Notes under the pieces: model-generated | Told to the model about the DNA's origin: nothing | What the model saw: only the letters and a program-made list of their open reading frames with translations | Database searches by the model: none | NCBI GenBank assembly: GCA_905478775.1 | Contig: CAJQKB010000062.1 | Span: forward strand, 1-57,416 | From: an uncultured Opitutales bacterium | Lineage (GTDB): Bacteria; Verrucomicrobiota; Verrucomicrobiia; Opitutales; Seribacteraceae | Length of the DNA: 57,416 nucleotides | Reading direction: 5' to 3' | In this document: positions 1 through 57,416 of the stretch, one piece after another | How the letters are laid out: every line of letters begins with the position of its first letter | How positions within the stretch are numbered: position 1 is the first letter of the stretch | Program-made: the position numbers and the translations under genes

Positions 1-1
1 A

Positions 2-460
2 AAGGTCGCTTCATTATCTTTTTGGATCAATCCTGAAAGTTCAGACTTTCACCTTTTTAGTTTCGATGGGATTGCCCCGGAATTGTCGCTTTCATTACGA
101 AAGCAGCGCCCACTTTTCTCGATGAGTGGTTTGAATCAACAATCTTTACCCGGTACTTCGGGAGATGAGTTTTGGGCGAATGGATATCTTCCATTAAATC
201 AATGGTCGCACCTTGTCTTCACTTACAGTTTAGAAAATCGGAGAGTTCGCTTTTACCTAAATGGAGCCTTTGATAGCGAAGCTAGTTTTGCCAATAGTCA
301 AATCTTTCCACTTGCTCAAGCTTTTCGACTCGGACCACAGGACGGTATTGAATCGAGCTTGACGGAAGGTAAAGTGGATGACTTTAGAATTTATCATGTT
401 GAATTAAGCACATCGGAAATCTCAGGGATTTATGGTGGGGGTAACGGAGATTTTTATAAT
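2..460 (+). other. LamG domain a1 (left edge cut by window)
   Basis: The frame reads SLSFWINPE before the first possible start codon, then NQWSHLVFTY, FYLNGAFD and DDFRIYHVEL, the usual strand order of a bacterial LamG/concanavalin A-like jelly roll. It closes with the linker GGGNGDF, which recurs after other LamG copies in this protein (near 7315, 28395 and 30645). Confidence 0.8.
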
Positions 461-3400
461 AGATCAATCGAATTCTCCTACGATTCGAATTTACAAATCC
501 CCAAGCCAGTCACCATTCGTTTCCTCGAGGATGGGTTTCCTGTTGAGTTAAACGCGACTGGTAGTGGCCAATTTACCAGTGCTGATCTATCCGTGACCAA
601 TGCGACTGAAACTAATCCTACCCCAGTCTGGCAGTCGGCGGGTGTCTATTTAATCCAACTCACCCCTTCGGATGATAATAGCACCAGTCCGATGGTAGTA
701 ACCATTACAGGCTCAGGAATAAGCACGAATCTATTTGAGCAAACTTTCCCCGATAAGACTGAAAGCATTCCGTATAATATTCAGGTTCCTCTTATACACT
801 CCCCTACTCTTTCGCGTTGGGCGGTTGGGCAATTTGGCAGTTTTTCTTTTCTTACCGAGCATGGGGTAACACTTTCCATATCAGGTGGACCCTCCTGGTT
901 AGATTTTAATTCAACTTCCGGAGTCCTTTCGGGTACTCCCACAGAAAGTAACAACACTACGATAACTCTGTCTGTGGAAAATCCCCATTCCACCGTGACT
1001 CAAAGCCATTTAATTGAAGTGTATGACCCGAATGCCTTTTCGGCTAAATTAGACTTAACTCCAGTGGGTGCCCTTGCGGGCGAGAACCCTAACAATTTAC
1101 CAGGTCTGGTACTCCAGTTGGATGCGATGGATTTAGCCGAAGCCAATGGCACAGCCCTTAGTTCGTGGTCAGATTCTTCAGGTGCGGGGCATCCACTTGA
1201 CCGGGTGCGTGGTGACCCCCGTGTTTTGATCAGTCAGGCGTTAAATGACAAAAAAGTAGTCCACTTCAATGGTTTGTCACAACTTTATTCAAGTTTTGAT
1301 TTTGGCTCATTACTCTCTGATTACACGGTTCTTTCTTTTATGCGACATACCGGTGGTCAAAATGAAACGGTAATCGGTTCGGTGGGTACGAATTGGGTAT
1401 TTGGACTGGGTGCAGGAAGTTCGTCTTATTGGAAAATGGGCTCGGTGATCACACAGGCGAGTTCTGCCGATCAGAATTGGCACCTTTTTGCCGGTACTTT
1501 TTCCAGCAATGGAGATGCGGTGTTGTGGAGGGACCAAGTTAAGGTCTTTGAGCAAAATACCACTATAAGCTCTGATTCAAAGCCCAAGTTTCTTGCTCTT
1601 GGTGGATCTCAGTCTAATGAGAAATTCTCCAATTCGGAAGTGGCCGAGGTTCTCCTTTATAACCGGGTTCTTTCGAATGCAGAGTTGAGCAATTTACAGA
1701 ATTACCTGAGGGTGAAATGGAATGGTGGAACTGTTGAGAACTTCCCGATGTTAGTCCGTCTTTCTTTGGCAAATCATCCCAGTTTTGACCTCAATTCATT
1801 TGCAGATCCAAGTACAGGTGGGGATCTTCGTTTTTATGATCAAGACAATACGGAATTAGTGTACGAGGTGGATGAATGGAATGCATCTGGTGAATCATTA
1901 GTTTGGGTTAAGGTTCCAAGTCTTAGTCCAAGCAGTAAAGTTTTTGCTTATTGGGGGAACGACGAAAATACAACCGTTCCATCCTACCGATCAGATGGAA
2001 GTCTCTGGAGTGGTTTCGATGGTGTTTGGCACATGGAAGATACAAATAATTCCTCCTCCAATTCAAGGACGGCTACCGGGAATGGAGGGGTAACTATTGG
2101 TGTGAGTTCAATAGTAGGAAGGGGTTCCTTGCTTGATGGTAATGATGACGACTTTTCAATCAATGGATACAATGGAATAACAGGGAATAATGCCCGATCG
2201 ATTTCTATGTGGTTAAAAAGTTCACAAGCGAGTGGTGGTTTGTTGAGTTGGGGAAGTGCAGGGAATTATTGGAATTTTGGATGGAATTCAACTGGGCCCA
2301 GAGTTGAGATTGCCGGAGGTGCTCATGAGCAGGGATTCTTTAACCTGTCGGATGATGAATGGCATTATGTTGCGGTCACTTTCTCTGGAGCGAGTTCTGA
2401 CCTTAATGAAACTCAAATCTTTGTGAATGGGAACTTAGTGGACGCACCGGCTTCCTCTACGAGCGGTACGATTAATACAGTGGCAGGAACGGCTCTCAAG
2501 ATTGGTTCTTTTTATGATGATACATCGCGAACTGCGGGTAGCCTGGATGAAGTTCGAGTCTCCACTGTGGCTCGTGGCGATGCTTGGATTAAACATTCAT
2601 ATCAGAATCAAAAAAGTTCCTCTTCATTCCTTTCCTATGATTTAAATTATTTAGTCGCTCCTGTGTTTTTATCGGATTTGAACATCACTGTGGTGAATGG
2701 TGAAGCGATGAATTACCAAATTCGGACTCAACCCCCAGCTACTTCTTATTCGATTACTGATACCTTACCATCGGGTTTAACTTTTAACTCTGCAACAGGA
2801 GTATTATCTGGAACGTCTACTGTTACAAATACACTTACCGTGACGGTCACTGCATCAAACGCCAAGGGAGATGCCAATGCCTCGCTTACAATTAATTCTC
2901 AAGGGGCTAAAACTGCACCCACCATTACTGCGGGAACTGTTGAGGAAGTGGGTGGTCGTACTGCAAAAATAAACGGTAATTTGACTGATACCGGCGGAGT
3001 TTCTAATACGGTAACTTTTTACTATGGACTAACGGACGGAAATCAAAGTCCAGGCAATTGGTCACTTTCCAGTTCGCTGGGTTCTTTTGATGAAGGCTTG
3101 GTTCCAGTTAATTTGTCTAATCTTGATAGTGGAGAGACTTACTATTATCGATTTGAAACCAATAATACGGAACATTCATCCTGGTCGGGAATAGGATCTT
3201 TCTCCACCCTCGCCTACGATCAGGGAACGATACGGTTTCATACAGGTACAAATGAAGAAGGGAGCTCTTCAGGGTTATTTTGGGATAAAAACGGAAGCGG
3301 TGAGATCAAGGTTATGGACGCAAACTTAACTAGTCAGAACTATATCGCCCCCGATGGTAGTGCTTGGATGTTGAGTAAGGCAACTTTTCATTTTACTTCC

Positions 3401-6400
3401 GATTTTTACCTCGGTCCGAATTTAAACCAGGTCATTCTCGAAGGGGTTAATTCACTTTCCATTGTTAGTGATGGTAATGTAAGTATTGGCAAAAGTTTGT
3501 CTGGTTCCCAAGTTCTTGGCTCGGCTCATGTTCCTGGTGGAACTCTGCAGGATGGACATGATGCCTACTATGCGGATGATCCCGCTAAGGGGGTTCGGGT
3601 GGGGCTCGGACGATTGGGAGGTTTTGGAGGAGCTCAGGGTCCTGGTAAGGGCTTGAGTTTAGGCGGCACTGGTGCCGGTGGACTTTCTGGTGGTGGTGGT
3701 TCTCATTCTGGCGAAGGAGGTCCGGGTGCGTCGGGGCCATCGGGGATTTCCTACGGATCAGGTGCCTTGGATGTTTTGATAGGCGGGTCAGGAGGAGGCA
3801 TGGGTAATCTTGGAGAAGCGGCAGCCGGTGGAGGAGCGATTGAAATAATTTCAGCCGGCGATTTGAAGATCCGACCTGGTGTTTTGATCGCAATGAACGG
3901 AGGTTCTGTGTTGGTTAATAAAAATCAGGGAGCCTATTTTTCGGGAGGTGCTGGATCGGGAGGTTCGGTTCGTTTGGTAGGAGCCAGTATTTCTAATCTT
4001 GGAGTTATTGAAGCGGAGGGAGGTGACGGTTCCGGTCAGGATTCACGGGAACCGGGAGCCCGTTTTTTGTCGAATGCCGGGGGTGCTGGTGGAGGCGGAC
4101 GGGTGGCATTTATCTCTGATGGCTTGATTCAACGCGGAACTGTTAAGGTAAACGGAGGAATTGGCAATGGTGACGGCTTTTCGGGTTTTTCTGGCTCCGT
4201 ATTTGAAGGAATTAAAACACTCTCATCGCCTGTCAATCTTGTCCTTACAGAGGGAACTTTAATTTTAGACACCGGAGGTGCATGGACACATACTTCTGGT
4301 TTGAAAGGAAATGGAATCATCCGTCGTAGTTATGTTGATGTAGTAGGCAAACGGTACGGTTTTGGGGTTTGTTCCTTCACATTTAACAATTTTTCGCTTG
4401 GTAATGGTGTAACCGTGGTAGTGCAAGGCGGGAATTCCCTGGAGTTAGTGGTAGAAGGAAATGCCACGATTAACACAACTATATCCCTGAACGGTCAGAG
4501 TGGATTACTGGGAACTTATTCTGGGCGGGCAGGTTCGGGAGGATGGTCATCCGGTCGTGGTCTTCGCAACACCGATTTATTTGCCAACATTCATTTTGCC
4601 CTTAATGGGCAAGGGCCTGGAGGCGGAAGAGGTTATGAGATTGGTAAGTCAAATGGTGGTGGAAGTTACGGAGGTGTTGGTTCAGGTGGCTTGAATGGTG
4701 GAGTTGCAGGAGTAGTGTACGGAGACGACTCTATTACCAACCTAATCGGTGGTTCTGGTGGTGGCCATTCGTTAACCGGTTCGGGAAATGCCGGCGGTGG
4801 TGGTGGAGCAGTAAGTTTTCAAGTAACTGGAAGTATTTTAATTGATTCAAACGGAACAATCTCGGTACGTGGTGGAGATGGACAGCCGAACGGAGATGGT
4901 TCAGGAGCGGCGGGGTCCGGAGGGGCGATACGGATAGAAGCGGCTTCAATTACAAATAACGGTTTACTCGACGCACGGGGTGGAGATGCTACTGGAAATT
5001 CTTCATTGGCTGGTGCGGGTGGTGGTGGAAGAATTTCTCTTCTTACCTCAGGCAGTTTAACCGAAGGAACGGTTCTTTTAACCGGGGGACAAAACAAATC
5101 TATTATTTCAAGCAACTACCGGGCCAGTGATTTAGTTGGCCATTGGACATTAGATGAGAATCAATCCACGACTATTGCCAGTAATGTTACGGGTAATGCT
5201 TTGCTCAATGGTACAATCGATGGCAATCCCCAGAGAGTTACCGGCGTGAAGGGAGGGGCGTTTGCATTTGATGGTAATGATGATCGAATTTTTGTGGGCA
5301 ATAATTCGGGGCTTGAACTTGGCCAGTACACCGTTTCACTCTGGATCTATCCGGAAAAGAATGATGAGGGCTTTACCGGAGTGTTTGGAAGGAGCGGAAG
5401 AAATTATGCGATTTGGCTTGGTGATTCGGACCATGCAACTCGCCCATTTATCCATCACCGATTTGGGGAAGCAGAGAATTCGAACGAAGGTGTGAGCAAC
5501 TTCAATCTAAGCGGATGGAACCGCTGGTATCATATTGCCTGTTCGAACGGCGGCATTGGGGGTGTGGCAAGAACTTATGTTGATGGTACTTTTATATCCG
5601 ATAATCAGCGTTACGAGCGACGGGTAATGGGCGATTTAATCCGAAACCAAACAGCCCCATTAAATATTGGGGTGGATCCGGTCAATCAAGGTTCGATCAA
5701 TCAGTATTTTTTAGGAAGAATGGATGATATTCGCCTTTACAATGTGCCCCTTGGTTCAGAGGATGTATTCCATCTTTATCGGGGAGATTCAGGGCTATTA
5801 GATTATCAAGCCCCCCGAAACGAAGCCCTTCGCGCCGGAACTGGGGTATTGGTCAAGATTACCTCCCCCGCCCTGCCCGCGATCGCACCCCCTTCCCTCA
5901 CCTACGGGAGCGAAATCATCAGTTTGGACTTAGGACAAGCAAGCGGGTTAACTTATTCAGTATCTGGATTACCCGCAGGAATTTCTAATCAAATTCTGTT
6001 TTCTCCTTCAGACATTCGAGGAGTGGCAGCCTGGTACCAAGCCGATGAAAACAACAGTTTTAGTTTATATTCAGATCTTTCTTATGAAAGAAATGATTCG
6101 GTTGCAGTTGCAGATCAGCTCGCCGCTTATTCGTTTAATGAGAGTAATCAAAGTCTAACTTTTGATGAATCCGGAAACGGACACCATGGAAGTTTTATCG
6201 GTGATATCTCCAGAATTTCGGCAAAGTTTAACGGTGGCCTTCACTTTGACGGTTTGAATGATGCGCTTGTTTTACCCAAGATCGAACACCTAGATAGTGG
6301 TTCTGCTTTTACAATTTCAATGTGGTTCAAGCGATCGAGTGATATTCAGGATAATCTGACCGCTCATTCAATTTCTAATGTCTTGTTCGCTCAGGCCAGT

Positions 6401-9400
6401 GCTGATTTTAATGATAATTTTGAACTGGGAACCACTGGGTCAGAGATCAAGCTTTATCTGGATAATGGTAGTGACCTTGTATATACGACTAATGATGCCA
6501 ATATTTCCAACAATACTTGGCACCACTTATCCGTTACTTATGGAGAAGGTCTCAATGTCTATCTAGATGGATCGCCCGCTTACATAAGTGGTTGGGCGAC
6601 CTCTCACTTGACTGGAGATAGCGATTCAGGAATTTCGAACACGCACACTTACACCTGTGCAGTCAATGTGAATGGAGCGACAAAAACAGTAAATGGAGTG
6701 CCGTTTACAGGTACTAATGCAACTTCGGGTACCAATTGGTCTATTACAAGTGGTTTTAATCTTACGCACAATAGTAATACCTCGACTGTAACTGGGCAGA
6801 TTGGTGATATTTTAGGTAATGGTTTTCGATTTAACGGAGATCCTCAAAAAATTAAAATTACTGGCTTAACACCGGGTGAGAATTACACCTTTGCCCTCTA
6901 CAGTCAGTCTTGGGGCGGGGGCGAGCGAAATTGCACATTAAGCAGTTCCGCCCTAGCTCAAACGATAATGGTAAATCAGGATCAATTCAATTCATCGGGG
7001 CAAGATGGTTTATTGGTTGAATGTTCTTACTGTGCCCCAGGAACCGAAGTTGAATTTACCATTGACCCTGTTGTCGGAAGTACTACTTGGCACTTGTATG
7101 CATTTAGTAATCGTGAAGGAAAAAGTGAGCTAATTACAAATACAACTGCATTTGCAACTAGCGGTCCGCTTGACTCCTCGTCAGACTCTCCAGTCTCGCT
7201 CGGACTGTCCAGACCGTATTCCGACCAGACAGGTGACTTTAACGGAAGTATAGACGAACTAAGAATTTTTAGCCGTGAATTGAACTCGAGTGAAGTAGCG
7301 ACTTTGTACAATGGCGGAAATGGAGATTTTAACGGTTCTACTCAAACCAAACAGGAGACGGGGAATATTCTTGCCTGGAATGATTTCTCCGGTAGTGAAA
7401 GACACGCCATTTCACCTAGCTATGTCACATCGCCTAGCAGGGTTGTGGATTTCCAGACTGGAAAAACGATGGTTTCCCTGGGTTTTGGAAAAACTCTTCA
7501 AATTGGGGGAGCCGTTTCGATGCCAATGACTGTGGTTATGGTGGGGCGTGAAAAAGGAAGTTTATTTGCCAACCGGGAATTATTTACCAATCAGGGTTGG
7601 CGTCTTGTAAATAACGGTAATTGGGTACTTAGAAGGTGGGACGATAATAATCCAAATATTGCCAGTTCCGCTCCCTCCAACCTTCTGACAATGGTGGGGT
7701 GGACATTTGACCGGTACGGCTACGAATTGCGGATTAACGGAACCACTGCTGGAACCAGCACATCTAATAATTGGCATCCCGATGTCTTTTTTGACCGAAT
7801 TAATTCTGAAAGCTCTCTCCTTATTGGAGACCTGTTTTTACTGCCCCGTCCACTGGAAGTGAACGAAAGAGAAAAATTGGAGGGTTATTTTTCCCATAAG
7901 TGGAATTTAAATGAACTTTTACCCTCTGGACATCCCTATCTCGGAGAACCTCCTGTTGGCGGTGAGGGATTAGTGCTCTCCGGTACACCTCAGTTGGCTG
8001 GCAGTTTTACTGTGAATATAAATGCTTCCAATCAATGGGGTTCAGTCGATCGAAATTTTACTTTGGAGGTCAACGCAACCGCACCTCAGATACAGACTCA
8101 GTCTGCACTTCAGGTCGGTTCAAGTTCCGCCAGGTTACAGGGAGACTTATTGGAGAATGGTGGAGAAGCGGTACAGATATCCTTTGAATACGGAACTGAC
8201 CTTGCCAACCTAGATCAAAACAGTACTCAGTTTGCTGTTTCAGATAAAGGAATTGCATCTCAACTACTTACCGGCTTGACCCCGGGGACGACTTATTTTT
8301 ATCGGGCCTGGGCGGCGAATACTGCCGGTACTTCAAACGGCAATTCAATTTCCAAGTTACCCCTGTTTGACTGGCCACTGCAAGGTATTACCGGTTCCAC
8401 AATTACTGACCTGACAGGTAGGGCAATGGGGACAGTGGGCGGAAATGCGGTAGCCTTTGTTGACCCGAGTCGGGGAAACACAGTTCGATTCGACGGACAG
8501 GACGATTATATAACTTTTGGCGATCTCGATGAAATGGATTCTCCTAATCAGTTTACTTTATCATTATGGTTTAAAAAAGAGCAGGACATTACCGGACAGC
8601 CTACGAATCATGGAATTGATAATGTTTTGGTCGCACAGTCGAGCAGTGCATCCAATGACAATTTCGAAATTGGTACTCAAGGCTCAATGGTTGAGGTTTA
8701 CATCGATTCCGGTTTAGATGGAGACCTGGATACGGCGGTAAGTGTGGAAGCAGGAATTTCTCTTAACAACTGGACTCACCTTGCCTTGGTGTACGGTTCC
8801 GAAATGAGTTTGTTTATCAATGGTGTGAAAATTACAACTTGGACCCAGTACAATGGTAAATTGGACAGTAGTGTAACCTCGCCATTATGCCTTGGTATTG
8901 CCCGACCCAATTCCAATCTTTGGGGTGAATTTAAGGGATTAATGCAAGATGTGAAAATTTATGATTCGGAGCTTTCTCCGATTGAGATCGCGATTCTTGC
9001 TGAACTTGGTTCATTTCAAAGTTTTACCACAGGCACTCAGTCTGCCCCCCCACTTGTTGAGGTAAGGCCTGCTTCGAATATCACTGAGAGCAATGCAACC
9101 ATTCATTATGAGCTCCTATCTTATGATGAAGCCCAACCCGAAATTATTATTTATTGGGGGCCGGTTGATCAGGGCGAAAACGAGGGGTTGTGGGAGAATA
9201 ATCAAAGTCTTGGACAGCAGGGAATTGGCGAAGGTAATGTTACGATCAGTGGTTTCCTTCCCGGTGATATGATTTACTACCGGGCCCGGGCAAAGGGGCC
9301 TACCTACGGTGACTGGTCTGATCAATTTGGTCAGCTGCGTATGGTGGACAAGCCCAGTGTGTCAATACTCTCCGCTAATCAATTGACTCTTACTTCGGCG

Positions 9401-12400
9401 ACCCTTCGTGGAAGAGTGGACGGTAATGGTGGGGTTTCTCAAACCGTGTTATTGTCAGAGCCCAAAGTCTCCAAGGATTTAATTGCTCATTGGAGGTTCG
9501 ATGAAGGATCGGGGCAGGAAGCGTATGATTCAACCGGTTTTACTCCTGCCGCTCAACTTTTTGATGGGGTTTCCTGGGTAGAAGGAATGGGAGGGCAATG
9601 GAAAAAAGCTCTTCGTTTTGATGGTAGTTCGCTTGCATACCTTAAAGCGGGTTCTTTCCGAATTGAGGGTGATATGAGTTTTTCAGGTTGGGCGTACAAG
9701 GAAAATCTTGGAATTTATCAGGGTGTATTTGACTTTGGTAATGGTACAGATGATCAAAATCTATTTTTCTCCAACCGGTGGAAAACAAGTGAAGCTGAAT
9801 GGACAATTCGTCGCGGTGCGAACACACGCAGCCTGTATGCAACTAATTTCTGGACACTTAACGAGTGGCAGCATGTGGTGGCTACGGTTAATGAGGCTGG
9901 GGTGATGAAACTGTACCGGAATGGTGAGCTTAAAGGATCCACTCTCGGGCATTTGCCAGCTTCGACCACCCGATCCAATCACTATGTAGGGAGGAATAGT
10001 CGAACAGATAGTGAATATTTTTACGGAATGATGGATGATTTGCGTGTATACGACCGTGCAATTAGTCCCGAAGAGGTCAGTCAAGTATACACTGGAGATC
10101 TTCAAGTTTATTCAGTCCTAGGGGGACAGAATCCGACCGTGACAATTTATTGGGGAGATGAGGACGCGGGACAGACCATAGATGTAAATTCATCCTCCAG
10201 TAGCAGTTGGGATGGGAGTGTAAACCTCGGAGTTCTACCCACGGGTGAATTTTCTACTCCACTCTCCGGATTAGCGGGTGGCAATACATATTTCTATCGT
10301 GTAACCGCTCGAAATGCAGCGGGAAGTACAGTTCTCAGTGAAGTGTCGAGTTTTTCAACTGGTTCCTTTGGATTTAAATCTGATTCATTTGCCCAGGGGC
10401 AACTTCTTCTGTGGCTTGACTCAACAGATATTAATGGGGACGGTAATCTTTCGAATGAACCTTTTGGTGGAAGAGTTGATAAATGGCGGGATAAGTCAGG
10501 TGCAAACCGACATGCGGGAAATGGGAATGGTCCTGAGCTTCGAATCAATAGTTGGAATTCGTTAACAACCTTAAAATTTGACGGCCAGAGTAATTACCTG
10601 AGAGTCTCTGATTCGAATGCTTTTAATCTAGGCGAAGATTTAACAATCTTCGTAGTGGCAAAAGGAGATACCCTCCAAGATTGGAGATCAATTCTTTCGA
10701 AAAGAGGTGAAGATAATGTGGGTTGGCAATTCCGAAAGGACAACACCGATTTTGCCACCTTTACTGTTCGTGGAACATCTGGAAATGACGGTGAGCGGGG
10801 AAGTACTCTTATTAATGGCGTTCCCCATGTTTGGTCGATGCGTAAGACTTCACTAAAACGAACTCAATGGGCGGACGGAAATCTAGAATATCATATTGAT
10901 GACAGGGGCTCAATTCCTGACACCAACAGTGATGTTGTAATAGCCGGACGGGATCAGGACGGTATTACTTCTCTCAGTGGGGTTGAGATTGGGGAAATTC
11001 TGGTCTACGATCAGGCGTTGAGTGACAGTGATGTTTCGAAAATGGAGGGACACTTAGCTCATAAATGGGGATTGCTCGCCAACATGCCGGGTGTTCATTC
11101 TTACAAATCAGAAACTCCTCAATTTGAAAACCGGCCTGAAATTTTGCTTAGTGACCGTTATTCAATCAAAAAAGATTCCAATTTGAGTATGCCGATGCAG
11201 GTAAATCGGGTAGCCAGTAACTTTCTTGCCAGCGGATTGCCCATCGGATTGGATATAAATTCTACCACGGGGTTGATATACGGTGTGCCCTCGGTAGCAG
11301 GTTCGTTTACTGCCCGCGTGGAAGCGTCCAATCAATCAGGTACATTCTCGAAAGATATTCTTTTCACGGTCACCGATTTTTCTGATTGGAAGTACTCCTC
11401 TTCTATAAGTTTCCCTGGTTACACAGGTTCCTCTCTCCTTAATGACTTCCCGGTTTATCTTGAATTGAATTCGTCGCTGTCTGGGTTCAGCTACGATCAA
11501 TTTGCTTCTCCATTTGGATACGACCTCCGTTTTTTGGGGAATAATGGATCCGAAGAGCTTTATTATGAACCGGTAATTTGGAACAAACAGGGAACTTCGG
11601 GTTTTTGGGTTCTTCTTTCCGCTTTTGATGAAAATAGCACGGTTCAGGCAATATGGGGTAATCCCAATGCCACCCAACAACCAAGCTATTGTAACAACGG
11701 AATTGTCTGGTCTAATTATAATGGAGTTTGGCATATGGATGGCACAGGGCTTAGTACTGTGAAGGAGTCCCGTGCGAGTGCTCATGCTACTCCTTACAAC
11801 TTTGAAACCCTTCGGGTACCAGGAGTAGTCGGTACTGCTCTTTCCTTTGATGGCGTAAATGATTATGTCGAACTACCCCTTTCGATTCACCCGCAATCGG
11901 ATGCCCGTCAACTTACTCTGTCTTTTTGGAGTTACGGTGGTTCCAATTTAAGTTCATCTTCAAGCACGACACTTCTTGAATCTGGATCCGCACAGGGACG
12001 TTCGCTTAACATTCATTTCCCAAATGCTTCCAGATTGCATTGGGATGCGGGAGGTCAGAACTCTTATGATAATACTAACCGGGAATTTTCTTCCTACAGT
12101 GGGCAATGGGATCATTGGGCATTTCAAAAGGATATAGATGAAGGGGTCATGTATGTATACCGAAATGGCCAACTTTGGCTTGATGGGTATAACCGAAGCC
12201 GTCCGTTTGACGGAGATGTGGAGAGTTTCCGTCTGGGTTCCAACCGATATGGCGGGTGGTACTGGAATGGATTATTAGACGAATTAAGAATTAGTTTTTC
12301 GATTGAATCTCCTGACTCCATACTTGCCTCCTATGAAAGTCAAAGACCTGGCGGGAATTTTTCTGCCATGCAACCAGTGATTGGCCCTCCCCTATTGATT

Positions 12401-15400
12401 AACGGACAAGTTGCGGAAGGATATGCCAACGATAGTAATCTTTCCTATCTTATTCAGGTTTTTCCCAGTGCGACGACTTTTTCTGCGGTTGGATTACCCG
12501 CGGGTATCTTATTAAATTCATCCACCGGCGAGCTTTCTGGAGTTCCATTGCAAGGTGGTACCTATAACATCACCGTTACAGCCTCTAATAATTCGGGGAA
12601 GGATCAGGGGATTTTGACTTTATCTATCGTGGAGAGGACAGGATTTACCCATCAGGTGGATTTTAATTGTTCCGCTTATTCAGGGACTACCCTGCAGGAT
12701 TTTCCCTTACTAATTCGCTTGGACCGCTCGGTCACGAACTTCAGTCTGAAGAGTTTTGCCTCCAATAATTGTAACGATCTTAGATTTTACGATCAACATG
12801 CACGTGAACTTGAATATGAAATTGATGAAATTAATGATGCTAATGGAAGCCTTTCAGTCTGGGTAAAGGCGAAGGAATTGAACTCGTCGACCTTCATCTC
12901 TGCGTATTGGGGGAATCCGACTCTTGCTCAATTCCCTCCAGTCTATTCGGGGGATGGTTCAACCTGGACCAATGGCTTCCGAGGCGTATGGCATATGCGG
13001 TCTTTCGAAGGAATTGAAGTGCTAACTGATTCGAGTGTTTATCGAAACCATGCTTATGATGATTATGGCATTGGAGATACCGGCATTGTGGGTAGTGGTC
13101 GAACATTATCGGGTGGAGTCGAGAAATTTTTACGGGTTCCATCCGCATTTTCTTTAGATGATTTACATGAGAAAAGTTTCACTTTTTCAACTTGGATAAA
13201 ATTGGATGAAGCACCTCCTTCAAAAGCAGAGGATTCTGTATATGCCAGTGGCTATCTAACCAATCCTAATGATACTTATTTTGATGATATTAATAACTTT
13301 TACACACTTACCCCGAGTGGTAGTCGAATTATGCAAACCGGACCAAGGCAGGGTCTCTATTTTGATGGGGATAACGACTTTAAGAACGGGGGGATTGGTA
13401 TTAACCGAAATGATAATTATCTCACTTTCTTTCAAGCTATTTTCACTCCCCAGGAAAGTGGTGACTACTTTTTCAGATGTGACCGCAAGGATGATTATTC
13501 CACGATCTGGCTGGATCTTGATCGGGATGGTACTTTTGAGAAAAATGGAGATCTCGGCGGTGAGAAATTAGGAGGGAATGGTAATTTTACATCTACCGCC
13601 TACCCTTTAATTTCAGGGAGTGATTATAAAATTGCAATTGCTCATGGCGAGGGTCGGGGAGGTTCAAGGATTAGGCCATGGATTAAAACACCCAGTGAAG
13701 ATTGGCAAATCATCGACCCGAGCAACCCCACACAAACGGGTATGTTTTCGGTAACCTTTGATGGTAATTTTACTAATGACATTAGCCCATACATCATTGC
13801 TAAACATGGTGTTGGCGAAAGAATTAGCCTGAGCGGAGGTAAAACGGCGGTTTTTCATGACCTGGTAGTTCAGGGCGAAATATCAGCTATCTCCCCGAGT
13901 TCCCTTTATAGTCTAAACTCGGCATGGAAACATGTGACGGTAAGCGTGGATCATCTATTAGGTGATATTAAAATATACGAAGATGGTAATTTGACTATTT
14001 CTTCCACTTTTACTGCGGGAGAATCCGCACATGCAATAAGCGGTCAGGACTGGTACTTCGGTCAAGGTTTAGTGCCCTCTTCGTTTGATGAAATGCGACT
14101 TGCGAATGTCGCTCGTTCCGCGGATTGGGTCCAAGCTTCCTACCTTAATCAGAATCCTACTTCTACGCTGCCCGTTATTTCAGCAGTCTCTGGTCTGCCC
14201 AGCTTTCGCTCACTTTCAACATTTAACTTACCCGCCGATCAACCTTTTAACCACTCAATATCGGTAACAGGATCACCACTTGTTTTTACTGCAGTTGGAT
14301 TACCCAGTGGAATTCTGCTTAGCTCGAATGATGGTAATTTGTCTGGTTCTCCTTCTGTGTCTGGTCAATTCACTTCCACGATCAGTGCCTTGTACCCGAA
14401 TGGTAACCGGGCAGATCAGCAATACCGTTTTACCATCTCTCCGAGCGCTCCGGATATTATTATTTCTATCCCTCAGGTTGTAAATTCAACTTCGCTCTCA
14501 ATCCCTTACGAAATGAATGCAACTGGAGGCGAAGACCCCATGCTTTATGTGGTTGCGGATACAATAGATCATGGCACCAATTTTTATGCGTGGTCCTATC
14601 GAAAGTCTCTCGGCAATAAGGGGCTAGGCTCTGGTACCGCAATCTTAGGTGGATTAGAACCCAACCAAAGCTATTATGTGCGATTATATGCTGAGAATTC
14701 GGCAGGTTATGACTGGACAGGGAAAGAATTCTTAATTCGCACACAGCCCAATAAGGAACACCTGCCCACGTCCCTTGCAATGTGGCTTGATGCGGCCGAC
14801 TTGGCGGGCAACGGAAGCAATACTGTAGAGGGTTTTACTGTGTCGACCTGGAATGATAAATCTGGGAAAGATCGTGATATGGCCAACCCCGTCGGTAACC
14901 CGACCATAAAACTTGAAGGTCATGGAGGGAAGCCGGTAGTTGATTTTGATGGTAAATCGCAGATGCGGACCAATTACAACTTTAGCGGTACCGATTTGAA
15001 TTTATGGAGAAATGGTGGCTATTCAGTTTTTGGAGTATCTCGTTACACTGGCGGAGATAATGAACGTGTGATCAGTTCGAGCGGACATAATTGGCTTTTA
15101 GGACATCATGGTAATCAAATTGGAAGATATTTTTTTAATGGATGGGTCGATCAAGGATTTGCCTCCGATACCAATTTCCATATTTTTGAAACCCTCCATG
15201 AGGGGCGTACTGTGAATACAAATCCCTCTGCATCAGTCTGGACAGACGGAATTGAGGGTTCTTACCGAAGCGGGGGGAAGCAGGGTTCTAGCAACTGGGA
15301 TTTTTATCCAGGGCAACTTTCGTTCGGGGCATTCGATAATTTGCGTGAAGCTTCCAAATGTCAAGTTGCAGAATTCATTATGCTGGAGGGTCTTATTAAT

Positions 15401-18400
15401 GAACAGGATCGTTTGAAAATCGAGGGTTACCTCTCTCATAAGTGGGGAATACCACTACCCTCTTCTCATCCATGGGCCAACGATGCACCGACCTACGGAG
15501 ATGTGATTCTCTCTGGCTCCACTGCTTTGATAGATACGAACCGAACTGTTGTTCCTACCATTATCAATCGATCGCCCGCTAATCTTAAAAATACGTCCGC
15601 TTCTTTGACTGGTCGTTTAGTTGATACGGGTTTGGGCATCCTTCCTATTAATCCAGCTGGGGTTGTCTCGACAAGCACTTCTACGATAGCCGGACTTTCT
15701 CCTCCTATTATTGGTGATATTAACGCATCCAATATTTCTCAAAGCAGTGCTAATTTAAGAGGAACTCTTATCTCTACTGGTGGGGAGACTCCGATTATTA
15801 CTATAGTTTGGGGAGATGAAGATCACGGATCAGATTTTAATAATCTTTCAAGTTGGGACTTTAATGAAAGCTTGGGCTACTCGACTGCGGGGCCCTTTTC
15901 AGTTTTAGTAGGAGATTTACAGGAACGAACCGTCTACTTCTTCCGCGTGGCGGTTTCTAACTCGATTGGTTCATTCATGTCACCGGATGTGGGAGTATTT
16001 GTGACAAGTTCTGTCGATCTGGTACCCCCTCAATCAATTTTATGGCTTGATGCAAATGATACATCTGCTTCAACTGGAACGTGGTTAGATACAAGTGGTA
16101 ACGGAAATCATGCCACTAAGCAGGGTAATCCTAGTGTTGTATCAAATGCTCAGAATGGGTTGTCAGTTATGAGGTATACCGGGACGAATGGCGAGTATCA
16201 CAGCTTTGCAAATTTCACTGATGTTCGAACTGTTTTCTGGGTCTTTAAAAACTCGGGTGGTTATTGGCCTCTCTTGGGAGACAATAACAGGTACCACTTC
16301 CACCCAATGAATTCGAATGATTTAGTTAATGGTAGGCATACGAGTGGGAGTGTTAAAAATGGTAATTTTGCTTTGAATGGAACTCCGGCTTCTTGGGATA
16401 CTTCAAAGCCCTCTACTATGTCGATTCTTTCGCTTCGTACATTAGGTAATGTGGAAGCTTCCAATTTCGCCAGTGACAGGAACATAAATGGTCGTTTCGG
16501 CAATGTCGATTTAGCAGAACTAATTATTTTTGATATTCCTCTTTCAGACGACCAAATCAAATATCAGGAAGGCTATCTTGCAAAAAAATGGGGGCTACAA
16601 AGTAAGTTGCCAAGTTCGCACCCACACAAACAATATTTCATGTCAGAAACACCTCAGATTACCAGTCCTAATTCTGATTCTTTAACCATTGGTCAGGCTT
16701 ACAATTTCCAAGCTTCCACTAATATTTCCGACTCGACATTTTCTGCTTACAATCTGCCAGATGGATTAACCTGCAGTCCTTCCGGTCTCATAACTGGTAC
16801 TCCAACAATCGGGGGAATTTACAAAGCTTCATTAACCGCCAAAAATTCAACTTATACTTGCCTCGGTTTTCTTACTCTGACGATTCCTGATACTGCACCT
16901 GGAATAATTGCACGTACTGCCGGAAGTATTTCTTCTACTACGGCAAATCTCATCGGAGACATTAATCATACCGGGGGCAGGGATTCGATTGTGACCGTTT
17001 ATTGGGGGGATAATGATGCAGGGACTGGTAATTGGGATCAGAATATATCGCTCGGTAGTCAGGGCAAGGGATCTGTCTCGCATTTTGTGGATGGTCTTTC
17101 ACCTTCCACTATTTACCACTACAGGTTTTCGGGTACTAATTTCAATGGGGCCACTGGTGGTGTTTCCTGGTCTAATACTGAGACATTTACAACTGACTCC
17201 AATATTTCTGTGCCGATTTTGAGTTCAATCTATTCTGTTTCAGATACTAACTTGGTCGGTGCCAAGCTGAATGCTGTATTACTAAACAATGGAGGAGATT
17301 CAAATACTTCAGTTACTTTTTATTGGGGGGAAAGTGATGGCGGTACAAATCCACTTGCCTGGCAGCAATCTATTGAAATTAACCAAGCTGAAGTCGGATC
17401 TGTTACTGGTCATATTAACTCGGGGCTTGGATTCCCTCGGGAGTATTATATGCGGGTGAAAGCTTCTAATGTTTTTGGGTCTACTTGGACACCCACTAGC
17501 CTATCTTTTCTTCCTCAGGCGGGGAACTCCGGTTTTACTCCGATGGATTACTCAGGCTTAAGATTATGGTTGGACGGATCCGACCTGAACGGTACAGGAC
17601 AGACTCTTGTACTCAATCCAGGGGAGTCTGTTGGGTTGATTAAGGATAAGTCAGGGCAAGGTCGAGATGCCGCTCAGACTACCCCAACTTTCCAACCGAC
17701 TTTCGTGCATGGCGCCTTGAATGGACTGCCCAATCTTCGTTTTGATGGTACGAATGATTACCTCACCTTCGAAAAGATTGAAACGATTCGTACCGTTTTT
17801 CTAGTGCTAAATCGAAAAACTGGAAATCAAGGGTTTTTATTGGGGGATGATACCGGTCATCATTTTCACAGTGCGAGTAACGCAATTTGGTCGAGCACTT
17901 GGACCCATCCTAACGTGATCAACGGATTGACTCAAATTAATGGGAATTTACGAGATGGTCTTACCAGTACCTACGACTTTAACACTCCTACCCTTATTTC
18001 TATTCGTACCAATGGCGCTGTCCGAGCATCTAATTTTTCAAAGGATCGAAATAATGAAATTTACTGGAAAGGAGACTTGGCGGAACTACTCGTTTACAAT
18101 GAATCACTCCCTACCTCTGTTTTAAGAAAAGTCGAAGGCTACTTGGCTCATAAATGGGGAATACAATCCTCTTTGGTGGGCTCTCATCCTTATCGAATTA
18201 CTGCACCCTCACGCAGTAAAAGTGCGGCGGTTACCAAGATTTATTGGGGAGGTACAGATGGCGGAGTAGATCCATCACTTTGGGATAATGTAATTGATGT
18301 GGGTGAAGTCGGAGTTGGGTTGAGGAAATTATCTGATGATGTGGCCGTATTAGCGGAGCCTCTACCGAATCAGTCAGGTGCGTCCTATGGTGTCGATCGG

Positions 18401-21400
18401 CTAGTTGATGGAGTATTACCCATGGATGGCTGGAGGAGTACTTGGACTGCTTGGTTTAAGGAGGACCCACAACTTACCTTTAATTTAGGTGCAGAAAGGT
18501 CGATGAATAAGATTCGTATTTATTTTCAGCCTTATGAACGTGCGGATGAATTAAAAGAAGTTGAAATTTGGGTGGCAGACGAAGAGATGAGTTTTTCATT
18601 ATTAAAAACGGTCCCGGGTGTAGTGGGTATAAGAGAACAGGGAGTTTTTGCCGAATATGACTTGGAGGGTATTACCACCCGTGCAATTCGCTTAGCACCT
18701 AAATTTCAAGGTTGGGGTCACCAGTGGGGGGAGGTTGAGTTTTGGGTTTACGATAGTGGAGATTTTGAGGCAAAGGTGGAGGGTTTAACCAAGGGGCAAA
18801 CTTATTATTATCGAACTTTTACTACGAATGATGGTGGTTCGCAATGGGCTCCTGATACGAACAGCTTTCAAGCCGAGGATAAAGTCGCTTATGAATCTGG
18901 GAAATTGATTATCAATACCACTTTGGGAACATGGAAGCATAGTGGTGGAGATCAAAGAAGCGGAGTGGTGTCACAAAAGAAACTTTCCGACAATATTGGC
19001 AATGAATATTTATACAAAGTATGTCGTTTCGAATTTGATGAAATTGAATTAAAAGGAAGTTTAGAGGTAGAGGTAAAGGGTTCAGCCTCCCTTGAAATTG
19101 TGGCCCGAAACGGGGATGCATTCATTGGTGTGCCAATTGCCGTTTCCGGTGAGGACGGTTCGACTTCAGACATTGGCTCATCTGGACCAGGTGGTTTTAA
19201 TGGCGGAGAAGTGGGGGGGCGTGGATTTGGGCCTGGAGGGGGATTAGGAGGGAATGCCCCAGGGGGAGGTGGCTTTGGCGGTGCTGGCGGACTTGCCACT
19301 GCGACGACCGGTCAACCCTATGCGACTGGTGGGCTGCTTGATTTTGTTGGAGGGAGTGGAGGAGGAGGCTTCCTCGTTGATTATACCGGTGGTGGCGGAG
19401 GGGGTGCATTAAAGATTGAGTCCTCTCAAACACTAACTCTCGATTCGCGTCTCTTTGCAATGGGTGGCTCCGGTATTTCTGGCTCAGGTGGCGGTTCCGG
19501 TGGTTCTCTTTATTTAAAGGCGGAAAACTTGGTTCTAACTGCTCAGTCCATTATTGATGTGTCTGGTGGTTCCAATGGTGGCGGAGCGGGTAGGATTTAC
19601 CTAGAGGGTACAAAATCTTTACTGAATCAGGGATCGGACAATTTAAGGAAATCGGGCGGACCGGGAGCTGCGCCGGGAACGGAGGGTACTCTTCGTTTTG
19701 TGCGGCCTTCTCACTTAGAGGAATTGGATTTTCGGGTTGGATCAATTGTGATTGATACCGATGTGGGGTCACTTACCCATAGTGATGGATCGATTGCTTA
19801 TGGATTAACTGAGGATTATTTGTATATTGATCAATCGGGTGCCGCTTGGCCTTATTCCGTATGTAGATTTAGGTTTACCCGAATACAGCTAGGAGGCGGA
19901 GTTGTGGTTCAACTTAAGGGAAGAAATGCATTGGCCTTGGAGGCTTATTCTGGGGACTTGATCCTGGGTGCAAATATCCGGGCTGATGGTGGAAATGCAG
20001 TCGCGAACCTCGGGGGGACAGGAATTCTTGGCGGTTATTCAGGAGTAGATGGTGCTTCTTTATACGGTTCTGGCCCCGGTGCACCGAAGTTATCTTCTTC
20101 CGTGGGACATGGTGCCGCTTATGGAGGGCATGGCTCTGGTAATGCGCGTATTTATGGAGACCGTTCTTTAGACGCTCTTCTTGGTGGAAGTTCGGGCGGT
20201 GCTTCTGATACTGCAGGTTCTGGTGCAGGAGGTGGTTCTATTTTATTGAAGGCATCCCGTGAACTCAAGATTGAGCCGAATGTTTTAATTACTGCCAATG
20301 GCGGTAATGGTTCCGGTAATGGTGCGTCTGGTTCAGGAGGAGGAGTTCGCTTAGAGGCAACAAGAGTATACAATCAGGGTAGAATTGAAGCGAAAGCGGG
20401 AAATGGGGTTCAGGTTGATGGAGATAACCAATCTCGTGGATCTTCGGGTGGGCGTGTCTCTATTATTGCCACCGCGGAGGTGACTGCTGGCGATATTGAT
20501 GTATCGGGTGAGTGGTTGAGTAACGAGGGGTCGATTTTCATAGGAGGTAGTTATCAGAACTCGAGTTTAATTGCTGAAAATGCAAAAGTTACAATTGATA
20601 CGAAAACAGGTTATTTTTCAATTGAAGGGGGAGCACATGGGGAAGGTGTATTTTCGGACCATTCCTACACTGACAGTTTAGGTCTTAACTGGAATTATGG
20701 AATTTCTACCTTTACCTTCGCTCAAGTTCGGTTGAGTGGGGATACCAATATTCTTCTTCGTGGTGATCGTTCTTTATCCGTTAAAACAGTTGCCGGGGGA
20801 GAGATCTATATTGGGTCGGACTTGCTTTTAGATGGGGGGAGTGCCTCGAATACGACTGGGTACGGTGGTCGACCAGTTTTAAATCCTTGGGCGGGGAGCA
20901 GTTCGCAAAAAATTTCCGGTAATGGCCCTGGCGGGCCTGGTACTGCAGGGAACTGGGGAGTAGGAGGAAGTTATAGTTATGGAGATGATCAAATATCAGA
21001 TCTAATGGCAGGAAGTAGTGGCTCAAGTGGCCGTTATTTTCAAGGTTCTGGTGCGGGAGGCGGTGCGATTGAACTATTGGCGGAGGGTGATCTTACTATT
21101 GCCCCTGGGGTAATAATAAGTGCGAACGGTGGCGATGGCCGTACTGACGCTAATCAGAATGATCATGGTGCCGGTGGTTCGGGGGGTGCATTGAAATTAT
21201 CAGGCAAAAATATTTACAACCAGGGCTTAGTTCGTGTACTGGGAGGAAACCGTGGAGCGGGAGGAGGACGAATCGTTATGGCCGCTCAAGGTACCATCGA
21301 TAAGGGTATAATCTCGGTGGGCTCGGGAAGTTTTAAAGAAGTGAAGCCCCCGGTTATAATCGTTCCTGAGATACTCTATCTTTCGTATCAGAGTAAAGGA

Positions 21401-24400
21401 ACACAGGTTGTTCGAAAAAATGTTTCGACTCGTCCTGCTAACCTGGTGGCATATTGGCCAATGGACGAGGGGGACGGAGAGCAGGCAGTGGATGCTATGG
21501 GGCGTTTCAACGGACAGTTAATTGGCGGCACTTCCTGGCAGAATGGTTATTTTGGTAAGGGAGTTCAGTTTAATGGTACCAATGCTTATATTTCCACCCA
21601 AGCCACTGCAGATGCACTTGGAGTGGACGGAAAAAAGCCAAGAACAATTTCTTTCTGGGTAAAGGTGGATGGTAATAATCCTCAGTCTCAACCCGGGTTT
21701 TATGGATATGGTGAGTTAGCCAATCCAAACGGAGTTAGTAAGTTCTGGGGTTTACGTAACATCAAGGATGGTGGGTACACCCAGATGATCAGTCAACATT
21801 GGGGGTGGGATCCAAGGGCTTCCCATTCTAATACCCTACTGGGTCGCTGGGCTCATTTTGCACACTGTTTTAACGGTTCGGAGGTCTCCATTTACATGGA
21901 CGGTACTCGCATTGCGAATTGGGCTCGTTCAGGAATCAGTACTGGAGTGGCTCAAACATTTCAATTTGGCCGGTGGAGAAACGATGCAAATGCTTATTTT
22001 GGAGGAATTTTGGATGAGATGAGAATCTACGACGATTCATTAAGTGAAAACGAAATCCTGCAAATTTTTGGAGGGCAGGACTTAAAGGAGGATTTGATTT
22101 ATTTGCATCACCAAGTTCAGGCTTCAGGAGATCCCACTTCCTATGATGCAAGTTTTCTGCCTAATGGTCTTAGTATTAACCAATTGAATGGAGAAATTAT
22201 TGGGCAACCTCTAGAGGTAGGAATTTTTGATTTGAATGTGACTGCCACAAATATTGCAGGAAGCGGAGTGACTCCTTTACGAATTATTGTTAATAAAACC
22301 GCCCCAGTAGTGTCCAGTGCATCCCCGCGAAATGTGACCTCTTCTTCTGCCCGTTTTTCTGCATTAGTAAGTAATGATGGCGGGGATCCCCCCACCCTTT
22401 CTTTATTTTGGGGTGATAATGACGGTGGGTCCAATATGCTGGTAAATCCTGCTGATAATATACATTGGGATAATCGAATTGATCTCAACGGAACGCACTC
22501 AGAAGGAATGGCTCATTTATATGTGGATGGATTAACTCTTGGATCCACTTACTATTACAAGTGGTTGGCATCAAACTCCGTCACATCGGGAGTGTGGAGC
22601 TTGCCTCCGCAGGAAGGAATTAAAGCATGGTGGAAGCTGGATGAATCATCTGGTACTATTGCTCTTGATCAAATAAATGGAAATACCGGTACGCTTGTTG
22701 GGGTAGATAATTCGGCACGGGTATTTGGCAAGATTGGAAATGCCATTCGATTTGCTGGAGCGGGAGAAAATATCATTACAAAAGGTTTCAAGGGAGTTTC
22801 GGGAGATAAATCTCGCACCTTATCTTTTTGGATGAAGACAACACAGGCAAATGGTGGACTCGTAAATTGGGGAGAAAATGCGGATGGGCAGAATTGGGCG
22901 GTTTCTTTGAATAATGGATCTCTCAATCTTGATATTGGAGGTTCGCGATTAACCGGAAGTACAATTTTAAATAATAATGCATGGCACCATATTGCTTTAG
23001 TCTTACCGAATGGCTCCAACAGTGCCACCGATGTTTTTATGTATGTCGATGGTAATAAAGAAAACCCAATATTTGCTCATGATTTTGCATTTCCTTCAGG
23101 AATTGGAGGGCTTCAGCTTTGGTTAGATGCGAGTGATTTAACTTCAGCAGAAGCACTTTGGAATGACAAAAGTGGAAATAATAACCATGCAACCAAAAAT
23201 GGTAATCCTGGTATTGTAACCAATGGGATAAACGGTCATTCAATCATGCGCTACAGCGGAACAAATGGAGAATATCATTCTTTTAACCGAATTTCAGATA
23301 TCCGTACCGTCTTCTGGGTTTTTAAGCGTAATTCAGGTGGTTGGTTCCTTCTTGGAGATACCAGTACCTATCATTTTCACTCCAACGGAGGATCTCTATT
23401 TCACGGTACTCACGCACATGTAGGGATCAAGACGGGTTCTTCATTTGCTATAAACGGTGCACCTTACGATATTTACGGGAGCTGGCCAACCGATATTTCT
23501 ATTGCCTCATTAGTGACCAGCCAGAATGTTCGGGCCAATAATTTTTCAAATGATCGAAATATTGGAGGTCGATATGCCAATGGTGATTTAGGGGAATTAC
23601 TTATATTTAACACCGCTCTTTCTGCCGCTGATGTTAATCGAGTGTATTCCTACTTAAGCTTCAAGTGGGGATTGATGGGGGTAAATACTTCTGCACAAAA
23701 TGATTTTCAAGTGGGTACTGATAGTAGTGGTAATCATTTCAATGGAATAATTGATGAAATTCGACTGTATGATCATTCTCTTTCAACCGAAGAGGTAAAT
23801 AGTATCGCGTTGAATGGTACCATGAAGTTCCAAACTTCAAGCGTTGCCCTTCCTCCTGTAGTCGAAATTACCGCTCTTTCTGCGGAGTCTAATGGCTCAG
23901 TAATCATCACTGGTAATTTGATTAGCAAGGATTCGAACCTTCCTACTGTCCGGGTTTATTACGGGAATGAAAATGCAGGCTTTGATCTTTCCGCATGGGA
24001 CAACTGGGTGGATGTGTCATCTGGTAGTCCATTAGCCCTTGGCGAATTTAATGCATCTGTTACTGGGCTCAATCCAGGCGAGACCTACTACTTTAGAACA
24101 TTTGCATCTAGTGTGGATGGTGAAGACTGGTCAAGTGGAGACCCTCAGGTGATCGATGACCTGTTGTCATTTTGGAGGTTGGATGAGGAGTCAGGAATAT
24201 ATGCTTATGATTCCACTTATCCTGCCAATACGGCTCGCTTCGAGGGCACTGATAATAACGCCACCCGTCCATCAGGGTATAATGCGCAGGGACTGTTTTT
24301 TGATGGGGGTACAAATTCCTTAAGTCTGGACTTTAATTCAACCGGTTATTTGGAAAATTCCTTCGAGGGGCGGTCCTTAAGTTTCCGTTTTAAACCGACT

Positions 24401-27400
24401 GCAAAGGTGTATGCCGGTCCCGCCCTTACCCAATATACTGATTTGGCCGCTTATTTTCCTTTTGATGAAGGGAGTGGTGCGAGTGCCAGTGATTTAAGCA
24501 CCAATCAATTAACTGGAACTGGAAGTGGTGGTTTCTCATGGATTGCAGGTAATGCCGGACAGGCGATCAGTTTGGACGGAGTGGATGATTCACTTTCGCT
24601 GGAAACGCAGGGAGTGTTAAAGGAACTCCATAAAAAATCCTATTCCATTTCGCTTTGGGTAAACCCGGCAACGGGAGCGATTGGTAAGTACAGTCCGGGG
24701 CAGTTAAATACTTTTGGATTCAAAGTCCCAATGAGTGAGGCTTATTTTTCTAGTACAGATGTCTTGTTTTCTCTTACACCAAGTGGGTCTAGTTTGCTCA
24801 CCGGCGGCCCGAGTGGAACAGGCTTAGCATTTGATAACGATGAGCACTTTGCAAATGCCGGTATTGGCATTAATCAAAATGACAATTATATGTCTCTCTT
24901 TACTGGTGCTTTCCGGGCAAAAGAACCAGGTACCTACACTTTTGAGACCAGGGGGAATGATAATCGAGGCGTACTATGGATCGACTTAGACCAGGATGGA
25001 ATTTTTGAGGTGACAGGTGATCTGGGCAGTGAAAAAATCCTCGATGCTGCTTATCCTGCTATTGATAGCAAGGGAGTCCAATTGGTATCAGGGTATTATT
25101 CAATGGCGTTGGCTCATGCTGAAGCAACAGGAGGATCATCAATTCAACTGTATTTTTCTACTCCAAGCTCTGCTTCCGGACCTACCTCACTGAGCTTGGT
25201 TAATCCCTCTGCCGATACTGATTTATTTCTCACCGAAAATACCTACAGTGTAGTGAAGAGAGGTCCTTTCGGTTTAAGGTTGGATGGAAATAATTCCCTT
25301 TCATATACTCATGCAACTGCGAGTCAAAGAGTATCTGTCTCATCTGTGCTTTCTCTTACTCCTTCAAGTTGGACTCATGTTGGGGTGGTGGTGGACTATA
25401 ATTCTTCCACACTTAAACTGTACCAAAATGGTGAACTTGTTTCGCAAAACTCTTTACCCGAAGACAGTCCGCTCAATTTGTTAGCTTCAGAAACTTGGGA
25501 AGTGGGGGGGACTAGTCGTATCTCACAAGACTATTTTAATGGAGCGATTGATGATTTGCGCTTTTATAAGAGTGCGCTAAGTGATTCCGACATAAATGCC
25601 ACTTTTAACGATGACTTGAGTGGGGCCGTCCCAGCAGGATATTCCAATCAAATGTTATATGATGAAGGTACATCAAACTCTGGGATTGGCGTCGTCTTGG
25701 AGGGCAATACATTAAAGGCGAAGATTGGAGAGAATGGATCATTCGCTGAGGTGTCAAGCAATGTGAATGTGAAAGATGATCAATGGCATCATGCCATTAT
25801 TACATTTGGAGATTCTCCTAAAACTTTAAAACTTTACTTGGACGGTATATTGCAGGGTACCCCCACTCTGTTAGATTATTCGATGGTTTCATTGCATGCG
25901 GAACCCCCCTCCTTTGGTTCGACTTCAGGGTCTAGTGTCTATTCAGGTTTTGGAAACTATAAGGGTCTCCTTGATGAACTGAGGATTTATGATCGTGGTC
26001 TTGTTGAAGGTGATGTTAATTTAATTTTCAACGGGGATTCTCTGAACCAGGGATTTCTAGAATTTCGTGCCATCGAAAAACCCGTCGTTTTAACCAAGTC
26101 TGCTCTTGGAGTCTTGCCTACTCAGGCGACTTTGCGTGCCGAGGTAATATCGATTGGTGGGGAGATTACGACCGTGCAGACTGTGACCGATCAATCTTTT
26201 AAAACTGATACCGTCCCAGGACTTTCCGCTTGGTATTCTGCCCAAGATATGAACGGCGATAATGTGGAGGATCTCGGGCAAGTTCTTTCTAATGGTGATA
26301 TTGTTTCTAGTTGGAGAGACGGGTCGGGCAAGCAAAGAAATATGCTTAATACTTCTGGGAATCCGAGATTTTATATATCAGCATTAAAAGGTAAACCAGT
26401 TATCAGTCTGGATGGGGATGATATGATTTGGGGTGAAACGAACTTTGATTTTCTTACCAATAGTGGATACAGCATGGTCTCTGTTGCCCGCTACACAGGG
26501 GGGGCAAATAATCGAGTCATTTCCTCTCGAACCAGGAATTGGTTGTTCGGGTTTCACGGCGGCCTTGTTTCCAGGTGGCATGCTGAAGGCTGGATCAGTA
26601 CCGCGGGGCCTTCGGATAATAATTGGCACCTTCATTTGGGAAGCATTGAGGCAAAGGGTGGAAACCCAAGAGCATCTTTCTGGCGTGATGGAGAGCAGAT
26701 CGCCTTCAATAATAGAGGGTCAAACAATACTAATTTTGCTCCAGGGGTTTTACAATTCGGTGGGTATGGAACAAATCGTGAACGTTCGACCTGTGAAATT
26801 GCTGAAGTGATGGTTTTTGACCGTGAACTTAATCAGGGAGAAAGGTCAAGGTTGGAGGGGTATCTTGCTCATAAATGGCGCATCACAGAAGAAGTCTTAC
26901 CCTCCAGTCACCCCTATATATCTTCAAATCCTTTTGGAGGCATTCAGGAAAATACTGTAGTACAATCTGTGGGCGGAGATAATCCCGTTGTTAAAATATT
27001 CTGGGGAGATGAATGGATTGACTCGAATACGACTTTGGTTGATGAGAACGATAACTCGAAGTGGGATTATGTTGTAGATATAAATGGAGGAGGTCCCGTA
27101 ACATTAGGAACCTACGATATCCTGGTTCAAAACTTATCCATTAATACGCCTTATTTCTACAGAGCTTATGCAGAAAATTTAGGTGGTGGTAGTTGGGCAA
27201 CAGATGTCCAAACTTTTACTGCCAGTGATACTCGGTTCACAAAGTATACTATGGATGGTCTTGTCCTTTGGTTAGATGCCATGGATACCGACGGGGATAA
27301 TCAGAGTGATAGCATATTGGAGGGCAACTCAGTTCCTCTATGGGTCGATAAGTCTGAGAGTTCAAAAAATGCTTTACAATCTGTACCCAATGCAATGCCA

Positions 27401-30400
27401 ACCTATGCGAAATCGGTATTCGATGGTTATCCTGCAATTCGTTTCGCTTCCGGAGAGTCCTATAATATTGGTTCTCTAAATCTTACTATTGGAAATATTC
27501 ATGTCTTTATGGTGGCGCAGGGATTAGGAGTTGGAATTGGTGCTTCCAATGGGGTGACTGGGTGGACATTAGATGCAAAAACCACTCCTCGACTTGGTTC
27601 TTATTCCAATGAATATAGCATACTGCAACAAGTAACTCTTGGAAATGATCCTAGCTCCGGTTTTGGTCAATTGATCGGAGAAATTGGCGAAGTAATGGTC
27701 TTTGATCGTCTTCTGTCCCCACTCGAAAAGGAAAAGGTGGAGGGATATCTAGCACACAAATGGGGAATTACTCCCGATCTTGCTGGCAGTAGTTATAAGA
27801 TAAAGAATGGCCTAGCTTTGTATTATCCATTTGAGGAGACTGATGGTACCGCAATTCAGGATGCATCTCCCAATCTAAGGAATGCCAATTTGACTGACGG
27901 TAATTTGAATACAACCGGCAAGTTTACTTCTGGTGTTGAATTTGATAACCTTGCCCACACCAAAATTGATCTCGGCGTAAATCAACTTGCTCTTCCCAAT
28001 AATTGGACAATTTCAACATGGTTTACTACTCCCCTTGATGACACTTTCGTAGATTTTAGACATGCATTGACCAGTGGTGGTACCAATGCACATGTAGTTT
28101 TCGATCAACTAGGGTCTAAGGAGTTGGGAGCTTTCGATGGTACTTTTAATTCAACAGGTTATGGGGCTAATAACCTACCTACTGGATGGCATCACCTCGC
28201 CGCTCGTGGCAGTGGTGCACAAACTTCATTTTGGGTGGACGGAATTGCGGTGGGTACAGTAAATGCAAATGTTGCTTCAGCAGTGGATACAATTGGTAAT
28301 CTCTCTGGTGGTTTTGGTCGATTTGCAGATAAGATTGATGATTTTCGGATTTATGATCGGGCCCTTGGGGCTTCGGAAATCGTGGAATTGTTTGGTTCTG
28401 GGAATGGAGACTTCGGGGCGCATCCTTTTAGTACTTACAGTCCTAATTTCGATAATTCTCCCGAGATTGTCTTACCCAGTAATCCAATCGTTCATTGGAC
28501 TTTTGATGAATTAAACGGTACCGTTGTTGACGATTCTTCAGGGGTTGGCAATGTGGGTGATGGTACTTCTTTTTCTGATCTATATTTATTTTCTGAGGTC
28601 GGTCGAAATGGAACTTCGCTCCGCTTTGATGGGAATCAAACTTTATTATTACCTTCTAATGTTGCTACCTTTAATCTTACTGGACCTTTTGCAATTGGTC
28701 TTTGGTTATATACGGATGATTTGGATGGGGTAATTTTTAGAAGCGATCGAATCAAGTTTTATATTTCAAACGGTTTTATTAATGCAGAGGTCCGGATTGG
28801 TGGATCATGGAAAATCTCAAATTCATTTCCTTTATCTATTAATCAATGGGTTCACTACATTCTACAGTGGGATGGAAATAAAGTTGTGGTTTATGTCAAT
28901 AATGAGGAGGTGATTGCTCCTATTAATGCAAAAGGAACGCTTGCTGGAGATGGTACGACAGTAGACTTATATTTTGGCAAGCACCCCTCTTCTCCGGATT
29001 ACTTGGAGGGACAAATGGATGATTTGCGCATTTTCGGTCAGGGATTAACGGCACAAGAGAGACAGGATATATATAATTTTTCCGATTCGCCTTTAATTGC
29101 TAGATTTGGCCAAGAGTACGCCTATGAGATTGAGTCAATTAAAGGCCCGACTGAATATAACGCCACAAACCTACCCCAAGGTTTGGAAGTAGATGGAGTG
29201 AGTGGATTAATTTACGGAATTCCCACTCAAACGGGTGAGTTTAACTCCACTGTCACAGTTTCTAATATATCAGGCTCCGATTCAGAAATAATTAAATTGG
29301 TGGTGTTGAAGGGGCGGCAAAGTATTTCTTTCAATCAGGACTTGGGAGTTATTTCTTATGGTTCAATTCCAATTGATTTAAATGTAACCGCTACCTCAGA
29401 GTTACCTGTCTCCTTGGAGCTGGTTGACGGAAATTCTTCGGTGGATCTGAATGGTACTATCCTGACGATACGGAGTCCGGGCATGGTACGGATCAAGGCG
29501 ACGCAGGTTGGAGGTTTGGAGTGGTTGGCTGCAGAACCGGTTTTTCTAGATCTTCAAATCATGAAAAAGGAATTGGTGGTAAGGGTGAATGATCAATTTA
29601 GAAAAACGGATCAAGCCAACCCTCTCTTTACCTACGGATTCAATGGGTTTGCTTACGATGACAACGAAAGCGATTTGATACAAAGCGTTTCGGTGACAAC
29701 TTCTGTCGCAGATGGAAATACTTCAAACCCAACTCCGGAGGGATTGTATTCTATTCATGGTACAGGAGTACTTTCAGGTAAATACTTTGTTACTTACTTG
29801 GATGGGAAATTGACTGTATCTAATAAAACTCAGCATGAACTTATATTTGATCAGAATTTATCCTCGGTTTCGGCAACATTATCTACCTTATCATTAAATG
29901 GTTATTCGAGAACACTGGACGGAAACTTGACCAATCTTCCCTTACTGTACCAAGTGGAAGACGAGACGGTTGCCCGAATCCTCACCACTCGTCAGGATGT
30001 ACTTCTTGCCTACTGGAAACTAGATGAAAATCTTTACTCCGGCGCGAAGGATTCGATGGGGAATTATAATGGTACTTTGCTAGATCTTAATGTATCGGGG
30101 TCGAGTAAGGATTGGCTCCCTGCTCGATTTGGAAACGGAGTCCGACTAGGAGCATCAAATGGAAGGATCGAAGCAGGCAGCGTTCCTTTTGATGGCTCGT
30201 TCACAATTAGTCTTTGGTTGAATTCCTCGGATCTGAACTCTTCTGGGACACAAATATTGGCAAAAGATGGTTTTCCTTCGATGAATGTTTGTCGATTAAG
30301 TAAGGTTAATGGAAACGGAAACATAGCGTTTGATTTCTTGACTGATGGCAATTCGACTCCATTCACCTTACAATCCCCCTCCCCTGTGCTCACTCAAAAT

Positions 30401-33040: not shown

Positions 33041-33194
33041 ATTTACTTTTTGTATTTATTAGATTTATCAAAAAAAATAATATTTTTATTGCATTAATTC
33101 TTAGAATGAAATCACATAATGTAACCGCTATTTATTTTGCTTGAAATACAAAGTAAATAATAAAAACTGAATCTAATTCCCTAAATCAACCAAT

Positions 33195-33578
33195 ATGAAA
33201 AAAATTATATCGTTACTTGTCTTTACTCTTTTCACGACCTCTCTATTCGCAGGAGAATACCCCGATATCAGTATCAATGAATTAAAATCTGCAATTAAAA
33301 AAGGAAAAGTTGCCGTAATCGATGTGAATGGTGCGGGATCTTACAAAAAGGGGCATATTCCAAGCGCAATTCATTTTTCTTCAGTGGGTGCCAAATTAGC
33401 AAAATCTTTGCCAAAAGATAAGAATACACTGATTGTTTCTTATTGTGGCGGTCCTGGTTGCAGTGCTTACAAAAGAGGTGCTGATGCAGCGGCTAAACTG
33501 GGTTACAAAAATGTGAAGCATCTTTCCGCTGGAATTTCAGGATGGAAAAGATCAGGTTCTGAAGTCGCCAAAAAATAG
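33195..33578 (+). CDS. Periplasmic single-domain rhodanese-like protein
   Basis: 127 residues. A lysine-start signal peptide (about residues 1-19, ending near LFAGEY) is followed by one rhodanese domain. The landmarks are VAVIDVNG, GHIPSAIHF, the active-loop cysteine at about residue 84 in SYCGGPGCSAYKRG, and LSAGISGWK. The family transfers sulfane sulfur or handles persulfides; a second cysteine (about 89) in the loop could form a disulfide or persulfide relay. The gene stands alone, 154 bases after the giant gene, and ends at a strong terminator. The physiological substrate cannot be told from sequence. The start follows no recognisable ribosome-binding site but is the only one giving a complete signal peptide. 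Confidence 0.85.
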   Translation: MKKIISLLVFTLFTTSLFAGEYPDISINELKSAIKKGKVAVIDVNGAGSYKKGHIPSAIHFSSVGAKLAKSLPKDKNTLIVSYCGGPGCSAYKRGADAAAKLGYKNVKHLSAGISGWKRSGSEVAKK

Positions 33579-33597
33579 ATATTCTTAAGATTTGATT

Positions 33598-33626
33598 AAA
33601 AAAGACGCCTTCGGGCGTCTTTTTTT
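33598..33626. terminator. Bidirectional intrinsic terminator
   Basis: A six-base-pair GC-rich stem GACGCC/GGCGTC closes a TTCG tetraloop (33604-33619), flanked by six A on the left and seven T on the right. The A tract makes it work for the opposite strand too. It serves the rhodanese gene and the converging CxxCH gene, whose TAA stop lies in the T tract. Confidence 0.92.
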
Positions 33627-34887
33627 ATGTCTGGGGAAAACCCTCCATAGATGCGGCTAAAATTTGTTTAATCTTCTCGCGCTCCTCTGTTTCTAAATAG
33701 GAATACTGGACGGGAATTTTACTACGTTCGCATGATAATATAAAATGTAACTTTTCGATTATGTAATCTTTGAATTCTAAAGGAAGACCTTTAAAAGAGT
33801 TGGAAAAAATCATGTAACTACATCTTAATTTTAATAATCTACTGGTTAATTCGAGTTTCTTTAGATTCGCTTTCTTTTTACCACTAATACTTCTCCTTTC
33901 AAAATCTGAAACATATCGAGTTTTCAAATTAATTTGATTTTCAGGTAAAGGTACTTCGTCTTTAAATAAGATATAATCCAGGAGAGAGTTTGCTTCTTTT
34001 TGAATGAAATTTTCAATATTTTTTTGATCGACTGTATTATCATTCGAGGTTACTAAATCGCGAATTCTATAGGTAATTGTTATGCAACGATTGGTAAAAC
34101 CGATTTGGTGCTCCAGTAATAAATGGGGGATAATATCACTGCTTTCAGTTAAATATTTGTCCCAAGAAAAATATTTCCCGGGAGGATTCGGTATTTTGAA
34201 AATATTACCTTTTTGCATTTCTCCAATCTGGTTTGCCCATGTTTCATTGAATGGATGTTGACCGGTGATATGCCACCCGCCAAATCTTTTGCCGAAAGCA
34301 ACACCATGTCCTGAAGTTTCTTTACGAAATGAGTCTATCGAACCACCTCCCTGCCCTGGTATAACCGAACCGATTAGTAAACCTGGTGCCCCTCCTATAT
34401 CTTGTGATGCATGACAATTCATACATCTTTTCGATCGATAGATCGTTGGATGAGTTGTACTTCCTGGTTTTGGGAAATTAAATATATAGGTGATTGCCCC
34501 TAATGCGGGATCGATGCCAATAACTTCAATCTGACCTCCTGGTACATAGCCTATATAGAGATCATCAGTAAAATAAATCGCTCTTGGATTTCTGGGTGAA
34601 ATTCTACTTAGTTGTAGACTGGTGGTAGAAAAAACAAGTAATTGAGAATATGGACTGATTGATAGTTCCTGTAGTAACGAGGAGAGATATTGTTTTTCCG
34701 AGTTAAAATTCAGTGTTACTTCGCCATTTTCCAATTTTCTTCTGAAATGTGAAAATGGATCACTTGGATTGGATTGAAAGTATTGATGGACGCTGTCCCG
34801 GAAATCAATCGCTGGGTACTCCGATGGAAAAAGAAAGAGGGGAAAGCAATAAGATGAAATTACTAATAGTGATCGCAGTTTTATCAT
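33625..34887 (-). CDS. Secreted protein with one CxxCH haem-type motif
   Basis: 420 residues from the chosen ATG. The frame stays open to an upstream start at 34980, but the ATG at 34887 opens a normal signal peptide (positive MIKLR, then a hydrophobic stretch to about residue 22). Landmarks are PRAIYFTDDLYIGYVPGG, IDPALGAITYIFNF, then RCMNCHASQDIGGAPGL with the CMNCH c-type haem attachment motif, and later FGGWHITGQHP. This order matches a poorly characterised family of exported cytochrome-like proteins from Planctomycetes/Verrucomicrobia, as I remember it. A haem-dependent redox role is inferred; no partner oxidoreductase is adjacent. The C-terminal 120 residues are Lys/Leu/Arg-rich and look helical. 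Confidence 0.7.
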   Translation of the reverse strand: MIKLRSLLVISSYCFPLFLFPSEYPAIDFRDSVHQYFQSNPSDPFSHFRRKLENGEVTLNFNSEKQYLSSLLQELSISPYSQLLVFSTTSLQLSRISPRNPRAIYFTDDLYIGYVPGGQIEVIGIDPALGAITYIFNFPKPGSTTHPTIYRSKRCMNCHASQDIGGAPGLLIGSVIPGQGGGSIDSFRKETSGHGVAFGKRFGGWHITGQHPFNETWANQIGEMQKGNIFKIPNPPGKYFSWDKYLTESSDIIPHLLLEHQIGFTNRCITITYRIRDLVTSNDNTVDQKNIENFIQKEANSLLDYILFKDEVPLPENQINLKTRYVSDFERRSISGKKKANLKKLELTSRLLKLRCSYMIFSNSFKGLPLEFKDYIIEKLHFILSCERSKIPVQYSYLETEEREKIKQILAASMEGFPQT

Positions 34888-35022
34888 TTTATTAAAAATA
34901 TTGCTCGGCATGATGCAGTACAGATCTAGTTGATTAGCACTTTTAACACTAAAATCAAAAATTCCCTTTGCAATAAACACTAAAGAATAGCATCTTATAC
35001 AAGGTTTACTTCTTTTTTTGTT

Positions 35023-36948
35023 ATGTGTCCACCATTTCGTTATTTGTCTAGAATATTGAAATTCATCCTTTGCTTATTTGGATTTACCTTTCTTTGTGGT
35101 CAATCCGGTGAATTAAGCAACCCTGTTGGTTCGTTATCAGTTTCACTTCCCGCCGGTTCACCTGAGTCCCCCACTTACAAAATTGTATCCCCCGGGATTA
35201 AGGGAAATGTTGTATTTCGAGGACAGGTTAAGCAGGTAAGTGGGGATACTATCATTTTTCATCGCGTTCCTGATTTACTGGACCCTTCGATTCTTGCATG
35301 GCCATTCAAAGCGGGAATCTTAGCCAGTCAAAAAGCACGTGCCCAAGTATTTTTAGACTCGAATCAATCCATTGATCGCATCGATTTGATTGACGGTGGT
35401 GCGGGTTATTTAGTTGCCCCGCAAGTTTCCATTTCTCTACCTTCTGAAGGGAATCAATCTTGGGTAAACTATGAGCCTGCATTTGCCTCTTCTTCTATCA
35501 ATGCAGGCTCTGTAACTGCGATCACAATTGATAATAACTATTCGGGAAAGGGCTACACGAGTCCGCCTCGTGTTGAAATTGAGGGAGGTATTCATTTCTT
35601 GAGGAGTATCGAGAAGGATAGTACTAAGCAGGGTAAGTTTTTTCGGATCCTTTCCAATACAGGTGACACTCTGTTACTCGAGAATTCGATTGGTTCTAAT
35701 TTAAGTACGGATTTCCCTATCGGTTCAAAGGTTGAGGTTGTTGAGTCTTGGACATTGGGTTCCCTTTTTGGTTATAACAGCACCTCTTTTAACGAAGGGA
35801 ATTTTACAGATGCTGATTACGTTTATTTAATGAAGCCTCCAAGTGAGCAGAATGGAACTATTTATGACTACCATGCTTATTACCATGATGGTACTAAGTG
35901 GAGAGATTCCAACGGATCCTCTGCTGATGCCTCCCGGACTTTGATTTATCCGGACGAATCCTTCATCGTTTCCCGTCGCTCCCCAAATCCAATTGAAATT
36001 ACATTAAATGGTTTAGTTATTACGCGGGATAGCTTTATGCAGATTCCTGCAAGTGGAAGGCGGTCTTTAATTAATAATCCTTTCGGTGTGGATGTGATGC
36101 TTTCTGACCTTATTCCCTCTGTAAACCTAACCAACGATACTAATGATAGTACGAAATGGCTTGTTTCTGAGGATCAAGAGATTGCAGACAATGTAGGAGT
36201 TCTGATTGATGGCGTATGGACCACTTATTGGCATGATGGAACGAATATGGGCATTACGGAGCAAGCGACCTTGACCGCCAGAATGGGCACTGGTGTCGCG
36301 GGTTCAATTACCCCTCAAGATATTTCGATGTCTTCTGGGCAAATCACTGCGATGACTAACCCGAACTCAGGTAATATCATGGTAAGTTCGCCCAACCATT
36401 CTCTGAGAAGGGGTTTTGTCGTATTTATATCAGGTGCTTTTGGCCACAAGACCAATAATGGAGATCCAAAGCAACAGGTGGATGAAGATGGTACTATTGT
36501 TCCGTCTGGGCAGGGTCTTTTGATTTCTTCCGCAGCCAATGGTTTTTTTGAAGTCGCGAATGTAACTCCGAATACTTTTGAACTATTAGGCAAAAGTGGA
36601 AACTGTGATTTTACCGGAATCGGCGCGACATGGAAAACTGGTTCTCGGGGGAACGGATACACTTCCCCCGCCTATGTAGTCTTTCTTGGTGGTGGTGGGC
36701 AAGGCGCTGCCGGCATCGCTTACATGTCAGGGGGCTCAGTTGATTCAATTACAATAACTAGCCCTGGTTACGGTTACAGCTCTGCACCAAAGGCTTTTAT
36801 AAACTCAGGCGGCTGGAGGAGGGTTGGTGCTGGTAACTCCCCTTTTAATAATGCCCTTGTTCCAGCGGGCTCAGGTTTACTTTTGAAACGTAATCACCCC
36901 GCTGGGTCGGTTGCACTACTTGGCGTTTCTAATCCTTCTAAGCAATAA
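35023..36948 (+). CDS. Secreted TIGR02597-like protein with GxGY repeats
   Basis: 641 residues with a signal peptide near residues 1-27 (FILCLFGFTFLCGQSGE). The core FFRILSNTGDTLLLE, VVESWTLGSLFG, YHDGTKWRDSNGSSAD and FIVSRRSPNP resembles the TIGR02597 family, first noted as paralogues in Verrucomicrobium. Function of that family is unknown. Four copies of a GxGYxxxPxVxI motif lie at about residues 126, 176, 543 and 583. The first two interrupt the TIGR02597-like core and the last two follow a loose linker. The gene converges on priA with only 21 bases between stops and no obvious terminator. Confidence 0.65.
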   Translation: MCPPFRYLSRILKFILCLFGFTFLCGQSGELSNPVGSLSVSLPAGSPESPTYKIVSPGIKGNVVFRGQVKQVSGDTIIFHRVPDLLDPSILAWPFKAGILASQKARAQVFLDSNQSIDRIDLIDGGAGYLVAPQVSISLPSEGNQSWVNYEPAFASSSINAGSVTAITIDNNYSGKGYTSPPRVEIEGGIHFLRSIEKDSTKQGKFFRILSNTGDTLLLENSIGSNLSTDFPIGSKVEVVESWTLGSLFGYNSTSFNEGNFTDADYVYLMKPPSEQNGTIYDYHAYYHDGTKWRDSNGSSADASRTLIYPDESFIVSRRSPNPIEITLNGLVITRDSFMQIPASGRRSLINNPFGVDVMLSDLIPSVNLTNDTNDSTKWLVSEDQEIADNVGVLIDGVWTTYWHDGTNMGITEQATLTARMGTGVAGSITPQDISMSSGQITAMTNPNSGNIMVSSPNHSLRRGFVVFISGAFGHKTNNGDPKQQVDEDGTIVPSGQGLLISSAANGFFEVANVTPNTFELLGKSGNCDFTGIGATWKTGSRGNGYTSPAYVVFLGGGGQGAAGIAYMSGGSVDSITITSPGYGYSSAPKAFINSGGWRRVGAGNSPFNNALVPAGSGLLLKRNHPAGSVALLGVSNPSKQ

Positions 36949-36969
36949 GCTATTTTATTTTCAATCAGG

Positions 36970-39228
36970 TTAACTGATTTGGAATGCATCTACATCTAGG
37001 ATATCGTGGATTTCCACATCGAGGGGAAACTTTTCTCTTCTCTTTCGAAACTGTGCAAGGAATTTAGGAACATGATTAGTGAGATAAAAAATATGGTAGC
37101 GATAATAGCCCTTCATCTTTTCTAGAGGAGCGGGAGCAGGTCCCTTAATATCGACATTTTCAATTGGATTATTTTCCAGCACCTTGGCCCACTGCTCGGC
37201 ATAAAATGAAGTTTTTTCTTCACTTCTTCCTCGGAAAACATGTCGGACTAAATGCCTGAATGGGGGGTATTGAAATTCCTCTCTCATTTCCATTTCTTCT
37301 ACGATAAAACCTTCCACATCCCCTTTGCGGGCAAATTGTATTGAAGGTGCATGGGGTGCGTAGGTTTGTACATAAACCTCCCCTGCCCGATCCCCACGCC
37401 CAGCTCTTCCCGAGACCTGGGTTAGTAATTGAAAAGCTCTTTCGGATGCACGAAAGTCTTCCATTCGTAGGGGTAGGTCCGCGTCAATTACTCCAACCAA
37501 TGTGACATTGGGGAAATCAAGCCCTTTCGCAATCATTTGCGTACCGACCAGTATGTCTATTTTTCCTTTTCGAAATTCATCTAGTGTTTGCCTGAAAAGG
37601 TTTTTCTTGGACATCATATCCGCATCAATTCTTCGAATGACTGCCTTCCGAGGTAACAGAGACTGAGTAATATCTTCAATTCTTTGTGTGCCGTGTCCCT
37701 TTTTTATAATGTCAAATGAACGACAGTTTGGACAAAATCGAGGTGCAGGTTTCCGGTATCCGCAGATGTGACATCTTAACTGCCCGTCCGTCCGGTGAAA
37801 GGTCATGGAGATACTGCAATCTTTACATTGTTCCACATTTCCACAATCTGGACACAGCATGGTGGTATTGAAACCCCTTCTGTTTAAAAATAAAATGCTC
37901 TGTTCTCGGTTATAATATCTTTGTCGTAATGCTTCCACGAGGGGTTGCGAAAGAATGGGTATATTTTTCTCCCTTTGTGCTTCTTTTCTCATATCGATGA
38001 GATGAACCAAGGGCAGATCTCTTCCGTCTACCCTCTGAGAAAGTGTACTTCTCGAATATTTCTTATTGGCGACGTTATGAAGTGTTTCTAAAGAGGGTGT
38101 CGCGGAACCAAGTAAGCACATCGCCTGATTAAGCATTGCTCGGTATACCCCCACATCTCGGCCATGATAGCGAGGGCTCTCTTCCTGCTTATAGGAGGGT
38201 TCGTGTTCCTCATCAATAATGATAAGTTTTAAATTCTGGACGGGAGCAAATATTGCGGAACGTGCTCCTACTACAATGCGAGAGCGACCAGAGGTTAATG
38301 CACTCCATGCGTCCAATCTTTCTCCTGCTGAAAGGTGACTGTGCCACACCACCACACTTTCATTTTGTTTATTAAAGCGCCCTCTCAGGCGGGAAACTGT
38401 TTGGGGGGCGAGTGCCACTTCCGGGACGAGGAACAGAACGCCCCCTCCATCCGATAGAACTTTCTCCATTGCTTGGAAGTACACCTCGGTTTTGCCGGAT
38501 CCTGTTACACCCTGAAGTAGGTGGGGTTGAAAGGTCTTCTTTTGGAGAGCGAGAATGATTTCATCCGTTGCTTTCTTCTGTTCTTTAGTAAGGGAGAATT
38601 CCTGATCAACAAAATCATTTGAATCGGAAAATTCATCTTCATAGGCATCTCGTTCGATGACCTTATTGGTTTCAGTCGCCAGTTTCTTCTTAATTAGTGC
38701 ATTGGCTGACGAAATCCCCACATCCAGGATTTTGAGTGTTTCATGCAGTGCCACTTCCTGTCCACATTTAACTAGGTATGAAAAAAGTTTTTTCTGCTGG
38801 GGTGAATTTTTTAATTCTGCAAGGACGAGTTCCGTCTTGCTGTCTTTTGTTGCATGAATGTAACGTTTCTTTTTTTCCCCCATCCCCTCTTTTACTGCCG
38901 ATGGAATCATCCCCTCTAGAACATGATCAATTGAAGATGCATAATAGGTGCACATCCATCGGGCCAATCGAATCAATTCTTCATTCAGGACAGGTTGTTC
39001 CTGTACGAGTGATGTTATAAACTTTAGTTTATTTACTGGCGGTCTCTCCTTCGGTGAGAGGGAGAGTACAATGCCTATTGTATTACGTCTTCCCAGCGAA
39101 ATTCGAACTAAGCAACCAATTTGAATCCGGTTGATTAAACTTTGAGGGACACCGTAAGATAAAGCTTGGTCGTAACCTCCAAATGGTTGAACTTCAATGA
39201 TTTTACTATTTGAGACTACTTCGCTCAT
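36970..39228 (-). CDS. priA: Primosomal protein N' (replication restart helicase)
   Basis: 752 residues from the ATG at 39228, chosen because it overlaps the upstream stop as ATGA. The longer frame from 39336 would lie wholly inside the upstream gene. An N-terminal DNA-binding domain is followed by Walker A (GVTGSGKTE, about 240-248), the DEEH box (about 339-342), SATPSLE (motif III), eight zinc-binding cysteines (459, 462, 468, 471, 486, 489, 499, 502) and the C-terminal helicase lobe (GTQMIAKGLDFP, QVSGRAGRG). PriA recognises stalled forks and reloads the replicative helicase. Length is normal. It is the second gene of a two-gene unit with the PQQ-type propeller gene, an unusual pairing that likely reflects translational coupling and not shared function. 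Confidence 0.95.
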   Translation of the reverse strand: MSEVVSNSKIIEVQPFGGYDQALSYGVPQSLINRIQIGCLVRISLGRRNTIGIVLSLSPKERPPVNKLKFITSLVQEQPVLNEELIRLARWMCTYYASSIDHVLEGMIPSAVKEGMGEKKKRYIHATKDSKTELVLAELKNSPQQKKLFSYLVKCGQEVALHETLKILDVGISSANALIKKKLATETNKVIERDAYEDEFSDSNDFVDQEFSLTKEQKKATDEIILALQKKTFQPHLLQGVTGSGKTEVYFQAMEKVLSDGGGVLFLVPEVALAPQTVSRLRGRFNKQNESVVVWHSHLSAGERLDAWSALTSGRSRIVVGARSAIFAPVQNLKLIIIDEEHEPSYKQEESPRYHGRDVGVYRAMLNQAMCLLGSATPSLETLHNVANKKYSRSTLSQRVDGRDLPLVHLIDMRKEAQREKNIPILSQPLVEALRQRYYNREQSILFLNRRGFNTTMLCPDCGNVEQCKDCSISMTFHRTDGQLRCHICGYRKPAPRFCPNCRSFDIIKKGHGTQRIEDITQSLLPRKAVIRRIDADMMSKKNLFRQTLDEFRKGKIDILVGTQMIAKGLDFPNVTLVGVIDADLPLRMEDFRASERAFQLLTQVSGRAGRGDRAGEVYVQTYAPHAPSIQFARKGDVEGFIVEEMEMREEFQYPPFRHLVRHVFRGRSEEKTSFYAEQWAKVLENNPIENVDIKGPAPAPLEKMKGYYRYHIFYLTNHVPKFLAQFRKRREKFPLDVEIHDILDVDAFQIS

Positions 39229-40628
39229 GATGACCTGAGGTCGAGGCAGAGTAGTCTTGGCTTTTTCCCTGTCATCCGATCGGTTTCGTTTTGCATTACA
39301 TACAGTAGGCCCTTGCTTAATGCTGGCAGTGTCCAAGTTCCCGGAGCAAAAAACAATTGTACTTTATTTTTAAGTTTCCACCCTTTGGGCGTGAAGTTTA
39401 ATTGAACCAAACTTCCCAGTTCTGATAGACCAATAAAATGGGTATTAAGTTTTAATATTGAACCTCTGAATAAACTTAGATTGAGCATCTGATTATTTAC
39501 ATTCTGCTTCCAGGTAATGGGCTCCTTCCAATGGATTTTTCCGTCTTTAATATTGAGGGCAAATGCTTCTGCACCCTGTTGATGCCTGCCGGCAATACCA
39601 TACAGAGTGGAGTCCTTTACTATTGGCGTCATCCAATGAATGTTAATCCCCGGGTCTGTCCAAATTATAGTTGGGTTGAATTGAGAGTCATACTCTAATA
39701 GAACTCCCCCTTTTTCATAGCATTCGGACAGAAAAACTCGATTTTCTCCACATGGGATCGGGGGCACGGCATTGGCAGATTCATATCTTGTCGACCTCCA
39801 ACTGAAGCGGTTCAGTTTTTTCCCATTAAGCGGATCGATCGCTAACAGACCTCCAGTTGGAGGGCGACTTTCTCCACCAGTCAGAACAAGGCAAACTTCT
39901 TTTCCATGAATTGTGGACAGGGTCGGTGATGAATAACTTGCCCCCCAGGGATCTTTGCATATCCATTCCGTTACTCCACTGTTTTTATTGAATGCAACCA
40001 CGCAACGCTCTTTGCTTCCCCCCACATTTACAATCAGATATTCTTTAAATAGAATCGGGTTAGAACCTTTTCCAAAAAAATAATCCGGTATTTCAAACTC
40101 ACTCGCTAAATCTCTCTTCCACTTTAATTTCCCCGTTTTCAACTCCAAGCAGGTGAGCCATGAGGTCACTCCCTGTGCAAAAACAAAATCACCGCTAATA
40201 ATGGGGCTTGAGCGAGGTCCATTTGAATAACCATATCGGTCACGATACTCAACTGGGTATCGATAAATCCATTTTCTTGTGCCCGTTTCAGCATTTAATC
40301 CTTCAATCGTTTCCATTCCATTTTCCCGATGAAATAAAATGAGTATATCTTTTGATACTGCGGGTGAGGCATACCCCTCCCCTTTTGTTACTTCCCATAT
40401 TACTCTAGGCCCACCCTCTCCCCAATTTTCAATTAGCTGAGTTTCCGTTGACGTGGCATTATCAAAAGGTCCATTAAATCGATTCCAATCCAAAAACTGT
40501 GCATTGGGGGATAAGGTGGATGCATTTCCATGGGAAATTAATCGGGAATTTTTTTCTTTTGCCGGAAGAGTGAGAATCAGGAAAGAAAGAAAAAAGATCT
40601 GAACTGAATTCTTTTTCAAATAATGCAT
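39225..40628 (-). CDS. Secreted PQQ-type beta-propeller repeat protein
   Basis: 467 residues from the ATG at 40628, which begins a signal peptide (MHYLKKNS, then IFFLSFLILTLPA). The longer start at 40670 adds a polar stretch and is less likely. The body repeats the pattern 'AxDxxTGxxxWxxxxG' (LNAETGTRKWIYRY, LELKTGKLKWKRDL, FNKNSGVTEWICKD, LNIKDGKIHWKEP), giving an eight-bladed PQQ-like propeller. These proteins sit in the periplasm; some bind quinone cofactors, others are scaffolds. No dehydrogenase active-site motif was seen, so no enzyme activity is claimed. The stop codon overlaps the priA start by ATGA. Confidence 0.75.
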   Translation of the reverse strand: MHYLKKNSVQIFFLSFLILTLPAKEKNSRLISHGNASTLSPNAQFLDWNRFNGPFDNATSTETQLIENWGEGGPRVIWEVTKGEGYASPAVSKDILILFHRENGMETIEGLNAETGTRKWIYRYPVEYRDRYGYSNGPRSSPIISGDFVFAQGVTSWLTCLELKTGKLKWKRDLASEFEIPDYFFGKGSNPILFKEYLIVNVGGSKERCVVAFNKNSGVTEWICKDPWGASYSSPTLSTIHGKEVCLVLTGGESRPPTGGLLAIDPLNGKKLNRFSWRSTRYESANAVPPIPCGENRVFLSECYEKGGVLLEYDSQFNPTIIWTDPGINIHWMTPIVKDSTLYGIAGRHQQGAEAFALNIKDGKIHWKEPITWKQNVNNQMLNLSLFRGSILKLNTHFIGLSELGSLVQLNFTPKGWKLKNKVQLFFAPGTWTLPALSKGLLYVMQNETDRMTGKKPRLLCLDLRSS

Positions 40629-40761
40629 CTTATTGAAGTAGTCTTTTGATAGCGATTCGGGCAATAACAAAGAACAAATTTATATTTCATAATTCATTTT
40701 TCGAAATGAGTGAAAAGGTTCTCGCCCGCAAAGGTTTATATCTTTAAATAAGATTTTACTA

Positions 40762-42456
40762 GTGAAAGATGTTATCCAATCCATTCCTTCTGTTTTCAAG
40801 CAGAGAAATAAGAGAAAAAATGCGACTCGCTTTCTTCGCTTTGGCTTAATCTTAGTTCTTTTTGTGGTTTGCTACATGCAGGTCTACATAAATTTAATGT
40901 CTAAGGAATTGGGTGGGGTTTCAATCGGCTGGATCGAGTCCCTCTATTGGGTCCTCACTACAATGACTACCCTTGGGTATGGAGATATTACTTTTTCGGG
41001 CGATTCGGGCCGGCTATTCTCAATGTTGGTCATGTTCACCGGGGTCTTCTACCTTTTTATGGTTCTTCCATTTGTTTTTATGGAATTTCTTTACAAGCCT
41101 TTTATGGAATATCAAACAGGTGCCCGGGTTGCCCGTAGGTTTGATGCAGTGAAGCAAAAGCATGTAATTTTAACTCATTATGATTCGATCAGTCATGTAC
41201 TGATGGATAAACTTAGCCAATTTGGATATCCTTTTGTTTTGATTGTATCGGATTTAAAGGAGGCACTCCGACTTCATGATATGGATATTCCAGTAATGCT
41301 AGGAAATTTGGATGAAGTGCAAACTTTTGAAGATGCATCGATTGAGAATGCGGCAATGGTTGTCACTACCGATGATGACATTCGAAATGTAAATATCACT
41401 TTTCGGGCGAGAGATTCATCTCCTGATTTATCTATTGTCAGTACATGCAATCGGGCTACATCTGAGGAAATACTCTCCTTGGCAGGAGCTACTCATGTTA
41501 TTAGACCGGCCAAGCAGATGGGTCGTTTTCTTTCCAGGAGGATTTGCTGTACGGATAATAGCACCCATGTGATTGGTTCATTTGATGAGGTCTTGATTGC
41601 GGAAGCCACTATACACGGCACTCCATTGGTGGGACAGAAGCTTAAAGACGCTATGCTTCGCGAGAATTACGGCGTCAATGTGGTTGGCATGTGGGAACGT
41701 GGTCACTTTGAACTTCCTGGCCCGGATACGATGTTAAACAATCACACCGTATTACTCCTTGCTGGAACGGAGGGCCATTTTGCTAAATATGATCATGATT
41801 TTCGGGATTTCAAGACTAACAATTCTCCGGTTATTATTATCGGAGCAGGTCGAGTGGGACGGGAGACTGCAAAAGCACTTGCAGAGAGAAATATTCCTTA
41901 TCGGGTTATTGAATCAGATGAGAAAAAGGCAGCCATGGTCTCCAATTCGATCTTGGGAGACGCCTCAGAGAAAGCCGTTCTTGAGCGTGCCGGGATCAAT
42001 AAAGCCCCCGCGTTAATTATTACCAGTCATGACGATGAAAGTAATGTTTACCTGACCATATACGGTCGGAAATTACGGCCTGATATTCAGATTATTACTC
42101 GAGCTTTCCTTCATCGCAATATTGAGCCTCTTCATCGTGCCGGTGCTGATTTTGTTATGTCTCAGGATCATATGGGGGCTAACACCATTTTTAATTTATT
42201 GAACCGCGCGGAAATTCTTATGGTGACCGAAGGATTGGATGTCTTTAGTCAGAAAACTCCCAAGTCCCTCGTTGGTGTGAAAGTTCAAGATTGTAAAATA
42301 ACTGAAAAGACGGGTTGTAGTATAGTTGCAATAAAGGGAGATGCGGGGACGGTGATTACGCCTTCCCCTGATAATCAATTTACTGAGGATGGAGAAATTA
42401 TTTTAATTGGAGACGAAGCCGCAGAGAAATCATTCGAAACCCGATTTTGTACATAG
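40762..42456 (+). CDS. Potassium channel with tandem RCK (TrkA-type) domains
   Basis: 564 residues, GTG start. Two membrane helices (about 25-46 and 85-108) flank a pore helix and the selectivity filter TTLGYGD (about 69-75). The cytoplasmic part has two TrkA-N/TrkA-C pairs. The second TrkA-N has a canonical nucleotide site GAGRVG (about 361-366); the first reads HVILTHYDSIS where a glycine-rich loop is expected, so it probably does not bind nucleotide. C-terminal TrkA-C segments follow each. The protein would conduct K+ gated by ligand binding to the RCK ring. The MFS gene starts within or just after its end. Confidence 0.85.
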   Translation: MKDVIQSIPSVFKQRNKRKNATRFLRFGLILVLFVVCYMQVYINLMSKELGGVSIGWIESLYWVLTTMTTLGYGDITFSGDSGRLFSMLVMFTGVFYLFMVLPFVFMEFLYKPFMEYQTGARVARRFDAVKQKHVILTHYDSISHVLMDKLSQFGYPFVLIVSDLKEALRLHDMDIPVMLGNLDEVQTFEDASIENAAMVVTTDDDIRNVNITFRARDSSPDLSIVSTCNRATSEEILSLAGATHVIRPAKQMGRFLSRRICCTDNSTHVIGSFDEVLIAEATIHGTPLVGQKLKDAMLRENYGVNVVGMWERGHFELPGPDTMLNNHTVLLLAGTEGHFAKYDHDFRDFKTNNSPVIIIGAGRVGRETAKALAERNIPYRVIESDEKKAAMVSNSILGDASEKAVLERAGINKAPALIITSHDDESNVYLTIYGRKLRPDIQIITRAFLHRNIEPLHRAGADFVMSQDHMGANTIFNLLNRAEILMVTEGLDVFSQKTPKSLVGVKVQDCKITEKTGCSIVAIKGDAGTVITPSPDNQFTEDGEIILIGDEAAEKSFETRFCT

Positions 42457-43666
42457 AGTTTCTCGATCTCCACATTCTTTGAAGGATTTAACTCAAAGGA
42501 CTTTACGACTTGATTTGTTTCGTTGCTCGCTCAACGGAATCCTGGAGGTTGGTTTTAATGTCTTTGTTATTCTGGTCGCGATTCGATTCTTGGATGCGTC
42601 TCAGGGGTATAAGTCAGTTCTAGCAGCGGGTTCTGCATTTGGTTTCTTTTTAATGCCATGGACAGTAAGAGCTTGCTCAATATTTAATAAACCTGTTACG
42701 CATATCGCGGGAATCATTATGGCGATTTGTAGCCTGGCATTGTTAAGCTGCTCGCAGGTCAAAAGTATAGTACCATACACCGTCTTCTTGGTTATTGCCC
42801 AAATTTCATTATCACAAATGCCTGGTCTAATGATTCATGTGTATTCTTCCAATTATAAGTCTAATAAAAGGGGACAGAATATTTCATGGAATTTCATTTT
42901 TGCTTCAGTGGTAGGAATGGTTTTTACCTACTACTTTGGCTTGTTTCTTGATTCAAATGGGGGGCAGTATCATTATCTTTTTTGGGGGATGGGGCTGGCC
43001 GCTTTTTTCGCATCAGTGGCTTTATTTTTAATGCCCTCAAGTGAGGTGAAGCCTTCCCGTTCTGGCTCGAATCTTTTCGGTGGACTCACTTTTATTTGGA
43101 AAGATCGATTGTTTGGGAGGATGCTCTTTGGGTGGATGTTGATGGGCTTAGGTGTAATTATGACTATTCCACTTCGGATCGAATATATGGTTGGTAATGG
43201 AGGGATTGGGATAAGTAACAGGGAGGTTGCTATAATTGTGGTGGTCTATTCATTTGCTGGAGTTTTAACTTCTCGAGCTTGGGGCAAATTATTTGACCGA
43301 GTTTCCTTTGTTCCCTACAGGATAAGTTTAAATATATTTTTATTTTCCTCGGTTTTAATCTTCTTTCTCTCCACTAATTTCTGGGGATTGTTGATCGGTT
43401 CTACTCTTGCTGGTGTCGCAAATGGCGGAGCTTCAATTGCCTGGAGTTTGTGGGTAACAAAGCTCGCCCCGAGTGGCTTAGAGGCAGAATATATGGGGGC
43501 TCATGTTTTTATGACTGGAGTCAGGGGGGCGTGTGCCCCATTTGTGGGATATTCTATCTTGGGGATACTAGGGTTTGAAGGCATGGCATATTTTTCCTGT
43601 AGCCTGATATTTGTTTCGGGTTTGATATTCTTGACAGTAGTTAAATCACCTAGATTGATGGCATGA
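42407..43666 (+). CDS. MFS-type transporter
   Basis: Up to 419 residues with about twelve hydrophobic segments and a central loop (MPSSEVKPSRSGSNL), typical of the major facilitator superfamily. The substrate is unknown. The start is uncertain: TTG at 42407 overlaps the channel gene by 50 bases, whereas TTG at 42479 would avoid overlap and still keep RLDLFRCSLNGILEVGFN, the amphipathic lead-in to helix 1. No ATG is available before helix 1. The TGA stop overlaps the ATG of the next gene, so the two are probably translationally coupled. Confidence 0.75.
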   Translation: METKPQRNHSKPDFVHRVSRSPHSLKDLTQRTLRLDLFRCSLNGILEVGFNVFVILVAIRFLDASQGYKSVLAAGSAFGFFLMPWTVRACSIFNKPVTHIAGIIMAICSLALLSCSQVKSIVPYTVFLVIAQISLSQMPGLMIHVYSSNYKSNKRGQNISWNFIFASVVGMVFTYYFGLFLDSNGGQYHYLFWGMGLAAFFASVALFLMPSSEVKPSRSGSNLFGGLTFIWKDRLFGRMLFGWMLMGLGVIMTIPLRIEYMVGNGGIGISNREVAIIVVVYSFAGVLTSRAWGKLFDRVSFVPYRISLNIFLFSSVLIFFLSTNFWGLLIGSTLAGVANGGASIAWSLWVTKLAPSGLEAEYMGAHVFMTGVRGACAPFVGYSILGILGFEGMAYFSCSLIFVSGLIFLTVVKSPRLMA

Positions 43667-45567
43667 AAAGCACACCCTTCAATAGTAGTACTGTAGTTTC
43701 TTTTTTCGCGATCAATCAGTTGTCCTATTACTTGGTGGTATTGTGGGTCCTTACTTTTATATCCTGCCGGAGTAATTCAATTCCCACCTTTGAACCATTC
43801 AATGATTCCTCAGTTACCACTATTTCTGAAGAGGTCGGAACTCTCCGTATTTGGCAGGAATTATTGAAGGATGTAACTTTAGCAAACCAACCAAGAGCTC
43901 TTCTATTAGATCATGGGGAGGAGTCACTCACTCTTCGAATTAATCTCATTCGTTCTGCACAGAAGAGTATTTCTATTCAGACTTTTTCCTGGGAATTTGA
44001 TGAGGTGGGGAAATTGATTCTTTGGGAATTAATACAGGCCAATCAAAAACGTGGAATACAGGTCAAATTATTAATAGATCATATGTTTAATGAACATCAA
44101 CCTGACGTGATTGCACTGCTCTCAACACTCGGACCAAGTTTCGAGATTAAATACTTTAATCCAAGTGCTAAAAAACTGTCTCCTTCTTTTATTGAAAAGT
44201 TTTCTGACCTGACCATTGATTTTCATGATCATAATGTTCGGTTGCATAATAAACTTTTGCTTGTTGATAATTACATCGCCCTTACTGGTGGGCGGAACAT
44301 TAATAATCACTACTTTGACCAGGTAATTGGAATGAATTATAAAGACAGAGATGTTCTTCTTATACTTCCCAGTGGTACTGAGATTACGAATTGCTTCTAT
44401 TCATACTGGAATTCAAATAATTCAATATCAACTCGCGAGCTGATTGATGTTAAAAAATTATTGGTCGAAAATAATTTCTCGAAATCATTACAAAAGAGGC
44501 GATTTTTTGAATATGATATTTTTAAGCAGATTAGTGCCCAGGCAAGTAACACAAAATACATCCAAGATCATTTTACCGACTTATTGTCCGAGGTGGAGAG
44601 AGTGGAGTGGATTTATGACCAGCCCGATAAGGTTGATCGTGCTCCAGTTTCCAACTCCGCTGTTACGAAGAGATTGTTGGCTTTAATGAAAGATGCAGAG
44701 TCAGATATAGTCATTCAATCTCCCTATGTAGTTCTCAGTTCGGACATTCAAAAAGCGTTTACTGAATTAAAGCAGAAGAGGAATGATGTATCGGTAGTGA
44801 TTTCTACGAACAGTCTTGCAGCAACCGACAACTGGGTCACTTATGCAGCAAATTATAAAGAAAAACGGGTATACCTGGAGGAACTAAATCTTGAAATGTG
44901 GGAATTTAAACCAATTCCAACTGATATTGCAAATATGATGAGTTACGAAAAACTCCTAAGCCGATTGCCTTTCAGGAGGGAACTTTCACAACAGGGTGTT
45001 GCTCATTTTAAAATAAGTAAGTCATTGCCCGTTATTGGAACTGGTACTGGGAATAACCAAATTAAATCACGGGGAAGAAAAAATATCCATTTAAATGCGG
45101 TGCCCTATCTATCACTCCATGCAAAATCACTTGTGATTGATGAACAGATTGCATTTGTGGGCTCTTACAATTTAGATCCCCGTTCCGAGATTTATAATAC
45201 TGAACTTGGGGTTATTATTCATGATAAAAATTTTTCATCCAAATTAAAGCACAGTATCAAGAACGACATCCAACCTCAAAATAGTTACTTGATTGAAATA
45301 AAGAAAGAAAGACCTCTATTAAGTAAAATTAATATGATTTTATACCGTATTTCGGAGGCATTTCCTTTTATTGATCTTTGGCCTATCCGTGCTCATTCTT
45401 CTTTTGAACTTAAAGCAGGAAAAGAACAAGTCCCAGCGGGGAGTGGTGACTTTTTCCATAACTGGAAAGATGTCGGCAATTTCCCCGGTCTACCTTTTTT
45501 TACCAAAAAACAAATGTCAGCCCGCATGTTTAAAGCTACTGGAATGATATTCAAGCCGTTATTGTAA
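43663..45567 (+). CDS. Phospholipase D-family (cardiolipin synthase-like) protein, probable lipoprotein
   Basis: 634 residues. Two HKD motifs are intact: H195-x-K197-x4-D202 (RLHNKLLLVD) and H486-x-K488-x4-D493 (SLHAKSLVID), each followed by a GS/GG-x-N segment (TGGRNINN, GSYNLDPRS). This pair makes the single active site of PLD-type transferases such as cardiolipin synthases (ClsC/YmdC class). The N-terminus is a long hydrophobic signal ending in FISC at Cys35, a likely lipobox although Phe at -3 is unusual. The start ATG overlaps the MFS stop (ATGA). A role in phospholipid transfer at the envelope is likely; nuclease-type PLD is less likely given size and context. Confidence 0.8.
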   Translation: MKSTPFNSSTVVSFFAINQLSYYLVVLWVLTFISCRSNSIPTFEPFNDSSVTTISEEVGTLRIWQELLKDVTLANQPRALLLDHGEESLTLRINLIRSAQKSISIQTFSWEFDEVGKLILWELIQANQKRGIQVKLLIDHMFNEHQPDVIALLSTLGPSFEIKYFNPSAKKLSPSFIEKFSDLTIDFHDHNVRLHNKLLLVDNYIALTGGRNINNHYFDQVIGMNYKDRDVLLILPSGTEITNCFYSYWNSNNSISTRELIDVKKLLVENNFSKSLQKRRFFEYDIFKQISAQASNTKYIQDHFTDLLSEVERVEWIYDQPDKVDRAPVSNSAVTKRLLALMKDAESDIVIQSPYVVLSSDIQKAFTELKQKRNDVSVVISTNSLAATDNWVTYAANYKEKRVYLEELNLEMWEFKPIPTDIANMMSYEKLLSRLPFRRELSQQGVAHFKISKSLPVIGTGTGNNQIKSRGRKNIHLNAVPYLSLHAKSLVIDEQIAFVGSYNLDPRSEIYNTELGVIIHDKNFSSKLKHSIKNDIQPQNSYLIEIKKERPLLSKINMILYRISEAFPFIDLWPIRAHSSFELKAGKEQVPAGSGDFFHNWKDVGNFPGLPFFTKKQMSARMFKATGMIFKPLL

Positions 45568-45596
45568 TTCCGGTACGAGATAAGCCCTAATACATG

Positions 45597-45626
45597 TTGA
45601 CTAGTGCAATCGAAGTCTTTTATTAA
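45597..45626 (+). promoter_or_regulatory. Candidate promoter for the barrel gene, giving a very short or absent leader
   Basis: TTGACT (45597-45602) is separated by 18 bases from TATTAA (45621-45626). Transcription starting about seven bases downstream would begin at or next to the ATG at 45633. The -35 match is good and the -10 match modest. Confidence 0.4.
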
Positions 45627-45632
45627 TTACCT

Positions 45633-46241
45633 ATGAAATTCTTTGCTTTAGCCCTAATTAGCTTTCTTGTTTTATTTAACTCCGCTTACTCTAAGTCCCG
45701 TCTTGGCGAGTATTACATGGGATTTGGTTACGCCATGGCGGATGGTGGTAAGGGTGCTGATATTGAAGGTGATTTCCTCAGTTTGTCGGCAAATAGTCCT
45801 GCATCAGATTCCGCTGATTTTGTTTTGCGGTTTGATTACGGCAGCGTGGATTCAATTGCTTCCGATGAATCGACATGGGAACTAGGACTTGATTATATTT
45901 ACCATTACGACGACTATGTGTTTCAAAACGGCATGTTTCGCCCTTTTGCAGGCGGAGGCATTTCTTATTTAAGCGATGATGCGATGGTCCGCATGAAAAA
46001 AGATGGTTTTACATGGAAGTTATTGGCTGGTACAGAAGTGCTTTTTACTGATTATTTCTCTATGTCTTTTGGTGCAAATTTCCTAGGATTATGGTCAGAC
46101 TTCAGTCAAAATGATTTCTCAATAGATGTGGGTTTAACTTGGTGGATTAATGACATTCATGGAGTTGCTTTCGAGTACAGTCACGCTTTTGATCAAGAAG
46201 TCGATTTTATCGGATTAAAATACCTGTACTCTTGGCAATAA
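45633..46241 (+). CDS. Small outer-membrane beta-barrel-like protein
   Basis: 202 residues with a clear signal peptide (MKFFALALISFLVLFNSAYS, cleavage near residue 20). The mature part alternates polar and hydrophobic residues in about eight strands (YYMGFGYAMAD, ADFVLRFDYG, TWELGLDYIYHYD, MSFGANFLGL, IDVGLTWWIND, VAFEYSHAFD, FIGLKYLYSWQ) and ends in an aromatic residue pair. This fits an eight-stranded OmpW/OmpX-like barrel. Specific function is unknown. Confidence 0.7.
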   Translation: MKFFALALISFLVLFNSAYSKSRLGEYYMGFGYAMADGGKGADIEGDFLSLSANSPASDSADFVLRFDYGSVDSIASDESTWELGLDYIYHYDDYVFQNGMFRPFAGGGISYLSDDAMVRMKKDGFTWKLLAGTEVLFTDYFSMSFGANFLGLWSDFSQNDFSIDVGLTWWINDIHGVAFEYSHAFDQEVDFIGLKYLYSWQ

Positions 46242-46262
46242 GCTCGGTTGCTTACGCTTCTA

Positions 46263-47414
46263 TTGAGAGTACCAGATAAACTCTTTGATGATGTCCCAGA
46301 CAGGAAAGGGACTAGCAGTCTAAAGTGGGCTAAATACGAATCTTCAGAGATCATTCCCTTGTGGGTCGCTGATATGGACTTTCGTTCTCCAGTGGAAGTC
46401 ACCAGGGAAGCACAAGAAATTTGCAAGGCGGGAAACTTTGGATACGGAATTTGCCCGCAGACTTTAACTGATACGATTGTCGGGCGAATGTCTGACATGT
46501 ACAATTGGTCGGTCAATCAAGGGTGGGTCACCTGGTTGCCCGGAATGGTTTGTGGATTAAATGTATCCTGTAGGGCAATTGCCAACCAAGCGACGCAAGT
46601 AATTACCAATACTCCTGTCTATCCTCCCTTCCTTTCGAGCCCATTTAACTCCGGGCTTACCTGCACTCAGGTTCCTATGGTCTTGGAGAATGACAGGTTC
46701 ACTATTGATTTTAATTATCTCCAGTCTCTGCACACTAAGAGCGGAGACTTATTTATGCTCTGCCACCCCCACAATCCAGTGGGAACTAACTTCACCCTTA
46801 ATGAACTTACTCAGTTGAGTGAGTTTATCTTAGAGCGTGGCCTTTATATCTGTTCCGATGAAATTCATTGTGATTTAATTCTAGAAGATTCATTGAAACA
46901 TATCCCATTTGCTTCCTTGAGCGATGAAATTGCCGACCGAACCATTACTCTTATGGCACCCAGCAAGACCTTTAACTTGGCAGGTTTTGGTTGTTCATTT
47001 GCTGTTATTTCAAATCCCGAGTTAAGGCGTCGTTTCAAGGGGGCGATGAGCGGGATAGTTCCCGATCCCCCTGCTATGGGTTTTAGGCTAGCTGAAGTTG
47101 CTTATCGAGAGGGTGAAGAATGGCGGAGCCGGTTGCTTCATTATTTACGAGCGAATCGAGATTTTGTATTTAATGAACTTCTTTCAGTGAAGGGGCTTAC
47201 CCCCTACTCGCCCCAAGCTACCTACCTCCTTTGGATTGATGCACGGGATTTGGATGTGGATTGTCCCTTTTCATTTTTTGAAGACGCAGGAGTTGGCTTG
47301 TCAAATGGCAAGGACTTTGGAGCTCCTGGTTTCCTTCGCCTAAACTTAGGATGTACCTACAGTTTGCTTGAATTAGCTGTGGCTAGGATGAAGGCGGCAG
47401 TCGCTCGCCTTTAG
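46263..47414 (+). CDS. PatB/MalY-type aminotransferase, probable cystathionine beta-lyase
   Basis: About 383 residues from TTG at 46263 (MRVPDKLFDDVPDRKG); an in-frame TTG at 46248 is also possible, and no ATG fits. The N-terminal pattern FDDVPDRKGTSSLKW and IPLWVADMDF is diagnostic of the MalY/PatB fold-type I PLP group. CHPHNPVGTNF, SDEIHCDLIL and the PLP lysine in APSKTFNLAGFGC (about residue 235) are all present. These enzymes cleave cystathionine or related C-S bonds to pyruvate, ammonia and a thiol. It lies 17 bases before ligA on the same strand. Confidence 0.85.
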   Translation: MRVPDKLFDDVPDRKGTSSLKWAKYESSEIIPLWVADMDFRSPVEVTREAQEICKAGNFGYGICPQTLTDTIVGRMSDMYNWSVNQGWVTWLPGMVCGLNVSCRAIANQATQVITNTPVYPPFLSSPFNSGLTCTQVPMVLENDRFTIDFNYLQSLHTKSGDLFMLCHPHNPVGTNFTLNELTQLSEFILERGLYICSDEIHCDLILEDSLKHIPFASLSDEIADRTITLMAPSKTFNLAGFGCSFAVISNPELRRRFKGAMSGIVPDPPAMGFRLAEVAYREGEEWRSRLLHYLRANRDFVFNELLSVKGLTPYSPQATYLLWIDARDLDVDCPFSFFEDAGVGLSNGKDFGAPGFLRLNLGCTYSLLELAVARMKAAVARL

Positions 47415-47430
47415 TTCTTATCTCCATTTA

Positions 47431-49470
47431 ATGAAAGATTTGGAGCGTCGAAGGAAGGAGCTGGAAGGCTTGCTTAAGAAATATGACGAGGCGTACTATC
47501 GGAATGCAAAGCCTGAGGTTAGCGATCAGCAATATGATCGACTAAGGCAGGAGTTCGACTCATTGGGTTCTCAGGATGACATGCTCGGCTTATTTGCGGG
47601 CGAGGAGGATCAGTTAGGCAATGAGAAGAGAGAACTAGTTCCCGTCGTAGGCGATGACAGGCTTGAGGAATTTGAGTCCCACATTCACATTTCTCCGATG
47701 CTCAGTCTGGATAACACATACGATGAAGAGGAGTTTTTTGAGTTTAATAAAAGATTATGCAAGATATTGGAAAAAGAAGAACTTCCATATGTTGTTGAAC
47801 CAAAAATTGATGGAGTTGCGGTATCCCTTACATACGAACAGGGAGTTTTAGTGAAGGCAACTACACGAGGTAATGGCATTGAGGGTGATATTATTACTCA
47901 AAATATAATACATATTCAAAATCTTCCAACCAAGATCACTTCTGCAAATTTTCCCTCTCTCATCGAGATTCGTGGAGAGATTTTTATGGCCCATGATGAA
48001 TTTAATCGTATTAATTCAGAAAGAGAGAATGAGGGGTTGGATCTCTATGCAAATCCCCGTAATTTAACTGCCGGTACAGTCAAACTCTTAGACCCAAAAG
48101 AAGCGAGGCGCAGAAAGCTCGAAATTGTCGTTTATGGACTTGGTGCATGTCACCCTTCAGGATATTTCTCCACTCAATCGCAGTTCCATCACTCCCTAAA
48201 AGTCTGGGGCTTGCCAACTGTTGAATTCTTACAGGCAGTCTCCTCTGCTTCAGGGGCTTGGGCTGCCATTGGTCATTTGGATGAACAGCGAAATAATTAT
48301 TCCTATCCAACTGATGGGGCTGTAATTAAACTTGATTCTATTGAAATGCAGCAAGTAGCCGGAACTACCGCCAAGGCGCCAAGGTGGGCTATTGCCTATA
48401 AGTTTGAGTCTGAAAGACAGCAGACTCTGCTTGAAAATATTATCATTCAAGTAGGCAGAACCGGTACTATCACACCAGTTGCCTGCTTGAAACCAGTTCA
48501 ATTAGCCGGATCTCTCGTTTCCAGGGCGAGTCTTCATAATGCGGATGAAATTAGCCGAAAAGATGTTCGAATTGGCGATCAAGTAATCGTGGAAAAGGCG
48601 GGAGAAATTATCCCACAAGTTGTCGAGGTGGTACTCTCCGAGAGAGAGCATTCCTTGGTCCCATTTTCATTTCCCAGTGTTTGCCCTGAGTGTGAGAGTG
48701 AACTTTTTAAAACGGAGGGAGAAACCGCTTGGAGGTGTCCCAATTGGCTATGCCCAGATCAGATCAAAGCTAGAATTGAATACTTTGCATCCCGGGGATG
48801 TATGAACATTGACCATCTTGGGGAATCTGTGATTTCGCAATTGGTTGACCGTTCTTTAGCAATTAAGCTTTCTGATATTTATAATCTATCCAAAGATCAA
48901 TTATTACAGTTAGATGGTTTTGCTGAAAAATCTGCAGACAACTTACTTTTATCAATTGAAAAAAGTAAAGAACAGGACTTGTGGAGACTCATATGCTCCT
49001 TAGGAATTAAGCATGTTGGTGTCTCTGCATCAAAGGATCTTGCTCGAGTATTTAGGTCGCTCCATACGCTAGCCCAGGCAACTGAGTCGGACTTGACTGC
49101 AATCGAAGGAATTGGGGGAATTATGGCAAAAAGTGTGATTTCATTTTTTGAAGATAATGCGACTCAAGACTTGATTCGATTTTTTAAGGACCAAGGCCTT
49201 CAAGTTGAGTTGCCCATTGCAGATTTGGAGTTGGATTTAATCCTGGACGGTAAGATATTTGTTTTAACGGGTGCATTGTCTGAACTTACCCGCGATCAAG
49301 CAGTCGAAAAAATCGAAGCTCTTGGCGGGAGAGTCTCTTCAAGCGTGAGTAAGAAAACCTCTTTTCTAGTTTCAGGTTCTAGTACAGGTTCAAAATTTAA
49401 CAAAGCCGAAAAGTTGAATATTCCAATAATTAGCGAATCTGAGTTTTATGATATGATCCAGAAAGGCTAA
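47431..49470 (+). CDS. ligA: NAD-dependent DNA ligase
   Basis: 679 residues, normal length. Domain order: Ia (YYRNAKPEVSDQQYDRL), adenylation domain with the nucleophilic lysine K125 in the KIDG motif, OB fold (TGTITPVACLKPVQLAGS), four-cysteine zinc finger (about 417-440, CPEC to CPNWLC), helix-hairpin-helix repeats (LLQLDGFAEKSADNLL, IEGIGGIMAKSV) and a C-terminal BRCT domain (about 605-679). It seals nicks during replication and repair using NAD+. All catalytic motifs seem intact. The linker between Ia and the adenylation domain carries an acidic insertion (about residues 45-80) that is slightly longer than usual. Confidence 0.97.
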   Translation: MKDLERRRKELEGLLKKYDEAYYRNAKPEVSDQQYDRLRQEFDSLGSQDDMLGLFAGEEDQLGNEKRELVPVVGDDRLEEFESHIHISPMLSLDNTYDEEEFFEFNKRLCKILEKEELPYVVEPKIDGVAVSLTYEQGVLVKATTRGNGIEGDIITQNIIHIQNLPTKITSANFPSLIEIRGEIFMAHDEFNRINSERENEGLDLYANPRNLTAGTVKLLDPKEARRRKLEIVVYGLGACHPSGYFSTQSQFHHSLKVWGLPTVEFLQAVSSASGAWAAIGHLDEQRNNYSYPTDGAVIKLDSIEMQQVAGTTAKAPRWAIAYKFESERQQTLLENIIIQVGRTGTITPVACLKPVQLAGSLVSRASLHNADEISRKDVRIGDQVIVEKAGEIIPQVVEVVLSEREHSLVPFSFPSVCPECESELFKTEGETAWRCPNWLCPDQIKARIEYFASRGCMNIDHLGESVISQLVDRSLAIKLSDIYNLSKDQLLQLDGFAEKSADNLLLSIEKSKEQDLWRLICSLGIKHVGVSASKDLARVFRSLHTLAQATESDLTAIEGIGGIMAKSVISFFEDNATQDLIRFFKDQGLQVELPIADLELDLILDGKIFVLTGALSELTRDQAVEKIEALGGRVSSSVSKKTSFLVSGSSTGSKFNKAEKLNIPIISESEFYDMIQKG

Positions 49471-49568
49471 AAGTTCCCCTTTATTAGCTCTTCTTTAGCC
49501 GAATTACATTGAGATTAAAGGATTGATCTGTATCTTATTGAATTTCCTTAATTTATCTATCCCAACTT

Positions 49569-50693
49569 ATGTCAAAGCAAATTGATTCTGGTTTCGACCC
49601 CATAGAAGATGCAATTACTGAGATTGGTAAAGGAAACTTAGTCATTGTAACAGACGATGAGTCTCGTGAAAACGAGGGTGATCTTATTATGGCCGCATCG
49701 AAGGTTACTCCTGAGTCGGTCAATCAAATGATTCGGGACGCTCGTGGCTTGATTTGCGTTCCTTTAATGAGCAATCAATTAAATCGTCTTGGGATTTCTA
49801 GTATGGTCTCGAATAATCGAGAGGCACAAAAGACAGATTTTACTGTCTCTGTGGATGCGGCACATGGTATTTCAACTGGTATAAGCGCATTTGATCGTGC
49901 GTCTACAATTAAGATTTTAGCCGACCCCGTTGCCACTGCTCAGGATTTAGTGCAACCCGGGCATGTCTTTCCCTTGCGAGCACGCCCAGGTGGTGTACTA
50001 GAGCGTGCCGGTCACACGGAGGCAGCGGTAGATCTTGCTTCATTGGCAGGGCTCCATCCGAGTGGAGTGATTTGTGAAATTTTAAATGAAGATGGCAGCA
50101 TGGCCCGTCTCCCAGAGTTGAAGGTGTTAAAGAAAAAATGGGGAATTAAACTTATATCAATTGCAGCTCTGATCGAATACCGCCATCAACGAGAACAACT
50201 GATTGAAAAGTTTACTGAGTCTGATTTCCCCTGCAAATCTGGTAAATTCAGGCTCTATGGTTTTAGGAGTATTCTGGATGGTCGAATTCATTACGCACTG
50301 ACACTTGGCTCTATTGCCACAAATTCCCCTACCCTGGTTCGTGTACAAACGGCTAATATTCTTACTGATTCCCTTGGTCTGAACGATGGTTCCAATTCAT
50401 CAAACCCGATTGAACAAGCACTTGAAGTTATTGCGAAAAATGGTTCAGGTGTCTTACTTTATATGGAATCTAGGCGTTTAGATTTCCAAAAGAAAGAATC
50501 AAATGATTCCGATGCTTTGTCTAGTAAGGCAATTACCATGCCCAAAATGGATTTTAGGGATTATGGCATTGGTGCACAAATTTTAGCGGCTCTCGGTATT
50601 GAAAAACTTCAACTCCTTACTAGGGATCGAAGGAAGGTAGTTGGATTAGAAGGATATGGCTTAGAGATTGTTGAGAGAATTTTACTGAAATAA
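49569..50693 (+). CDS. ribBA: RibBA with a degenerate GTP cyclohydrolase II domain (3,4-dihydroxybutanone-phosphate synthase)
   Basis: 374 residues. The N-terminal half is a complete RibB domain (DDESRENEGDLIMAA, FDRASTI, RARPGGVLERAGHTEAAVDL, CEILNEDGSMAR), which makes the four-carbon precursor of lumazine from ribulose 5-phosphate. The C-terminal half aligns with GTP cyclohydrolase II at RDYGIGAQIL and VVGLEGYGLEI. However, the zinc cysteines (usual pattern C-x10-C-x-C) are gone: the segment reads QTANILTDSLGLNDG. The EGRG-type motif is also replaced (SRRLDFQ). So only the RibB reaction is expected, as in the RibBX variants known from other phyla. It heads the ribBA-ribH-nusB unit. Confidence 0.88.
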   Translation: MSKQIDSGFDPIEDAITEIGKGNLVIVTDDESRENEGDLIMAASKVTPESVNQMIRDARGLICVPLMSNQLNRLGISSMVSNNREAQKTDFTVSVDAAHGISTGISAFDRASTIKILADPVATAQDLVQPGHVFPLRARPGGVLERAGHTEAAVDLASLAGLHPSGVICEILNEDGSMARLPELKVLKKKWGIKLISIAALIEYRHQREQLIEKFTESDFPCKSGKFRLYGFRSILDGRIHYALTLGSIATNSPTLVRVQTANILTDSLGLNDGSNSSNPIEQALEVIAKNGSGVLLYMESRRLDFQKKESNDSDALSSKAITMPKMDFRDYGIGAQILAALGIEKLQLLTRDRRKVVGLEGYGLEIVERILLK

Positions 50694-50698
50694 AATCG

Positions 50699-51172
50699 AT
50701 GAGTTCAGAAATTCAACCTTTCTCCCATTTATCCTCTCAAACTTTACGGATCGGCGTAGTGGCAGCTCAATTTAATCGAAGCCTTATTGAATCACTTCTC
50801 GGCCGTGTTACTGATTGTTTAGCTCAAAATGGAAAACCTGAGTTTATACTAATTGAACGAGTCCCCGGTTCTAATGAGATTCCCTCGGCTTTGTCATTAT
50901 TATTACAGGCCCAAACTTTTTCCTGCATGATTGGGTTGGGAGTTGTCATTAAAGGAACTACCTCGCACCACCATTTAGTCGCGGAATCAGCGGGTAATGC
51001 GATCCAATCACTAGTGGTTAAGTTCAATGTACCTATTATTAACGGGATAATTGTTACCGATACTATTAAAGACGCGGAAGAACGAATCACCGGAGACTTG
51101 GACCGCGGCCATGAATTTGCACAAGCCGCAATCGAAATGGGACACCTTTACAAAAAATGGACGAAGATTTAA
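50699..51172 (+). CDS. ribH: 6,7-dimethyl-8-ribityllumazine synthase
   Basis: 157 residues, normal size. VVAAQFNRSL (substrate phosphate/ribityl site), VPGSNEIPSAL, GLGVVIKGTTSHHHLV with the catalytic histidine, and GIIVTDTIKDAEER are the conserved blocks. It condenses the RibB product with the ribitylaminopyrimidine and assembles into pentamers or icosahedra. It starts five bases after ribBA and overlaps nusB by 16 bases, a classic riboflavin-nusB arrangement. Confidence 0.95.
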   Translation: MSSEIQPFSHLSSQTLRIGVVAAQFNRSLIESLLGRVTDCLAQNGKPEFILIERVPGSNEIPSALSLLLQAQTFSCMIGLGVVIKGTTSHHHLVAESAGNAIQSLVVKFNVPIINGIIVTDTIKDAEERITGDLDRGHEFAQAAIEMGHLYKKWTKI

Positions 51173-51618
51173 TTACTAACCCACAGTGGAGCCAAAGGCG
51201 GCAAAATCGTGCCACTGCATTTCGGTTCATTTTTCAATGGGAAATGAACCCTTCGGATGATATAAGCCGTGATCTTAAAGATTTTATATTCCGGCTGGGT
51301 AAGGATGAAATTTATTACTCCTATGCCATAGAACTTGTGGATGGAATTATTGAGAAGAAAGAAATTATTGATTCAATGATCAAAGAATTAGTCGACAATT
51401 GGGAATTTTCGAGAATTGCAAAAGCCGATCTTGGACTCCTTCGAGTTGCGATTTATGAAATTCAATACCGGCTCGATATTCCACCAGTAGTAGTAATTGA
51501 TGAAGCTTTGGAAATTAGTAAGGAATTTTCCACAGAAAACTCCAAGAAATTTTTAAATGGCGTTCTCGATAAAGTGCTCAGCAGGTTGCCGAGACCGGCG
51601 AGGCGACCCGCGATTTAA
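51157..51618 (+). CDS. nusB: Transcription antitermination factor NusB
   Basis: 153 residues. The N-terminal arginine-rich helix (RRQNRATAFRFIFQWEM), the middle DSMIKELVDNWEFSRIA and the C-terminal DLGLLRVAIYEIQYRLDIPPVVVIDEALEISKEFS, NSKKFLNGVLDKV are the canonical NusB blocks. NusB with NusE binds boxA in rRNA leaders. The ATG lies inside the end of ribH, which indicates coupled translation. The gene converges on ugd with five bases between stops. Confidence 0.95.
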   Translation: MDEDLITNPQWSQRRQNRATAFRFIFQWEMNPSDDISRDLKDFIFRLGKDEIYYSYAIELVDGIIEKKEIIDSMIKELVDNWEFSRIAKADLGLLRVAIYEIQYRLDIPPVVVIDEALEISKEFSTENSKKFLNGVLDKVLSRLPRPARRPAI

Positions 51619-51623
51619 AAAAC

Positions 51624-52982
51624 CTACCCTTTTCCAATTCGATGAAGTCTAAAACCTGCATTTTGCACTTCAATAGGGTCGATTAAATTTCGTCCATCAA
51701 AGAAATGAGCCGGTTTTTCCATCTCCGCATAGATTTCTTTTAAATTTAGCTTTTTGAATTCATCCCACTCTGTAAGCAAGGCAATCGCATGGGTTCCCTT
51801 TGCTGCATCAGTTGCACAATCATGAAATGACACTCTTTTGTCATTTGCATCAAGTCGTAAGGAAGACAGAATAGTATCTTTAGGAACTTGCGGGTCGTAA
51901 ATTGCAAGATGTGCTCTTTCTTCCAGTAATCTAGAACAAACCGCGATTGCAGGTGACTCACGAGCATCATTGGTATCCTTTTTGAATGCAAATCCTAGGA
52001 TGGCAATTTTTTTGCCGGATACCGTGTTAAACATTGCATCCATGATGCGTTGAACGAATCGATCTTTTTGATAGTCATTCATTCGGACAACCTGGTCCCA
52101 ATACTCTGCGACTTCTGGCAAGCCAAAGTGTTGGCATAAATACGATAAGTTTAGAATATCTTTTTGGAAGCAGGAACCACCAAATCCAACAGAACTCTTA
52201 AGGAATTTTGGACCAATACGAGAATCAGTTCCGATTGCGTTTGCGACTTCATCCACATCTGCTCCCGTTGCCTCACATAGGGCAGAAATTGCATTAATAC
52301 TTGAGATTCGCTGAGCTAAAAAAGCATTTGCGGTGAGTTTAGAAAGTTCAGAAGACCACAGGTTTGTTGTAATAATATTCTCCCTGTCAATCCATTGATT
52401 ATACAAACTGACCACCTTTTCAATTGCTTCAAGTCCTTCTTTTGATTGATCCCCACCAATTAAAACTCGATCCGGGTTCTCCAAGTCAGCAATGGCAGTT
52501 CCTTCGGCAAGAAATTCTGGATTCGATAATACTTGATAAGAAAATCCATTATTTGATTCGCTCAGGATTTCTTTCACCATTTGCGCGGTTCGGACTGGCA
52601 CGGTCGATTTTTCGACTACAATCTTATTGCCCCCTCCCACCTTCGCAATGTTCCTGGCACAGGACTCAACAAACCTGAGGTCTGCCGCTCTCCCTTTACC
52701 GGATCCATAATCCTTAGTGGGAGTATTGACGCTGATAAAAATAATATCGGAATCTTGTATGGTTTGATCAATCTCAGTAGAAAAGAATAAATTCCTTCCC
52801 CGTGCTGCCTTAACAACTTCTAAAAGACCGGGTTCGTATATCGGGAGATCGTCAGAATTCCATGAATCAATTCTGTCTTGATTTAAATCGACTACCGTAA
52901 CCTTCGAGTCCACGCAATTCTTTGCAATCATCGCCATCGTCGGTCCACCTACATAACCTGCACCAATACAACAAATTTTCAT
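51624..52982 (-). CDS. ugd: UDP-glucose 6-dehydrogenase, metazoan-like form
   Basis: 452 residues. The NAD site GAGYVGGPT, then [49 protein letters not shown] and the catalytic Cys271 in [10 protein letters not shown] are intact, with the C-terminal [13 protein letters not shown] and FDGRN. The enzyme oxidises UDP-glucose twice to UDP-glucuronate for capsule and exopolysaccharide. Blocks such as [43 protein letters not shown] and [15 protein letters not shown] look much more like animal UGDH than the usual bacterial Ugd. It is divergently transcribed from the hydrolase gene. No glycosyltransferase cluster is adjacent. Confidence 0.93.
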
Positions 52983-53059
52983 GCTAGTATTAGTATTTAA
53001 ATCTTTAGGTTCTTGCGATTCTATAATTCTTAACCAATTTCTTTTGTAACCTTTATATT

Positions 53060-53869
53060 ATGCTTAACGAATTCATCAATCTACCTTGGCCGAGAATTAT
53101 TTTACTTTTTGCTTTTTTCTATCTCCTCTTTCTCGTTTTCGCATGGTTTTATGCGGAGAAGATTCTTTTCCCTTTTCCTCAACCCGCCACTTATTCAAAA
53201 AAGGAGGTCGATTTTTTAATATCTATCCCAAATGAAATTGAAATTGCATGTATCCAGGAAGAGGCGAAGAAAACGAACGGTTTAGTTGTGCTTTACAGTC
53301 ACGGTAATGGAGAAGACTTGGGGATGGTAAGAGAGCAATTAAAAAAACTCACCCGGTTTGGATGTGATTTCATTTCTTATGACTATCCAGGTTATGGCTT
53401 GAGTGGTGGAACCCCCACAGAGGAGGGATGCTACCAGGCAATCAAGTGTTTATATGATCATTTGATCACCGAGATGGGGGTGGCTCCACAGAATATTATT
53501 CTTTGGGGTCGATCCCTGGGGACTGGTCCGTCTTGCTTTCTTGCCTCGAAAAATGAAGTTGCTGGATTAGTCCTTGAAACTCCATTTTTGAGTGCCTTTC
53601 GAACTATTACAGAAATTCCAGTTTTGCCGTGGGACCGATTTCGAAACATAAACTTTGTTTCGTCTATTCAATGCCCTTCTCTCGTTATTCATGGAAATAT
53701 GGATGAGGTCGTTCCATTTCGACAGGGCCGCAAAATTCACCGAGCACTCCCACATCCCAATGAATTACTCGAAATTAAAGGAGCGTCACATAACAATATC
53801 GCTGAAGTGGGCGGGAGATTATACGATGAATCAATTTATAAGTTTCTTGAAAATTTAGTTAATGATTGA
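53060..53869 (+). CDS. Membrane-anchored alpha/beta hydrolase (ABHD13/17-like)
   Basis: 269 residues. An N-terminal hydrophobic helix (about 12-33) anchors the protein. The hydrolase domain has VLYSHGNGED (oxyanion region), DYPGYGLSGGTPTEEG, the nucleophile elbow GRSLG (Ser152), the acid in HGNMDEVVP (Asp215) and His244 in GASHNNI. This is the order of serine hydrolases of the ABHD13/ABHD17/BEM46 group, typically thioesterases, lipases or deacylases. The substrate is unknown. Confidence 0.8.
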   Translation: MLNEFINLPWPRIILLFAFFYLLFLVFAWFYAEKILFPFPQPATYSKKEVDFLISIPNEIEIACIQEEAKKTNGLVVLYSHGNGEDLGMVREQLKKLTRFGCDFISYDYPGYGLSGGTPTEEGCYQAIKCLYDHLITEMGVAPQNIILWGRSLGTGPSCFLASKNEVAGLVLETPFLSAFRTITEIPVLPWDRFRNINFVSSIQCPSLVIHGNMDEVVPFRQGRKIHRALPHPNELLEIKGASHNNIAEVGGRLYDESIYKFLENLVND

Positions 53870-53934
53870 TTCAACTATGATTGAACATTTAAGATGGTTC
53901 TAGGTCTTACATTATAAATGCGGGTGAATAAAAT

Positions 53935-54744
53935 ATGCTAGGATTAACAAAGAAAGAATCGAGATTCTTCGTGAATACATTTATCGGCCATGTGGTACTG
54001 ATTACACTGGCAGGTTTTTTGGGCTTTCTACCAAGTTGCGAGGAGGAAAAAGAAGAGGTTCATGTTTTTGAATTAGCATCTGCCTCATTCGTGCCTCCGC
54101 CCCCCCCCGTTTATAAACCAGAACCAAAACCGGTTCCTCCAGTGGTGACTCCAGTTAAACCCAGGGTTGTTACCCAACCTAAACCCAAACCAAAACCGGT
54201 GGTTCAAAAACCAAAGCCCAAGCCAATCGTAAAACCAAAACCTACCCCTCGACCGGTTGTAAAACCAAAACCCAAACCGGTTGTCCAAAAACCCAAGACT
54301 ATATCAATTGCCCAATTTCAAAAAAAGCACCCTGTTCAATCTCCGCCCAAGGTTTCCTCCAAGCCGGTTAAACAGGTACCTCGAGTTCGGATTGATCCAA
54401 AAAAATTCGCTCTCCCGCAAATTACGATTTCGAATCCTGCTTCACAATCAACCCAAGTCGATCCCACAATCTTAAATCGATACTTAGGAGCAGTTAAATC
54501 AAAACTCGAAGCAGTCTGGCGGAGATTACAATCCGAATCAAATATTGCGATTGAAGGGGAAGCCTTTTTATCTTTTAAGATTTCTTCGAACGGTACTTTG
54601 ATCTCTCCCACTATTTCAAGGTCATCCGGAAATCAAGCCCTGGATCGATTGGTCATTCAGGTAAGTAAGTCAGTTGGCAACTTGGGCCGTCCGCCGGGTG
54701 GAACACTTTCTTCTTCCCTCGAAATCCCGTTTCGAGTAAGATAG
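53935..54744 (+). CDS. TonB-like energy transducer
   Basis: 269 residues: a short cytoplasmic N-terminus, one membrane helix (about 17-33), a long Pro/Lys/Val linker built from PKPKPV-type repeats (about 57-125), and a C-terminal TonB/TolA-like domain. That domain contains YLGAVKSKLEAVWRRL, FLSFKISSNGTLISPTI, ALDRLVIQVSKSVG and LEIPFRVR. Such proteins span the periplasm and transmit proton-motive force to outer-membrane receptors or the Tol-Pal complex. No ExbB/ExbD or TolQ/R genes are visible in the window, so its motor is encoded elsewhere. TonB and TolA cannot be separated here. Confidence 0.78.
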   Translation: MLGLTKKESRFFVNTFIGHVVLITLAGFLGFLPSCEEEKEEVHVFELASASFVPPPPPVYKPEPKPVPPVVTPVKPRVVTQPKPKPKPVVQKPKPKPIVKPKPTPRPVVKPKPKPVVQKPKTISIAQFQKKHPVQSPPKVSSKPVKQVPRVRIDPKKFALPQITISNPASQSTQVDPTILNRYLGAVKSKLEAVWRRLQSESNIAIEGEAFLSFKISSNGTLISPTISRSSGNQALDRLVIQVSKSVGNLGRPPGGTLSSSLEIPFRVR

Positions 54745-54750
54745 TGAACT

Positions 54751-54897
54751 ATGAAATTTGACTGGCGCAGACCGGTAGCACCAATTCTTTGTATAGTCGG
54801 TATCTTGTTATGCTTGTCCAGGGATCCGATTATTGGCTTAGGGCTATTCGTTGTCTGCTTTGCTCTAATTCTTGGGTTTTCTCGGGGGAGTAGTTGA
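54751..54897 (+). CDS. Small 48-residue membrane protein, unknown
   Basis: An ATG six bases after the TonB-like stop opens a 48-residue frame ending TGA at 54897. It starts MKFDWRRPVAP, then has two hydrophobic segments (about 10-22 and 26-43) separated by SRDP, and ends FSRGSS. The positive N-terminus and tight spacing behind the TonB-like gene suggest translation in the same operon. The last 33 bases overlap the 3' end of ppk on the other strand. No family was recognised; translation needs confirming. Confidence 0.5.
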   Translation: MKFDWRRPVAPILCIVGILLCLSRDPIIGLGLFVVCFALILGFSRGSS

Positions 54898-56997
54898 TTT
54901 ACTTTCCTTTTTCACCGTATGGTGGTTCGCAGATTTTTCCAGCAATGCCTGTTGGGAAGAGAATGAAGCTTTGGATTTAGCGGGGGGCTTTATTCGTGAG
55001 TAAGTTCCATCCTTTTTGAGCAGGCTTGCTCCTTCGTTGTCAGATAGTATCTTTTCGAGGTCGTTTAATACGGAGGCAATTTTTTCAGGATCCTCGATCG
55101 GAAAAACGGCTTCCACCCTACGTAGAAAATTTCGGGGCATCCAATCCGCACTACCAAGATAAAGTTTACATCCTGGCTTTCCATTTTGGAAATAGAAAAC
55201 ACGGCTGTGCTCTAAAAATTGACCCAGTAAACTGCGAACCTTTATGTTTTCACTCATTCCTCTCACTCCTGGAATCAAACCGCATATCCCCCTTATTATT
55301 AGCTCCACTTTTACCCCTTCCTGTGAGGCAAGATAAAGTGCGTCAATGACTGGTTGGTCAATTAGACTGTTTACCTTGATTATGATTTTCCCAGGCTTTC
55401 CGTCACGCACAGCTTCGATTTCATTCGAAATCAATTTGATCATGCGGTCATGAAGGGTAAAGGGTGCCACTAAGAGCTTTTTAAACCGGGGCGTTCGGCT
55501 GTACCCCGTTAAAGTATTAAATAAGTTGGTTAAATCAGATGTGTACGATGGATGACAGGTAAACAGACTATAGTCAGTATATGTTCTGGCTGTACTGGGA
55601 TTGTAATTACCGGTACCCAAGTGAGCATAACTGGTGAGCTTGGAGTCTTCTTTCCTGACTATAAGACAGCACTTGGAGTGTGTTTTTAATCCCGGCAGTC
55701 CATAGACAACATGTACTCCGACTTCTTCCATCTTGTAAGCCCATTGGACATTTGCCTCTTCGTCAAATCTCGCCTTTAACTCAACCAAAGCCGTAACCTG
55801 CTTGCCGTTTTTTGCTGCATCCATCAATGCCCGCACAATAGGAGAATTTCCATTTGTTCGGTAAATAGTAAGTTTTATCGCAAATACATTCGGGTCAATG
55901 GCAGCCTGTCGTAATAAGTCTACTACTGGACCAAATGAATCATAAGGGTGATGGAGAAGAATATCTTTCTTTTTTAAAGTATCAAAAATCTTTTCTTTAT
56001 CTTCGAATTCAAATGGACTGTAAGCTTCAAAGGAGGGAAATTTAAGCTCGGGTTGATCGATCAATCCAGGCAACGACATTAAACGGTAAAGATTAATGGG
56101 TCCGTCTACAGGAATCACATCTTTTTTCGATAAATGAATTGCACCTAGCAGATAGTTTAAAACTTCTTCCTTTACTCCCTTGTCAATTTCAAGGCGAACC
56201 GCAGCACCTTTTCGCAGATTGTGTAATTCTTCTTCTATACTTTGCAATAAGTTTTCTACCTCCTCCTCATCCACATAGAGGTGACTATTTCGAGTAATCC
56301 TAAATGCCCAGGCCCCAGTGGCGACATGACCCGGGAAAAGGTCATCCACAAAATGTCGGACGACATCACTCAAGAACAAAAATGTTTTATTCGTGGTGCC
56401 CTTGGCTTTGATTTCTAATAACCTTGGCAGTACGCGAGGGACGGGAACCACCGCCATAAGAGTATCTGCCTTTTTTTTCCTTTGATTCTTTAACGCAACA
56501 ATTAAATTCAGAGACTTATTGAGTATGAGAGGAAATGGATGGGTAGGGTCAATCGCAAGAGGAGTCAGTACTGGAAAGACTTCCTTTTTGAAATAAGTTT
56601 TCAGCCAATTGAATTGCTCCTTTGATAATTCCTCCACCTTCTTGAATGAAATATTGTTTTTATGAAGGGCAGGTTGAAGCACATTATTCCAGCACGCTTG
56701 TTTATCTTCTGCCATTCGCCCTGCCTGAATACGGATCTCATCCAACAATTCTGCAGGTAGCATTCCATCGATCCCACTTTTGGTTGATCCACCGTCTACT
56801 TTTTGCAGTAATCCGGCCACCCGAATTTCATAAAATTGATCGAGGTTTGAACAGACAAAAGAGAGAAAGCGAATTCTTTCAAGCAGAGGATAGCGAGTCG
56901 ATAATGCTTGATCTAAAACTCGGTTATTAAAAGCTAACCAACTTAATTCACGGTTGAAATATTGGACGCCAGGCAAGTTTTGTTTTGTTTTAGTCAT
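54865..56997 (-). CDS. ppk: Polyphosphate kinase 1
   Basis: 710 residues. The N-terminal FNRELSWLAFNNRVL, the two PLD-like catalytic halves with the autophosphorylated histidine His440 in GLKTHSKCCL and the second His597 in FLEHSRVFYF, plus TGNYNPSTARTYTD and GSADWMPRNFLRRVE are all typical of PPK1. It reversibly builds polyphosphate from ATP. The final 40 residues are a Lys/Ser/Pro-rich tail beyond the conserved fold. It converges with the TonB-like operon, overlapping the small membrane ORF. The start ATG has no Shine-Dalgarno sequence. Confidence 0.96.
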   Translation of the reverse strand: MTKTKQNLPGVQYFNRELSWLAFNNRVLDQALSTRYPLLERIRFLSFVCSNLDQFYEIRVAGLLQKVDGGSTKSGIDGMLPAELLDEIRIQAGRMAEDKQACWNNVLQPALHKNNISFKKVEELSKEQFNWLKTYFKKEVFPVLTPLAIDPTHPFPLILNKSLNLIVALKNQRKKKADTLMAVVPVPRVLPRLLEIKAKGTTNKTFLFLSDVVRHFVDDLFPGHVATGAWAFRITRNSHLYVDEEEVENLLQSIEEELHNLRKGAAVRLEIDKGVKEEVLNYLLGAIHLSKKDVIPVDGPINLYRLMSLPGLIDQPELKFPSFEAYSPFEFEDKEKIFDTLKKKDILLHHPYDSFGPVVDLLRQAAIDPNVFAIKLTIYRTNGNSPIVRALMDAAKNGKQVTALVELKARFDEEANVQWAYKMEEVGVHVVYGLPGLKTHSKCCLIVRKEDSKLTSYAHLGTGNYNPSTARTYTDYSLFTCHPSYTSDLTNLFNTLTGYSRTPRFKKLLVAPFTLHDRMIKLISNEIEAVRDGKPGKIIIKVNSLIDQPVIDALYLASQEGVKVELIIRGICGLIPGVRGMSENIKVRSLLGQFLEHSRVFYFQNGKPGCKLYLGSADWMPRNFLRRVEAVFPIEDPEKIASVLNDLEKILSDNEGASLLKKDGTYSRIKPPAKSKASFSSQQALLEKSANHHTVKKESKSTTPPRKPKN

Positions 56998-57097
56998 TCA
57001 AGAGTAACAAGTCTTCATTAATCTTTTTTTTTCGCAACGAAAAATACGATTTTATTACTCACCACCCTTATATTATTGTGATACTCCACCCAGAATC

Positions 57098-57126
57098 TTG
57101 ACGAAATCATCATTCAAGCTTATGTT
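57098..57126 (+). promoter_or_regulatory. Candidate tmRNA promoter
   Basis: TTGACG (57098-57103), 17 bases, then TATGTT (57121-57126), placed about 25 bases before the mature tmRNA 5' end. Spacing is ideal and the -35 match strong; the -10 is a 4/6 match. Confidence 0.5.
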
Positions 57127-57151
57127 GAAAATTGGTCTTTGAAATTTTGTT

Positions 57152-57416
57152 GGGGGTGTTCCGGATTCGACTGCAATGTGGAAAATCCGGTCGCGTATCG
57201 AGGATGACGCTTGGCCTCGTAAAAAATGCTTCAAATCATTAAATGGCGAAAATAATATCGTTAACTTCGAACCTGAGTTCGAAGCCCTCGCAGCTTAGTT
57301 CTGCGACGTCGACAGTCCACTGACACCTGCTGGGTGGTCGGGGCGTTAAAAGGCAGGTAAAACCTCGGAGCGTTTGGTTGTCTATCGGAGGCTAAACGGT
57401 TGAAGATAACCTCGGA
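57152..57416 (+). ncRNA. ssrA: Transfer-messenger RNA, 3' part outside window
   Basis: GGGGGTGTTCCGGATTCGAC begins the tRNA-like half, and TTGGCCTCGTAAAAA is the conserved stretch before the tag frame. The tag runs from the resume codon GGC (57245) to TAG (57296-57298) and encodes GENNIVNFEPEFEALAA, with the canonical ALAA end recognised by Clp proteases. U at -5 and A at -4 of the resume codon match the conserved positions. The stop sits in the loop of a TCGCAG/CTGCGA helix (57288-57306), as in other tmRNAs, and pseudoknot-type sequence follows. The acceptor 3' end lies beyond 57416. tmRNA with SmpB rescues stalled ribosomes. Confidence 0.95.

Follow-up and report, generated by a model that had tools for sequence, protein, structure and literature searches.

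Domains nested within domains in a giant protein of Opitutales, with the guest of a given loop present, missing or exchanged among orthologues

Known nested insertions and the giant gene

Nested insertions of the form A1-B1-C-B2-A2 have been catalogued in ECOD by Schaeffer et al. in 2026 (PMC13114784), and SI3 of cyanobacterial RpoC2 forms a six-level nested stack (PMC13114784). The giant protein described here resembles the ECOD cases in that a guest also acts as a host, and their depth is similar or greater; the earlier note's claim of unusual depth therefore fails if taken to mean unprecedented. RpoC2 SI3, however, is one region of an essential enzyme and consists largely of single hybrid motifs, whereas the giant protein combines several unrelated kinds of domain in its 15 nestings, is probably extracellular, and has guests that are polymorphic or swapped between species. 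Likewise, the insertion-only families detailed in PMC13114784 keep to one kind of host, whereas the guest that we call X uses at least four. Since nesting itself was already known, the novelty lies in its density, its recurrence, and its polymorphism between species. A second point of comparison is the tandem multidomain surface proteins of bacteria (He_PIG, Fn3, cadherin, LamG_3), which share the domain repertoire, the size class, and the likely role of the giant protein. Such proteins are usually pictured as linear strings (we made no systematic comparison), whereas nesting branches much of the chain of the giant protein. Literature searches on nested insertion in giant or surface proteins turned up no account of this family.

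The window, that is, the whole 57,416-nucleotide stretch analyzed, begins within the gene.

2..33040, + strand: giant gene; product probably secreted; 5' end lost at contig start

Its reading frame of 11,012 codons is stop-free and open at the 5' end of the contig, and because the orthologues are 13.4 to 14.8 thousand amino acids long, the protein in the window lacks some 3 thousand residues or more at its N terminus. It is probably a secreted surface protein of marine Opitutales and probably binds glycans, the last being an untested inference. All NCBIfam matches were below threshold, TafC being the best.

Interrupted host domains

We identified 15 host-guest pairs, which span positions ~989 to ~27232 and are listed here with host coordinates first. 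Scores give the host HMM with the guest removed versus each half, or versus the single score shown.

Site 1, 989..1996, +: LGB guest 1082-1726 in a DUF2341 host; weak, with just an N-terminal strand ahead of the guest; 70.7 versus 68.3 bits
Site 2, 5888..8086, +: He_PIG-like host of LGB, guest stack 5993-7963; empty in G040/G041 with 0 residues; own HMM 43.2 versus 28.2/12.7 bits
Site 2b, 6002..7945, +: LGB (ConA-like jelly roll) interrupted by LamG (LGA) guest 6119-7354; AlphaFold model
Site 2c, 6113..7327, +: LamG (LGA) interrupted by X at 6590-7153; 126.5 versus 86.7/32.6 bits; empty orthologues
Site 3, 8081..9058, +: Fn3 split by LamG (LGA) guest 8348-9013; empty with 0 residues in G040/G041
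Site 4, 9350..10372, +: Fn3 split by LamG (LGA) guest 9434-10126; 85.3 versus 64.4/9.1 bits
Site 5, 12974..14152, +: LamG split by PA14-like guest 13220-13789; Pfam LamG_3 rises from 33.7 to 44.7 bits on excision
Site 6, 18212..18883, +: Fn3 interrupted by an F5/8 type C (discoidin) domain at 18320-18751; 58.9 versus 30.7/26.5 bits
Site 7, 21344..22306, +: He_PIG with LamG guest 21437-22093; weak, gain on excision with Pfam He_PIG only
Site 8, 22301..23857, +: Fn3 whose last two strands are separated by LamG guest 22601-23821; weakly supported by score, 117.4 versus 112.7 bits
Site 8b, 22613..23821, +: LamG (LGA) interrupted by LGB guest 23090-23698; loop of recurrent insertion, empty in five orthologues
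Site 9, 23849..26083, +: Fn3 that contains the outer LamG as guest (24137-26038); weakly supported by score, 56.5 versus 55.1 bits
Site 9b, 24155..26041, +: outer LamG (LGA) split by inner LamG (LGA) 24428-25621; 65.9 versus 45.6/20.8 bits
Site 9c, 24440..25621, +: inner LamG (LGA) split by PA14-like guest 24686-25243; 93.9 versus 50.9/50.0 bits; structure model
Site 10, 26078..27232, +: Fn3 split by LGB guest 26162-26977; 58.2 versus 39.7/6.4 bits

The earlier note, made from the sequence alone, had proposed at least nine interrupted domains, nested up to four deep, between 5857 and 27230. The count is exceeded, even with four weak pairs among the 15, and the depth is confirmed by two four-domain stacks (He_PIG>LGB>LGA>X and Fn3>LGA>LGA>PA14-like), but the range held only in part, as the pairs begin upstream of it and end at ~27232. 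The proposed hosts (He_PIG, Fn3, Ig, and LamG) also held in part: one host is DUF2341, and those called Ig are He_PIG-like.

Ten nestings are well supported (sites 2, 2b, 2c, 3, 4, 6, 8b, 9b, 9c, and 10), a grade that rests on an orthologous empty site (2, 2c, 3, and 8b), an HMM gain on excision, or a structure model (2b and 9c). Site 5, paralogous to 9c, has intermediate support from its Pfam gain. Excising the guest, a check that the earlier note had suggested, raised host scores at most sites, by 15 to 43 bits above the better half at sites 2, 2c, 4, 6, 8b, 9b, 9c, and 10, and the halves form one fold by profile at these sites, with 9c covered by its model. In a displaced-cut control, the chosen cut outscored every cut shifted by 15 to 45 residues at 12 of the 15 sites; at 2b, 9b, and 9c some shifted cut was 1 to 3 bits better, so these junctions are placed only to within tens of residues. 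Pfam LamG_3 gives 68.3 bits in two pieces at site 2c and 85.5 bits, contiguous, once X is excised; after excision at site 9b it is contiguous over 19-150 (57.4 bits). Four pairs remain whose own evidence is weak, with gains below 5 bits: site 1, site 7, and, at sites 8 and 9, the outermost Fn3. At site 7, excision extends the Pfam He_PIG match from positions 34-95 (27.3 bits) to 9-95 (31.8 bits; PF05345, cut-off 24), with no gain in our own HMM. Beyond the guests of sites 8 and 9 there is only the last Fn3 strand of ~10 residues, which at site 9 is of low model confidence; site 3 has the same geometry, yet its orthologue has an empty site.

As for domain identities, LGA units exceed the curated Laminin_G_3 cut-off (PF13385; 27.6 bits), LGB units score 18.6 to 36.6 bits depending on the copy and adopt the same jelly-roll fold in the model, and the F5/8 type C guest of site 6 passes its threshold (PF00754; 28.7 bits, cut-off 28.2). 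The PA14 match (PF07691) reached only 18.6 bits against a cut-off of 24, hence the name PA14-like. The site 2 host has no Pfam He_PIG match with or without its guest and is supported by our own HMM and the empty orthologue; its halves lie mostly at pLDDT 82-95 in the AlphaFold model. Some Fn3 pieces of the protein are truly truncated (e.g., residues ~5186-5215).

Structure prediction, also suggested in the earlier note, closed the flanks of two split hosts into single jelly rolls. The split LGB of site 2b matches 5hon_A, a continuous ConA-like domain of 206 amino acids, with Z 16.4 over 182 aligned residues (model range 55-679), and the split inner LamG of site 9c matches it with Z 21.7 (191 aligned, model range 197-589). 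The model of the X-bearing stack is unreliable over X and over a portion of the inner LamG, where pLDDT is below 50. Foldseek searches with whole two-region models smeared alignments across several domains and were dropped as evidence. LGA and LGB share the fold of LamG/ConA-like jelly rolls such as domain 4 of the arabinanase AbnA (5hon) and the jelly roll of clostridial neurotoxin binding domains, but the solved domains are continuous, whereas those of the giant protein are interrupted by ~190 to ~400 residues. The likeness is one of fold only; nothing here suggests a toxin. These data show that guests are separable units, each sitting entirely inside the gap of a single host domain, and that host halves are complementary, closing to one fold in two models.

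One could instead read the protein as a linear string produced by tandem duplication and decay, with the "halves" being degenerate partial domains that fold separately. The small score gains at the four outermost sites and the existence of truncated Fn3 pieces fit this reading. Against it, host halves add up to near-complete profiles, the models show closed folds, and empty sites in orthologues are free of scars; it is contradicted at ten sites, and we consider it very improbable.

Guests present, absent or replaced among orthologues

Clean empty sites in orthologues are decisive proof of the nesting. X at site 2c is present in four orthologous contigs, including the window, and absent from 13, where 0 to 3 residues remain. 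The entire LGB/LGA/X stack is absent from the He_PIG host of site 2 in two species (G040 and G041), without a residue left, and the same two species lack the LamG of site 3, which in G026 itself hosts an additional guest of 191 amino acids. Relatives carry further guests, with stacks of up to five domains; the site 4 guest of G040/G041, for example, bears an X and an LGB of its own. At site 8b, the loop is filled in both genera and empty in five lineages (G015, G024, G003, G007, and L094), all with the same linker of ~6 residues. Where it is filled, the LGB guests of different lineages are unrelated (AU P = 5e-5 against one clade), and the guest in the window is sister (SH-aLRT 98) to one lying within a PA14-like domain of another genus. 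At a given loop, a whole guest can thus be there, missing, or exchanged for another.

Most of these genomes are draft bins with many contigs, which raises the possibility of assembly chimeras between repeats. This is practically ruled out: filled and empty states both recur across independent assemblies, an empty X site and the five-deep stack occur in records whose names resemble those of single-cell genomes, and internal copies share less than 60% amino acid identity without DNA repeats, so that assemblers would not mix them up.

A more serious alternative is that nesting is old and that empty sites are precise deletions, with guests chiefly lost and replaced. The distribution of states at site 8b speaks for it, as does the host-alignment tree (built with FastTree), where X-negative G004 groups beside X-positive G012. 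Against it, X at site 2c is limited to one clade and missing from every other orthologue, and because the 8b guests do not form one clade, new insertions are required anyway. We regard this alternative as unlikely, although gain versus loss is unproven at some sites and 8b may be ancestral with swaps and losses of guests. Between G012 and G000, the X-bearing tract (residues ~2160-2370) is 83 to 93% identical compared to 43 to 77% in its surroundings, and 0.51 compared to a baseline of 0.31 at fourfold sites, a pattern that an exchange of this filled segment would be expected to produce.

The preference for repeated loop insertion over tandem duplication, also voiced in the earlier note, is thus supported by scar-free absences, other guests in the same loops, and the guest trees; this comparative evidence is stronger than that of models and excision.

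Guest origins and the process of insertion

All 23 occurrences of X in this bacterial family are nested within another domain, in several genes and in at least four host folds (LamG-like, Fn3, cadherin, and Big_12). X has no Pfam match above cut-off (best, fn3 with 17.7 bits; cut-off 25) and no significant sequence relative in the PDB. On its tree, 12 sites demand 11 moves. Within the giant gene, each of the three X sites joins a different outside gene as its nearest relative, which rejects within-gene copying as the main source of X. For LGB such copying remains possible, the best long internal pair (residues 5347-5499 and 7706-7858) sharing 54.5% amino acid identity. Guest trees track neither the host nor the tandem order. 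Most guests did not arise as copies within the same gene, such copying being at most a minor source.

A dedicated mobile-cassette system could carry domain-coding DNA into loop codons, and the reuse of the same loops, the exclusively nested X, and the movement of guests between genes fit this idea. However, we saw no flanking duplications or common junction motif, the ten genes scanned beside the giant gene are housekeeping or unknown and include no recombinase, and X copies at different sites are at most 62% identical, which makes such a system very doubtful. The related, bolder reading, that X and LGB cassettes are loop-specialized mobile elements spread by a biased DNA process beyond chance and selection, also appears unlikely; if true, cassettes would shuttle between genes, repeatedly into the same host loops.

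Among 12 junction pairs, no case of target-site duplication or microhomology convinced, 0.04 being the lowest chance frequency of any single one; given the age of the events, target-site duplication is nevertheless not excluded. An ATS/WATS repeat at the X junction was rejected as an insertion trace; it belongs to the N-terminal motif of the guest. Self-comparison of the giant gene's DNA gave just one 26-bp match. Without a fresh DNA event, DNA-level self repeats, or a junction signature, the mechanism cannot be read.

Our preferred reading is that the giant protein likely grows by repeated in-frame insertion of whole domains into loops, an editing that still goes on between species. Complete beta-sandwich or jelly-roll domains would enter surface loops of preexisting domains through ordinary illegitimate recombination, tolerated only for in-frame cassettes whose two ends are near each other; filled alleles may then spread by homologous exchange. 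A guest would be held by two linkers, and repeated nesting may convert a linear string of binding domains into one with branches. Such a branched display could increase both how many ligand sites there are and how far apart they stand, with no need to extend the chain end to end (an untested inference).

Natural insertion-tolerant loops and an insertion-specialized domain such as X offer examples for protein engineering. More broadly, giant surface proteins can be badly misdescribed by linear domain lists. Domain insertion is usually deduced afterwards from single structures; orthologous sites that are empty, filled, or swapped make it a trackable process, in which one can follow which loops accept guests, how often, from what source, and in what stacking order. 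Because orthologous loops are empty, filled, or differently filled, the architecture of this family evolves through repeated insertion as well as through end-to-end addition.

Domain make-up and closure of the split hosts

The giant gene occupies frame 2-33040, whose 11,012 open codons reach past the 5′ end of its contig (C62, here in full), in a genome of 2.78 Mb and 185 contigs that we take, via orthologous records, to belong to a marine Opitutales/Opitutia lineage of the Verrucomicrobiota, "marine" resting on record names alone. Collinear orthologues in relatives span 13.4-14.8 thousand amino acids and carry an N-terminal hydrophobic signal-like stretch, and housekeeping genes form the majority of the ten downstream genes scanned. 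Pfam recognizes LamG_3, He_PIG, DUF2341, Fn3-like (Pur_ac_phosph_N), F5/8 type C, and MBG domains in the protein; we call its ordinary LamG_3 units LGA and a second jelly-roll type, with the motif LWLDASD...HKWGL, LGB. Two further features were observed:

3300-5100 and 18880-21330: Gly-rich long units (GGxGGAGG...), strong G skew, several copies; possibly beta-helix-like stretches between domain clusters
32700-33040: C-terminal tail, TSP3-like DSDGDG... and then ...KFLRVRV, similar among orthologues; conceivably a sorting signal

The earlier note had proposed, from sequence alone, at least nine nested domains, to be checked by HMM searches with guests excised and by structure prediction. Intact copies elsewhere in the protein served to build a profile of every host type, against which the 15 candidate host-guest pairs were scored in several forms: guest present, guest removed, one or the other half by itself, and the excision shifted by 15-45 residues. 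Excision clearly raised the host score at eight sites; with these profiles, the gain was below 5 bits or absent at the other seven (1, 2b, 3, 5, 7, 8, and 9).

Host scores in bits (own profiles) at the eight sites with a clear gain: guest excised vs each half alone
Site 2, He_PIG: 43.2 vs 28.2, 12.7
Site 2c, guest X in LGA: 126.5 vs 86.7, 32.6
Site 4, Fn3: 85.3 vs 64.4, 9.1
F5/8 guest in Fn3: 58.9 vs 30.7, 26.5
Site 8b, LGB in LGA: 87.4 vs 55.0, 29.7
Site 9b, LGA in LGA: 65.9 vs 45.6, 20.8
Site 9c, PA14-like guest in LGA: 93.9 vs 50.9, 50.0
Site 10, Fn3: 58.2 vs 39.7, 6.4

The chosen cut outscored every displaced cut at 12 of the 15 sites; at 2b, 9b, and 9c, one displaced cut scored 1-3 bits higher. 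Wherever Pfam detects the host, it is consistent with our profiles: after excision, LamG_3 at 2c was one contiguous match of 85.5 bits instead of a two-piece match of 68.3, its score rose from 33.7 to 44.7 at site 5 and from 78.9 to 87.0 at 9c, and that of He_PIG rose from 27.3 to 31.8 at site 7. Pfam He_PIG found no match at site 2, with the guest present or excised.

At sites 4 (9410-9470 and 10110-10160) and 10 (26130-26190 and 26945-27000), a host strand around GG...TV stands on both sides of the guest (GGVSQTV/GGQNPTV and GGEITTV/GGDNPVV, respectively), which might reflect a short host duplication around the guest.

AlphaFold2 models built with orthologue alignments supported closure of two hosts. 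In 5849-8086 (mean pLDDT, 61), both He_PIG halves (mostly 82-95) and the LGB right half (mostly 80-95) were well predicted, and the model is not reliable over X or some of the inner LamG; the split LGB at 2b (model residues 55 to 679) matched the continuous 206-aa domain 5hon_A (Z 16.4, 182 aligned). In 23843-26101 (mean pLDDT, 75), the inner LamG at 9c (residues 197 to 589) matched the same domain (Z 21.7, 191 aligned), with the PA14-like guest looped out. The final Fn3 strand of site 9 fell below pLDDT 50, and closure of this outer Fn3 is therefore not shown. Neurotoxin binding domains were also matched, through the common jelly-roll fold and nothing more.

Empty, filled, and extra guest sites in relatives

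With the site-2 region as query, the match breaks exactly at X in most orthologues. End-to-end orthologue alignments, tabulated by guest presence, show site 2c occupied by an X of 188-189 aa in four contigs and empty, with only 0-3 aa, in 13; at 8b, seven contigs have an LGB of ∼200-270 aa, and five have 6 aa in its place. Two relatives, G040 and G041, lack both the 657-aa stack in He_PIG at site 2 (0 or -1 aa) and the LamG in Fn3 at site 3 (0 aa). G041 and the X-empty G024 (records AH-709-B10 and AH-558-J18) we take, from names alone, to be single-cell genomes.

Guests absent from the window also occur: a 191-aa domain within the site-3 LamG (G026), X and LGB within the site-4 LamG (G040, G041), and, at site 9 of the latter pair, LGB within both the outer LamG and the PA14-like domain. 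The relatives' N-terminal part likewise holds LamG or LGB within LamG. Site 9 in G040 and G041 (Fn3, LGA, LGA, PA14-like, LGB, from outermost to innermost) is nested five domains deep.

Separately, 15557-17620 (residues 5186-5873) is a turnover hot zone where orthologue lengths differ by 80 to 630 residues, with LGB inside LGB (G003, G007), X inside LGB (G016, G026), and a truncated Fn3 remnant. One binned genome, G014, holds X-filled and X-empty copies of the orthologous region (contigs C100 and C190; L036, L037; 65% aa identity), perhaps a paralogue or a mixed bin.

Movement of guests between hosts

The domain X, ∼180 aa long, matches nothing in Pfam or the PDB above threshold. In 42 family genomes, all 23 copies (two identical) lie inside another domain, namely, two LamG loops, LGB, several Fn3, three cadherin domains, and Big_12. 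Joining the flanks after excision gave contiguous matches to Cadherin (41.5 and 44.3 bits), fn3 (31.9 bits), and Big_12 (24.6 bits, slightly below the cutoff of 27). Across the phylum, 16 of 388 genomes, the window's own included, have homologues; the distant ones are mostly linear, in tandem pairs, beside a signal-like stretch, or directly before a PEP-CTERM-like tail, and for some in repeat regions the state could not be decided.

The X tree requires 11 changes for 12 host sites, the minimum possible, and the nearest relatives of the three giant-gene X sites lie in other genes and differ from site to site (supports 81, 98, and 85). X has therefore passed from gene to gene and from host to host on many occasions rather than simply being duplicated in place. 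X also lies within a Big_12-like domain of a second large-protein family in relatives (loci L096, L097, L109, and L110), so nesting is not confined to one gene.

In the LGB tree, vertically inherited sites cluster cleanly and 8b guests are scattered: those of G000, G012, and L076 group with the guest inside the G041 PA14-like domain, those of G011 and G016 with guests from two other LamG loops of G040/G041, and those of G040 and G041 stand apart without firm placement. Forcing the 8b guests into one group lowered the log likelihood by 166 units (AU P = 5e-5; quick tree). Among the LamG loops that have taken guests repeatedly are those after S-WF, before W-HH, after YLDG, and near DxSGNGxxG.

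Precedent and origin

Nesting of up to six levels is already known from cyanobacterial RpoC2 (PMC13114784), so the depth that the earlier note thought unusual is not new by itself. The literature searched held no description of such nesting density in one protein, of whole-guest polymorphism between species, of one loop reused by unrelated guests, or of a promiscuous guest that, within one bacterial family, is always nested.

Guest junctions and internal DNA repeats of the giant gene showed no trace of a mechanism. X copies at different sites share at most 62% identity, and the insertion events are therefore old at the DNA level. The X tract common to the orthologues G012 and G000 is unusually similar, fourfold sites included. 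A specialized cassette mechanism behind the insertions lacks positive evidence and, though not ruled out, seems very improbable. The simplest account, which is inferred, combines rare illegitimate recombination, selection, and homologous exchange: the first would place domain cassettes, selection would keep those that are in frame, loop located, and adjacent at their ends, and homologous exchange would spread the filled sites.
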